This document shows positions 1 to 64,000 of a stretch of 64,000 nucleotides of DNA, in pieces. The stretch comes from Prostheceraeus crozeri (taxonomy: Eukaryota > Platyhelminthes > Polycladida > Euryleptidae). Within the stretch, counting starts at the first letter, position 1. The number at the start of each line of letters is the position of its first letter. The DNA lies in the NCBI GenBank assembly GCA_907163375.1, contig CAJQUW010005348.1, positions 186,001 to 250,000 on the forward strand, read 5' to 3'. The notes under the pieces are model-generated. The model did no database searches, was not told the DNA's origin, and saw only the letters and a program-made list of their open reading frames with translations. Position numbers and translations under genes: made by a program.

Positions 1-155
1 TTGTAACAACAGGAATGGTGGAAGGAAGGAGAGGAAGAGGGAGACAACGTAGGACGTACGTGAAGGCGCTGGCGGAGGAGTGCAACGTTTCCGCGATTTC
101 CCTGATAAGGGCAACAGCATCAAGAACTGAATGGCGATGGAGGTCACTTTCATGA
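1..155 (+). pseudogene. C-terminal end of a non-LTR retrotransposon reverse transcriptase
   Basis: The frame with codons starting at positions 3, 6, 9 and so on stays open to a TGA at 153-155. It encodes an Arg/Gly-rich stretch (GRRGRGRQRRTYVKALAEE) followed by a helix ending in TEWRWRSLS. A GRGRQR-T segment, then about 25 residues and a terminal R-x-x-WR, is the usual tail of LINE ORF2 proteins after the RT domain. The RT itself would lie before the window. The following bases are probably 3' UTR, whose end I cannot define. This is a family-pattern call; the clade is not assigned. Confidence 0.55.
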
Positions 156-3100
156 TCCCCAATGTTCCGTTTCGACGACGACGACGGTTTGCAGTATTAG
201 GTTCCAATACCAAAACTCCTGCATTTTCGCACGTGGTTCAGAATTTCCTGGCAATGAAACGTTGAATTCTTGAGATGCCTTGTTCTCCTGCGGCTTCTAC
301 TATGTTTCCTACCTGCTCTACCTAGCTTGACAAGAAGCCTGAAGGCCTAAAAATGCATTTAAGTTCTTTTTCGGTGACTGTGCTTTTTAATGAATATGCG
401 CCAGGCAAATTTACTCATCAGGCATGTTTATGTAGGCTACGGGATAGGCAGGGGGAATCCATGCAAGGAACACTAGGGATGCAGAGTTGGTCGGTTCTCT
501 TGCTGATGAACCTAAGTTGTGACTTGCCGGTGTCGGACTTTGTGCTTGACATTTTGCAGCTCCCGGCCGCCAGAGTTTTATGGCAATTTGAGAAAACTTT
601 ATCTTTACCTGTTTTAAGTTAAATCCCATAATTCATAGTAAAGCAAGCATCTTTGTGTATACATTTTTGTTACAATGCACATTATTTGAAATAAACAATT
701 AGTAGACATAGCGAATGCATGTTATATGCTTCAGCTCCTTACTTGACATAATAATATGAAAATTCAATTATCAAAATCAAATTCAATTCTGATAATGGCA
801 AGGCCATTTGAAGTATTGAGCAGTCCCTGAATTGCAGTGAATTGAGTTGTTTTGTTAAAATGTAAGTTTCAATTTGTTTTCATTTTGAAATGCATATGTA
901 AATACTGCTCTCATAGTCACAGACGCTCGTTTTCAATGGATACATATCATGGTCGTATTTTCTGTTTAACAATGATGAACTTAGTGATTTAACCGAAATT
1001 TCATTTGGTAGGCATAAGCCTGCTATTCTCGTAATAGACATTCATATTTTTGTCATAGCTTTTATTACGCATATATGTCGTATGTGAAATTCTTCGGATA
1101 CGTAGTAAGTTTTATCCGCATGTCTTATTGAATATCAAACATTGAATTATTAATTATTTTACTGAATAAGAAGCAGTATGAAAATCAATTCTCCGACCTA
1201 CATGATAAGTGTAAAATTGACGAGCTGACTTATAATGAAATGCTAAAATCAAATGTAAAGAATGTTAGGAAAATACCAGAAATGAAACTGCCTCACTGTG
1301 GACTACCATAGTGAAATGCTGCAGAAACGTCAGCTTTGTCAGTTGATGACAATAAATAATAGAAAATGAAAATTTCATCAAGTTTCACCACACTGTTTTC
1401 AATGCTAGCTAAGTTGTGAAATTGTAAAATTCTAAGTTTTAGATTAAGTATATGGTAATTAAGTATAAATGTTCATGTTCAGGTTAAAAGTTTCAGGACA
1501 TTCAGTTTTACTGGGTTTTGAGTTTATCATTGGAAATAATTAGTTGAAGGCGTGAAACGATCTGACGGTCCTGTAAAAACAGTTTGATAAAAAGAATGGG
1601 GTGATGATTTGATCATTATGAAGAAACTGGCTCCAGCGCATCAGGGGTTGAGGAACCGTGATTTAAGGGCTACGAATGGAAAAAATGCTTCCAGTTGTTA
1701 GGAAGTTTTAAAAAGTGCGCTCTCCATACAGAATTTTGTTTAGTAGATGCAAACTGTCGATGAAGTCATTTTTATATGTTAAATTTGGACTTCACTGAAA
1801 CATGACATTGCCGTGGTCGACGATGTCAGTAAATATTTATTTCATCGGCGATGTCAGAAAACGAATATTTATACTAACAACTTCTTTGCCTCAAATTTCC
1901 TTAATAAGAAACGAATTCACATAGATTTGATAATCACCTGAGAGTACACTCAGAGAAAATGAGATATCGTAATTATCAGCATTCGCCGAATTCGATCCAA
2001 GCACATCTTTGTTACGGTACTTTTCAAAATTGTATTTTCATGATTATTAGTGAGTTAATTTCCAATAAATTAGAAAATCTAGCATAATAAGATGTTTTTT
2101 ACAAGTAACGTTACAATTCTCATAATATTTACACTCGTCTAATCACTAGCTAGTCCATAACAGTGATCAATCAGTCAATGGATTACTAAAAGGGACTGAC
2201 GTAAATAAGGTAAAGCATGCTTCACAGCATGTAAGCTTATTAAAATGATTACAAGCTTAGATAGGTTCTGTGATAGAATCTGCAGCAATCAGTTTTCTCG
2301 TGTTTTTAAAATTTATTGGCATATCCAGTTCAGTAATGAATCACATCATTTCAGATTTTCTGATGTTGAATGTTGGAATGTGTGATAATTTAATTACATA
2401 ATATAATTAAACAACATAAACATACATGTATACATAAAATATTGACGTATTCTTTCTTCTCCAGGAGTGCACTAGAATTCGTCGACAAAAGAATGATGGT
2501 ATTCATTGTACTCAGCCAACTGTACAATGATTTTCACAAAACAGATTTTTTTATTTCCTGCAACGATCAAAAATCTGTTTTGTGAAAACTATCGCATATT
2601 TGGTTCTGGAATCGTATATACCAGCCGACTATTTTTATCACAAATACCTTTCGTATCAACGACATCAACTATTTTACTACTCAGGGTAGCATTATTTGAA
2701 ACACTTAAACTACTAACTGTTCTCAATCAAAAAATTTTTCTTTATTGGTGCCCATTGATATAATGTTCTGATAATTGGATTCATGTTTTTATACTTTCCA
2801 CGAAGATGAAAGTATCATTTATATTATTCGTCTCTTCGTCCGTTTTTTATAGCAATAGGGGCGACACGGAAATCTACACGGCTACAGGAAATCGTAGTCT
2901 GACAAAAGCTCACCATTGACTGACAGTGACACATTACGAATGACGTGATCACTTAAGCACAACACACTAGAGTAAGAGACAGTGATTCACACCCTATCAT
3001 AAAAACTCATGTTTACATGCTATGAATAAATAATTGAACAAGTTAAAAGGTATTTAACTTGAAGTACACAAGAAAAGTAACATGAGAGAATATAAAGAAA

Positions 3101-3448
3101 ACAAAATAAGGAAGATGGAAGAAAATATAAGATACGAAATTATGAACAAAGAATTACAAAATGGTGCTGAGAAAAATTCGCTTTTTCTGTGTACATAAAG
3201 ATGGACGAAGCCATTTTATCGCAACACCTTCGGCCAAACAAGTTCGAATTTTGTACGGCACTTTTTGATTACAGAAAGGTAATTAATACTGCCAGCGGTA
3301 CAATATGAGCATTCTTGGAGGTGTCTCGTGATGCTGGAGGATGTGACTTTTGTTGATCGCGGTCGTCTGGAGCTAGAAGTGAGCCACTTCGGAAGGTGTT
3401 CATTTGTATGAACTCTGATGGACCGTCCACTACTCAACCACAAATGTA
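156..3448. other. AT-rich non-coding stretch
   Basis: No reading frame here has a recognisable domain. The few open frames (for example 353-622 and 2506-2763) are short and have no splice or promoter context that convinces me. The first few hundred bases may be LINE 3' UTR. I see no tandem array, tRNA or transposon end. Confidence 0.5.
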
Positions 3449-3456
3449 ACTATATA

Positions 3457-4970
3457 CAGAGCTGGAAAAATTCCACTGAAATCTTTTAGTTCCAATTCCA
3501 ATTCCGGAGCTGAAATTTCAATTCCAAATCCAATTCCAATTCCATAATAAGATTCAATTCCGATAATTGCATGTCGCGGATAGTGTATCATGTTAATGTA
3601 TCTAACGTTTGTTCGTTTCAATCTAATCCATGTGCCCTTATCCTATCCTCGTTATTCCTGTGTGCCGCTCCCTGCGTCGTTCCTATGTGCGTTTTCATGT
3701 TCATATATCATATTTCTTGTGTACATGTAAATATGTAACCGGTCAGCCTACGCCATTTTCGTTTCGTAAAGCGATATTCAATATCTCGTGAAAAAAGGAA
3801 AAGAAAGTTAACGGTCAGCAAAGAATCAAACGCTGAGAGAGAGAGAGAGATGTGAATAAATCTATTAATAAACTGACAGAAGAGAGAAATTCAATGTGCG
3901 CTGCGAATAACGTGATTGTTGATGACAGAAAAAGCGACGATAAAAATGATATCATGAAATCTGATTAATGATCCATTTTAAAAAGGAGATTAAAAATTCC
4001 GTGAAAGCTAACGAGCAGAGATTAAAGGAAACTCTTTCAATTTTCAAAAGAAAGTGGTTTTATCGTCCAAGTCTCAAAAATTTGTATAAATTAGAAATTG
4101 ACACAACAACAACTACTTACAACAATACAGCAGCGTATACGGCAACACATCAGCGACCGCGATTGAAGATTGACGGTATAAGTAACACTGATCTGATATT
4201 ATTTTGGTATAAGTGAGTCCGATCGAATTGAAGTGAATTCAACATTAAGAAGTGAACTATAGGTGTAAAGTTCTTCTATTATCGTTGCGTATCGTATCTA
4301 TATAACTATAGTCTTTAAAATTTATATTGTTAATTGTTGTGATTGGAAGTTGAATAATAGTTCATGTAATTGAATAATTAATTATTAGAATAATTTGTTG
4401 ACACTGTCTATATTATGATTTGAACTGACAGGGTTGCTGCCCTTTAATGCAGCGTTAATTTTCCTATTTCCAAACCAATTGTTTTTCGTGGGTACAACAA
4501 TCAAGTTAATCTCCAATTTTTGTGCTTATCCTATCAAGAACTAAATTCAACAATATATTTATTTTGATCAATTATCTTACTTGATAAATAGCTAAATATC
4601 AGATTGAACAGAGATGATTTCTCTTTTCATTGTCTGCTTAATCGCTGAAATAGCATTGTCCGGGGCTGTAGGCCCATCGAAATCACAAAAAACACCCTTT
4701 ATTCAACAATAGAATAAAGCTCCCTCTGTAGATCTGTTTCTCTCTTATCTCTGTGTGCCGTTAATACAACGGCCGAGTACTGTGATTTCAATTTTTGTAC
4801 AAATAGATTTATCACAGGTCTATCGAAAAAGTGGAATTGAGGTTTATCAAGGTCAATTCCAATTCCAATTCCAGTAGATTTAAATATCGTCAATTCCAAT
4901 TCCAATTCCGACGAAAAATGGAATTAATTCCGGATCGGAATTAATTCCAATTCCGACTTTTCCAACTCTG
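3457..4970. mobile_element. Non-autonomous hAT element with perfect 8-bp TSD
   Basis: The left end reads cagagctggaaaa and the reverse complement of the right end reads cagagttggaaaa, a 12/13 match. The 8 bases outside each end are identical (actatata at 3449-3456 and 4971-4978), the target duplication length of hAT transposons. Next to both ends lie tandem copies of the hexamer ttccaa on the same strand (about 3488-3545 and 4855-4955). The 1.5-kb interior has no transposase frame; its longest ORF (3968-4216) is unrecognised and probably spurious. Mobility would have depended on a transposase supplied elsewhere. Confidence 0.85.
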
Positions 4971-4978
4971 ACTATATA

Positions 4979-7900
4979 TTTAATTATTTTGATAGGGAAG
5001 AGGGATCTTGGTCTTCGGAGCATTGAAACTCAGGCAATTTGCACGAAAGCAATAGACGATTTGATGTGGTAGAAATGCTTTGACTTTGGCGATATTGCCA
5101 CAAATCTGCAAGGAGTGCTCTCCATAAAACGGAACCACAACAAATAACTCTTTCTTCTTAAACGTCACTCGTTTCTCAGTCTCTGCAGAATATTTAGTAA
5201 TGAACCTTAACGGGAAACCATTCTTTAATAGACTATTGTGGTGACCATATGCGACGAATGCGATAAAAGAGTTTTCACCAAATTAATCTTATATCTTTTT
5301 GGACAAAACGATGAAATCTATGTTTAAAGTCCTATAAAAGTATTTTCCAAAATACTTTGTTGAATAAAGAAGCATCTATTGGATGATTTTCTCATCTAAG
5401 AAAGAATCGCCGAATTTTTTAGTGAATTTGAGATCGCTGTGCATAGAATTAAGCGCATTGACGTCCCATGTCCCATCTCTTCGATCGATGCTATTGCTTC
5501 CATAGTCAGAAATAAATGTGATAAGATGGAACCTCTTCAGAAAAGAACCGGGTGTCTTAAATGTCTCTTAAATTGAAAGGCATATTTTGTATTTCATATT
5601 TTTGCAAATAAAGTTTCACTTGACAATATAATCGATTGATTTTAAGACCGGCCAGAACTCTGCATTAGATCAACCCTGAGGTCGACCAAAAACCGGTCTA
5701 AACACACCCCGGCCAGTCAGCTACGTAAGGTAGTCTGAAAGAAGCCGGTCGTTTGTGCAGCCAGGTTCGAAATTCGTTATTTTCAAGTGAGTTACTGTTT
5801 CAGAGTTCGTCATTAATAGCGAGGAAACGGCATCAGAATTTAGGAAATAGGGACTTGAAATTAACGGATTGTTATTACAGTCACACTACCTGTATGTCAG
5901 TGCACATTGTGGAAGCATCAAATGTAAAATAATATAGGAATAGAGTATAAGAAACATAGCTATACTCACTATCTCTCGGAAGTTTTACATATCAAATATG
6001 AATAAATAAAATAACAATTCGCGCCTGATGCATTTGAATTAATTTGTTATTTGAGTACATTTATCAAATCTAATTTCATGCATCCAAAACTAAACTTTCA
6101 CCATTGAATTTCAGTCTTGAAATGCACTTATCTACCTGATTTGCCGGATAGAAAAAATTTTCAAATGTTTTTCACATGATTGTTCTTGATATAAATGTTT
6201 TCTGTACATTATTCTTGCAGAATTATAATCTAAGTAAGGATAAAAGGAATTTAGATTTCAATTTCCTTTTTGCATTGTCATGCCATACATTTCAAAGCTT
6301 TCATTCAATGTTGCCGTTGAGTGCATTTACATGAACTAAACCAGCAGTCTGATAAAATTTTCATCTGGATAAAAGATAAAACAATGACAAATACTCAATA
6401 TTCATCTTCTCAACGATTCAAGCATAATCGAGGCAGGAATGTAAATAATTTCATAAAAAGTATTTAATTTCATGCGGTGAAATTAAACGCGGTGCTAGAA
6501 CGCAGCAGATAGGAGTATGTTTCAGTCTGATCTATTTTTTCGGTTGAAATCTTGATCAGTAAATTGGAAATCATGCATTCAATATGTGATTATTTGCATA
6601 TTCAACTATTTGCTGCGATAAAATCATCGTGTTTCACGCAAATAGAATAGCTAAAGTTTCAATGAAAATGTAAAGTGTGCCAACATTCATCTGTATACTT
6701 ACGGGATTTTGCAAACTGTCTTTACAGCAGGTTGCATGAAGTGCAATCGCCGGGAAGAAAGTAGAAGTAGCTGTTCTGAGGTTCCTACGAATTCAATGTG
6801 GCTCTGCAAGTACCAGTTAAAAATGTAACTACCGGTAACGACCGAAATCGAAGTTAATGTTTGACTTGCAATATGCGTTGGATCACGATTCTCTCACAAC
6901 CAGACGTTGTTGTGCAACAACACATTGCATTATTGAAGTGTGCTATTGTATATATGGCTATCAATTCAATTAGTCGGCCTACCATTACATAGACACATTA
7001 CAGCATTGCTGGTTGTTTGTTTGCATGTGGTATTCAATTGAATGCTTTAATCATGCTTCATTGCATAAGGAAAAAGTGAATCAACGAAGATACAAAAATA
7101 AGTAAATGGTTGAGAAAGAATATTGGATATCAGCCAATGCCACTTGTCAGTTAGAGTGCCTACAGTTGAGGCCATTGATGCTTATGGACAGTCTATCTCA
7201 CTATCTATTTTGTATCCACCAGAGAAAATATGCAATCAAGAGAAATGCAGAAACTTTGTTCAGAAGATTAATGTGTAATAAGAATAGAGGAGAATTACTT
7301 GATATTTTAGCAGATTGCATTTTCCATTGTGACCCAAAATTCTATTGAGTGAAAGATTTTGCGGATGAACACTAATAGCGAGGGAAATGGAACTAAAAAA
7401 ATGGGTTGCTATCACAGTCAGATCAACTGCATACTAATTAATGTATATTGCTTTCGTTTTCTATTCCTTCTTGATTAAAATGGCTACTACGATTTGTAAC
7501 TCAAGATATGTTTGCCTAAACATATTTTTAGTCGTTGTATATTACAATCGCAATAAATTCTTGTACACCTCTGCATAGCATCACAAAAGCCCACGATATT
7601 CACTACAGATTGTGGTAAACTTAAGCCTCCTTTATATTTTGTTGGCAATTTATTAAAATCTAATTATTATTCAGTTCGCTCCAAAATCTCACTATACTTC
7701 AGTCTGGTCATCCTGAAAACATGATGACAAATGGAGAAGCATGATGTAAAATCGCAGCTTTAATGCCAGTTCATGCTTAATGAAATCTATGAAATCCATA
7801 AGAGATATTTGACATAGACACAATTTAAGTCTTCATGACCGCAGCTGGCTTGACCAGGATTCGAGCACAAGTCAGCTATAGAGCTTAGCAAGCTCTCTAT

Positions 7901-8083
7901 CCGCACGGCCAGACAGACGGCATAAATGAAGCGTTGAGGAAAGCCATTGTTCTTTATTGCAGATAAAATAATGCAATCCGCAAATCTATCGTGGAGGAAA
8001 CAGTCAAGTAATTAAGCAAATTGATATTATTAATCAACAACACGCTTCAGCTAGCAGCTGCTGCTTGATTGTGTAGTGCGTCA
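4979..8083. other. Non-coding stretch with one tRNA-like segment
   Basis: No gene is recognised. The ORF at 7106-7348 (80 aa) has no motif that I know and no supporting splice signals. A tRNA-like segment on the minus strand near 7.85-7.91 kb is listed separately. The remainder is AT-rich. Confidence 0.45.
7850..7912 (-). repeat. tRNA-like segment, possible SINE head
   Basis: On the minus strand the segment contains gctcgaatcct (7857-7867), close to the RNA polymerase III B box (GGTTCGANTCC), with a possible but weak A-box region about 40 bases upstream. It does not fold into an acceptable tRNA by eye, so a decayed tRNA-derived SINE is more likely than a gene. Low confidence. Confidence 0.3.
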
Positions 8084-9506
8084 CAAAGGTGGACTATCCG
8101 TATCGGCATCCGCGCAGATGCGGATGCGGATGCGGATGCAGATACGGAAATTTGGTATTTTGCGGTTATGGTTAGGATGCGGATCTTGTTTGGCTGGGAT
8201 TTTGAATGTTGCGGATAGAAGACTTAATGAACAAATTAAACGACCTACATTTTTCTTTCGGGGCATAATACTGAGTAAAATGTTAAGGATCAAACTATTC
8301 CTACAAATTCATAGACACTGTGCCAGACTGAATTTCAAGCAATATCCATATCAGCACAGTACCCGTAGTGCATAGGCTCTATATGCATTACATGTAGGTA
8401 GGCTGTACTGTGACACGAATGACTTTGAAGCTTTCATCATTCAATATACACTCAGATAGACATAGATAGAACTTTATTGCTTTCATTCCGGTGTAAAGAT
8501 AGGTCTAAAGCTAAGCTACGCAGATAAGACTTCGATATGCAGGAGGTTTCAAGTGCACTTAAAAATGTCTACAAGTTTATAGCACTTGGTTTGTAGGATT
8601 TCTAGTCCATACATACTTTTGAATATGCCTACTAGAAACAGCCTATGGAAGCTGAATAAAATGATAAATAAAGTATGTGCTTACAAGTACGTAGTGTGGT
8701 ATAACTATACGTGAGAATAACTGTGATGTCCTTAGCAATCGTCATGATGCGGAAAGGTCCATTCACACTGAACGCACCGCGGCGCGTCCTGACGCTCCCA
8801 GAATTTTTGTAGAGACCCTTATAAAAAACTTTGTAAAGACTCTTATTTTGAAAAACCTTAATAAACCTATGAGACTGTTCACATCGGACGCGGCGCTGTC
8901 TCTGTGTAAACAGACCCACAGGTTTATTAAGGTTCTGAACAAAATTCTGGACGCATGAGGACACGCCGCGCCGCGTCCGATTTGAATCTGCCTCAACGAG
9001 GCCTAAATTCAGTCTGCTCATAAAGTACCTGTGGGTGTGGGTGTATATACCAGGTTATGTCCACGTGAGCAAGCCTATTAACATTAAGAATTGAGATTTT
9101 TAAGTTCAATAGCAGTGTTCTTTATGCTTTAGTGATTCAAAATGCCAAAAGAGGCCCGTTTATAACACTACCAGTAATGAAAGCAATTCATATGCAGAAT
9201 CCGGTCCCAAACAATAGTGGACTACATTGCTAGTATACATGTAGCCTAGACTAAGCTTGCTATTCATAGCTTTGCATGGGCTCATTTGTCTGCTTATTGG
9301 ACTATAGCCTAGTTCTAAAATCCTCAAAGTCACAGATGGTCCTACAAAGTTTCTCTGAATCTGCGCGAATCGCAGAATAATTTCGAAGATTTTTATCATT
9401 ATTGTGGATTTGGTGCGGATACAGCGCAGATGTGGATGCAGATGATTGACTTTGGATTTTGCGGATGCGGACGTGGATCTGGAAAATTAAGTTTTGTTCA
9501 CCTCTG
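8084..9506. mobile_element. hAT-like element with gcggat-rich ends
   Basis: The left end begins caaaggtggac and the right end, reverse-complemented, begins cagaggtgaac. The flanking octamers gtgcgtca and gtacgtgc match at only 5 of 8 positions, so the insertion is old or the ends are slightly misplaced. Subterminal regions on both sides hold repeats of gcggat/gatgcg on the same strand (8110-8180 and 9410-9480). This matches the design of the 3.5-kb element, with a different microrepeat. There is no transposase; the ORFs inside are shadows of the repeats or unrecognised. Confidence 0.45.
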
Positions 9507-11151
9507 GTACGTGCTTTGCAGAACCATGTTGTGACATAGGTAATCATCAACAATTCTTCTACACCCTGTGGATGGAGCACTTGTTTAGTTTTCTAACCTT
9601 CTTGTGATCGAGTCCTGGTCATGCGAGTTGTGGACGTGAAGATAGAAGTGTGCTAGCGTCCATCTGTACTTAATTTGTTTAAATCCGACAACAACTGTTA
9701 GCTATTGTGTAAAGTTTGTGTAAATTTGAGCTATAAAATACATTTTGAGTTATTCAGCTAAAATTTGTGACCTAAAAAGTGATCTAATACGAGATCTACA
9801 TATCGAAATTCCATAAAATAAATAGACATTGTATTATACGACAAGCTCTACTTCTCTATCAGACGAAGCAGCTGCACTTGCTGAAGAATGTCTTAAATTC
9901 AATCAATTGTCCCTCCAAGCAAGTCGGCTACTGACTTGCTCACTGGGGTTTACGCCGCAACATACCTTTAGTGGATTAAAATTCCAATTCACTCTCAAAA
10001 CGACTTTCAAAAAGAGCATTCGATAATTAATTTTACCTAGTTAATAATTCACTGCATTGTGCCTGTGACATGTGACAGCATCTGCTCAGTGAAATTTTGT
10101 TGTGATATTGAACACACCACATAATGTTATTCATTAAGTCAGTGATACACGTTATATAGAATAATTAGGACGCACAGTCGCACATGTATTTCAAGGAACT
10201 GTCAACTGTAGTCGTCCAGTGACCACCACCCTAAAGCGAAAATACAAAATTCGTGAATTAGCAAGAAACTGAATGAATCTCACAAGTCACAATTCAACGT
10301 TTTGCATTTTTACTCGAGAACAGACACAAATGCATAAACTCCTTTAGCTTTCAGTCAATGCATGACAAAGTTATGCATGTGATTGGCATCATTATTATGG
10401 CAAAAAATGATAATCAGCTTGGTGATTGTTCAACACAACTAAATAAAACTGAGCATGTTGTTCACAGCTCAACTTCCTTATTATTTTTTTGAAATATCGA
10501 TAAGACCTCATTTTGACGTAGCAATTTACAGTAATTGGTAGATGAAAGTGATTTATCAACTGCCTCTAGTTTGTTTCGACAAAATTTGCCTAACTTGCAA
10601 AATTTGACTTTCGTAATGTAAGCCCTAAACATTGATAAGAGATTTTTGTAAAATATGTGCAGTTGCTGTTGAATTTCTTTAGGAAACATGTTCATATCAC
10701 CTACTAAGGTCTGCATTCATTCACATGTATTAATTATATTTCAGAGTTACATTCCAAAACATCCCGAAGATGAAAATTCGGACTATTTCAATTTCAAAAG
10801 ACATAACATTGCAGAGGGAACTGTCCTTTTCCACAATTGCTGTTGGAATATCAGAAATGCATGATATTTTGGTTGGACAGTTGCTATTTGTTTAGAACGA
10901 GCCAATGATTGCACAGAGTTGATTGCAAAACTGCTTCTACTTCTTCAAAAAGGAATTAATTGAATCCATATAGTGCTGCATATTTATTTCCCGATACATC
11001 GCTCCAAGTGTTTGTGTTCTTACGTAACTGCAAGCAATGTGGCTTGCACATTTGCACAATTTCATGAGAATGTGTGAAAGCTTTTATTCCTACGTCCTTC
11101 TATCTTTCTCTTAGCATTTCAAAAATTCTATAAAAGTTTCAGTAATTAGGA
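9507..11151. other. Non-coding stretch upstream of the K2P exon
   Basis: No frame is recognised. The region should include the 5' UTR and promoter of the channel gene, but I see no clear TATA box or CpG-rich segment close to 11152. Confidence 0.4.
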
Positions 11152-11479
11152 ATGAGCCGCGGGTGTTGTACAGTGCTTCATCTGCGTGCAGATAATACCC
11201 GTTTTCTTTTATTAGCTGTTTTTATGATGGCTTATATGCTCTCCGGAGCAGCTCTTTTCATGTGGCTCGAACAAGACAATGAGCGTCGTTTGAAGGGAGA
11301 ATACACTCAAATCCTCACAGAATTCCAACGATTATATCCTATGATCAATAAAACTGATCTCGACACACTCCTTCGAGTTCATGGTGAAGCTTATTCGTCT
11401 GGACTTCTACACGACAAGCGCCAACGATGGGATTTTGCGGGATCCTTCTACTTCGTGGGAACAGTCGTTTCAACCATTG
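11152..11479 (+). CDS. Two-pore (K2P) potassium channel, THIK-like, first coding exon
   Basis: The exon encodes 109 residues and one base of the next codon. Residues about 18-40 form the first membrane helix (RFLLLAVFMMAYMLSG followed by AALFMWLE). Then comes the extracellular cap region with an NKT glycosylation site, and the pore helix WDFAGSFYFVGTVVSTIG, where the first selectivity filter begins. The NTRFLLLA and WDF-G-FYFVGTVVSTIG segments are those of the THIK group (KCNK12/13). A consensus donor (g|gtaagt) at 11479/11480 interrupts the first glycine codon of the G(Y/F)G filter, in phase 1, which is the conserved K2P intron position. Translation past 11480 is intron read-through. The product would be a dimeric plasma-membrane leak channel; the remaining exons were not found in this window. 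Confidence 0.85.
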
Positions 11480-14400
11480 GTAAGTGTCAAATATCAAACA
11501 GTTTGATCTCATCGCTAATGAAACTGAAGCTGCAGAATCGGCGGAATTCCTCAATATCGGAAGCCGTTCAGGATGAAAATTGCATCAGACTTAAATGCAG
11601 GCCGGGCTGCCCGCGAACTGCAACCTAATAAGATATTATCTAGGTTTTATTTCCTTGCAGATGTAGAGGATTGGAGGGAATCCGTAACTGAAAGTTGAGT
11701 GTGAACTTGATGATTCTGAGTGTTTTACAGAGCAATCCTCATTGATCAAAATTAGAATGAGCTTAATTGGCACTAGAGGATATTCGATTCACTGTAAAGT
11801 GTGGAGAGTTTTCTGCGCCGGTCCTCCGTTACCACTATATCGTTTTAATCTCTGAAATAGGCCTACTGTCTAGTGTCTAAAAGCGCACATACATAGCTGG
11901 CAACTTAGTATTCTATTCAATTGAAATACTTCCCTACGAGTATGCCTTCTGAAATGTATTCGTAACGAAGCAAACATCATTCGTTTATTATTACAATTTG
12001 CGATATATTTGCACAAATAAGATTCCCCAATTTTCAATATATTCGATCGATTTTCATCTACACACATTATTGAGAGCATTATTGATCCTCGAAACTCAAT
12101 TTGAGTATGGTCCCTGCTCAAGATGTAGAGCAGAGTGAATCAATGCAAAAGCAAACTCAGATAATCCTTTTATATCAAAATTTCCATAAACTTTCCATAA
12201 ATGACCTAACAAAAAGTATTTGCGTCCCTTCCTTGCTGGATTGGATATGCACAATTGACCCTTCGCTAAAGTGGTTTAAGTTGGTCTAATGTTTCTTCAG
12301 CATTTTGATTTCCTTTTGTGCAGCATTTCTTTTTTCTCAATCACTCGAAAAATGTCAATTAAAAAAATATTATCAAACCTTTAAATTTGGATAAAGCCAA
12401 TTTTCAGTTGTAACCGCGAGTTTACTTTGATGAAATATTGTCTTGTCATGACGGCAACAACAATAAATCCAACAAGTGAGTAGAATAGAGAGAGACACTA
12501 GTGAACTAAGCAAGTGGACCATATTTCAATGCACTCAATTAGTTAGAGGTGAAATATCTCGGCTAATATTCATTCGGTGATATTTTGATAATTTGATGTC
12601 ACAAATTTAGTACAGACTATAGAAAGCAGACAAACAGACCGTCAGACATCTTTTGAAAAAAACATCAGCAGAAGGGAAATTAACCCCTGCAACACTTGCT
12701 GTGAAGATTCTTCTTCCTGTCTGATTCATATCATTGTTTATCAGTGCCATCATTTTATCATGCATTTTTCTGGTAGGCTGGCATACCAATTTGTCTAATC
12801 AACTTTGATAGACTAGCTTATAACTTTGATTATATAGAGCACTCGTGAAAATGCGATTAAAATACAGACGGCATTACAGTACGAATGCAGCTAGTCATCA
12901 GAAAATTCAAGTTAAATCTATTGATCAAATCAATAATCGCTGTCACAACTTAGGACTTTGTAAAGATATTCATAAAATAAGCATAAAGCCTTGAGTGTTT
13001 TGCTGAATAATTGACTTGACCAACACTAAACAGCCAAGAGGAATGAAACTGATAGGACTTTCGCAAAAGGAATCACATTCTTCAGAGAATATCCTGAGGA
13101 GATGATAGAAGATCAAAGGTATTAGCTTATCTGAGGACGTTTCGTCGTTCTCGGTAATCGCTTTTTGTTCTTTGATATATTTGCTATGCCAAGCCACTAT
13201 TAGACTTTAATAAAACATGATGCGTTTAAAAAAGTTCCTTAGCGTATGCTCTCTGGTTCAAAAGTGGTCTATGGTATTTTTAGAAATTTCCAAGTTAAGA
13301 CATTCGATGCTTACTCATGCAAAATAATTAGCCTAAATGTTATATTCCCAGCTTTCATTGTATTTTATGCTTAGATGGATTAAAAAGTCACTTATCAATG
13401 TAAGGGGCCTCAGTTATGCTTTGTTGCTCAGTACTAACATGTCAGTGTGTCACGATAATAAGGTGCGATAACCGTAGATTGTGTTGTGCTAAATGATATC
13501 AGGTTTATGCAATTTATTGAATAGCTGCATTGTCAAAGGGACAGGAACATCTGTTTTTGTCCTACAACTTATTTAAAACAATCTTAACTGCTTAAAGCCA
13601 GATTTTCAAAAATGGCTGTAAAACTATGCATATGTTTAATGCTTCAAAGATGATTTAAAACAACGCTTTTGAAGAAAGCTTTATTTCTCTTATACATGCA
13701 AATATTGTTGAAGAATCGTGCTTCGACGAGGATTTATGTATTCATAAGCGATTGTAAAGTGCCTGTTCACCGGGGCATAGACACCGTGGTCTTTATCATG
13801 TGTTTTTAGACACATTATGTTTACAAAGTATAGTTGAGATTCCAGTAATTAATGAGTGTTATATGCGTGTAGATTAATTGATAGGCATCCTGATGTTTAT
13901 TCAGAGGGAGATCGATGATCCTGCAGTCTTTCCATGACGAGAGAGGCGAATGCGAAAGCTTAGACTTCTTCAAGAAGTTGAGTATAGCTGTCAGGAAATT
14001 AAGATATAAAAGTTCAGTTTAGTAAACTTACGAATAGCATGTGCTTCATAACATCATTCATCATCATTGCAAGTGCTTTATTTCATACAGCAAAACTTTT
14101 GAAATTGCCGGCGCATTTGACAGGTTGTTCAATTGAAAATAAACGATGCAAGATACTAAATTAAAAGACCATACTAAATAAACAATGATACAAAAATTTT
14201 CTGATGTAATTCCTTTTTTAAAATATTTCAAAAGCATGTTTCTTGAACACTACAGTCGCTACTGTGTTTTTTATGCCCTTGTTTTTACCCCGTATACCAT
14301 GTTTGACCCTTTTTGAAGGATGCCTGCGTATAGCACTTTTTTGCCAACGGTACGTATCACTGCTTCATCCACACTTTATGATTGAGCCAGCTACTTTATT

Positions 14401-15365
14401 TTATGAATTCTCAATTGCAGTTTGCATGTTCAGCTTAATTACAACGCTTCACGATTCAACAAATGCACATCTCTCTCCTCACGTTTGCGATTTTCGAGAA
14501 TTTCCCATACTTTGAAAATTTTGGGGCAATTTGAGTTTTACAAACTCAATTGATTTGTCATTAAACCGATCCATGGCATGTACTTTTTGAGTAAACTGTT
14601 CGTTGATGATTACATAAAGGCACCATTAGCATTGTGGATATTATGCTTTGCGGCATGATATCAATGAAAAAGTCCGCATTTCCATTAATGGCTCGGAAAT
14701 CCGATCGCTTATGCGGCATAAAATGGCGAAAAATAGATTTTCGAGCTGTTAAAGTTGACAAACAAATGGTCATTCAGTTTTACTTTTGAGTGGTGAATAA
14801 CTTCTTCAGCCAGTTCATGTCGTTTCTCCATCTTTTTCATTCATTGAGATTCGAATTTTCAATCAGACTCAGTAGAATGTATGCCTAGGTAAAATCTAAC
14901 TTGAAGGGTTTTCACAGAGAATAGCTTCACATCGCACGGAGGGGTCACACCGCTGGTTTTTTGGTTTTTCTTTTTCAATTAACGCAGAGTATATCGCTGA
15001 CTAAATATCACCAATATTTGTACGATTCCAGAAAGTAACATTTCAAGGAGCAGGCGCTATCAGCGTCGATGCCAATCGTCATTGTCAGAGGTAGCTGTCC
15101 ACAATTCTTGCCAGTATCTTGACCTTGTAATTATAGTCTACTTCATGATCTATCACAGTGCTTGTTATTGGAATCAGCGTAGGCAATTCCTCACTTCAAG
15201 TCGTTTGCTTGTCATAAAGCAAAATAAATAAATAAAGCTTGTTTAGAATCGGAATCACTTCAAGGACGGAGTCTCTTTACCATGTGGCCGGGTTGTTATT
15301 TATCCTACTCTCATTCTTTTTGTATCGAGTTGCTAGCAAGAATACAGATTGTACCTATTTTGAAA
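11480..15365. other. Apparent K2P intron / non-coding
   Basis: The segment starts with the gtaagt donor. I found no acceptor followed by the expected second half of the first pore and the second pore domain. The ORFs here are short and unrecognised. It is AT-rich with no obvious repeats. Confidence 0.4.
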
Positions 15366-15455
15366 GTTTTAGGTTTGACTCGACCAAGGCTTGAACCAAC
15401 CAAGGTCTCCCGGACTCAGAGCGAACACTCTACCACAAGGCCACAGCGCCGTTGG
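15366..15455 (-). repeat. tRNA-derived SINE head
   Basis: Reading the minus strand, an A-box-like tggccttgtgg (15433-15443) is followed by a B-box-like ggttcaagcc (15389-15398), about 45 bases apart as in tRNA promoters. The segment gtagagtgttcgctctgagtc between them looks like a tRNA D-arm/anticodon region. A mature tRNA is unlikely because the acceptor arms do not pair, so this is best read as the head of a SINE. The body may continue to about 15230 on the minus strand, but its end is not clear. Confidence 0.55.
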
Positions 15456-15465
15456 TCATGTTAGT

Positions 15466-18400
15466 TTCATTAAGCTACTTTAAATGCTCGCTGCACCGGC
15501 GCCTGAAGCATCTACTAGCACATCGGTGTATCAACATGGTTTGGTCATTGTACTGTCTGTCTATATTTAAGATATGGACCACGCCATTTCTGGATGGCTT
15601 GCCAGACGAGCACAGCAGTAGCATAGGTGTAAAAATACTATTGCTAGTTACTTCCTGAGACATGAATGATTGTATAAGGCAAGTAGTAATGAGATTTCGA
15701 TCGACTTACATCTACCTGACAATTTTCTGATGTGTTTTGAGTCATGTTTTTTTAAAAAATGTATTTTGATATGTTTTTGAATAATTATCCGAAACCAACA
15801 TCAAACAACAAAAGAAGTATTTTTCTCATACACTTGAAAATGAAGATCGCTCTCAAAGTGGTCTTTCCCTCGAAACTGTACTCATGAAGGCTGCAATTCA
15901 TTCAAGGTTTACGATGATATCATGTAGTAGTCTTCTTGAACTGATTCTCTCTTTCGGGAATTCTGACGGCATTTTTTGGGATCTTAGACTGTTGAGCTTG
16001 CAAGTTCAGAGTGCGTATTGAAATTTGATCAAAAATTGTTGGATTAGTGCTTCCCCTAGGTGTTAGGGCGACATTCATGATCACTGGATGCCGATGTAAT
16101 TAATACGTGCATAATAAAACAGAAAGCGATTTTTTGTGGTGCACTGTCTTACAATTCTTTCCCAAAATGCTTGTCATATTTCTCTCGCATATTTCGAAGG
16201 TTGAGAGAAGGAGGCATCTGAAAAAAGAAAAATGAAGTAAAGGAAATGAGTTGTTTTCGGAAGTCACGTGTTTTGTTTTGTTTGAAGGTAAATTGTCTGT
16301 AAGCTGTTCGGTGATTCTTGATATTTTTCCTGTCATGGCACCCATGTTCCTGGTTGTGTTTTCAGCAAGCCCACTCTGAATTCTAACCATACGGGGTGAA
16401 TCGGTTCCCTATCGCAGTGTGACTTTCTGACTTTTTAGTTTTAGCATATTTTCAAAGTTTACTCAATCAAGAATTTGGCCTACTAGAAAATGATGTATTT
16501 TAAAACGTACATTTATTCAAAAATACAAATCACTTTTGTATGATAATATGCAGCAATTAAACGCATTGACTTTCAATATGAGATCGATCTACACGTAGTC
16601 ACAGAAGTATGACTAATTTTGTTAATTTTTATGATCTATTCTATGAGCATTGTTTCACAATATGACTTTGTTTGAATACAGATTTGGAAATTTGCACGCT
16701 GTCGTGAAAGCTGCTTTAAAAAGTATTTTCAAGCAGCAGTTTTTGCGTCTTTATCTAATAATCTGAATGACTGTCATGCTTGTATCTACTGTATGCTTTC
16801 AGTTGTATTCTGTACACCAAGGTTAGAGGCCACCGCCAAGCATCTGCAGAAAACGTTTGAAGGCCGACTGGCCGGTCGGTTGTTCTAATTAGGCTTGCGT
16901 GTGTATCAATCATTCTGGAATTAATTGACGAGTTTTTCAAATACATAGAATCGCAACATTGTACGAGCATAAGATAACATAATTTTTATGACGCAAACAT
17001 TGCGAACCGCTTCTTGATCGTTCTTTAAAGTGGATGACAAAGCCGTACAATTTTTAGTGAAAGTTGGCGATGATAAAGCAGTTTAGGTACTTATGATACC
17101 TATAATACAACGCATGAGCAACATTTTTTGCTGTTTTTCAATTTTGCAGGTAATAATGTTCATACACAATTACATCAATAAGTTTATGTGATAAGTCTAT
17201 TAATTGCTGAATTCACGGCTCCTTTTGATCGAGGATTCTAATTGTAGCTTAAACTTTGTTTTTCGTAATGAGTACTACAAAGTTTTTGTAGTTGGTTTTA
17301 CGGTAGTGAGGACACGTCGATGCTGATTAAGTAATAATCTATAGATTCGCGCATAGACAATTATTTATCTATACATTAAGCCGCACTCGATCTCAAATAG
17401 AGTTTCCGGAATCGCATACTGCAGCAAAAATGAATTTTGTAAGAATTATGTGTTTGTTAGCCGAAAAATGATTCCATGTCTTGAATAAGTTATTACTCGC
17501 ATTGCTGTTCAATCTCATTAATGCGCGTACAAAATATATTATCAGAGTACTTATTAGATGCTTATCACAGTCTAATTACCTGATAGAAGATCAATTTGGA
17601 TAGAAACTGATGAAAATCAGGTGTCCTTGCGATTCATCGGGAACTCCTGCTTATCCGAACTACCAGTAAGTCTAACATATGGTACACAGAAAACCAGAAA
17701 TCGAATGATAAGTTCCAGGTCAAAGTTCCAGCCGGTTTTGATTACGCCGACCGCCGGCCCGGCCTCTGCCGGCCAGCTACGATCACGGGGATCTTCTTCA
17801 GGTAGCTACTCACGTGGACCTTCACCAGGTAAATCCCCACGGGGACTTATCCCACGCTTTCCCCTCAAGGAACATCCACACGCTAATTTTCTTCAGACGA
17901 AAATTGAAATTTCGAATCTTTAAGCAATAATGGTCCTAAACCATTATTATTCGACGAAGTAGCCTTGAAAATCACTGAGTCGTGGAAAATTGATCGGTGA
18001 TACTTTGGACTGTCATCCACAGTTGCCCACGTATGTCAATTTTGTGGCAACGAATGTCGTGGTTTTGGAAATAACGATGATTCGCGAGGACACTACTATT
18101 GCATTTTACAAATTAATTAACAGAAGTGTCGATGCTCGACAGGAAGCAAGATTATGGAGAGAACGAACTGAAGTGTATGTAGGTGAAACATAGCGGCACG
18201 GAAGAATGATTAGAGCGAGGTAAATTTTCTAGAACACAGTTGTGAAGTGGATAATCAGGAAGACTATATATTGTGAGGCAGTCATTGGCGAGTCAGTCTA
18301 GTAGTTATAACGATGTCAGGCTTGATTGAACATTTACAAAAAGGATCATATAATGCCAGGAGCTATTCTCTTTGATTCATTGAGTTTTGAATCATTGAAT

Positions 18401-19698
18401 CACAGGTTTTCAATATATAGGTGATGCGTGCATGATGAAAGATTGAATTTTAGACAAAAAGAATCAAGATTTGTCAAAGAGAAGAATGGCTTCAAGGAAT
18501 CAAGCGCCACTATAAGGTACAATTGATTCTATCAAAATGAGCGTTCCATTTTAAATCATCGCTTTTGAGTGATCAGTAAATTTAGAGAACAGAATTAAAA
18601 AAAAGAAATTTGAGTGATCATTCAAAAAATTAGAATTCAAAGATGTCAGATTTTGAATGATCAACTACGAATTGCATATCAAAATCGTACAAATGAATTT
18701 TCCCGAAATAAAGCAAAATAAATTTTCACGCCTATTTTGATAAGCATTACCTATATCTGCATGTGTTGGCATTACATTGACGTATTTACTTTAAAATGGA
18801 ATATAAAATTTCGCCTAGATTGACGATTTTCAAGAATGAATGGTGTGAAGCATTGTTACCAATCAAAAGCGTATGCACATCTGATATGTGTGAAGTCTTT
18901 ATCAGAGAAAGTATTAGTGATTATGACATGCGTTAATATCTATGTGTTAATTAAGGAAGATGATCATTTCAATCGTTCGATATGGAAATGGTTTTATTCA
19001 CATTGCAATATTTCTATGATGCTGATTTAGATGGTTATTAATGTACAACGCTAAGTAAATATCTTATAGGATTTGTTTTCATTGAGTGATCACATTGATA
19101 CAAATTTACGCCAACATTGATGCAAATGTTTGTTGTAAACCAAAAATTCATCAATTGACATCTAATTCATTTAAATACAAGTGGAGGAATCAGAACTCTA
19201 ATCAATATAGTTTGTTTCACTACCGGGAGCGGACATCACAGCTGCCAATGAATCTGAAAAAGAGTGAGTTAAACGCATGAGCAAATTCGAGTCAAAAATT
19301 CGTGTCTTTTGTTGACTTAATAGTTGTCATTCTCTTAAGATGTTCAATTCACTGAGACAGACCTTTGTTGTCAAATTCGAATCAGTTTCTGAATCTATTA
19401 TATATCATTATGGCGGGCATTACGCAATACTAAAGAGCAGATTTGTCATTCAACACTGTCCATGATAATTGAACTCAATTTCTCACGAGTTTAAATCCAG
19501 GGAGCTTCTCGGTCATTGGCTGTTATCGAAAACGTCAATGCTATTATCTTTCAGGCAGGAGCTGCTGTGTTGCAATAGTTTTTAAGCAGTGGTGGGCAGT
19601 CAAGTAGTAACAGCGGACCACCAATGAAGAAGGCAGTATATGCAGTAGGCTTAGAATTGTTTTACTCTGCACTTTTAAGCATGCACAAAGACTGTTGA
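15466..19698. other. Non-coding stretch between the SINE and the Polinton
   Basis: No coding exon is recognised. A GC-richer island with a 27-bp tandem repeat at about 17.77-17.85 kb is listed separately. The other open frames are short and have no motifs. Confidence 0.4.
17768..17848 (+). repeat. Three degenerate 27-bp tandem repeats
   Basis: Three units begin tcacgggg, tcacgtgg and ccacgggg at intervals of 27 bases, each followed by a nearly shared (g)acctt/atctt-tc-ccaggta body. In one + frame they encode 9-residue repeats of the type SRGPSPGKS. The surrounding segment is GC-rich with ccggcc motifs. A small minisatellite is likely; coding function is not shown. Confidence 0.4.
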
Positions 19699-19704
19699 AC
19701 TGTT
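19699..19704 (+). repeat. Left 6-bp target-site duplication of the Polinton
   Basis: actgtt immediately precedes the left TIR and is repeated exactly at 42913-42918 after the right TIR. Six-base duplications are characteristic of Polinton/Maverick integration. Confidence 0.9.
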
Positions 19705-20255
19705 AGTAGTAAGTAAAACTCCACTTCTGGACCGCGCAAGATGGCCGCCGTCGCTGACGTCCCCCCCCCTCTGGAACGGCAGAGTGTCGTGGTCGGCCGC
19801 CGTGGTGCTTTGAGTCTGACGACCCCCCCCCTCTGGAACGACAGAGTGTCGTGGTGTGCCGGCCAAGTGCGTCCGCCAGGTTCGCTGACGTCGTCCCCCC
19901 CTCTGGTCGACCGTCGTATAGCGCGCGGTGATGTGGTGTCGAGGTTGGCGTGGTGTGCCGGCCAGGTTGGGAGAGTGGACTGTCGTAGCTCACCTGAAAA
20001 AATCCTAAGTGTCAGAGTGGCTTTGTATGGGTAAAATTTTGAAAATTTTCCAAAGTGTGGAATTTCGACCTGGGACCTTCACCAAAACATTTTTCATCAA
20101 ATTTCACGGACCTCCCCCCCCTCGGGAGAGCTCGCTTCGATCTTGGCTTCTAGTGGACGGATTTTGTCGTGCAATAGCTCGTTTGAAAGCTAAGAGTGAG
20201 ACAAATTCACTGAAAGAAACGGCTTGTTCATATCTGTCTTCGTTTAGATGTGAGA
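19705..20255 (+). repeat. Left terminal inverted repeat of the Polinton
   Basis: The outer ~280 bases are CpG-rich and hold several C7-C9 tracts within imperfect ~60-bp subrepeats (…ccctctggaac-g-cagagtgtcgtgg…). The inner part, from 19990, is AT-richer and matches the reverse complement of the right end, including ctgaaaaaatcctaagtgtc and the segment around 20155-20255. The left side has one copy of the unit that forms a tandem array on the right. ORFs drawn across this region are spurious. Confidence 0.88.
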
Positions 20256-20386
20256 CGCCATTTAAGATTTTGGGAGATTGACGAAAAACGACAGAGTTAG
20301 AATTTCCCAAGAAACAGCTCCAGCGGGCGAATGAAGGCTCGGATTGGTAAACGGAGGCCAGATTTGGAATCAGCTTGATGTTATTG

Positions 20387-20434
20387 TCCAATGAGGATCA
20401 TCATCCAATGAGAATCAAGCATTTCTATATAAAT
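20387..20434 (+). promoter_or_regulatory. CCAAT-CCAAT-TATA promoter of the first Polinton gene
   Basis: Two ccaatga boxes (20388 and 20405) are followed by tatataaata at 20425-20434. The start codon is about 105 bases downstream of the TATA box, with a ct-rich leader (ctctctctctct near 20502-20513). The polymerase gene has the same order of elements. Confidence 0.7.
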
Positions 20435-20539
20435 AGCGAGCCTTCCACAGTGAGAATCATTCCATCGTTGAATCGCACGAGTGACGGACGCACATTTTCT
20501 CTCTCTCTCTCTAGTTCCCTATTCTATTATCCAACTAAA

Positions 20540-21314
20540 ATGGTAAGTCGCTACTTTCCTCCCTCTCCTCCCTTGAACGTAAACTTAATACAATCTTTTT
20601 CATTTTCAGGCATCTACTCCATCTGCTGCACTAGTAGGACAAAATGGCGGTCAAACGTTACAAGGTTCGCTACGATCAGATCATCTACAACTGAGGCCAG
20701 TTGAAGAAACAACCAAGGTACATAATCCTACACCGCTACAGCGTAAATTTAAACAAGTCTTGCGTTATGACGATCATGGCGTAGTACTCCAAACGGGAAT
20801 GCTCCCTTCCACGGATGTCAAGATAATGCACAATCAGTATGGGGACTACATACTGATCCCCGTGAGTCCGTACATTCGCCACCAACTTGATATTATTGAG
20901 GAGTACGTGACATTAAATATGGACATTCCTACTCCTCTTGCTCAATAGTGGAAGGCGAGGGATGACAAGGATACTCCCTATAGAAAGATTTGGGATGGTA
21001 ATCAAATTTGCCTACCGGTATCACATTGGTGCACTTACTATAAGAAGAAGGGAGATCATTCAACACCCATCACATGCGACGAGCTCGGAGAAGGTACTTG
21101 GGATATCCTTTTCAAAGTGAATGGGCTATATTATGGTTGGCATAAGGATAATAAAATAGCCTCTCTCTCCATGCATATGGAATCCATCCTATATATTCCA
21201 AAACCACCCAACGTGGACGACATAATTGATCAAATCCTTAACAGCAGTGGTACGAAGCGCAAGTCGGAGAAGAATGCTGCATCAAAACGCAAATCAAAGA
21301 AGGAGAATTACTAG
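20540..21314 (+). pseudogene. Spliced Polinton protein of unknown function, interrupted by TAG
   Basis: The first exon is only the start codon (20540-20542), followed by a 67-nt intron (gtaagt at 20543, ttttcag ending at 20609). The second exon begins gcatct and encodes ASTPSAALVGQNGG. The frame reaches TAG at 20946-20948 (context caa-tag-tgg) after 113 residues. The same frame then stays open to 21312-21314, giving about 235 codons in all. The downstream part looks like real coding sequence, with many aromatic residues (for example GTWDILFKVNGLYYGWHKD) and a Lys/Arg-rich, nuclear-signal-like tail. The TAG is therefore a nonsense mutation, a read-through site or a sequence error. I do not recognise the family. 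Its position first in the rightward block, under a strong TATA promoter, fits an early gene, which is inference. Confidence 0.65.
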
Positions 21315-21348
21315 TCCTTTCCTAACTCTACCCTATGACAATTCGCTT

Positions 21349-21474
21349 ATGTGCTTTGAGTGTCGTAGACGTGGTCTTATTAGATACATTTTACTTCTTC
21401 GTTGCCATCATATCATTTGTGTATTTTGTCGTGAAAAGCATCGATGTAATTCTTCATTTTGTAATATGTTATAG
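21349..21474 (+). CDS. Small RING-like zinc-binding protein
   Basis: This 41-residue frame is almost entirely a metal-binding pattern: C2-x2-C5, then C19-x-H21, C24-x2-C27, C33 and C38. The order C-x2-C, C-x-H-x2-C-x2-C, C-C is that of a RING finger, with slightly odd spacing in the last pair. Start at the ATG at 21349; an in-frame upstream extension exists but overlaps the previous gene. RING domains commonly act in ubiquitin transfer; a specific role here is not shown. It may be a fragment of a larger gene, because a second RING-like protein lies at 22.6-22.9 kb. Confidence 0.45.
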   Translation: MCFECRRRGLIRYILLLRCHHIICVFCREKHRCNSSFCNML

Positions 21475-21526
21475 AACGTTTCCTTAGATGTGTAAATTTC
21501 CGTTTTAGGCTTCTATCATCATTTTT

Positions 21527-22057
21527 ATGGATTGTGAGGGTGAACCTGTACAGGAGCTCAGTGCTATTGCTATGAACAATTGGACATATCAGATTGTCAG
21601 TGTCTATCATCAACATGCCAACTGCAATCCCAATGTTGATCAATGGGCGAGAAAACACATTCATGGACTTAATCTGAAATATTTGCAAGACTATGGCTTT
21701 TCTTGTGAAAGTGCTCTTCTTATTGACTTTAAACGATGGTTAGCTGCTTTCAATGTTATACGCATCTTTTGTAATAATCCTGGTAAGGAGAGGAAAGTAT
21801 TTCTCAATCTAATCATTGATGATATTTTGCTCCCACCTTGGGATAGTAGAGTGAATCAACATTATCATGAAGTCACGAAACGTTTTAAGGATTTGTCTGT
21901 TCCTATTTTGTCTGTTCGTTGTAGTAGCTACGTTCATAACCAATGCTTCTTTCCTCCTTACCTCAGCACTGCCAAAGTCCTGTATGGTTATCATTGCTCG
22001 CTGTATGATAGTTACCAGCTGTATCTATTTTATCTCTTTCAAACCATTGATTTATAA
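21527..22057 (+). CDS. DEDDh-type exonuclease-like protein
   Basis: 176 aa. The N-terminus carries D-x-E (MDCEGEP). In-frame codons back to 21509 encode a hydrophobic strand (ASIIIF) just before it, as expected for exonuclease motif I. Later come a conserved-looking KHIHGLNLKYLQDYGF segment and, near the C-terminus, HCSLYDSYQLYLFYL, which resembles motif III of DEDDh nucleases (H-x4-D). A middle acidic residue could be among IIDD. The upstream ttttag at 21508 is a possible splice acceptor followed by gcttct (Ala-Ser), recalling the first exon design of two other genes in this element, but no good donor is visible. Fold and activity are inferred from motifs only. Confidence 0.45.
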   Translation: MDCEGEPVQELSAIAMNNWTYQIVSVYHQHANCNPNVDQWARKHIHGLNLKYLQDYGFSCESALLIDFKRWLAAFNVIRIFCNNPGKERKVFLNLIIDDILLPPWDSRVNQHYHEVTKRFKDLSVPILSVRCSSYVHNQCFFPPYLSTAKVLYGYHCSLYDSYQLYLFYLFQTIDL

Positions 22058-22144
22058 TGCATGCTTGTTACTATTATTCAATAAATGTTACTATGAGAAG
22101 AGTTGTTGATTTCATGCAATGGATGGGTTAGATAAAGGGCGATC

Positions 22145-22555
22145 ATGTCTTTCTCAAACGACTGCGGAACATTACATTTTCATAGGCAAAGTTTAAAAGG
22201 AGCTGTTCAAGATTATGTGATAAATTTTCATAAAGATGAGACCGACATCGAAGCAGTGGTCGATGATGCTAGCACTCTATTTCTAGAGTTAATGAATACA
22301 TTCTCTGATAGCATTGTCATGGCGCGATTAGTTGTGAAAATTAAGTTTAGTCATTTTGGAAAGGAAGAGGTGGAAAGTCGCTCTTTCCATTTTGCTTCTT
22401 ATTCAATGGAAGTGGTAGATCACCCCGAAGAATTTTTTAAAAGACATATGATAAAAATTGCTGAACGTCTTACTGCATTTAACCATCATGGTAGCAGTCT
22501 AGTGATTGAAGCGATTTCAGATATTCACATTCAACTTTCCATAAAGAAAAATTGA
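22145..22555 (+). CDS. Free-standing relative of the polymerase B N-terminal domain
   Basis: 136 aa, no enzyme motif. Its layout follows the N-terminal region of this element's own DNA polymerase (about 35.64-35.99 kb, minus strand). Both have a DY start, a hydrophobic strand (RLVVKIKFSHF versus ALIYLKLKYIKI), a central V-[DN]-x-x-E segment, a helix ending in a Phe-Asn motif (AERLTAFNHHGSSLVIEAI versus NVDKFNQRESALIFDGV) and a closing strand (IHIQLSI versus IFKISL). I infer a duplicated or split-off domain that may bind DNA or a replication partner. The gene ends two bases before the next ATG (tgaaaatg). Confidence 0.5.
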   Translation: MSFSNDCGTLHFHRQSLKGAVQDYVINFHKDETDIEAVVDDASTLFLELMNTFSDSIVMARLVVKIKFSHFGKEEVESRSFHFASYSMEVVDHPEEFFKRHMIKIAERLTAFNHHGSSLVIEAISDIHIQLSIKKN

Positions 22556-22557
22556 AA

Positions 22558-22881
22558 ATGCAGTGGTACTTGATTGTAGCACAACTGGTTTTCGAGCTAT
22601 GTCTGCTCACTCTCGAAGTATGTTCCTTCTGTACATGCGTCTATTATTTAGAAAAGGCTAGCAAATTCATATCTTCAAAAAGACTTGCTATAGACATCAG
22701 TAACGGTGAAACTATGTGTTGTGATGTATGTAAGCGAATGGATTGAAATGATAAGCGCATCTTCAAGAGATGTAAGCACGCTTTTTGTCAACGCTGTTTC
22801 ATACGTAATTGCATTCAACTTTGCAAATGTAACCACTGTGATATTGCTCATTTCGAGTGTCACTTATGTCGCAATAGTTAG
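22558..22881 (+). pseudogene. Membrane-anchored RING-like protein interrupted by TGA
   Basis: The N-terminus is a hydrophobic segment suited to a membrane anchor or signal (WYLIVAQLVFELCLLTLEV). A Cys-rich domain follows: MCCDVCKRMD, then in-frame TGA at 22744-22746, then in the same frame RCKHAFCQRCFIRNC and CKCNHCDIAHFECHLCR to TAG at 22879-22881. Together the two parts make a RING pattern (C-x2-C, C-x-H-x2-C-x2-C, later C-x2-C pairs). The stop splits the domain between its first and second metal pairs, so the copy is broken or needs read-through. Start chosen at ATG 22558, two bases after the preceding stop. A ubiquitin-ligase role is inferred from the family only. Confidence 0.5.
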
Positions 22882-22932
22882 TACCTATGCAAATGTGGTA
22901 AAGATAGGTTTTAGCAAAGACTAACACGGAAA

Positions 22933-23283
22933 ATGGCGAAACGTAAAAGTCAAAAGTCTTCAAAGTTTTCTTCAGCCATTCAAGCTCTCCGACGAATGAA
23001 AGCAAATCAGCGATACAATGCTATACGACATGCCAACGATAAATCCATTTGTGAAATTATTTCTCATGTCAGAAAGTTGAGGACGAAGAAATTAGCGCCA
23101 AAACAACGAAAGTTACTTAAGCGATATGCCACAAAATTGCGTTTCATCTCCAATCCTAAAGTCACCCTTCAAAGAAAGAGGAAAACTCTAACACAAAAGG
23201 GCGGTTTCCTTTCAGCAGTACTTCCAATGATAGCTCCTGCCGTGGGCAACCTATTGGGTAATATCTTTGGCTCTAAGCGTTAA
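22933..23283 (+). CDS. Small basic protein with hydrophobic C-terminus (virion core type)
   Basis: 116 aa. The first ~85 residues are strongly basic (Lys/Arg-rich, helical: KLAPKQRKLLKRYATKLRF). The last ~28 form a Gly-rich hydrophobic stretch beginning QKGGFLSAVLPMIAPAV. A KGG before a hydrophobic helix resembles the maturation-type sites and membrane-active helices of small adenovirus core proteins (pX/pVI). It sits just upstream of the packaging ATPase. Role in the particle or DNA condensation is inference. Confidence 0.5.
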   Translation: MAKRKSQKSSKFSSAIQALRRMKANQRYNAIRHANDKSICEIISHVRKLRTKKLAPKQRKLLKRYATKLRFISNPKVTLQRKRKTLTQKGGFLSAVLPMIAPAVGNLLGNIFGSKR

Positions 23284-23314
23284 TTATGCAAATGTTGAGT
23301 CTCAAAGTAATAAA

Positions 23315-23932
23315 ATGGATTTCAGACTTCAATGTGATAAAGTTCTGACTGTATCAGGTCCATCTCATGCAGGTAAAACTGTTTTCACGCTGAATTTATT
23401 GGATAAAAGAAGAGAGTTGTTTAAGGAACCTATCAATCGAGTGATTTGGTGTTATGGTATTTATCAACCGTCGTTGTTTCAGGAATTGCAAAGTCGCAAC
23501 TTTATTCGACATGAAGGAATTATTGCAGTGGATAAACTTCAGTCTAATGATGTTGTTGTATTGGATGATTTATTAAAAGAAAGTAAGAATTCAAAAGATG
23601 TTACAGATATGTTCACTCGCGCAGCACATCATAAAAGGTGTTTTATCATCTATATTACACAAAATTTATTTCCTGATGGAAAAGAAGCTCGTACACGAAA
23701 CCTGAATACACACTATTATGCTATTTTCAAGAATCCGCGAGATAAAAGTCAATTTGAAATTTTAGCGCGACAAGTTGCACCCAGAGGATCAAAAGCCTTA
23801 ATTGAAATTTTTCAAGCAGCTACTGAAAAACCATACGGTTACTTATTCATTGACTTTACGCAAGAGTGTCCGGAAGAATTTAGATTTCGAAGTGATATTT
23901 TGAAAACTCCCATGATTATCTACAAACTATGA
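23315..23932 (+). CDS. FtsK/HerA-type genome-packaging ATPase
   Basis: 205 aa from ATG 23315. Walker A is GPSHAGKT at residues 15-22 and Walker B is VVVLDD at 80-85. A later ITQN segment fits the sensor glutamine of A32-like packaging ATPases. The small size is normal for Polinton packaging ATPases. An upstream open extension to 23267 has no ATG and overlaps the preceding gene, so I rejected it. The stop overlaps the next start as ATGA (23929-23932). It would drive DNA into capsids. Confidence 0.85.
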   Translation: MDFRLQCDKVLTVSGPSHAGKTVFTLNLLDKRRELFKEPINRVIWCYGIYQPSLFQELQSRNFIRHEGIIAVDKLQSNDVVVLDDLLKESKNSKDVTDMFTRAAHHKRCFIIYITQNLFPDGKEARTRNLNTHYYAIFKNPRDKSQFEILARQVAPRGSKALIEIFQAATEKPYGYLFIDFTQECPEEFRFRSDILKTPMIIYKL

Positions 23933-24621
23933 GTTCTTATTCTCGCATGATTGTTATTCCTCAGGATGAATATGTACAATTGACTGCCATGCAGCAAGTA
24001 AAGGAACCTCTTGCAAATCAAATGTATAGGAAAGAAATAGATTATCAGCAAAATGTTCACATCAAAGATCCACATCGTGCTGTATTATTACAATCGGAAA
24101 CTGTTGAGCAATTGAAAAACTTGAAGAATAAGATGCGTGACTCTGTATCGACTGCTACACCTTTAGCATCTCGCGCACATGCCATATCTCTTTTCAACAG
24201 TATTGAACCCCATCTCAATGTAAATGATAGAGGAGAAATCATTACAGATGAAAATAAAGTGATTGATGCTTCACGTTATGAAGACTTGATTCAGTATGCG
24301 ACACGAAGAAAGCGCCGTCAGGGCTATGTTCCACCTGGTTGGTCATACTTTCTTAAACTATTGAAAAAGCATAATGTACCAAAATTTGCTTTGAATAATG
24401 AGACATTGAAAGAACTTGATTCAACAGTGGCTACTGCTCCAATGCTTCAGACGATGAAAATGCCAACAAATTGGTTTAAGACGTCACCTGCTACATCCCC
24501 TCCCACACTCACTAAGCAAACAAGAGGAAGAACTCGACGTAGATCTACATCACCACTAAAACTAGTAAAAGGAAAACGTAAAACAGCTCCTCCCAGGAAA
24601 TACATGTTCTCAGACTATTAA
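23929..24621 (+). CDS. Conserved-type Polinton protein of unknown function
   Basis: 230 aa. The N-terminus is RMIVIPQDEYVQL, a form I associate with a recurrent Polinton protein next to the ATPase and integrase. The centre is helical and charged. A KRRQGYVPPGWSYFLKLL segment follows, then a Ser/Thr/Pro/Arg-rich tail ending in KRKTAPPRKYMFSDY. No catalytic motif is visible. The basic tail suggests nucleic-acid or nuclear association. The start overlaps the ATPase stop by ATGA, and the stop is one base before the next ATG (taatatg), so it is probably translated from a shared transcript. Confidence 0.6.
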   Translation: MSSYSRMIVIPQDEYVQLTAMQQVKEPLANQMYRKEIDYQQNVHIKDPHRAVLLQSETVEQLKNLKNKMRDSVSTATPLASRAHAISLFNSIEPHLNVNDRGEIITDENKVIDASRYEDLIQYATRRKRRQGYVPPGWSYFLKLLKKHNVPKFALNNETLKELDSTVATAPMLQTMKMPTNWFKTSPATSPPTLTKQTRGRTRRRSTSPLKLVKGKRKTAPPRKYMFSDY

Positions 24622-24622
24622 T

Positions 24623-24820
24623 ATGAAGCAGATATGTTGCTTGCCATGTAATGAGCCGCCAGAGGTGAATGTCGTTGTCACTTGCACTTGCTGCGCCAGC
24701 TCTCACAATGAAACCCCTAAGCAATGTGAACACGATCGCAAAACCGCTAAAGCTAAATGCTGCAGTTGTTGTAAATGCAGAAAGGCAAGAAAACAAAAAG
24801 ATGAGAAGGAGAAAAAATAG
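24623..24820 (+). CDS. Small cysteine-rich protein
   Basis: 65 aa with clustered cysteines: ICCLPC, TCTCC, QCEH and KCCSCCKC, then a Lys-rich tail. The CC-x-C and C-x-CC spacing could bind metal clusters (metallothionein-like) or structural zinc. It lies between the preceding gene (one base gap) and the integrase, whose ATG is 20 bases before this stop. I do not recognise a family. The tight fit and composition argue for a real gene rather than a shadow. Confidence 0.45.
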   Translation: MKQICCLPCNEPPEVNVVVTCTCCASSHNETPKQCEHDRKTAKAKCCSCCKCRKARKQKDEKEKK

Positions 24821-25889
24821 TCAGTCGTCATCGACTGAACGTTTGAAGTCAATCTATTATGATGTAAAGCATCCGGCAGGATTTGCATCTATCAAGAAAT
24901 TATCAAAAGCGAGTGGTCTTCCACAATCACAAGTGAAACGATGGTTAAAGGGTCAGGATACCTATACACTCCACAAACAAGCGAAGAAGAAGTACCGCAC
25001 CCGCCATTATATTGTTCATGACATCGATGAACAGTGGCAAGCAGATTTGTGTGATGTTGCCTCCATTTCAAAACATAACTCGGGCAATAATTTTATTTTA
25101 ACCGTCATTGATATTTTCTCGCGTTATGCGTGGGCTCAACCTTTAAAAACTAAAGAAGGGAAAGGAGTAGCAAAAGCATTCCAAACAATTTTTCGAGAAG
25201 GTCGCATTCCAAAAAGAATTCAGAGTGATCAAGGAAAAGAGTTTGAAAATCAGCATGTGAGAAGATTATTTGAGAGGCATGACATTGAGTTGTTTAGTGT
25301 AAAGAGTACTTATAAAGCTGCATTCGTTGAACGTTTTAATCGCACATTAAAAAATCGCTTGTGGCGACATTTTACTGCGAACTTGACACAAAATTGGACA
25401 AAGGTTCTACAAGATACACTCCATGCCTACAATCACTCTATCCATCGTTCTATTGGACTCAGACCAGTAGATGTAAATGCTGACAATGTAGATAAAGTGC
25501 GCGAATCATTCCAACGTAAACGCACTCATGTGAAAAGTGATGTGAAAATTGGTGATAAAGTTCGTATCTCAAAAGTGAAGAGTGTTTTTGCTGAAGGGTA
25601 CATTCCCAATTGGACAGAGGAGGTATTTACAGTATCAAGGATTAATCAAAAAGACTCTCCGACCACCTACAAGTTGAAAGATTACGATAATGAAGAAATT
25701 GAGGGTAGCTTTTACCGCGATGAGATTGAGGTAGTCACTGAAAGTGAAACATATTTGGTAGAGAAAATCATTCGATGTAAAAAACGACAAGGTGAAGAAT
25801 GGTGTCTTGTTAAATGGACTGGTTATCCTTCAAGTATGAACTCTTGGATGCGTCGTGCCGACATCTTTCATCTAAGTGATCGACAGTGA
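24801..25889 (+). CDS. Retrovirus-type integrase with C-terminal chromodomain
   Basis: 362 aa from ATG 24801; the longer open frame from 24669 starts inside the Cys-rich gene and adds unconserved sequence. A helix-turn-helix-like N-terminus (IKKLSKASGLPQSQVKRWLKG) precedes the rve core. Catalytic acidic residues are D82 (WQADL), D143 (QSDQGKEF) and E177 (VERFNRTLK), 33 residues apart by my count, typical of Polinton integrases. An SH3-like segment (VKIGDKVRISK) follows. A chromodomain ends the protein (YLVEKIIRCKK…WCLVKWTGYPSSMNSW). It would cut and join element ends with a 6-bp stagger; the chromodomain may direct insertion to marked chromatin. The frame is intact. Confidence 0.93.
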   Translation: MRRRKNSQSSSTERLKSIYYDVKHPAGFASIKKLSKASGLPQSQVKRWLKGQDTYTLHKQAKKKYRTRHYIVHDIDEQWQADLCDVASISKHNSGNNFILTVIDIFSRYAWAQPLKTKEGKGVAKAFQTIFREGRIPKRIQSDQGKEFENQHVRRLFERHDIELFSVKSTYKAAFVERFNRTLKNRLWRHFTANLTQNWTKVLQDTLHAYNHSIHRSIGLRPVDVNADNVDKVRESFQRKRTHVKSDVKIGDKVRISKVKSVFAEGYIPNWTEEVFTVSRINQKDSPTTYKLKDYDNEEIEGSFYRDEIEVVTESETYLVEKIIRCKKRQGEEWCLVKWTGYPSSMNSWMRRADIFHLSDRQ

Positions 25890-25930
25890 TTCATGCAAAG
25901 TTGTAACTAACAATGTTTAGGGTTTGAGCT

Positions 25931-26386
25931 ATGAATCCAACTGCCTCATTTTATTCACGACCCTCCTATGTAAGTGGTGGAGGACAAATTTACATCGGCG
26001 CTCGCCGCCAACGTGGAGGTAGCATACTTGGTGCACTGAAATCTGTTGTAGCACCTCTCATATCCAATGTCGGTAGATCTTTAAAACGAAATGTTTTAAG
26101 TAATGCCGTTGGCTTTGCTGGTGATGTTGCTAGTGATCTTTCCAGAGGTAGAAGTTTTAAGAGCAGTTTGTTGAATCGTGGGAAGGAACGCGGTTTAAAA
26201 ACATTGAAGCAGACCTTTGCTGGTGTTACTCAAGGAAAGAAATCACCTAAACGAATGAGAAAAGGAAGGAGGAAACATCGCGGAGCTGGTAAGGTGCGAT
26301 CTTCAGTCAAAAGGCATTCACGCAAACGTCGCAGAGGCTCTAATCATTCATCAGGCGCTAAACGACGACGCTGCCATAACTTCTAA
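25931..26386 (+). CDS. pVI/pX-like basic virion protein
   Basis: 151 aa. The N-terminus has GGGQIYIGARRQRGG followed by an amphipathic helix (ILGALKSVVAPLISNVGRSL), then a second helix region, and the last ~50 residues are almost entirely Lys/Arg/Ser. Membrane-active helices plus a basic tail, immediately upstream of the capsid and protease genes, match adenovirus pVI/pX in content and order. The stop overlaps the capsid ATG (taatg at 26384-26388). Maturation cleavage near the Gly-Gly sites is plausible but unproved. Confidence 0.6.
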   Translation: MNPTASFYSRPSYVSGGGQIYIGARRQRGGSILGALKSVVAPLISNVGRSLKRNVLSNAVGFAGDVASDLSRGRSFKSSLLNRGKERGLKTLKQTFAGVTQGKKSPKRMRKGRRKHRGAGKVRSSVKRHSRKRRRGSNHSSGAKRRRCHNF

Positions 26387-27666
26387 TGATGGAGTATAAA
26401 ACTTCCGGTTTTTGTTTGTTTGATCAACAAGCCATACAGACAGATATTCTTAGTTCAAGTATTGTAGATTATCATCCTCGAACAGCTGAGAATGCTGGCC
26501 CCATTGAATTTGTTATTCCTGGTGGTAGTGATGACTACATAGATTTGAGTTATGCGATGGTTGATTTGAGGTTTAGAATTCAGCAAGCAGATGGAACTGC
26601 TATTGACGATACACATAAAGTTGGACTGAACAATTTACCATTGACTACATTACTTCGTGATGTTTCTCTAACGATTGGAGAGCAGCAGGTGGAAGGGGGT
26701 CAAAGCGATTATCCCTATAAATCATATTTCAATCATGTATCACAGTTTCATCCAGCAGCACAAAAAAGTCATATGGAAGCCATGGGATGGTACAGAGATG
26801 AAGCAGGAAAATTTGATGTTGAAACAAACAGTGGCTTTGTAAAGCGATCTGCTATGAATAAAGATAGTAGAGTATGTCAGCTATATGGTCCGCTGAATTT
26901 AGACTTCTTTAGACAGTCAAAGTTTTTACTCTGTAATACCAGCATGCGACTCAAGCTGACATTGAATAAGCCTGAATTTGCGCTGAATGCATTTGCTAAA
27001 GTTGACAATTTTAGAATTCATGTGGAAGATATTGCACTTTACATTCGTCGAGTAGTACCGAATCCAAGTGTCATTAGAGGACATGCTGAAGGTCTTAACC
27101 GCCAAAATGCCATTTACCCCGTTCAGCATACAAAGCTTCTCACCTTTACAATTCCTAAAGATCAAAAGAGTTTCATGAAAGATGGCCTCTTTCCATCGGA
27201 AGCACCGAAGCTCCTCATGGTGGCAATGGTTGAAAATGATGCATTTAATGGTAATATAAAGAAGAATCCTTTCAATTTTAAACACAATCAGTTAAGTGAA
27301 ATTGCTTTACGTGTAAATGGTGTGAGTCATCCTGGTCCACCCTACAAACCAGATTTTGCTGCGGATCAATTTATGCGCAGTTATGTTGATTTTATGGATG
27401 TCTTTGGCTTTTACAATACGGATGACACCAACGGACTCACTATGAAAGAGTTTAAGAGTGGATATACTATTTATGCATTTGATTTGACTGCTGACAGCGA
27501 TATTAGTGCCCCCTATCGTCAAGCGAACGTGCCTCATAATATTCGTTTGGATTTGACGTTCAAAAGAACACTACCTGAGACGATCAATGTATTAATTTAT
27601 GCAGTCTTCGATTCAAATATTGAAATTACAAAGTATCGTGACGTGATTCTTCAGTATAATCGTTAA
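26386..27666 (+). CDS. Major capsid protein candidate (F54H12.2-like family)
   Basis: 426 aa, intact. Features shared with the widespread F54H12.2-like proteins of invertebrate Polintons are PIEFVIPGG-DDYIDL near the N-terminus, the central PYKSYF, VENDAFNG-x4-NPFNFKH, and the C-terminal YTIYAFDLT and LPETINVLIYA segments. Predominantly beta-type alternation suits a double jelly-roll. Its place between the pVI-like gene and the protease matches adenovirus hexon. Two ATGs lie at the start (26386 and 26389); the first overlaps the previous stop. The capsid role rests on family recall and position, with no structure seen. Confidence 0.75.
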   Translation: MMEYKTSGFCLFDQQAIQTDILSSSIVDYHPRTAENAGPIEFVIPGGSDDYIDLSYAMVDLRFRIQQADGTAIDDTHKVGLNNLPLTTLLRDVSLTIGEQQVEGGQSDYPYKSYFNHVSQFHPAAQKSHMEAMGWYRDEAGKFDVETNSGFVKRSAMNKDSRVCQLYGPLNLDFFRQSKFLLCNTSMRLKLTLNKPEFALNAFAKVDNFRIHVEDIALYIRRVVPNPSVIRGHAEGLNRQNAIYPVQHTKLLTFTIPKDQKSFMKDGLFPSEAPKLLMVAMVENDAFNGNIKKNPFNFKHNQLSEIALRVNGVSHPGPPYKPDFAADQFMRSYVDFMDVFGFYNTDDTNGLTMKEFKSGYTIYAFDLTADSDISAPYRQANVPHNIRLDLTFKRTLPETINVLIYAVFDSNIEITKYRDVILQYNR

Positions 27667-28127
27667 TGAGTTGGTTTACTGCTGACGATAATAAGACTAA
27701 AGTGCAGCGTAATGCAGACGAAGCGACGTTGAAAGCTTTCGATAATGTCTATTCACTCGATACCTTACCACCTGCAGTAAATCACTATCCCATCTTTATT
27801 GTGCTAAACACTCATTCGCAGAATTTAGGCGGTGAGCATTGGAAAGCGATCTTTATTGGAGAAGACCGACGTGGTGAACTATTTGACTCTCTTGCTCAAC
27901 CTCCAAATATACCAACACAGCAGTGGTTGAGAAAACATACGCGTCAATATCAGCGAAATGAACGCATACTACAACATCCACTTTCATCAACGTGTGGCGC
28001 TTTTGTACTGTACTTGATCTTAAAACGTTTACATGTATCTCGATTTGTATCTGTTATTCAAAACTTTTCATGTAATCCATCCTCTAATGAAAAAATGATT
28101 TGTAAGTTCTATCATGATTTGAAATAA
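27666..28127 (+). CDS. Adenain-like maturation cysteine protease
   Basis: 153 aa. Catalytic order matches adenovirus protease: H58 (GGEHWKA), acidic residue at E71/D74 (GELFDS), Q103 (ILQHP) and C110 (STCGAFVLY). Length is slightly below adenain (about 200 aa). The start overlaps the capsid stop by one base (taatg). It would cleave particle proteins during maturation. The frame is intact. It converges with the TBP-like gene, whose stop is only 27 bases away. Confidence 0.88.
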   Translation: MSWFTADDNKTKVQRNADEATLKAFDNVYSLDTLPPAVNHYPIFIVLNTHSQNLGGEHWKAIFIGEDRRGELFDSLAQPPNIPTQQWLRKHTRQYQRNERILQHPLSSTCGAFVLYLILKRLHVSRFVSVIQNFSCNPSSNEKMICKFYHDLK

Positions 28128-28170
28128 AAACATCATATTGTAAAAATTGTTTTTTATTTTACAATCCGCT
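28124..28170. terminator. Shared convergent polyadenylation region
   Basis: On the + strand aataaa lies at the end of the protease frame (28123-28130 region), and on the minus strand aataaa-type sequence (tgtaaaataaaaaac) follows the TBP-like stop. Both transcripts appear to end within about 50 bases. Confidence 0.45.
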
Positions 28171-28699
28171 GGGTACGTACATACTCGATGAGATAGTCTA
28201 GGATCACATTTGTTTGTACATGAGATTTTAGTCCAGTAATGATCACTTTACTATTATGAAAGATTGCCACATGCACAGGTAACCAACAACTAATGAGAGC
28301 TGCAGGAAAAAGTTCGGGTTCATAACACAAATTGTAACTGCTGGTACGAATCTTCAAAAATGATACACTTTCACTCAATTGAGTAGAGATCACCATATTG
28401 TCCACAGTCAGATTCGACATCACACACCTCTCCCTCTTCCATATCCGACGTAGTAGTCTTTGTAGCTCTAAGCGCATTGACTGCGCCGATGAATGAGAAA
28501 GGGCGCCGAGAATCTGTACAGTCCCATTTGGGAAGAGTTGAAGATTCCGTGAATTGTTCATCTTCACCACTAACATTTGAGGTCGGCCCGGGTAATACTT
28601 GCTGTTTGGAAGGTGTTGGTGTAATGTTGTGAGATCGATTTTGGTGTAGAGTCTGAAGCGACGGAGAATGTTGACGATGGTGTAGCGATGGCGCTTCAT
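28154..28699 (-). CDS. TATA-binding-protein-like transcription factor
   Basis: 181 aa, about the length of the TBP core, with two repeats. Repeat 1 (about 6-88) has YTIVNIL, KIDLTTL, NSKYYPGR and LQLFPNGTVQILGALS, matching TBP NIV, LDL, N-EYNPKR and LIF-SGK-TGAKS positions. Repeat 2 (about 92-175) has YEPELFPAALI at 126-136 and VAIFHNSKVIITGLKS at 144-159, very close to TBP YEPELFPGLIY and LIF-SGKVV-TGAK. Three of the four DNA-kinking phenylalanines appear kept (F56, F131, F147); the fourth, in repeat 1, is replaced near P40. Start chosen at ATG 28699, where TBP similarity begins; the frame is open further upstream but overlaps the PC4-like gene without similarity. The gene would bind TATA-type promoters, several of which occur in the element. 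Intact frame. Confidence 0.8.
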   Translation of the reverse strand: MKRHRYTIVNILRRFRLYTKIDLTTLHQHLPNSKYYPGRPQMLVVKMNNSRNLQLFPNGTVQILGALSHSSAQSMRLELQRLLRRIWKRERCVMSNLTVDNMVISTQLSESVSFLKIRTSSYNLCYEPELFPAALISCWLPVHVAIFHNSKVIITGLKSHVQTNVILDYLIEYVRTQRIVK

Positions 28700-29021
28700 G
28701 ATGAAAGAATGAGTAAATTGAGCGATGTACCTTCCTTTTATACTTCTTCCAACTACCTTGATGAAATGTAAAGTTAGTATGAAGTTGGGAATGATAGAGT
28801 TGAATTCGCCGATTGTTGACGCGCAGCCAGATGCGATTTCCAATACGTGAATGTCTTTTCATATAGAAGTATTTCAAATCCTTCATGATATGATGTAGAG
28901 ATTGAAAATGACGATAAGATAAAGCAAACTCTCTTCTCACATTTCCAGTTGAATCTTTGAAATAGACGTTTCGATCATGATCCGTTTCAATACGTTGTAG
29001 GGAATCTAATTTCCAACTCAT
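28371..29021 (-). CDS. PC4-like paralogue B with a long tail overlapping the TBP-like gene
   Basis: 216 aa. Residues 1-~108 align along their whole length with the neighbouring gene at 29044-29400: W-LDSLQ-I start, GNV-FK-S, LS/LT-R-F-L-IM-DL-YF, a beta segment ending in I-L-HS, then W-KYKR-VHRSI. The first half (strand - GNV strand - LT-x-x-x-F-L helix) resembles the PC4/p15 ssDNA-binding coactivator, where G-KV…RKGISL…QW-L follow in the same order. Similarity to the paralogue stops at about nt 28697, exactly where the TBP-like ATG lies. The remaining ~108 residues are Ser/Thr/Pro-rich and read another frame of the TBP-like gene, so the tail may be overprinted or accidental. Confidence 0.5.
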   Translation of the reverse strand: MSWKLDSLQRIETDHDRNVYFKDSTGNVRREFALSYRHFQSLHHIMKDLKYFYMKRHSRIGNRIWLRVNNRRIQLYHSQLHTNFTFHQGSWKKYKRKVHRSIYSFFHHEAPSLHHRQHSPSLQTLHQNRSHNITPTPSKQQVLPGPTSNVSGEDEQFTESSTLPKWDCTDSRRPFSFIGAVNALRATKTTTSDMEEGEVCDVESDCGQYGDLYSIE

Positions 29022-29043
29022 GGTGCGTGGTAGTCATGTCTGA

Positions 29044-29400
29044 TTAAGATTTGCATAGTAGGGCGATGAACTCACGACGAATAAATGTCATGATGGAGCG
29101 ATGTATGTATCTTCTATACTTCTCCCAATTGTATTTGCGAAATGAGAAACAGTTTGCGGAATGAGAATGGCAGATTTGAATTTCATTGTTGCAACGTTGA
29201 AGCCAAACTTGATCACCCAAGGAGATGAATCTTAATGTTTCAAAATATTCCAAATCCCTCATGATATCATTGAGGTTGACAAATTGTCGCCATGTTAATG
29301 TAATACCTCTTGATGAATGATCATGAGAATTTTTGAAATGTACGTTTCCATTACGATCAACTCTGATACATTGTAGAGAGTCCAAAATCCAAGTCTTCAT
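29044..29400 (-). CDS. PC4-like paralogue A
   Basis: 118 aa from ATG 29400 (the open frame reaches 29412 but has no ATG there). Begins MKTWILDSLQCIRVDRNGNVHF, then RGITLTWRQFVNLNDIMRDL, which parallels the PC4 core K-GISL-x-x-QW-x-L-x-x-I-D. The second half (ISLGDQVWL…NWEKYRRYIHRSI) is shared with paralogue B but not with classical PC4. Start codons of this gene and the rightward gene at 29436 are only 35 bases apart, so promoters must lie in coding sequence or be shared. The PC4 link is my inference from motif order; a novel small fold is the alternative. Confidence 0.5.
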   Translation of the reverse strand: MKTWILDSLQCIRVDRNGNVHFKNSHDHSSRGITLTWRQFVNLNDIMRDLEYFETLRFISLGDQVWLQRCNNEIQICHSHSANCFSFRKYNWEKYRRYIHRSIMTFIRREFIALLCKS

Positions 29401-29435
29401 GATGTTATGCAAAGCCGCAGATCAGCAATATAAAA

Positions 29436-30832
29436 ATGTCGTTTTATCATATTTTGCTTAGCAATGCGGCTACAAAGAGATTTGCTAGTAATCGAGCCGC
29501 ACTCTTTTCTACTCCCATTGATCATACACAACAGCTAAATGGAAATTGGGAAGTGGGCGTCACTCAACTTGTTTATAGCAACTGTGTCTATACTTTTGAT
29601 CATGAGGTGATGACTATTAATATGAGACGCACAGCTGCTTACCAATGTGAAAAGGGCTGCCGAGTATACATTCCACAGTGGCCAAAGAAAGATCTCTTAT
29701 CATGTAAAAAGTTTATATATGATTTCTTGAATAAAGCGTGTAAACATATTGTCCAATTTACTCCGCACAATGATGATCATAATTATGTACATCATGTAGT
29801 TGAGAAAGATTGGATTGTTGGTTTAAGTCCAAGTTTAAGAAATGATTTAGGTTACCTCGCTAGCGCCTTAACAAGCTATGATAATTTTAACGTTAATTAC
29901 CACATAAGTGGTCATAAACAGTTAATATATCGAGAGGAAGCTTATTATGTAGATCTTATTCCAAGAAATGAGAAGACGTTGGTGAAGAAGATTGTGATTA
30001 AGCCAAGAAAGACAAACATGACTCCTGAAACATTATTGAAGAAATTTAATCATCTCCTTCGAGTTGATGGTAACAAGTGGCAACATTGACTTATATCAAA
30101 TCATCTAATCATATTGCAATAAATAAATTAAATGATGATGATCCAGTATTAATTTGTTCAAAAGATTTTCATCAGTTCTTACGACATCGTTCTGCAGCTG
30201 TTCATGGAAAATCTGATATGCAACATTTACCATGTGAAAGGCCAAATCAATTTGATACAGAATGGACCGTATCTTTATACAGAAAGTGTGTAGAGCCTTT
30301 AGGTGGTATCTTACATGAAACAAGAGTGTTGATGCCTCGCATTATTACTTCGGTTAAATTGGTTGTAGATTATTTAAATGAAGTGATTAATGAGCAACAT
30401 ATTTCATTTTCTGAAAAAGAAGGTATTTTGTCTCTCACTATAAGTGGAAAAGGCATTGAACTAATTATGGATAAAACTCTAATGGACATTTTGGGTTTTG
30501 ATCAAAATATCTTTAAAAGTGGTACTGTAACCAAAGCTAGTGCAGACATGTCGCTATCGCGTCGTATTAACTATTTTCAGATATATTCCAATATTGGTGA
30601 AGATGTACGTGTGGGAGATGTTGAAGCTCCATTGCTAGCAATGATACCATACCAGCCAAAAAGCTGCAGTATTTTATCTGAGCATACTTTCAAGAAAGTG
30701 CATTATACAAAGCTGAAATCAAACTACATCCCACAAATTGATATTGCCATTTATGACGATGCTGGTGCGTTGATTCCTTTTCATAAAGATGCTGTGACAA
30801 GTATCACACTCCATTTCCGAATGAAGAGTTAA
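29436..30832 (+). pseudogene. Virion-type Polinton protein A, frameshifted
   Basis: The first part (29436-30089, 217 aa) starts MSFYHILLSNAATKRFASN and carries the LNGNWEVGVTQLVY motif, a hallmark of a large family in invertebrate Polintons. The second part (from about 30077) continues in another frame with no ATG at its start, through LMDILGFD and GDVEAPLLAMIPYQ, and ends DIAIYDDAGALIPF…LHFRMKS, the usual C-terminus of that family. The break lies at about 30071-30088. The family sits with capsid genes and may be structural, but its role is not established. The end overlaps the next start (taatg). Paralogous to the gene that follows. Confidence 0.6.
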
Positions 30833-32393
30833 TGCAAAAGTATGCTAATATATTTTCCAATGTGAATAATATGGAAAGTGAAAATAAGGACTCGTTTCTA
30901 ATCTACTTGCCCAGTAATGCTTCTATGAATAAATTTCCCAAAAATAAACCATCAGACTATCGAGTAGAATTAAATCGTCCGCTACATTTAGAAGGTGAAT
31001 GGGAGGTTGGCGTTTCTAGTATTTGCTATGATAGCAATATTCAGAATGCGAATGATTTGGAAGAAATGATATTGACTCCTCGCACCCATGATGGAATAAC
31101 GATGAATAATGCATTCCAGTTCCCATACAATTTAACATCAGATGGAAAGTGGAACTATGAATGGATTCAGATAAAATCAGATTCTTATGAACCATTTGGG
31201 AATGATAAAAAATTATTAAGGCATTCAATAGTGGTAATACTTCCATCATGAAGAATAAAAATCAGAGAGCTTATGAGTTTACTATCTGTCATTGGAGTGG
31301 GAGACAGTTCCTTCGCTTTCATTCTTTTACTAAAGGTCTTACACTAAGGTTGGATAATGAATTCTATCCACATCTTGGTTTTGGTCATGGACTACATCTA
31401 ACGTCAATTGCTACTGCAAATGTTAAAAAAGTTTATTCAAATCGAATCAACAAATTTCATTATAGATTTAAAATATTTGATGAAGATGTTGTAGAATGCG
31501 AAGAACGCATCATTTTGAAAAAGCGTGGTGTTCAACCTTTATCACTTATTGAGTTAGTAAAACGATGGGATGAGACTGTGGGTAAGAAGTATGGAGAGAA
31601 AATTATGGCGGACAAAAATAAGTTGGTCATTCAGAAATATAATGAGAAACTTACAGTTTATTTCTCTCCAACCTTGCGCCATTTTGTAAGACATTATACA
31701 CCTATTATTGGAAGCGGTGTGGTGTATGCTTCTCATGAATATCACACTAAAGCTGATTCAGTTAATGATGAATGGTGGGTGGACATCTATGGTGATCGCA
31801 TCAAGAAAATTTACCAGTCTTATGAAGAATCTAAAGTTGCTATCAATATAATGCCGCGTCTATATCATACAGTTGAAAGCTTCATTCATGTAGTAAATCC
31901 TTATATACAACAGAAGTTGAAGCATGTGATGAAAAGTAAATATGATGTAAAGACGCACCACATTTCGTTTTCAATTGAAAATCAACGCGTTTTTCTGAAA
32001 CTGGGCGATGACATTCAATGTCAATTGAGTAAAAATTTGAAAAAACTCTTTGGCTTTTCAATGCTACAAACTGTGTTTACTGCTGCGCATACGATCGGTA
32101 TAGAAACACCAATGACACTTGATAAACATGAACAGCACCTTTACATTCAAAATGATTTGATTCTACCTATTTCTGTTGGTGAGAAAAAAGAATACATTTT
32201 ACGCGATTTCATTCATGATAAAGACGCTTCATATGGAATAGTCGAGAAGATGTTTGAATCTATTTTCTATCATCCCGTCGTCAAACAAACTATACCCTCT
32301 ATTGCTATCAAAATTACCAATGGTTTACAAGAGTGCATCCATGTGAAAGATACTAAATCCCTCGTAACTTTAGTGTTTCGGAAAACAAAGTGA
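30832..32393 (+). pseudogene. Virion-type Polinton protein B, frameshifted
   Basis: The N-terminal part (30832-31251) has FLIYLPSNASMNKFPKNKPS and LEGEWEVGVSSICYD, the same motif as protein A. The C-terminal part continues in another frame from upstream of 31248 to 32393 (FGFSMLQTVF, then a final IAIKITNGLQ…VTLVFRKTK). The frames change at an A6 run near 31208-31213, so a one-base indel is likely. A start at the ATG of MESENKD (30871) is possible instead of 30832. Tandem duplication of A and B is clear from the order of motifs. aataaa follows the stop at about 32416. Confidence 0.6.
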
Positions 32394-32572
32394 AGTCATT
32401 GTGATATATTTATTGAAATAAAAATATGTATATGAAAAAGTCTTTTCACAGATATAGGGGGAATGAGCTGACTGTAGGCATATATTCACAAGGAAGAAAC
32501 GATCTCATGCGATACATAAAACAACCATGTATATCTACAAAAAGCAACATCAAAATACTGAGTTAAAGTTGA

Positions 32573-35500
32573 TTATGTCAATACATCTCCTGAATGTGGT
32601 AGCGTGAGTTTTATTCTTTTGGGTGGAGGTATGTTTGTGTCAGGATGTCCATGTGGAAGAGATGTGTTATGTCCTATCCAACACCTCTTATCTTCCCATG
32701 CTGAAAGTGCTCGTTTCTTGAACGTGTACGTTTTCACAGTATGAACTTGAGATTTTAAGATTGTCATATTGACAAACGTTATAGTTTTATTTTTATAGGC
32801 CTTCTTATAGGACCGATGTTTCATTTTATGAACAATGGATTTTGATATACCTTTAGCACGCTTAATACTATCTGCACATTCTTTTAATTTCATGGAATAC
32901 ATTTTAGGACGGAGGAGAATCATTTCATCTGTTTCCTTTCCTGCTGTTTCATCCTTAAAACAACCAAGTTTGGCTTTATTCTGTATGGAATAGAGTGGAT
33001 GAGTGGGATTGTAGTTAGATGTGTCGAAATATTTTTCTAATGACTTGCCTACTTCATTAAAATTTAAATCTTTTTGAGTGGTAATTCCTAAAAAGAAACT
33101 ATCTGTATCACCACCCAGCAAGCGAACCTCTTTTACGAGAGGGCATGGTTTTAATATTTTGTAGAAGAGTTGATACATTTCAAGCTTAGAATAATCTAAA
33201 ACGGCTTGCCCAATATAGATGGGTTTGCACAACTCAACTTCTGATTTTATCATTTTAACACCTACAAGATCCTCATCGATGATGTCTCTATCAATGAAAA
33301 GAGGTGATGAGGTCAATTTGTGATATTTTTGTTCATCAACGACTAGTTTGTAGTTCATACGTTTTCTAACATCCTCCATGGTCTTTCCGAAAAGACTGTT
33401 ATTCTTATATTTATAAAAATCCTTTTCAAAATTATTTTGGGCGAGTGCACGTTTTTGACTGTTACTATCTATGTAGGGTTTGAAGAAGGCTTTCTGTCTA
33501 AATTTGATAATGCGGTGAACTGACTTTAGAAGCATGCCCATTTCTAAATAGAATTTTAATATGCAGAAGTGTACGAGATAATTTTTCTTATCATATTGGG
33601 TGAGTAAAATTTTGCGGCATGGTTTGTACCTTGGCTGTCCACACTCTGTTAAGTTATTATGAAATTGTGACATGAATGGTGAAAACATATCTTCAGTCAC
33701 TTCACCAGATTCAGGTGCGAGTGGGAAATCAGCAGTTTTATTTTTAATGCTATTTGGATAAATCAAATCCACTTCAAAATAATATCCCCAATCACCTTCA
33801 TCTGGAATCTTCAGTATGTTTGAAGGGTTGGAGTAATACTCAAGCTCATCTTGATTTAACCAACTAAACTCGGAATGAGGTAGTGGTTTAGACAGTGAAC
33901 TACCATATAAATTATTGTGGTCATAGTACTTTAGGTGGATATGATCATCACCTACTGTTTCAGATTTTATATGATGTTTATTTACAAATGTGAGACCACC
34001 GCGTATTCCGCGCTCAAAAATTTATACATCTCCGGGTCTTGTAAGAGATGAATGGTCTCACCAGTCATTTTAAAGGCTGATTTAAAGGACATGGCTGGTA
34101 GACTGACAAAGTGGACAGGATCTAATTTGTCTTCTTCTAATGCCACTCGTCGAAATTCCTGAAAGACATCAGCCAGCAAAATGACATCTAATTCTAAGTA
34201 AGCGATCATACAATCGCCAAACGTTTTACAATCAAATTTTAACCATGCCTCTTGAGCATGTTCATAGTCCTCTACTGGACAATCTTCACCCGTCAAATCG
34301 TTTTGGAATTTGTCAATGGAAGGAAGGGTTGTTTCATTTAGTTTAGACATTGAGCTAAAATACGCATAGGGAAAGACTCCTTTGCGAGTGATCATGTCAT
34401 CCGTTAAGTTTGGATAGTGTTTCTTCAAAGTTTGACTATGGGGAAGAAACTTGAGATTTCGAACGAGAGAAGCTAGTGACGCTGACATGAATTGAAATGA
34501 ATCTAAAAATTTTATTTCGAAGAAGACTGTCTTATTTTCTTTAGTTTTATCTACTGGTACTTTTGCTGTCATTGCCATGAATTTTTCTCTCGTTTGCGCT
34601 ATAACATTGAACTGCCACGATTTCATCTGGCTCAACCCTCCTTTTATGAGCATATGACTGTCATAGCCCTTAAAGTTATGAAAAATGACGGGTAGTACAC
34701 GACGTCTCAACATAAGTGAAAAGTTACATTTGGAGCAGAGTGCGTTTCTAAATTTACCAGTGATGTGATCATGATCACGCAAATTTCTGTTTGTCTTCAT
34801 CTGACATATGTAGTGACTTACGCTGCAATTGTGAATCATATGATTGTTGAAATTTAGCAGCTTTATCGAGAAATTCTAGAAATTTTGAAATACAATCTTC
34901 ACCTTGCCAAGTATGCATTTTGTTTTGTCTATTCCTAAAGTGGTCATGCCATACTTCATAGCAGGATATGACTGCTGGTTTGTGGATGATATCATCAATG
35001 TAGCTTTCTATGTCTGCGTAAATGATACGCAGGGGACTTAATTCGTCACCATTATCCCTATGTGAAAATATTTTATCTTTGGGCATGCGTTCCATTTGTA
35101 ATTTACCTCGCTTGCACCATTCATAGTGAGTTTCAAATTTATCTTTACTCCAAAAGGAGCGGATGCAGCGGTCGCATACAAAATGTTCACCTCTTTTAGA
35201 GTGCTCCAAGTGAGTGTACAAGCGAGAGGTTTTTAGAAAACCACAGTAGTGCCATTCCTCGCTATCATCTTGTTTTACTAATAAGAGGTTGACTACACGT
35301 TCATAACAAGTTGAACGTGAATTATAGCGGGCACCCTTCAACCCCTTCTCCCACATGTGAACGACAATTTTAATCTTATTATGTTTTTCGAACGTTTCTA
35401 CATCTTTGATTTTCATGTTGTCACTATCACAACCTTCAAAGTCTAGTTCATCCTCCCACTGTCTATAGCTATAGGTATGATTTCGATTCGCGTTGATATC

Positions 35501-36484
35501 ATTATAGTGAAGGATGGATAGGACTGCATATTTGAAACACTGTGATTTACAATCGACATTGATGACAGCTTTCTTATTATACAACGTTTTTGGTAGTTTA
35601 AATGTGCCTCGAGCTGCATGACTTTCTAATAGTGAAATTTTGAATATGGCTGAGTCCACACCATCAAAAATGAGAGCGCTCTCGCGTTGATTGAATTTAT
35701 CTACATTTGATTTTAAACATTGAATGTGAAAATTTAGCCAAGACTCGCAGTTTACAACTTCAGTTGCGGAAGAGGAAGGAACATGAAACTGTATTCTCTC
35801 CGTCACTTGACCCGTTTGAAAATCTATCTTAATATATTTTAGTTTGAGGTAGATGAGCGCCTTCATTCTAAAATTGTCTAAATTGTTGAAGAGCGCTTCG
35901 ATAATGTTAGAATTTTGAAGGAGCCACTCAGGAAAATCTACTATTTGAGTATTGGACTCCATGCAGTAGTCGCGTACTAAATTATTGTGTGAAACATTAA
36001 TGAGGGAGATGGTAGAGGTACCGTTGGTGTAGTGATCATTTGCATGCGTGTGTTGAAGTCTGTGCGAAGATCGCTGAAAGTGACTATCAAAAGAAAGAGG
36101 GCACAAATCGCAAGGAAAGGAGATGTCATCGTCAGAATCAACTTTACCTCCGGAGATTGACGCCGCTTTGCGTTGACACACACGTTGTCTGATGTGTCGA
36201 AGGAGACTGTGCTTCCTTGTAAACATATGTCCGCAGTCGGCACATTCCCACTCGTTGCCTTGTCGCGAGAGTCCTGAGCTGGAACTCACATCACCTGAAA
36301 GAGAAATCATTCTATCATCTCTGTTCAAGTCTCAGTGTATTGTTACAACCTACTTTGACTCAACAACTCTAAACTTTCCTCGAGAAGGGAGGGCGTTGGT
36401 GATGAAGTTGATGCCTGAAATTGAGGAAGATGCTATTAGCCACACGTTTGAGGGAGATGAGTGAAGAAATTTTCAACTTACCAT
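32573..36484 (-). pseudogene. polB: Protein-primed family B DNA polymerase, three exons, two frameshifts
   Basis: Exon 1 is just the ATG (36484-36482), then a 67-nt intron (36481-36415), exon 2 (36414-36354, starting MASTSS with exon 1), a 59-nt intron (36353-36295) and a long exon from 36294, all phases consistent. The N-terminus has two C2H2/C2HC-type fingers (CADCGHMF, CDLCPLSF) and a third one further on (CDRCIRSF). Exonuclease motifs: YADIES near 35.01 kb, FHNFKGYD near 34.66 kb and the LELD-x5-D region near 34.19 kb. Polymerase motif A (DHNNLYG) lies near 33.91 kb, B (NNSLFGKT) near 33.39 kb and C (GGDTDSFF) near 33.10 kb; the end carries the family's DKR-W…GHPDT segment. Frames change between about 34840 and 34800 and at a T5 run near 34017. 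All motifs are present, but this copy would not make a full enzyme as written. It replicates element DNA from a terminal protein primer. Confidence 0.9.
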
Positions 36485-36621
36485 TTCAACGAAATCGAGT
36501 TTAAGGTTGATACTTCAACAAGATAGAGACTTCACGAGAAAGAGCAGTTCACTTGTACGCCAGAGAACACTTCACTCATATGTCACAAAGACAGAGTGAA
36601 ATGACACGAATGTCACTTTAC

Positions 36622-36668
36622 ATATATACTTTCGTATTCATCATTCATTGGCTGTTCATTCTGATTGG
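36622..36668 (-). promoter_or_regulatory. CCAAT-CCAAT-TATA promoter of the polymerase gene
   Basis: Reading leftward: ccaatc (about 36663-36668), ccaatg (36646-36651), then tatatat (36622-36628), about 140 bases before the polymerase ATG. The order and spacing copy the promoter at 20387-20434. The CCAAT pair may also serve the rightward gene at 36726. Confidence 0.65.
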
Positions 36669-36725
36669 TTGCTTGTTGATACTTAAGAATTAGAAAACAT
36701 TTCAAAGTTATTATTCACAGTCAAC

Positions 36726-37172
36726 ATGACAAGCCCTCCGACAACACCAAACACAAAATTCTCTTCTCCATCCTCAACACCAAAGGCGCTCGTTGCACCA
36801 AACGCCCCAACGAAGGGGAAGGTAGAGAAGGTGTACCGACTGGACAATATCAGAAAGTTGTCATTACCAGCGGACAACGAAGAGAGTGTATGTGAGAAGG
36901 AGTGTCCCGACTTAACAGGCGTGAGGTGGAAGTATCTCCAGTACGATACTGACGATGTGATGGAGATCACCAGCACGAAATTCCTCCACCAATTATGGGA
37001 GTGGTACACCCCTAACTCCCAGCCACGAACTATGGCGGAGTGGGAGTATATTGACAAAGTGAGGCTCGCAGTGGAAGAACGATTAAAGCAACTGAACTGC
37101 TTTTGTTATCTATGTGAAGCCAGACTCTGTGACGATATTGACGATGAAGACCTTTTGAAATACATGCCATAA
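36726..37172 (+). CDS. Small Polinton protein of unknown function, divergent from polB
   Basis: 148 aa. The Pro/Ser/Thr-rich N-terminus (TSPPTTPNTKFSSPSSTPK) is followed by a folded-looking segment rich in Trp and acidic residues (VRWKYLQYDTDDVMEI, LWEWYTPNSQPRTMAEWEYI) and a C-terminal cysteine cluster (CFCYLCEARLC). No known domain. A single intact frame, an ATG with a short leader, and a head-to-head arrangement with polB support a real gene, perhaps for replication or regulation, which is inference from position. Confidence 0.6.
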   Translation: MTSPPTTPNTKFSSPSSTPKALVAPNAPTKGKVEKVYRLDNIRKLSLPADNEESVCEKECPDLTGVRWKYLQYDTDDVMEITSTKFLHQLWEWYTPNSQPRTMAEWEYIDKVRLAVEERLKQLNCFCYLCEARLCDDIDDEDLLKYMP

Positions 37173-37225
37173 TAAATTTTTATTTCGTATTATCTTTGCT
37201 TTCATACTGACTTACTTGAACGGGG

Positions 37226-37633
37226 CTTCAGTGGATGATTTAACCATGTATACATTTTCATTTGGAAATAATAGCACGCTTAGTCTAACTTGTAAATCTT
37301 AAAACATTTCATATGGGCGATGATGATAGTAGATGAAAAAGTGTCAAATAAAATTAAGATAGCTTACACTTCTGATACAGGGATAGCAATCGACTGCGAT
37401 CCATGTGTAAAGAGCTTGTTAGACTACGGATGGGCTTAAGTGGATGATTTAACCATGTATACTTTTTCATTTGGAAATAGTAGCACGCTTAGTCTAACTT
37501 GTAAATCTTAAAACATCTCATATGGACGATGATGGTAGATGAAATAGTGTCAAATAAAATTAAGATAGCTTACATGATTCTGGGATAGCAATCGACTGCG
37601 ATCCATGTGTAAAGAGCTTGTTAGACTACGGAA
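37226..37633 (+). repeat. Two tandem ~205-bp non-coding repeats
   Basis: The first copy (about 37226-37431) and second (about 37436-37633) both run from gtggatgatttaaccatgta to ttgttagactacgga, with small indels. No reading frame is shared. A fragment (gatagcaatcgactgc) reappears at about 38477, next to one of the 143-bp repeats. Function unknown; it lies in the gap between the 36.7-kb gene and the leftward right-arm genes. The ORF at 37744-38124 beyond it runs into a 143-bp repeat and is not supported. Confidence 0.7.
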
Positions 37634-37969
37634 GAGAGAAGTGTGTTATGTTGCGTGTGGCGCGTGAGTGTCCTCCCATTTCATTCCATTCATCAATTCG
37701 TCTCATTGATAGAGACAGGTAGAACTCATGGTTCTCATAACGTATGCAATGGAAAGTTTTAGGCAACCTTCGACAGTTGGCTAAATGTCGCCCTGGCGCG
37801 AATGCATACTACGTTGACACAGAGGCAATCACTTGCAAACATGACGCAGAGAGGTTAAACAAGATTGACCATTGCCGAATATCCCTTGCGGTATACATAG
37901 CTACGGGCTTCACCGCCGCCCTTTACAGGAACGCCCGTCGAAAGGAAGTATTACACCGAACTTCATTTG

Positions 37970-38118
37970 CAACGTTCAAGTTGACTGATAGCAGATTCAA
38001 CTTAATGATAGTATTCGCCAGTCCGAAGACTGCCCAGGGCAAACCGCGTGGAGGTTCTATCATGTCTTGCCCCATGGTGGCCCTTAAGAGAACCGGTGGT
38101 TCGTTCTCGGGAGTAACA
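37970..38118 (-). repeat. 143-bp right-arm repeat, copy 1
   Basis: Extends from gcaacgttcaagttgactga to ctcgggagtaac on the + strand. It lies directly downstream of the leftward gene ending at 38125. It contains an aagttga…tcaactt inverted pair enclosing gatagcag. Confidence 0.75.
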
Positions 38119-38124
38119 AGTTGA

Positions 38125-38379
38125 CTATTGGCTTGAATAGTCAATAGGTATGACGGTTAGGTTCTCATAGACCCTATACCGCCGAGGTCGTGCTGGTGCA
38201 TCTGGCACCTTTCGGATGCGAGTGGTTTTAGGAGTCCACACCACATCCGTCCAAACGATCTTCTCGATCTTCCCCTTCTTATCATCCTCTTCATCCCACT
38301 CGTCGAGGATGACGAACTCGGGAATGGCGTTGTCTTCATCGATGAAGACGGGAATGCTGTTGGCAGATGTCGCTTCCAT
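38125..38379 (-). CDS. Small acidic Polinton protein, right arm
   Basis: 84 aa: acidic first half (FVILDEWDEEDDKKG), then VVWTPKTTRIRKVP and an Arg-rich segment. No known domain. A TATA box (ctatataagc on the minus strand, about 38420-38429) lies about 45 bases before the ATG, and a 143-bp repeat flanks each side. Intact frame. The tidy TATA-ATG-repeat unit, also seen for the next gene, supports expression. Function unknown. Confidence 0.5.
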   Translation of the reverse strand: MEATSANSIPVFIDEDNAIPEFVILDEWDEEDDKKGKIEKIVWTDVVWTPKTTRIRKVPDAPARPRRYRVYENLTVIPIDYSSQ

Positions 38380-38497
38380 CGTGACTTGAAATTGAATGAG
38401 AAGCGCTACAATCTTCTGGCTTATATAGGGTTTTCAACAATGAATTGCTTAACAGCGAATCAGAATGCTTCAAGGATAGCAATCGACTGCATAATGT

Positions 38498-38640
38498 TCA
38501 AGTTGACTGATAGCAGATTCAACTTAATGATAGTATTCGCCAGTCCGAAGACTGCCCAGGGCAAACCGCGAGGAGGTTCTATCATGTCTTGCCCCATGGT
38601 GGCCCTTAAGAGAGCCGGTGGTTCGTTCTCGGGAGTAACG
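38498..38640 (-). repeat. 143-bp right-arm repeat, copy 2
   Basis: Nearly identical to copy 1 from gttcaagttgactgatagca to gggagtaacg; one open frame of the minus strand continues from the 38.9-kb gene through it after a stop. Lies between two small leftward genes. Confidence 0.8.
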
Positions 38641-38645
38641 TCATC

Positions 38646-38912
38646 TTACACCCTACCAATTCTGCTGAGAGAGTCTTTGACTCTCTCTTTGGTAGCACTG
38701 TCGACTTCCACACTAACTGGTACATGGCTAAAAAGTGGAATGTAGCGCCATTCCGTTGGATTGACAGCAGTTGCTGTCATCGGATTGCCAATCCGAGCAA
38801 GATTATTGTGGACTATGTCTTGCTCCTCTATCCTGACAAACTCCTCAAATAAATTTCGCGGCCTTAACTGCGGTCCGCGAGGAGAGCTGACTTGACTGTT
38901 CGGCGTCTGCAT
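38646..38912 (-). CDS. Small Polinton protein, right arm
   Basis: 88 aa: Pro/Arg-containing N-terminus (SSPRGPQLRPRNLFEEFV), then HNNLARIGNPMTATAVNPTE and a C-terminal helix (ATKERVKDSLSRI). No known domain. A TATA box (gtatataaacc on the minus strand, 38943-38953) lies about 35 bases before the ATG. The stop is 6 bases before repeat copy 2. Function unknown; intact frame. Confidence 0.5.
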   Translation of the reverse strand: MQTPNSQVSSPRGPQLRPRNLFEEFVRIEEQDIVHNNLARIGNPMTATAVNPTEWRYIPLFSHVPVSVEVDSATKERVKDSLSRIGRV

Positions 38913-38959
38913 GATTGAAATGAAATGAAATGAGAGGCAGTGGTTTATATACCCCTCTA

Positions 38960-39110
38960 ACGCGACGCAACGTTCAAGTTGACTGATAGCAGATTCAACT
39001 TAATGATAGTATTCGCCAGTCCGAAGACTGCACAGGGCAAACCGCGTGGAGGTTCTATCATGTCTTGCCCCTAGGTGGCCCTTAAGAGAGCCGATGGTTC
39101 GTTCTCGGGA
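38960..39110 (-). repeat. 143-bp right-arm repeat, copy 3
   Basis: From gcaacgttcaagttgactga to ctcgggagtg. A few substitutions (for example ccctaggtgg for ccatggtgg) place a stop in the frame that is open in the other copies, so the repeat is not conserved as protein. Confidence 0.78.
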
Positions 39111-39208
39111 GTGAATTGATGGGGTGGTGAAGGCGGGCAAAGATCTGCAATGAAAATGATATGTATTAGAATAGGATATACTATCTTATTTACTTTTCAC
39201 TTACCAAG

Positions 39209-40401
39209 TTAGCCATCCTTTGGCAGTCTCGCGCGCTTCCTAACAGAGAATTTGTGTAAATGGCCGCGCATTCTCAGGCTGGCATGCAGACATTTCTTGG
39301 TAGGATGGCCGTTGTAACAAATTATTGACTCGTCCAGAGTACGGTTGACGAGTACTTCGCCGTCCAAATGATTATCCCGAATAGGGATGTGAAATTCAAA
39401 CAAACGATCCTCATTCACACGATTCCACTCATCCCTCATGCACTCCAACTTCTCATACGCCTGCCTCTCATCACCCCGCCGAGCCACAGTCCTCTCCAAC
39501 TCAACATTCCTCGCTCTCAACACACTCATCTCCTTCATCATCTCCTCAAACTTCGCTTCTGCATCTCTCATTCTTCTCTCCGCAGCACTCGCCCTCTTCT
39601 CACACTCATCATTCTTCTCTTCCAACTCTCGCGTCTTATTCTTAAAATCAGTCACACTACGCCTCATTCTAATATTCTCATCCGCTACCTCCTTCGACTT
39701 CAGTTTTTATTCTTTTTCAACTCATCCAACTCCTTCACAACTTCATCCTTCACCTTCTTCAAACTCTCATACTTATTCACCAACAAATCATGCGCCATCT
39801 GCTGCGAAACATGCTTCTTCTCTTCATCCTTCAACCACCTCGCCGACTGCATACGAATCCCACCACTCTTCACTTTTGGGGAAGATGAGCTCTTCGGGGG
39901 GTCGGCGATGACAATGTTTGACACCTCCGACGACGAAGAGCTCAACTTCCTCACACGGTTCCTCACACGCTCCCTATCTAAATCCACATCATCCTCATTA
40001 TCACTCTCAAGCACTCTCTATCGCTCAATCTCAGCCTCCAACGACGCAACTGCTCTCACCAACTCATCATTCTCAACAACATTCTCAACAACATTCTCAA
40101 CAACATTCTCAACCTTACCCTCTCGCTCGATCGCCAACATTCGCTCCCTCTCTTCCACAATCAACTGCGTGAATCTCAAGTCATTCACCAAACCTCCACT
40201 ACAGTCAGCATGCACTCTATAGAAACGCGCCTCATCCTCATCACCCTTCAACACTCTACACTTCACACACGCAACCCTATTCAGGATAATCATGTGGTCG
40301 GTGCCCGCCTTCTTTACATGAGCCTTGGCGTCCGCACTGCGATTAATTCGCCCACATGTGCACATCTTGATATGAAATTTGCGGTTTTTATCGTTAGCCA
40401 T
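39209..40401 (-). pseudogene. Zinc-motif plus long coiled-coil protein, interrupted by TAG and a frameshift
   Basis: Three open pieces read as one gene. 40401-40018 starts MANDKNRKFHIKMCTCGRI with later VACVKC and HADC, a likely zinc site, then VVEN repeats. The same frame continues after a TAG (40018-40020) as RVLESDNEDDVDLDRER, a Ser-rich linker and a Lys-rich helix to about 39700. A one-base change at the A5 run near 39705-39710 leads into 39667-39209, a long coiled coil (RELEEKNDECEKRASAAERRM) and a Cys/His/Arg-rich tail. The whole would exceed 390 residues. Possibly a scaffold or DNA-bridging protein; no family recognised. acag/atcag sequences just before the ATG allow a spliced leader. 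Confidence 0.55.
40074..40112 (-). repeat. 12-bp coding microrepeats (VVEN)
   Basis: aacattctcaac recurs about three and a half times on the + strand and encodes repeated V-V-E-N on the minus strand in the coiled-coil gene. In-frame length variation is likely between copies. Confidence 0.7.
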
Positions 40402-41020
40402 GCCTGATTTTATTGTTAACTGTAAGATAATGAAATTTGTGTAAGTTTGGAATCATGTAGTACATTCATATTCCTAAAGTATTACACTTAGTCAGGAACG
40501 ATAGATTTGAGTGTAGTGAGTGGCACTCGATCCCGTCGACAGCCCGAAGGCCTTGTACTGATCACTAGGGAAGTGAGAGATCTTCCCCGATACCCGCTCT
40601 TTACAGCTGAAGACATCATTGTCACTGCCCCGAAGTGGTAACAGGAACGCCGAGTCAAAGGTAGTGATCAGTAGCTGGGATCTAACCCCTCAAAGCTGCC
40701 TTAGACTTAGTTAAATTTCAAATCTGATAGCAGATTTGAACTCAGGATACTTGAAAACCTTAGTCTACATGTTGAAACTTTGAAAAAACTGAAAATTAAG
40801 AATTTTTAAAAAATTCCGCATTTTACTACTCATACTACTTTTAAAAAATTTTATCAGTAGTAAAGACACGATCAAACTCTATCATACAAACTTTGAAGTA
40901 AGAAGATAGCTTGCCTACTTCAAAAGATAGAGTCCTTTGAAACACCCGATATCGGGAGCTCAGAGCGACGACCGTCGCTTACCTCGTCTTTCGATGAAGT
41001 GATCAGACTTACGTTGTCGG
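40402..41020 (-). other. Leader region of the coiled-coil gene with inverted repeats
   Basis: No ORF. It holds a perfect 11-bp inverted pair (40556-40566 with 40663-40673) and a second hairpin of tctatc…ttgaagta with tacttcaa…gatagagt (40876-40933), and the segment ctgatagcagattt at 40727-40740 that resembles the core of the 143-bp repeat. A donor-like gag|gtaagc at 40982 downstream of the TATA box, and an acceptor-like atcag at 40404-40408, would define a ~580-nt leader intron on the minus strand. That is inference. Confidence 0.4.
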
Positions 41021-41023
41021 GGG

Positions 41024-41032
41024 TTTATATAT
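41024..41032 (-). promoter_or_regulatory. TATA box of the right-arm leftward transcript
   Basis: catatataaaccccc on the minus strand, inside the right end of the unique region. It is the nearest strong TATA upstream of the 40.4-kb gene. Confidence 0.5.
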
Positions 41033-41339
41033 GCTCGGAAGAAAACTTAAAATGGCTCTATCTCCGAAAGTATTCATCGTAGCGACATGCGGTTTGTTGC
41101 AAACGATTCGTCTCATCATTCTCTATCATACGACACCTGAACCATTCTCATATGACCACGGAAAATTGGTCCGTCAGCACATGTCCATGTAACATGCCAC
41201 AAGTGAAAAAATTCCTATGTGTGAGAGCTCCAGTGTGGTGAAAATTTTGAAAAATTTAAAATTTCCGAATTTCGACCTGGGAACTTTACCAAAACATTTT
41301 TCATCAAATTTCACGGACCCCCCCTCCCCCTTCGTTCAG

Positions 41340-42912
41340 AGAAATTTGATGAAAAATGTTTTGGTGAAGGTCCCAGGTCGAAATTCCACACTTTGGAAAA
41401 TTTTCAAAATTTTACCCATACAAAGCCACTCTGACACTTAGGATTTTTTCAGGTGAGCTCCGACCTAAATTCTTGTAACAGCTCTAACTTTTGAACGAAG
41501 ACAGATATGAACAAGCCGTTTCTTTCACTGAATTTGTCTCACTCTTAGCTTTCAAACGAGCTATTGCACGACAAAATCCGGCCACTAGAAGCCAAGATCG
41601 AAGCTAGCTCTCCCGAGGGGGGGGGGTCAGTGAAATTTGATGAAAAATGTTTTGGTGAAGGTCCCAGGTCGAAATTCCACACTTTGGAAAATTTTCAAAA
41701 TTTTACCCATACAAAGCCACTCTGACACTTAGGATTTTTCAGGTGAGCGAGCTCCGACCTAAAATCTTGTAACAGCTCTAACTTTTGAACGGCTGGTCCG
41801 ATTGACTCGCGGCAAAAATGGCGTCGAGCAGTTTTTTCTCCTCTTTCAAACGAGTAGCTGTAAGACAAAATCCGTCCACTAGAACCAAAGTTAGAAGATT
41901 GCTGTTGGGGGGGGGAGGTCAGTGAAATTTGATGAAAAATGTTTTGGTGAAGGTCCCAGGTCGAAATTCCACACTTTGGAAAATTTTCAAAATTTTACCC
42001 ATACAAAGCCACTCTGACACTTAGGATTTTTTCAAGTGAGCTCCGACCTAAAATCTTGTAACAGCTAACTTTTGAACGGCTGATCCCATTGACTCGCGGC
42101 AAAAATGGCGTCGAGCAGTTTTTTCTCCTCTTTCAAACGAGTAGCTGTAAGACAAAATCCGTTCACTAGAACCAAAGTTAGAAGATTGCTGTCGGGGGGG
42201 GGGGGTCAGTGAAATTTGATGAAAAATGTTTTGGTGAAGGTCCCAGGTCGAAATGACACACTTTGGAAAATTTTCAAAATTTTACCCATACAAAGCCACT
42301 CTGACACTTAGGATTTTTTCAAGTGAGCTCCGACCTAAAATCTTGTAACAGCTAACTTTTGAACGGCTGATCTGATTGACTCGCGGCAAAAATGGCGTCG
42401 AGCAGTTTTTTCTCCTCTTTCAAACGAGTAGCTGTAAGACAAAATCCGTTCACTAGAACCAAAGTTAGAAGATTGCTGTCGGGGGGGGGTCAGTGAAATT
42501 TGATGAAAAATGTTTTGGTGAAGGTCCCAGGTCGAAATGACACACTTTGGAAAATTTTCAAAATTTTACCCATACAAAGCCACTCTGACACTTAGGATTT
42601 TTTCAGGTGAGCTCCGACAGTCCACTCTCCCAACCTGGCCGGCACACCACGCCAACCTGGCCGGCAAACCACGCCAACCTCGACACCACATCACCGCGCG
42701 CTATACGACGGTCGACCAGAGGGGGGGACGACGTCAGCGAACCTGGTGGACGCACTTGGCCGGCACACCACGACACTCTCGTTCCAGAGGGGGGGGGTCA
42801 GACTCAAAGCACCACGGCGGCCGACCACGACACTCTGCCGTTCCAGAGGGGGGGGGACGTCAGCGACGGCGGCCATCTTGCGCGGTTCAGAAGTGGAGTT
42901 TTACTTACTACT
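41340..42912 (-). repeat. Right terminal inverted repeat, expanded by ~290-bp tandem units
   Basis: From 42912 inward to about 42490 it matches the left TIR in inverted orientation, with a short extra duplication (gccggcaaaccacgccaacctg) near 42640-42680. Inward of that, units starting tgaaatttgatgaaaaatgt recur at 41340, 41631, 41923, 42210 and 42494 (spacings 291, 292, 287 and 284). Each unit has a G-run of 7-12 before it. The left TIR has a single such unit. ORFs drawn in this region are spurious. Confidence 0.9.
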
Positions 42913-42918
42913 ACTGTT
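42913..42918 (+). repeat. Right 6-bp target-site duplication of the Polinton
   Basis: actgtt directly after the right TIR, identical to 19699-19704. Confidence 0.9.
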
Positions 42919-45900
42919 CATAGGAGTGGCTGTATGTCCCTTTTTTACATGAAATACTCGGGCATATAATTGTATACATCAGCATTTCACACAAAGTAAT
43001 TTGCATACTATCAAGCAGTTATGCTTTCATTCAAAATCTATATGAATGGTGAAAAATGAATGGGTCAAGCTAATTACCAAGCTTAATCTTACATTATTTA
43101 AAATTTTGGTGATATGACCTTAGTAGTTATATGATGCTGCGACTAACATAAGTTTCTTTCATCGATAAATAATGGTCTGTGCGTACAGTACAGTGCATTA
43201 TCAGCCTACACATGCCCTACAAATAAAATAACATATTGGTTCAACTACATGTACGGGTGCGAGTATATATGCGTCACTTTGACATAAGTAGTTTTCAAAT
43301 ACCGCAAATAAGCTCCACGAACGATACTCGCGCGCTCGATAATGACATCCGACTACAAAAAGCGGGTCGTGATCATGTTTTTCCGAAAAGTTGGTGGATC
43401 AGGTGGTTCATGAGTCACACATGGATCATAAGTCATGTGTCACGTGGGCCGACGGTAAAGTTTCGGTGACCCACTTCCAACCATTTTGACCCATGACAAA
43501 TTTGACAATCTCGAAAAACAGCAAACTTCATTCTTGTCTTTCAAACTCGTATTCTTTTCGTGAAAATTGAGTCAGTCAGTGTCAATGAAAGAGGTTGGAT
43601 GCACACAGCCAAAATATGCTGCACTATTGACTTTCACACGCCTCATACAGTTTCTATATAGAGGGAATTCACACACTCTGGGTTCTAATGTTAATGTAGT
43701 AATCCTTGTCTGTAAAGATAATTTAACCTAAATTATCATCTTTCTACGGGTAAAGTAGGTTGCACCAAAAAAAGGAAATACAAGAATTACACCAAGAATC
43801 AAACATCTGTGGTGCATACACTTTGATTATCAGATAGCTTTGTTAAGGCTGCAGATATATCAATTACTTGCATGTGTCAAGTGATTCGATACACTAGAAT
43901 CAACATAATAAAACTTAACCACAATTTTGATACTACAGGGCCTCTATCTTGACTTTGAAACTTGAATGAAAATGAAACTAAAGATGATAGCAGGAAAATA
44001 AAAATTATAGGTGCTCATCAAGTTTCGTTGATCCACTTCCAACTCTGAAACATATTGGTGTATGCAAATAAAATCCAGCAAGAATACTTGAAAGATAAGT
44101 CGGCTTGTAAAAATCACATGTCTTCAAGCGGTTGGATTCCTTCATACGCAGCACATTATTTTTTTACGCAATTAGTACATGATTGCTTTTTTTAGCCATA
44201 TCTTGAATGCCCGAGTCCATAGGGTGAGGGCCATTTAAATCTAGCCAATACTATGATGAAGCAGTCTCATGCACGAGTTGCATAGAGAATTACATTTGTC
44301 GACGTGCTATGATGATCAAGGAACATCGTGTTTGATGTCTATGGTTATCAAGAGTACATGTATTTGAAAATTTGAATAGAAATTGAACCTGACCAATAGC
44401 GCAAATATCTATTCACAGATCTAGTCTATATACTGAAGCATGACAAGAGCAATCATAATCGGCATAATATTTTGCTCCTTCAAGTGCATTGGAGCAAATA
44501 TGATCTCCGTCGCGCGCAATGATCTGCTTTGCAGGTCAAATATAGCAGTAGGATAACATTGCATGTGAGATGACAAATATACTTTACTTATAAGATAGAG
44601 TACTTATTTCGAATACTTGAAAATAAAGCACACCTAACTTCTTCCGAAAATTTCCGAATGATTTTGTCGCTTCACCTGTTTAGCTGAGTGTCGACACTTC
44701 ACATGGCATCATTTTTAAGTCTGTTAATACACTTATTAGACACTATACTTTGAATTAGAAAACTAAATTATTCAACTTATGAAAATTATTCCAAAATTCA
44801 AAATGTCATCTTTTCACATTCTTTCTCACTGACTACAAAATCAGAATCAGCAGAATGCAGTTCCCACTCTCAAGTTGAAATAAATGAGAAAAATTCAATC
44901 ACTTCGCATGCAAATCGCGGAATAAATGGCGGAACAAATTGAATGAATAAAATGTGGGTCTTTATTTTCTTGCTCAGGATATTTTGAATCAAAAATGCAT
45001 TCTAATCTATCATCTGACATCAGACAAGCTAAAGTCCAATGAATCATGTCTGAGCTTGCTTATAACTCTGAACTTCTCAAGAGTAGCATGCAAAAGTATG
45101 ATAATATGGATTTTGCGGGTAGAAATATCAGAGTAGTCTCAGCTGCTGACGAAGCCTCGCGTATGTCTGATATTTCTGTCCTTAAAATACCTTATCATGC
45201 TACATTCTATGAAGCCAGAAAACCAGGAAAATGCAGAAATCCGAGGCCGTGGAGCGGACGTATTTCTACTATTTTCTTGTACGTTTGGATTCATAGAATA
45301 CCTTATTTCTTATATCTATGGTAAATGTCCAGTAACCAATGTGATTATATGAATATTCCTACGAAAGCTTATATTGCCCTACGACATTTTCATATCATGG
45401 CAATTTGTCTTCATACATTTAGAAGGCTTTCAAACGTCTGCTCAAAACCTGTTCAAAGTTATTCTTCATTACCATAATTTCTCTAATATCTACTACAATT
45501 TAAAATGAATTATGTACTGTATATAAAACTTTATTATAACTAAAGCTATTATTAAAGCTATATACAAAAAAAATTTTGTAATTTAGAATAAATTACCTTG
45601 GCATTGACTGATCATGATAACAATACAGAAGGAATAATAATACTCGTAATATTTTACAGATCCTCCGTGTCCTGACAACCTTGAAGAAGTAATTAAAATG
45701 TTTGTCAAATTAGCGATTCGAAGGTTGCTATTACGGTAATGCTGAGCATCAACCTTCTTACAAAGAGTATTTTCTTAAGCGTGATCGTATCACAACTGCT
45801 TACTTTTCGGATTCAAGAAATGAAGCATGAATGTAGTGAATCATAAAATCACACCGTTGAAATTTCAGCCAATAAGAACGATGAGATCTCAGTTTTCCAT

Positions 45901-47103
45901 GAAGACTTTCATCATAATGCGGTTCATGAAATTCCCTTGATAATCAGCTAAGTATTCATTCCTTTTGATATCCACCATGTTTCATGCTACTTACGTAGTG
46001 TGTTCATGTCGATAGTACAGTATATAAATACAGGAGCAATTTGCAAAAATTAAGGTTTTAGAAAAAAAACTGCTCAAATAATTTTTTGGACCACAGGAAC
46101 GTAATCTCCGCAAAAACTGGATATTTTCATATAAAAAGTTTCACTGTACACAGACATTTTCTTGAGTCGACACTCTATGTACATACTGTATACTTACTCG
46201 ACTATATACTTACTCAATGAACCAGATTTCTGTTGCACGGTCTCTGCAGAATATTTCATTTTCTGCTTTGTGAGTCACTAGTGCTCATAGTTCCTTGCCC
46301 ATTATACCTTTGCCCGTGATCAGGTCGTTCGAAGGACGAATCGTCCAAACGTCACGTTGCATCATATTCTTATCATCTGGTGTAATCAACCAAACCACTC
46401 CAGTCGATGATAATCGCATAATTACAAGTGAATTATGAGCTCGATCCGTAGAACTGAAAATGATAATCCGAATACAAATGAGATCGGATGACATCAGTTG
46501 AGCCGCCATGCATTCAGGGTCATGGCACTTTATCAAACATATAATAGACACATTAACTTCTTCCTGTCCAGTTATAAGTTGGTGCGAAGCATCAAATGAT
46601 GTTTTGACTTAAATGTTGGTTATTAATAAGGACAGAAATAAAACTTTCTTTGATGAACAAAAACCGAATCATAGTGAGTTTACAAAGTGCTCTGAACTCA
46701 ATTACTCGCATAATCATCTTCAGAAAGTTCCACATAGCTTTCAGAGCCTTACGAGAGTCACAGAACGATGAATTTACTTGCTAATCTGAATTTCATTATT
46801 GAACCTCTAATTGGAACTGCAAATTCATATGGCAGCATCTAGTTCTCTGAAATGCCATTGACATTCAAATCTGAGATCTTAACAGCAGTTTCATCCCTAA
46901 TCAGATGTATCATCAGTCATTAAAAGTTTTGTGACTGACGTGACTAGTACGGAGTTCTTATCCGACAATTGTTTCTCTCTATGGTCGGAGGCAAGAAGCA
47001 CTCGGCGATTGACAGACAGAAAAACCGACCGATTTTCAGTAAAAGCTGTAACTGATTTTATTCACTCTCTTCTGTTTCGTCTTCTTTTGTGAAGTTTAAC
47101 GAA
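42919..47103. other. Non-coding stretch right of the Polinton
   Basis: No gene recognised. The frame at 45046-45324 (92 aa, starting MSELAYNSELLKSSMQKYD) has a plausible amino-acid composition and could hold an exon, but I see no family, promoter or splice sites to support it. The remainder is AT-rich. Confidence 0.4.
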
Positions 47104-47115
47104 ATATATATATAT

Positions 47116-47167
<52 letters not shown>
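47104..47167. repeat. (TA)n microsatellite
   Basis: About 64 bases of alternating ta with one interruption (tagata near 47116). The leftward frame of alternating Ile-Tyr across it is spurious. Confidence 0.95.
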
Positions 47168-47170
<3 letters not shown>

Positions 47171-49199
47171 CGGTCCAGCTGTCATAATCCCAACACCGTT
47201 GAACACTTTGCTGTAGAAAGCCTCACAATCATAAAAATCTCTAACAGTGAACAATGGTGCCGCATATCGGCAAGTATAGCATGCTAATTTTTCAATCAAC
47301 AAATATCACAATTAAAAGTCTTAGATGGCGCATCTATCAACTTTAGAATAGTCCAGTAGAATTCACTTGTCCTGTAAAATCTACACTGCAAATCAGTAAG
47401 TCCTATTTAAGTACCAATCTGAGTGTCGGTACTAAACGGAAGGGTACTAAAATTAACGAACTTAAATTCACAGAAGTACGAAAATGATTATAAAGTGGTA
47501 ATTGAGTACTAATATGAAGAAGCATAAATGCAAATATATTATCCAGTCAATCTTCATTTGAATGACATGGCATTTATCGACTGGTGAAGTCCTATGCAAC
47601 TCACTAAATGAGTGCTAGTGAGTACGAGTTAAGTACTGTGCTCTCGAATCCAAACTGTTCTAAAATGAGTAATAAAATGAGGCACTGTGCTCTTGAACCC
47701 AAACAGTTCTAAAATGCGTACTCATAATTAATGCTCAAAGACTACTAGATTTTGAGACTCATTTCTTAGTCGTAGTCAATGCTCAGGCTCAGTACTCTTT
47801 TTAGTACTCACTCACTTGCAATTTCATGAATAGCAGTGTACTGCATATTGTTATTCTCAGGTTTGAAGCCTGTCAACTTTTGACGGCCAGAACACACAAT
47901 GTCATTAATGCTTCAAATAAATTGTATATACCGGTGCTCCGGACAAGCAGGGCAAGTTTAGGCTTTAGAGTTTTCGAGTCTCCACTAAGAGTGATAATTA
48001 AGAATTAACGACGCATTGAAATTGGAGCAATGTAGAATTACTATCGTGAATTGATATACAACTGCACTGTAGGCCTACAGAATGTAACAGTAGTGTGCAG
48101 AATGTGAAACAGTCATTGTGTGACGTAGTCACCTGACTGGTTGTTTAATGGCCGGAATAATATTATTTCATTTCTATGTATTGAGTTTACTTCATGTATT
48201 TCTATGAGCATGGAGTTGATTTCAGTTGGCATGAGCCTTCTATGTAGAGTATATTATTTTGAATTTTGTATTAAGTATAATAAAGTCTGAAGTCAACGAT
48301 GCTGGTCGTGTTAACAAGGAGATAACACATTGGATTTCACATGTAAGTAAAGAATATTGAATGACTCGTTTGGAATGCTCTAGATATACGGAAATAAATC
48401 CAATCCAGTCGCGCTGACCAGTTGCTGGAGAAGTTGTAGTTGACCTTCAAAATTGAATGCCTTTATACCTACTAGTGCTGTCTCGACGACTGAATCAGTA
48501 GATCCCATGAACACCATAGAATTGTACTGTACCGTAGAACCATAGAAATAATTATATTGTTTATCTGAAGTCGACTTGAATAGAAATATACTCAAGATCG
48601 TGGCAACGTCGAGTGGAACGAAGTCAGGGCATGAATAACCAATGAAAACCTTAGAAAAGCACATGTGACTGATCCTCAGCCAACGATGCAGTCGCTGACA
48701 AATTATTCCAAGTGCTCATGCGTGCGATTTTTGTGCCACCGTTGTGTGCTGTAAGCAATTGAACTTGCATTTTAGAGGTTTCATTCCTATCAATATCTGT
48801 GTCGAATGCCGACTTTTCATATGTTAGTCGTAGCGTATACACTCCTAATACTAGTCCTAACATTATGGTTGCTTAAAGTAGTTTGCAAAACATTTGCTGC
48901 CCAAAGATTCAATTAAGAACTGATCTGTTCATAAACCCATTTTCAACTATTAATCAATGCTCATTGAAGTGATAAAATAAAAGAAGCCATGAAAATCAAA
49001 TTTTTCTCATTTACTACTTGAAAAACGCGAACGGTTTGGTGCATGCAGGTCTCAATGTGCATTTAAGTGAGTCACTGACTAGAATTCTGAATGGAAAACA
49101 GCTTATGAAAATGGATGAAGGATTCTGCAAAATCTCTGACCGTGAATGAATTTGGTGCCAAATATAAGGCCATGGGTTTCCAGAAGAGTGCACATCAAT
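47168..49199. other. Non-coding stretch
   Basis: No gene recognised. Two leftward frames (48651-48863 and 48380-48664) have moderately gene-like composition but no known motif. The segment 47.58-47.82 kb is rich in agtact/gagtact words without a clear period. Confidence 0.35.
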
Positions 49200-49667
49200 T
49201 TAAAGAAATCCGATGAATTTCACATGTTGCCAGTTTAGCATTGAACCATTGCCTTGCTGAAACACTGCAATGAGGTTTCCCACCAAATGTCTGGAAAACA
49301 TGGGAGGTTCGACGGACTGTTGCCCAGCGAAGGGAATGATGGAGTCGACTCCACGACTTCCACGCGCCATCCACCATGGGGCCTTAAAGGGAGATGAAGG
49401 TAGCCCCGCTGACATATCATTTTCGTGTGGCCCACTGAAAGGAGGGGGCAACCTTGATATCAAGGGTGGCGGCCTGTGAGGCAAGTACAGGTAGGGATCC
49501 ACTGGTTTTGATGATTCCGTAGTCACAGTCACTTCCTTGCGGGGGTGACGGCGGCAGTAACAGCAGCTCCAAAAATTGTGTTCCACAGACGGTAATGCCC
49601 AGCGATTCGCTCGTGCTCTCCTCCATATGCCAGGCATGGTCGCTAAACCTATCGGTGTGGCTGCCAC
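49200..49667 (-). other. Possible host exon, proline-rich cytoplasmic tail
   Basis: A 155-codon leftward frame in a local GC-rich island. It reads HNFWSCCYCRRHPRKEVTVT followed by a Pro/Tyr-rich segment (PYLYLPHRPPPL, SRLPPPFSGP). A Cys-rich juxtamembrane run followed by proline-rich sequence recalls the tails of Shisa-type or WBP1-type small membrane proteins, but no membrane helix is visible upstream in frame and family identity is not supported. Two other frames are also open here, so composition alone could explain it. Confidence 0.25.
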
Positions 49668-49699
49668 TGTTTGCGGAAGCTCAATGCTTGATAAAATAA

Positions 49700-52103
49700 T
49701 GAACGCATGTAGGATAACAACGGATAAGGATTAAGGAACAAACGTGCAACGCTCAATTACTGAATTTTTTGACAATACGATTTATTAGGCATCCTCATAA
49801 GTTTAAGGTTTCCACCCTAATGGTACATGTAAATTGTCACAGTCTTGAGACTGTCTGTTTTGACTTTGAATCTGCATCTGCGTTTTGATGATGCAGAAAT
49901 GATATAGCGCAAGAATTTTTCTATCTGTCTGTAAAGGTCATGCGGGAAAATTAAAAGTTCACTCTGTAGAAATGCAGACAGTTCATAAGTCTTGCTTTAT
50001 TCTAACTGATGTCTCTAACCTGCAAACAGCAAGTCATGTAATAATGGAAGGAAATTGAAATCTTGGAACACGAATGCACTTGGCGATGTCGGAAAAGCAA
50101 GACGTCATACGTTTTACTTTTTTAATTTGAACAGGAGAATATCCGCTATAAACTGAGCGTTGCTAAACGATCAGATGTGCACTACATGAAATAGTGAGTT
50201 TACACTTTATAAGTAGCCTACATGTAAATTAGGCCTATAGATTACTTAATTCAGATCTATCTCAAATATATAATGTGCGCTCATGAACACGATGACTTTT
50301 GTGGTTGCACCCATTTCAACATTTGTTAACTTTTGTTCATAGTGAGAACAATGACATTGGTCATCATGAATGTATGAAGAATTTGGAAATGTGTAGGTTG
50401 CTGATACCTTTCATTTGATGAGCTGACACGAATACTTTTGACGTAGATGCATGACACAATAATTTCTCTGCTAGTTTTCAAATATATAGTGTGCAGGACA
50501 GATCGCATTACGAGCGATGAACGTCTTCGATATCAAGAGATGTCTTGTTATCGTTTTTCGGAGGTGTAGGAGTGGTAAGAATTATTTATTTCACGGAAAA
50601 TTCGAAAATATTTAAGATAAGTGATTAGTTACTTCATGAGTTATCGGTTACAAGAAGCAAGACTCAATATTGTTTTTAAATAGGAAACCTTAAATCATGG
50701 ATTTATTTATGATACAATAATTGTTCAATATATCACGTAATTATCAAAGTCAGTGTCTCGATGATTGCTGTAATTACAGAAAGCGCAATATGGTGTACAT
50801 GCGTAATGCTCAAGAAAGCTGCCTATCAATCAACTATCAATCTTTTTAATTTGCCCGCTGATGGAAAAGAAAGAAATTATATTTATGAACTTTTGACGAT
50901 TGAGAGTAAGCTTAATTCAAGAAGGACGGAACGAAATCTTAATACAGAATGAGACTTCATTACCTTTGAACTGTCAATTTTTTTGCTTGATCACAGCGGT
51001 CAGTCATTTTCGGAAAGACTCAATCAAATTTCGTATCTCACTGATATCCTACTGATTCTCTCCCCAAATAACTGCTGCCAAGTCTGCTGTATTCCCAACA
51101 GAATGTTCATATCTCCATAGACTCTCACAGATTTTTCTTTTAGTTTTGTCGTTCGACATTAGTGTGACATTTCTTGAAATCGAGCGTTCACTATTCCATG
51201 AACATTGTGTAATATTTTGACAAACAAATCACTGATGTTTTCTAATATTTTACAGTTTTTATTTAATTATCTTCCAGTTTGCTATTTCGCTATTTAGCTA
51301 AGAGCATGTTTTTGGCATGACATTATTCAAGTTAATCGAAACATTTGAACGAAAGAATCTGCCTGTGCACTATTGAAAATGATAAAGCGGTTTTATGCGA
51401 ATAGGATAACGCGAATATCTAACTTCCTTATTTTTAAGAAGTTGAGCCAAGAGTGTTTGAGATAGTTCAACTAATTTCCCTTTCAACAAAAAAGCCATTT
51501 TGGAAACTGATCAGTCAAGGTGTTATTGTCCAAAATATGCAGTACATGCAATAATTATATTACATCATGCTGGCTTCTGCGATTGGTCCGTCCGGTTAGT
51601 TATGAGATCAATGATATATAATTAGATATCAATGGTCTAATTTCTGGATTCATATTACTATTTATTGCTCAGCCACATTTTTAGCAGAAGGTTTATAAGC
51701 AGCAGCGCTGTGATAAAGTGTGCACGTAATCAAAAAACAAATGTTTGCTTACGCTAAAAAAGGTGTAATTTCACCAACCCTGATTTAGTCACAAAAATTG
51801 ATCAAATAGATGGAAAAGTTGCTTTGAAAATGTTGCATTAATGGTTGAAGCATGTCAACATAGCTTGTCTAAAAAACTCACAAAACCGACTGTTTTCACA
51901 AGTAATCAAATATTACTCGTAGATCATTTAATTCTTTCATTATAATATAAAAATAATTTCAGTATACTGCTAAGCTCAAAAAGATTAAGGAAATCAATTA
52001 AACTCCAGAAGACACAATGTCATTGGGTATAGTCGCATGTCTGTACATCGTGCAGTAAGTACACAACGCATGCTTGAGGATGGCAAAGAAATATACCTTT
52101 TCC
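49700..52103. other. Non-coding stretch
   Basis: AT-rich, no recognisable gene, tRNA or transposon end. The ORF at 50761-50952 is short and unrecognised. Confidence 0.45.
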
Positions 52104-52111
52104 AATATTAT

Positions 52112-55100
52112 CCAGCGATGGAACCGGGTCACCGGGTCAACCGGGTCACTGTTTTGAGCCGAACTACCGGGTCACCGGGTCAGTACTCAAAAAAGTGACC
52201 CGGTATAATTTTCATTAATATGGTTTTAATAATACGCTTTGCTGAAGAATCTTAATAAAATACGATGAATGCATGACTTACCGGTACTTAATTAGATTTA
52301 ACAAAGTTTATTACTTCATACAATAAGAAGTCTCTAAATTGCGGATCGCTTTCATTCCAAATTCAATGATTACGGAATTTGTTGCGTCATACTACACAGT
52401 CCACGCGCCTTGCCTGCTCTACATTGATACTGTTTGTTTAGTTAGTTGCAAATTTAAAAGAAATCTCAGTGACTTTTAAAGTGACTCACACATTCCCAGT
52501 TGTCAGTTTGGTCCGAATGTGAAATGGGGAGGGGCAAACGCAGTGTATCAGTGACCTCGTGAATTGTTCACATTGCTCGAAACTTTTATTTTCAATGGTG
52601 GGAGAATGGAGACTGTCTTCACTGTCCTGCATCGCCCCGCACGCAGGTGCTACACATTCAGCTTCATTACACAATACGAGGCTGACAAACCAGGACATAA
52701 AGATAATTTCTCACTTACGAATAATTGGCTGACTACCAGAGAATTCAATGACTATTGGGATAAGCAAATGATAGTCCAGTTTGACAATCATTTTAAACAA
52801 CGAAAATAACTTTTCATACCACAGTAGTGGGCCTCGTACGAACTCTAATTAGTGGTTGTAAATACACAAATGGAAGATATAGCAAAGAAGGTCATTGATA
52901 GATATTACAAGATCAAACAGCCGCAGAATAGATCAAGTGAAGTGTGGAAACTCTTCGGTCTTGTCTACGACGAAAATGATACAGAGCTCTTTGACGTCGC
53001 TTCGTGTACATCCTCCTATACATGCTTGATCTACAAAAAGAAAGACGATCAAGGAAAGATAATTGACTATGGCACCAAAAATTTAATTGGATGCAAGCCC
53101 GTTGCAGTCGCCGAAAGATTGGTGAATACTCGTCTCGATCACTGTCATCTTTCTTTATTCAGAAGAAACCCATTATTGAAAGTGACTTAGCACAGAAAAT
53201 AAAGGATGCTGAAGTTCGATTTGTAAATGGAACTTTCTCTCCATTTTTGATCGTGGACAACGAACATTTCCGACATTTCGCCGAAGTTATGATCGAGGTT
53301 GGAGCACGCAAAGATGGATTATCAGCAGACCAAGTTCTATACGGTCGCAAAACGATTCAACGTACAACCATGAACAGTGTTTCAGACATTATTTCGACTA
53401 TCAAATCGAACATCATAAAACCTGCGTCGGTCGGTGCAATTTCCTCAGTCACTGATCTGTGGACTGACAACGTGATGCAAAACACGTACATGGAAGCATC
53501 ATTATTTTGGATAGAAGAAGATTGCAATAAACCTACAATGGAATGGAAACTTTGTCGTGCTCTTGTATATTTCAATAGCTTCGATAAAACCAAAACAGCG
53601 GATAGCATACGTGAGGCATTATGTTCAGGTATGCAGGACATCGGACTATCTCCTGAACTCGTACCTGTCACCACTGACTGTGGAGCCAATGTAGTCGCTG
53701 CCACTCGAGAAAAGCTGAGAATTGATGTGTATGTCATCGACTTCATACTGCCATCAAATTAGCTTGGGAAGAGGCAAATGCTGCAGATGACACCTTGGAA
53801 TCTTTGGATAAACAATGCCATAAATTGGTACATTATGTAAAGATCGGTTCCGATATTCAATCGAAATTGGACATAACTTTGAAACAAGGCGGCTCAACAA
53901 GACCATGGAGAGCTCTCATGAAGATGTTTGGCTCAATTCTAAGCAATTTCGGAGATCCAGCCGAAAAGCTAGCGAATGCACTGCGCGAACGAAAAAAAAA
54001 CGGGTTTCTCAGCGACATCGATTTCGAAGTTTTGAGATCTGTTTATGATGCCATTCAAATTGCTGAATCAATCTTCGACATGCTGGAGTCTGCGTTTGTG
54101 CCCACAATCTCAAACGTTTTGCCGGCTTATTATCTTCTCCGACAGATGTGGTCGACAACTTCGCCAACTGATACAGCACAATCTCGATTATTCAAGATTC
54201 AACTGTTCCAAGCTATTGATCTAAAAGTATGGACAAGCATCAAACAAATTCACTTCGCCGCGACGTTTTTAGATCCGTCACTGAAAGATTTTTTTTCTGT
54301 GACAACGGGAGCGAACGCGCCAACTTCCACAAGCAAGCTATTAATTGCTTGCTGGAGTTCTGCAAGTCTGTTTCGTATCTTAAAAACGCCTACGACGATG
54401 ATGTCGTAGAAATCTCTACCGAACCATCCACTTCCGCAGCCAGTTCCCTACCACCACCAGCAAAAATAGCAAAAACAGATTTGTTTGCGGCTTTTCGGGT
54501 TACAACAAAACAGGATCACGGCATCAAAGTTGCTTACACAAAGAGAGCAAGAATGGAAGAAGTGGAAAGATACCGACGCACAGAATCCCCTATTGGACAA
54601 TTCGATATAATTAATTCGTGGTGCGAGAAGAGAACACAATTCCCTCTGATGGCAAAGGCATCCAGACAAATTCTTGTCATACAGGCTTCCAGCTCGGAAT
54701 CAGAGAGATCTTTCTCGAAAAGTGGCAAGTTCACCAGAAGAAGACAGAGCTCGTCTCTTACCCAAGACACTTGAGGCTCAAATGATGTACCTGAAGAATA
54801 TTTCGTTGCTTCAGAAAATAGAGATTGAAAGTTGTTTAGAGAACTTACAAACATACGTGCAGTTTATTTGTTATTTTTAGTCAAATATGTAAAACTGTTA
54901 TAAACTTTGAGTTCGTGCTGTTTGAAGGTAATTCGCATGTTTTTATGTACGTAGATTAAACACTGTATATAGTTTTATCATTTTATATGTAGCAGTGACT
55001 TATAGATCGTGTATATATCCTTTGCCTAGATACATTGATACATTGAGTACTTCATTTTGATTTGACGATGATTCCTATTTTAGTTTGTTCGGTTTTGTTA

Positions 55101-55568
55101 CAATTCAGAGAAATAAAGATCGTTTATATTAATTGCAAAGTTTCAGTTTTACTGGGATTATTGGGATTAATTTGTTAACAAAGCATCTAAGGCAGCGTCC
55201 ACAGTAGGCAAAGTGATAAGGCAGCATAATTATTAATTAACCTCTTCACCTTGTCTAAATCTGTAGATATGGTATAACGTACATGTAGCCTACGTATCAT
55301 TCAGTACGTGAATGGCATATGGCCTATACATATACAAGTTATAATCAGGAGTCCAGTTTAAAATACTCGCAAGGAAAGTGAAATGTATATGATTTTCATA
55401 TAATATACATGTAGTTAGACAATTGGGATGGAGGTAAATAGTTTAATAGCTTATGAGATATAGCCTACCCGTAATTGTCCAGGTGCAGGCTAAACATTTA
55501 CAGCTTTCAACAAAAAATGGATCACCGGGTCACCGGGTCAATTAACCCTGACCCGGTTCCATCGCTGG
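52112..55568 (+). mobile_element. hAT transposon relic, 3.46 kb
   Basis: Ends share 20 bases in inverted orientation, beginning ccagcgatggaaccgg. Flanking octamers are aatattat (52104-52111) and aatatata (55569-55576), a decayed duplication. Subterminal repeats of accgggtc occur on both sides in the same strand orientation (52121-52200 and 55521-55540). The interior encodes a broken hAT transposase. The 3' part of the element (54.9-55.5 kb) is AT-rich and non-coding. Confidence 0.85.
52852..54774 (+). pseudogene. Broken hAT-superfamily transposase
   Basis: The coding pieces change frame at least at about 53100-53190, 53740-53800 and 54230-54410. In order: a BED-finger-like N-terminus (SSEVWKLFGLVYDEND, then VASC…TC); PFLIVDNEHFRHF and a long helical segment; TDLWTDN with the first catalytic Asp; VTTDCGANVVAAT with the second; and the C-terminal dimerisation region LPLMAKASRQILVIQASSSES followed by ERSFSKSG, the hAT-C signature. 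Such proteins usually run to 600-700 residues, which fits the total span. It cannot make an intact enzyme as written. An upstream ORF at 52564-52809 is not clearly part of it. Confidence 0.82.
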
Positions 55569-55576
55569 AATATATA

Positions 55577-58500
55577 CATTCCCTTTGTTGTTTTGCAGAA
55601 CGGCGTGTAAAGGAAGCCATATGGACTAAAAGATACAACAGTTTTAATAAAGCAAAATTTTCTCTGAGTGATGTTTGCAGCAATGTCATTCATAGGCAGT
55701 GAGATTTGAGTCCTTTTTCCATCTTGCGGCTATTTTAAGATATCTAATACTCATGAAACTTTTGCCTAATTATGCTATGTATTTTAACACTTCCTTCACT
55801 CCATTTTCTTACATTTCTGATATTTCAGTGATTTTGAAATTAAAAATATTTTCGTTTGATAAATCCTCTCTATCCTTTGTATTCAAACATTAAAATAAAA
55901 ATGGGCTTTTTCAATTCATATATTGTATATTAAAAATTCTTTGGCAGCCGTACTTTCATGGTTTTAGTCGTCAGTCTTTAGTGTTTTGAAGACTTTTTGG
56001 ATTCTTTATGCTTTTGGAAACTTTTGCTCTTCTTTCAATTTTTTGCATGGTTCGGTTCTCTTCTGTTGACTAACCTCCTGCATGAATCGACAGCCTCAAA
56101 AGCTGTGATGATAAGTTAAAAAGAACCCTAACAAGGTCGATGACAAGCTATAACTACATGCGATATTTATGTTTTGCGGCTATGTGCAAGTTCATGTCCT
56201 TGAAGATTACTGCATGAATGTGCCATCTGAATGTCACCAAAGCACAAGTGCTACTGCTGGTATCTTATTATCAAATAAAACATTGATTAGTTTGGAAAAG
56301 TATGTCATTGTCTGTAAAATATTATAAACATATGTAAATACAATTAAAAAAACAATTTTTGACGGTATTTTTGACGGTTTTAAATTCTTGGAAATTGCAT
56401 GCTTCGTGTGTGCATGCTTTCAATTGATACAACTTGCTCATCTTCGCACTAAAAATTGAAACTCAAAATTTGAAATCAATAGAGTTTTGAGATTGTTTGA
56501 TGTTTACTGCATTTTAGCTATGAATCTATTTACGATACCAAACTTGCTGAATGTACTGTCCACTCTCTCATCTCTAACTTTCTATCATAAGCTGTTCAAG
56601 CAGATTCCACTGAGTAATTTCATTCCGGTGTGTGCCTTAATATGTAGCCGGTGAAGTGAATCGAAATATATCCACGAGCAATGTCTGGGTGTTATTCTTC
56701 ATCTATAAGACTTGTAAGACCAATGACCTATTCAAAATTGACTCAATTTATCTTGCAGCAGATGAAATATTTTGTCTATCTACATGCAGTCCTCTATTCA
56801 ACTATTCTCAAAGGTTTATGGAAACTCCATTCACATTTTGGAATCGATTTTACATGTCTGACTAGCCTGGAGCATTTTCCATCTAACCATTTTTAGTTAA
56901 CTTCTAGCAAATCTACGAGTGTGCAGTGGAGCTTTAAATTTCTCCGTACTCTTTCATGCATACTTCGAAAAATCTGCATCTAAGCGAATTTCCTATGACA
57001 TTTAATGTCAAACAGTCGTGTTATTTTATCAATCTACTTTGTGATAAGATTAACTCATGCGTTGTCGAGCGAGACACTTTGTTCGTTTTGCATACCGAAG
57101 TTAAAGAAGCAGGAGTTGAGAAGTTTTTGGAAAATCTACGCATTCCATTGAAGTTGTGAGTTTGGAATATAAATTTCCTGTCTGTCATTTAACTCATAGA
57201 TATGATATTTTTGGGAATAATTCGTGGTTACCAGCCGACAATCAAAACAGCTTCGTACGGAGATAGATATAATCCGCTACGATGTTTGCAGAACGTGTGA
57301 CTGTCTTGCAAATATTTTGCTTCGTGGAAATACAAACAAAGAAAGAAACGATACCAAAACAAATACAATGTTTCTGAATCAGAGGCGTGGAACTTTTAAG
57401 ATTGATTTCAACTCTTGTAAAACCCTTTAATCAATACATGATTTGTTGTTTCTAATGCGACACGCATAAATGTCTGAAGAACAAGTTGATGAAAACTGTG
57501 AATAAAAACACTATGAAGTCTAGGAAGGCTTTTGAAGCGTGAAATGGTGCATTATGAAAAATATATACCGGTAATACATATTTGTCATGACATATCATTT
57601 CAAGTTTGTTCTCATATTATGCAGGGTGCAACCGAAATCGGCAAAAAAATTAATAAATTATATTCCTAATGCTGTTAAAGCTAAAGGCAGCAAAATATTC
57701 GTTCCAGTAGATCGTTGACAATAGCCACTTACCTTTCATGAGTAGTTCACAGTGAATCATCAAGGCTGATGCATATAATCTCGATGTATATGTTCTCGTT
57801 TCGTTATTGGATGCTCTTCAGTCGTTTGTGCCGAATTATGTTGAATTGAGGTTTAACAAAGAAATCTACATTTGATGAACATCTTGATATTTCCAGTAGC
57901 GCTGAGATTGATTGAGTCATGATTATTTAACAGCTATGAAGACGTATTCACAACCATGATTTTATTGTTGTCAGCCTTACTCAGTTTTTTCTACTTACTG
58001 CATGGTGTTCTGCATTGTACATGTACGCTTGTGAGTCAAACTTGGATGTCTATCTTTTATATACCAATGCATGTAAATATCTTGTATCAACAAAAGTGAG
58101 AGACTAAAACTGACAACTGAAAATTACTATATTTTCCTTTTGCAGTCGAAGGCATTGCAATTATATACATGTGCATAAATTACATCATACTTATGCGTCG
58201 AGCCCAATCTTCATCTCAGATAATAAGCAGGCAAATTATTTCATCTTTGAGAGAAGTCTCTTAGTATCTTCGTATTTTTTTGCATCTTAAAATCATGTCA
58301 ACATGTTCATTCAGACGAATGCTCTATTTACGAGCTTAGTTTCATGTGTCTTTGGAATGAAGTTATCATTTTCATGTAATTTGCCTATAATTATATTTGG
58401 AATGGACATCATTTTACTTCAATTCTAGACCATTTCATGTGAGGTTATGCAAGCTGTTTAAATGATCAATTGTGAGGAATATCTTCATACATGTTGAAAA

Positions 58501-58915
58501 ACACCGTCTTCTGTTTTTCTCATTTGTTATCTACTTAATTTTTATTATGCCATCTTGTTGACTTATCAGACATGCTAGGTGTGCTGCAATTCAAAGAAAG
58601 CACAAGTTACATCTGTTCGCACAGACGGAAACAAGCGATTTGCCCTTCTTCATGGAGTGTAATTTGTTCATGTACTCGTATTTTCATGTCTCTAATGAGA
58701 ATTTGCATCACAAGCTTAAATTTAATGTTTCTAATTATCTCGTACAGAATACTAGTAAACAAAGCTTGTGCATGCATGTTGTCTGAAACTACTTTTGTGT
58801 TGCTGTGTTGTATAAAATCCCTTATACCATTTTATGCTTCTGGAGCTGCAATTTCCTCTCAATTTTGGAATAGATTCGATAGAAGTTTTTAATTCGCTTT
58901 CTGTAATAATAAATA
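55577..58915. other. Non-coding stretch
   Basis: No gene recognised. Frames at 56956-57159 and 58572-58892 are open but lack motifs and splice context. AT-rich throughout. Confidence 0.4.
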
Positions 58916-58917
58916 TA

Positions 58918-60520
58918 CCGTAAAACAGGCAAATTCCAGCCACTTTTTTGGCTTCTTTTTGAATTTTCTGCTATATATTTCATATAGAGTACGAGTTATA
59001 CCTTCATGAACTGCAATTTTGGCTTTCTGAAGACAATCAAAATGAAAAATAGCTTGAACAATGAAATACGTGTATTTGAGAACAACTTAGATACGGGTAC
59101 TTCAAAAAACGAAAAATTGGTAACCTCAGCCACCAACAGAAATTTTAGCAAAACGAACTGTTAGTAACTAAAACAATTCAACACGCAATACAAAGTCAAC
59201 AACGGCTAATTGCAGTTAGAGCACACAAAAAATACATCACTCGTTTCATTATTACAGGCTCCGCAGGTCCATATTCTGCAAGACGTGCATTGGACCCAGT
59301 CTGGTCCATTATATCCGGCAAACGAAATTTTACACAATCCACAGTCGTCATCCTCACTGCAAGTTGAGCTGTCTTCATCCCCGTCCGCATGCGTTGAATC
59401 CACATTTGACGTTGAGGCGACACAGACGGGAGAAGCGGAAGAAGCTTTCCGTCAGCGGAACCGCAAAACATCAGGGAGATGTTGGTCTTTGAATGTTCCT
59501 GAACGATTTCGATGCGACGTGTTCCCCGCTTTGCAATCACTTTTTGAGAACCAGGATTATCTGACAGTGCGGTCTCGTCGTAGTTGAAGACATGAGAAGG
59601 AGAAGCTTCTGATAATCTACATTGCGACAGTTCATCGAAGAAAGCGTTCACCGTTTCTGGTCGAAGTGATGACCTGCTGCGTTTGATATTGCATCCCTGA
59701 CGAAGAACCAGATTGTGTCTGGTCATAAAAGAGTTCACCCAGTCACTTCCTGGTCGATTATTTGTGAATCGCTCAACTTCACGACCTTTGGATGCTAGAT
59801 ATCGACAGACGAGGTCTTGAAGAAGTTGCTTAGTCAGACCGAATCCCCACTTGGTAATAATCTGAATTGTTCGAGCGATGACTTGTTCTTCAGTTTGCGA
59901 AAGTTCTGTGGGTCTGCCAGGTCCCGCAACTATCTCATTCTTCTCTGATACCTTGATATGACGCTGTAGTGTTTCGCGATTGACATGATAAGCATCGGCA
60001 GCTTTTCTTTGTGACATTCGGTTTTCACGAACAGCGCTGACAGCTAGCTGCATATCGTCATCCCTGTAGCTCTTGACGGTTTTCTTCGTGGCCATCACTG
60101 ACAGCAATCACACATTCGAATGTCACCCGAAAGAAAATTCATTTACTTAATACGGAATCAAATTCATTGATCGTCGTGACAGAGATCATGCGCAGGTGCA
60201 GGTGAGGACGCAAATCGATAAGACACGCTACTGTGTGCGACATAGATATCTGATTCATCGCTTCATCGCTGGCAGCACAGTCGAATTAGCAACAATGGGT
60301 AATGTCAGCCACCAACGATATTTACGATTTTTTTTCATTTTACGAATTACAAGCTCCGAAACCAACTGTAACTAATCCAATTGTTCTGAAATGTCAAAAA
60401 TGAAATCAGCAAAGAGTGTGAGCATCAGTTTTTAGGTAACTGTGAATGAAAAGAGTTTTTTGCACTTTTTTTGATAAGTGGCTGACATTACCCCTGGTGG
60501 CTGACATTTGTCAGTTTTAC
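58918..60520 (-). mobile_element. Internally deleted pogo/Tigger-like transposon, 1.6 kb
   Basis: Inverted ends share gtaaaac-g-caaat-cagccac (58920-58943 with 60497-60520, 20 of 24 matches), with TA dinucleotides just outside (58916-58917 and 60521-60522), as expected for the Tc1-mariner/pogo group. The word cagccacc recurs internally near both ends (59129, 60310 and 60490 regions), probably transposase-binding sites. The interior holds one truncated transposase reading leftward. Confidence 0.72.
59206..60095 (-). pseudogene. Truncated pogo-like transposase with PHD-like C-terminus
   Basis: Starts at ATG 60095. The N-terminal psq-type helix-turn-helix (SYRDDDMQLAVSAVRENRMS, then QRKAADAYHVNRETLQRHIK) precedes a Tc5/CENP-B-like domain (GRPTELSQTEEQVIARTI … SDWVNSFMTRHNL). 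The DDE region opens with FNYDETAL and reaches ADGKLLPL, but nearly all of the catalytic domain is then missing. At about 59400-59440 the frame changes, and 59403-59206 in another frame encodes CGLCKISF…WVQCTSC followed by WTCGACNN…VCSNC, a PHD-like zinc finger found at the end of some pogo-type transposases. An internal deletion joined the two ends out of frame, so no active enzyme is possible. Confidence 0.8.
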
Positions 60521-60530
60521 TACTTTACAT

Positions 60531-60758
60531 AATGCATGATTTTGCAAGGCTTTCTATGTCCACAGGTTAATAAGTTCCACGAAGCAGGTAATTATTTTCC
60601 TGGTTGGAAATTATTAACCTGGTGCAGACTTCTATGAAAAAAGTCATGCATTATAACAGATGATGCATAGATTTCTTCGGTCATTGTTTGTCATAATAAC
60701 CTCGAGCCTTCGGCTCTCGGTAATTATAGCAATAATGACCTCAAATCTATGCATTATC
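60531..60758. repeat. Two adjacent foldback (hairpin) repeats
   Basis: First hairpin, about 60531-60652: arms begin ataatgcatga and end tcatgcattat with ~70% complementarity over about 48 bases. Second hairpin, 60659-60758: arms gatgatgcatagattt and aaatctatgcattatc, closing on gagccttcggctc. These look like related MITEs inserted side by side, immediately beyond the pogo-like element. No coding. Confidence 0.65.
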
Positions 60759-63700
60759 TATTACTTAATACAGCATTTGTTCAACCAGAAATTTCTGATG
60801 GAATAGATATCTTCAAATGAAGTTATATGTCTGATTGAACGGCCATTTCTGTTTCCAGAGTGTCCCAAAATTAGCGCATTTTGGTGTGAGAACGAGATTT
60901 TGCGTTCAAAAATGAATTGTAGGCCCAAAAGCGGAAAGAATTATCATGAGATTTTATTATTTAAAGAAATTACTCAAAAAATCGTTCATCTTCAAACAGC
61001 AATATCGCCACTTATATCAATATAATAAGTGTGAGCTTGTATTAAAAGTATAAAAAGCATTTCTGAAAAACAATATTGCGTCATGCATGTCACAAATAAT
61101 GCGACTTCTCTAATTGGTCAGCAATCAAAAAGCACACCAGATACAATTTGATAAAAAGGTTATGAATATTCATTTCAAAGATAATTTTAGCTTTTGTCGA
61201 AAAATTCATTGATGGTTAATTGCAAGCTATCAGTTAGTCAAGAATCAGGAAAAGCCTTTCGACTCACTTAGAAATTGTCCAACTACTATTCATCTTGTGA
61301 AGGAAGCCCAAAAAAACTAGTTGATCTTTACTAGATTCTCGAATTTCTATTGCGAGGCCTTTCAGCCAGCACAGCCGGCTATCGTCAGGATAGCCTGAAT
61401 AATCGAATAATATTCGGTCAATGAGCAATACAGATTTGATATCCTATTTTATTTGTAGTGATTAAGCAATATTTTCACAAGATGGGTCTATAAATAGACA
61501 TAAATGCATCACGGCAAGTGAAGAGCTTACCATGACTTCGACTCCTTCTCTACATTCATTATGTAAGTGTTGTGGTGTGACAGCTTTTTCTCAGTGCCAT
61601 AAATTTGAGTGGTTTTTCTTCTCCGACGCTGTCAACGGGAATAATAGCAATTAAAGGCTGAAGAATCACTTTATTCCACGACTTCAATCGAAAGGGTGTT
61701 CTCCACGGCAATTTTCCAAGAAGATGGAAAACCACCGCACTTTGTTCGTCATAATACCGTAACTTTAAGAAAATCCTAATCTCTTCAAAGCGATTCTGAA
61801 CGCGGCTTTGAAACAGTTTGGCCGGTAAGATCTCATAAATCTGACGCTATGAGATTGCTGGCTTTGAGTAGTGTTGAAGGACAGGTACATGTTATGTCAT
61901 AATGGAAAGCCAAAAACTATTTACGACCAAAGAGAAAATAGGTGCAAAGTTTGAAATCAAAAATGAAAGCATCGCAAGTTCTGTTGACAGCAACTGAAGA
62001 ATAGTGAATGTTTTTTATCCAAAGATGAAGGATATTTCGACCTTTACTGTAAATACTATAACCTCATGGCATTTTCATGGTGCTTTTGATTAAGAAAATG
62101 ATTTTCAAGTAGAAGAGGTCGTTCTAACATTGAAATAAAAAAAACTACGCCAATTTTGGACACCCTGTACTTCCTTTGTGTGTATAGATCTTGGCTCATT
62201 TCTTACATCCCGCATAGTCAGTATTTTATGGTCATAGGAATAGCATGACTTCAGAAGTACCTTCAGCGGTACTCGTACAGCATGTTTCTTTAGTGGCAGC
62301 AATAAGCAGTTTTAGCAGTGATTCATCAGATAGACAGTAGGCTTACCCATTCTATGAGAGTCATTTCAGTTGATGGTTGTTGAAGCTGGGACATTCCTAT
62401 AACGACGTCTAAATGTTTCATAATTTTAATAAACTTATAGTTAATAAGACTTAAGGTTTGTCCTTAAGAGGACAGGTGGTGCGTTCCCACCGGCAGACAT
62501 TAAACGTTCAAGGCGTGTCAAACTTTTGACTATCCTAGGACTACATTTTAGAGCCAAACTTGACGAGATCGGTGTGGAGGACCTTCCCTCTGTTGCTTAA
62601 ACTTTGGTGATGAACATATGGTTCAGTTATTCGTAGCATGGGCAAAAATGAAGGATTCAGGTTTGATGACAGAAAAATATGACAATTTCCCCTGTCTATC
62701 CCCGTGTGACCAGGTTTGCACACATCTGTTCCAGCGTCCCGAAAGTGTCTTTCGGGATACGTGGACGTATGCTTGACTCAGTTTCTCAGTACCAAAATTC
62801 CGTTTCAGCTATTTCACATATATTTAGTTAAGAACTAAGTACTATTGCACATTTTACTACTTCATTGCATACAGCAAAGACAATTTAATATCAGAATAAC
62901 AATATCTCCCTAGGATAGTATAGAATTGATGATTGCACAAACTATTGGAGAAGAATTACACCCATGCATGCAGATATTCTGTTTGGATGAATACGTAGCA
63001 AGAACTATTGTAGATACTCTAAAGTCACGAAGAGTCAAGCTGCTCATGATAATATTAAAAGAAAGCACCAAGAATGTTGTAAATAGCGTAGGCATTCAAC
63101 AAAAAGTCACTTACATGTAAATATTAAAAACAAACATATAGATCTACGAAGTTAGGAAAACAAAAAGTGATGAATAAGGAGAAAAACTCAGATTACACAT
63201 GCGAAGGTCAAAGTATCGGTATAGCAAGTTTATGAGTCACGAGGACGTCGCAGAAACTGTACTTTGACTGAGATTCCATGATTGCTTTTAAATGGGCTTG
63301 ACGTTGTTACTCGTGACATGTGTAGTAAGATCACTTTTGGAAAAGCAATATGAAAATGAGAAGTTTCTATAGACCCCTCGTAATATATAATGTATTTAAA
63401 ATAATATACACGTAGGAGCAAAACGTTGTCGTTTTACCATATCTGTGAAACGACTTGAGTCTAAATCAAATAAAGCTGGCCTAATTGCAAAATCAAAAGC
63501 AATATCAAGCAAGAAAATATAATTCCCTTTACTAGAATATTCGATAAAAAGCTTGAAGCTTAACGTTTTTATCAAACTCACTGCACAAGCCGTTATATTA
63601 CACATTATTATACCATACATTGAATATATTATGGGTACTTTATTTTTCATGAAGTTGAACCAACCTTGGAGAGAAGCAAATATTTATTATATTTAGCAGT

Positions 63701-63759
63701 ATCACACGAAGATCCCAAGTCTTGTTTACTTCGGCGTTTCTCGAGTTTATTATAAGACA
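60759..63759. other. Non-coding stretch
   Basis: No gene recognised. A good TATA-box sequence (tctataaatag at 61487-61497) is followed about 40 bases later by a 40-codon frame (61532-61654, MTSTPSLHSLCKCCGVTAFS…), which may be chance or the start of a gene whose continuation I cannot find. A short hairpin lies at 62453-62470. Confidence 0.35.
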
Positions 63760-63935
63760 GATTTTAATCCGCCCCGACCCAATCCCAAAGTTTCCCGAAC
63801 TACCGAAGAATTTTGGTAGTGGGTTGGGTTCAGAGTTGGAACCGGGCCGGGCCTGGGTGGGGCCTGGGTCGGGCTTGGGCCTGTAAATGGGAAGCTCGCA
63901 CGTGCTTGGACAGGACGCGGGCCTAGAATTTAGGT
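63760..63935. repeat. GC-rich gggcctgggt repeat cluster
   Basis: Degenerate repeats of ccgggcc/gggcctgggt/cgggcttggg between 63838 and 63885, preceded by related cccaatccc/gggttggg words. The style is like the subterminal repeats of the hAT elements in this window, so a further element end is likely, but the window stops before TIRs can be paired. Confidence 0.4.
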
Positions 63936-64000
63936 ACATAGGCCTGAAATTTCATCAGACTAAAATGAAATTGTGATTGCTGTCTGATTTCCTTCTGATT

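Follow-up and report, generated by a model that had tools for sequence, protein, structure and literature searches.

Why would a Polinton carry a gene for a TATA-binding protein (TBP)? Polintons have been put forward as the ancestors of many DNA viruses of eukaryotes, and the literature that we searched gives no description of how their genes are transcribed. The window analysed here, a stretch of 64,000 nucleotides from the polyclad flatworm Prostheceraeus crozeri, contains one such element, and a leftward frame within it had been taken, from the letters alone, for a TBP-like factor with the two-repeat layout of TBP.

The element and its TBP gene

The assignment to a Polinton made in that sequence-only reading holds (Table 1): AG-initial terminal inverted repeats, with AGTAGTAAG at both ends, and a 6-bp target-site duplication enclose the gene together with a retroviral-type integrase and a DNA polymerase B (PolB). 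The family DNA_pol_B_2, which we take to be the protein-primed type of polymerase, matches the middle PolB frame (E 1.3e-8, 34.6 bits against a cut-off of 25.8). In this region a C2H2 finger falls just under its Pfam cut-off, the adenovirus-PX-like gene also scores under its cut-off, and the presumed capsid protein has no sequence match in Pfam or PDB.

Table 1. Features of the Polinton and of its TBP region, in window coordinates
Feature	Position	Strand	Remarks
Target-site duplicate ACTGTT, left	19699..19704	.	
Polinton element	19705..42912	.	23.2 kb; bounded by inverted repeats beginning AGTAGTAAG
ATGCAATG before ORF136	22114..22121	+	
ATGCAAA before PX-like gene	22887..22893	+	
Packaging-ATPase-like gene	23267..23932	+	weak Pox_A32 match, 14.9 bits against cut-off 22.8
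ATGCAAA before ATPase-like gene	23286..23292	+	start taken at ATG 23315
Integrase (rve) with chromodomain	24669..25889	+	Pfam rve, E 5.3e-11
ATGCAAA before core-like gene	25893..25899	+	
Presumed major capsid protein (MCP), 426 aa	26386..27666	+	named after the usual Polinton gene layout
Protease-like gene (PRO)	27666..28127	+	Peptidase_C48 16.7 bits, under cut-off 20.7
TBP-like gene, 181 aa	28154..28699	-	two repeats, frame open; Pfam, AlphaFold and PDB matches
PURa, 216 aa	28371..29021	-	predicted PUR/Whirly/PC4-like domain, aa 1-110
TATAAAAGG box before TBP	28734..28742	-	43 nt before TBP ATG, inside PURa frame
PURb, 118 aa	29044..29400	-	paralogue of PURa domain, without overlapping tail
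ATGCAAA before PURa	29050..29056	-	
ATGCAAA before ORF217	29407..29413	+	
ATGCAAA before ORF139	30832..30838	+	if start is ATG 30871
DNA polymerase B region	32573..36328	-	DNA_pol_B_2; three frames in window copy (interrupted)
Target-site duplicate ACTGTT, right	42913..42918	.	

The 181-amino-acid frame is a TATA-binding protein. The profile and structure checks proposed with the sequence-only reading came out in its favour: the frame matches PF00352 in two stretches (E 1.7e-20, 73.1 bits against a cut-off of 22.9), and its AlphaFold model (pLDDT 95) has the saddle fold. All 44 PDB matches at E <= 0.001 come from TBP entries, and NCBIfam models of archaeal TBP reach E values down to 3.6e-19, with scores below the models' own cut-offs. 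A further 61 relatives are present in the protein database, with identities of up to 81%, and PF00352 matches each of the 62 aligned sequences (E <= 0.001); the host's own TBP is 26.5% identical. IMG/VR yielded no relatives, whether the query was the TBP or its alignment, the capsid candidate or a two-row capsid alignment.

We scored residues over the 62 aligned sequences, with positions set against host TBP; the positions that touch DNA and TFIIB are those usual for TBP, in agreement with PMC12529657. Three of the four DNA-kinking phenylalanines are kept, as had been noticed from the letters, and they are nearly invariant (F56 62/62, F131 61/62, F147 62/62). At the first kinking position the host reads KRF and the element GRP, with proline (P40) in 58 of 59 ungapped rows, which sets the protein apart from eukaryotic and archaeal TBPs (PF00352) as a diverged member. 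It differs from them further in being encoded by a mobile element and, in the window copy, in having no long N-terminal extension. Both asparagines (N10 in 50/50 ungapped rows, N101 62/62), the proline after phenylalanine (P132, 62/62) and the glutamate pair of the YExE motif, the putative TFIIB contact (E127 61/62, E129 62/62), are retained. Since three phenylalanines, two asparagines and P132 persist at DNA-face positions, the element TBP probably still binds DNA.

Next to the gene, and overlapping it by 305-338 nt, lies PURa, whose tail is modelled with low confidence and whose last 326 nt share the window's TBP gene in another frame. The model of PURa shows tandem four-strand-plus-helix repeats, and on this footing it is predicted to work like the PUR/Whirly/PC4 single-strand binders; unlike known members of that fold (Pur-alpha, Whirly, MRP, PC4) it has an overlapping tail and no sequence match to them. 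Eight members were scanned against Pfam, and neither PUR nor PC4 came up even at an E limit of 10; PDB gave no PUR, PC4 or Whirly sequence match, and Foldseek nothing at E <= 0.001 for the structure. Alternative-frame similarity between families A and B (defined below) was not above the null (191/1000), and in family D the long overlapping PUR frame was not seen. A protein from a JGI record (P0067) covers the whole PURa query (100%) with an identity that rounds to 100%, one residue differing in the alignment; its source is probably the host or a near relative.

Four families in one genome

A PF00352 search of the 2.05-Gb host assembly gave at least 150 matches, the window's own copy not being among the matches listed. 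Two rows are exons of the host's own TBP gene (C9306) and two belong to a TRF2-like gene (C3829). TRF2 is not known outside animals, and the two genes together point to an animal host. That leaves at least 146 further TBP-like matches. Twenty stretches were hand-picked from the matches listed: three are host genes, and in the other 17 (L012-L028) Polinton genes stand beside TBP without exception. Twenty more (L029-L048), picked as likely copies of the window's family, all match its TBP-PUR-ORF217 region at 93.6-98.7% (L045 only in part).

The copies fall into four families: A, the window-like copies, whose TBP proteins are 96-98% alike; B (L012, L013, L015); C (L014, L016, L023, L024, L026, L027); and D (L017). 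TBP identity is 37.9-54.9% between families and 24.3-27.5% to host TBP. All four carry the phenylalanine-to-proline change at the first kinking position and keep the other three phenylalanines, the two asparagines and the glutamate pair. As to the same gene at the same place in other Polintons, TBP is present in all four families, and the order protease-TBP-PURa-ORF217 is common to A and B; in D TBP also adjoins the protease, but the next block is inverted.

One copy of family C (G000 C6670, L049 7854 to L050 5674) is about 16.3 kb long. Its inverted repeats measure 968 nt and are 96.6% alike, its termini are AGTAGTAA as in family A, and ATCATA stands on both flanks as a 6-bp duplication. It holds PolB, TBP, a PUR frame, relatives of ORF176 and ORF136 and unassigned frames; the integrase, capsid, protease and ATPase proteins of the window had no match in it at E <= 0.01. 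Full elements may mobilise family C as a satellite. Because this capsid-less relative keeps TBP, the protein must do more than serve capsid genes; the gene content places TBP in a non-structural core, which makes a role solely for late genes unlikely and weakens the earlier suggestion that the factor perhaps serves late genes. ORF176 itself (21527-22057), which by eye has the look of a DEDDh 3'-5' exonuclease, had no match in the Pfam scan; its family C relatives are about 33-49% identical by piece.

Is the gene maintained by selection? N:S variant counts over 25 family A copies can be set against a neutral expectation of 2.95; L025 and L045 were left out because their matches are interrupted or partial, and L030 because of a 51-nt gap. 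Outside the overlap, private variants in TBP stand at 21:9, near neutral, and shared variants at 5:8; the whole TBP frame gives a modest contrast (53:21 private, 12:11 shared). PURa outside the overlap gives 30:16 private and 3:8 shared, and in PURb the shared variants show no constraint (33:21 private, 15:4 shared). Since high-scoring matches with open frames supplied most of the copies, intact frames prove nothing by themselves; the variant counts, small as they are, give signs of selective constraint on the element TBP. The shared variants with fewer amino-acid changes, small in number, agree with the low identity to host TBP and the presence of four families in bearing out the earlier judgement that this is no recent pseudogene of host TBP. 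We give practically no credence to the reading that a host pseudogene, or an exon captured from the host, sits here without doing anything for the element: divergence, recurrence, a signature kept in 62 sequences and constraint all contradict it, and we found no support for it.

Sequence motifs upstream of element genes

TATA boxes before at least five genes had been offered as evidence that the element directs its own transcription. Of 19 starts, 5 do have a TATA-like string in the preceding 160 nt, a number within chance (401 of 5000 random sets reach it); TBP has one at -43, the left terminal gene at -114 and PolB at -144. At -52..-23, TATA[AT]A precedes 1 of 17 starts, that of TBP alone. 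The TATAAAAGG box before TBP recurs in family B (L013, about -46) and family C (L024); family C copy L023 has TATAAATGG in place of the exact string, and no TATAAAAGG was seen before TBP in family D (L017). The box falls in Tyr-Lys-Arg codons of PURa, a choice with a probability of 4.5% by element codon usage.

A different motif is enriched. ATGCAAA is the most shared 7-mer in the 60 nt upstream of 17 starts, at six genes, a level reached by the best 7-mer in 1 of 2000 random sets drawn from random places and 2 of 2000 from random ATGs; the corresponding counts are 13 and 12 for the window's best 6-mer, and 35 and 16 for its best 8-mer. Six of its eight occurrences in the element, both strands counted, lie in these upstream stretches. 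Each start is a selected ATG, except in ORF251, which has a GTG, and split-start genes (the left gene and PolB) stand outside the 17. For ORF139 we took the ATG at 30871, since the start of the longer frame would coincide with the motif. In the wider form [AT]GCAA, the motif is found at -52..-23 of 7 of the 17 starts (background 6.4%), 28-45 nt before them; the ten starts without it include TBP, ORF176, INT, ORF148 and PURb.

Family B (L013, its TBP row offset by 3 nt) has [AT]GCAA at 6 of 9 starts (background 5.8%), a count that is no independent test, since the pattern was widened after the upstream stretches of this family were known. Free of that choice is its top 6-mer, AAGCAA, whose count was equalled in 0 of 2000 random sets; for 5-mers and 7-mers the test was not significant (157 and 666 of 2000). 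Copies L016, L024 and L027 of family C have AAGCAA before the ORF136 relative adjoining ORF176, and before two other ORF136 relatives (L049, L050) the motif was not seen. Family D has it at 1 of 5 starts, plus one possible ORF139 start, and no k-mer is enriched upstream of the five.

In family A the motif is absent from all five genes whose start touches or overlaps the end of the gene before (ORF230, MCP, PRO, ORF251, ORF381) and present at 7 of the remaining 12 starts (one-sided p ~0.04). A split between first genes and followers fails in family B, however, where MCP and ORF230 start on the upstream gene's end and also carry AAGCAA. The gene starts at 23929, 26386, 27666, 30077 and 31248 coincide with the stop of the preceding gene or lie a little way inside it, an arrangement that suggests coupled translation off shared transcripts. 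In the left terminal gene and PolB (20540 and 36484 on the minus strand), the start codon, judged by eye, seems to be followed directly by GTAAGT and by an intron that ends before GCATC.

We infer that the WGCAA box might be the target of the element TBP. Could a host factor, of the POU octamer or C/EBP-like kind, read the GCAA motif instead, leaving TBP to ordinary or TATA-less element promoters? This is possible, if doubtful: ATGCAAAT equals the octamer site of host POU factors, and the TATA-like strings before TBP, the left terminal gene and PolB would suit it, but the family B motif AAGCAA is no octamer, and its position, roughly 28-45 nt ahead of the ATG, fits a core promoter rather better than an enhancer site.

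Possible roles of an element-encoded TBP

On balance we favour the view that the gene is a long-resident, functional TBP homologue of a (probably animal) Polinton clade, acting as the element's own core-promoter-binding factor. Profile, fold, residues, Polinton context, constraint, the overlapping PUR-like frame and the recurrent GCAA motif were computed here; the promoter steps are conjectural. Self-directed transcription of the element is plausible. Host Pol II would first transcribe the terminal genes and TBP off ordinary TATA boxes; the element TBP would then bind the element's non-TATA promoters, the PUR-like protein perhaps holding melted DNA, and recruit TFIIB and Pol II of the host, which would release element transcription from host TFIID. 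More tentatively, and with rather less confidence than doubt, we suggest that animal Polintons possess a two-protein promoter system, in which a three-phenylalanine TBP has given up the TATA box for a WGCAA box and works with an overlapping PUR-fold partner; the pair would persist in the capsid-less AGTAGTAA relative, maybe mobilised by full elements, and core promoters would be fired without host TFIID, by host TFIIB and Pol II.

TBP and the PUR-like protein might instead form a module for replication or genome maintenance, bending DNA and binding single strands at the terminal repeats together with PolB. We consider this unlikely, even though family C retains, of the window's proteins, just relatives of PolB, TBP, PUR, ORF176 and ORF136, and PUR, Whirly and PC4 folds bind single-stranded nucleic acid. 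The presumed TFIIB-contact glutamates would be superfluous for a pure replication role, and the positional motif upstream of gene starts also speaks against it. A divergent Giardia TBP is reported to prefer single-stranded DNA (PMC12209930), which fits such a module.

Less probable still is a decoy that sequesters host TFIIB or TFIIA, or blocks host TFIID, and so shuts down or rewires host transcription. Retention of the TFIIB face with loss of one kinking phenylalanine in nearly the whole family would be in keeping with a decoy, but the DNA-face residues are kept too, with DNA binding probably retained, and a promoter-like motif precedes several element genes.

An element-borne core-promoter factor would have parallels among DNA viruses. 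Mirusviruses, which are large plankton viruses, are reported to encode TBP in 59% of genomes (PMC10132985). Giant algal viruses and megavirus encode TBP along with TFIIB (PMC11464507, PMC12085832), and their genomes carry further transcription genes, whereas a Pfam scan of 21 element ORFs gave no further general transcription factor. A precedent is KSHV ORF24, described in PMC12529657 as a TBP mimic, a viral TBP fold that reads the non-TATA late motif TATTWAA, with four phenylalanines kept and the TFIIB glutamates absent; the Polinton protein has three phenylalanines and the glutamate pair, a comparison by kind of residue rather than by that paper's numbering.

Our search of the literature for Polinton or Maverick with TBP, TATA or promoter motif turned up, in the portions of text available, no TBP reported in a Polinton; central reviews and the first gene lists of 2006 lay outside it, so a TBP in a Polinton is likely, not proven, to be new to print. 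Their own TBP, in four families in one genome and 61 database relatives, would give Polintons a testable promoter code. It would also offer a natural experiment on how TBP specificity changes, because proline stands in for one kinking phenylalanine in almost all members of the family. Should the motif prove to be the TBP target, virus-specific core promoters under a viral TBP would extend beyond herpesviruses and giant viruses.

Two further observations concern the element at large. ORF217 (29436-30089) and ORF139 (30832-31251) are mutually related by tblastn cross hits and may be duplicated virion or other proteins. The right terminal repeat region (41237-42672) contains several inverted and repeated blocks of 80-190 nt.
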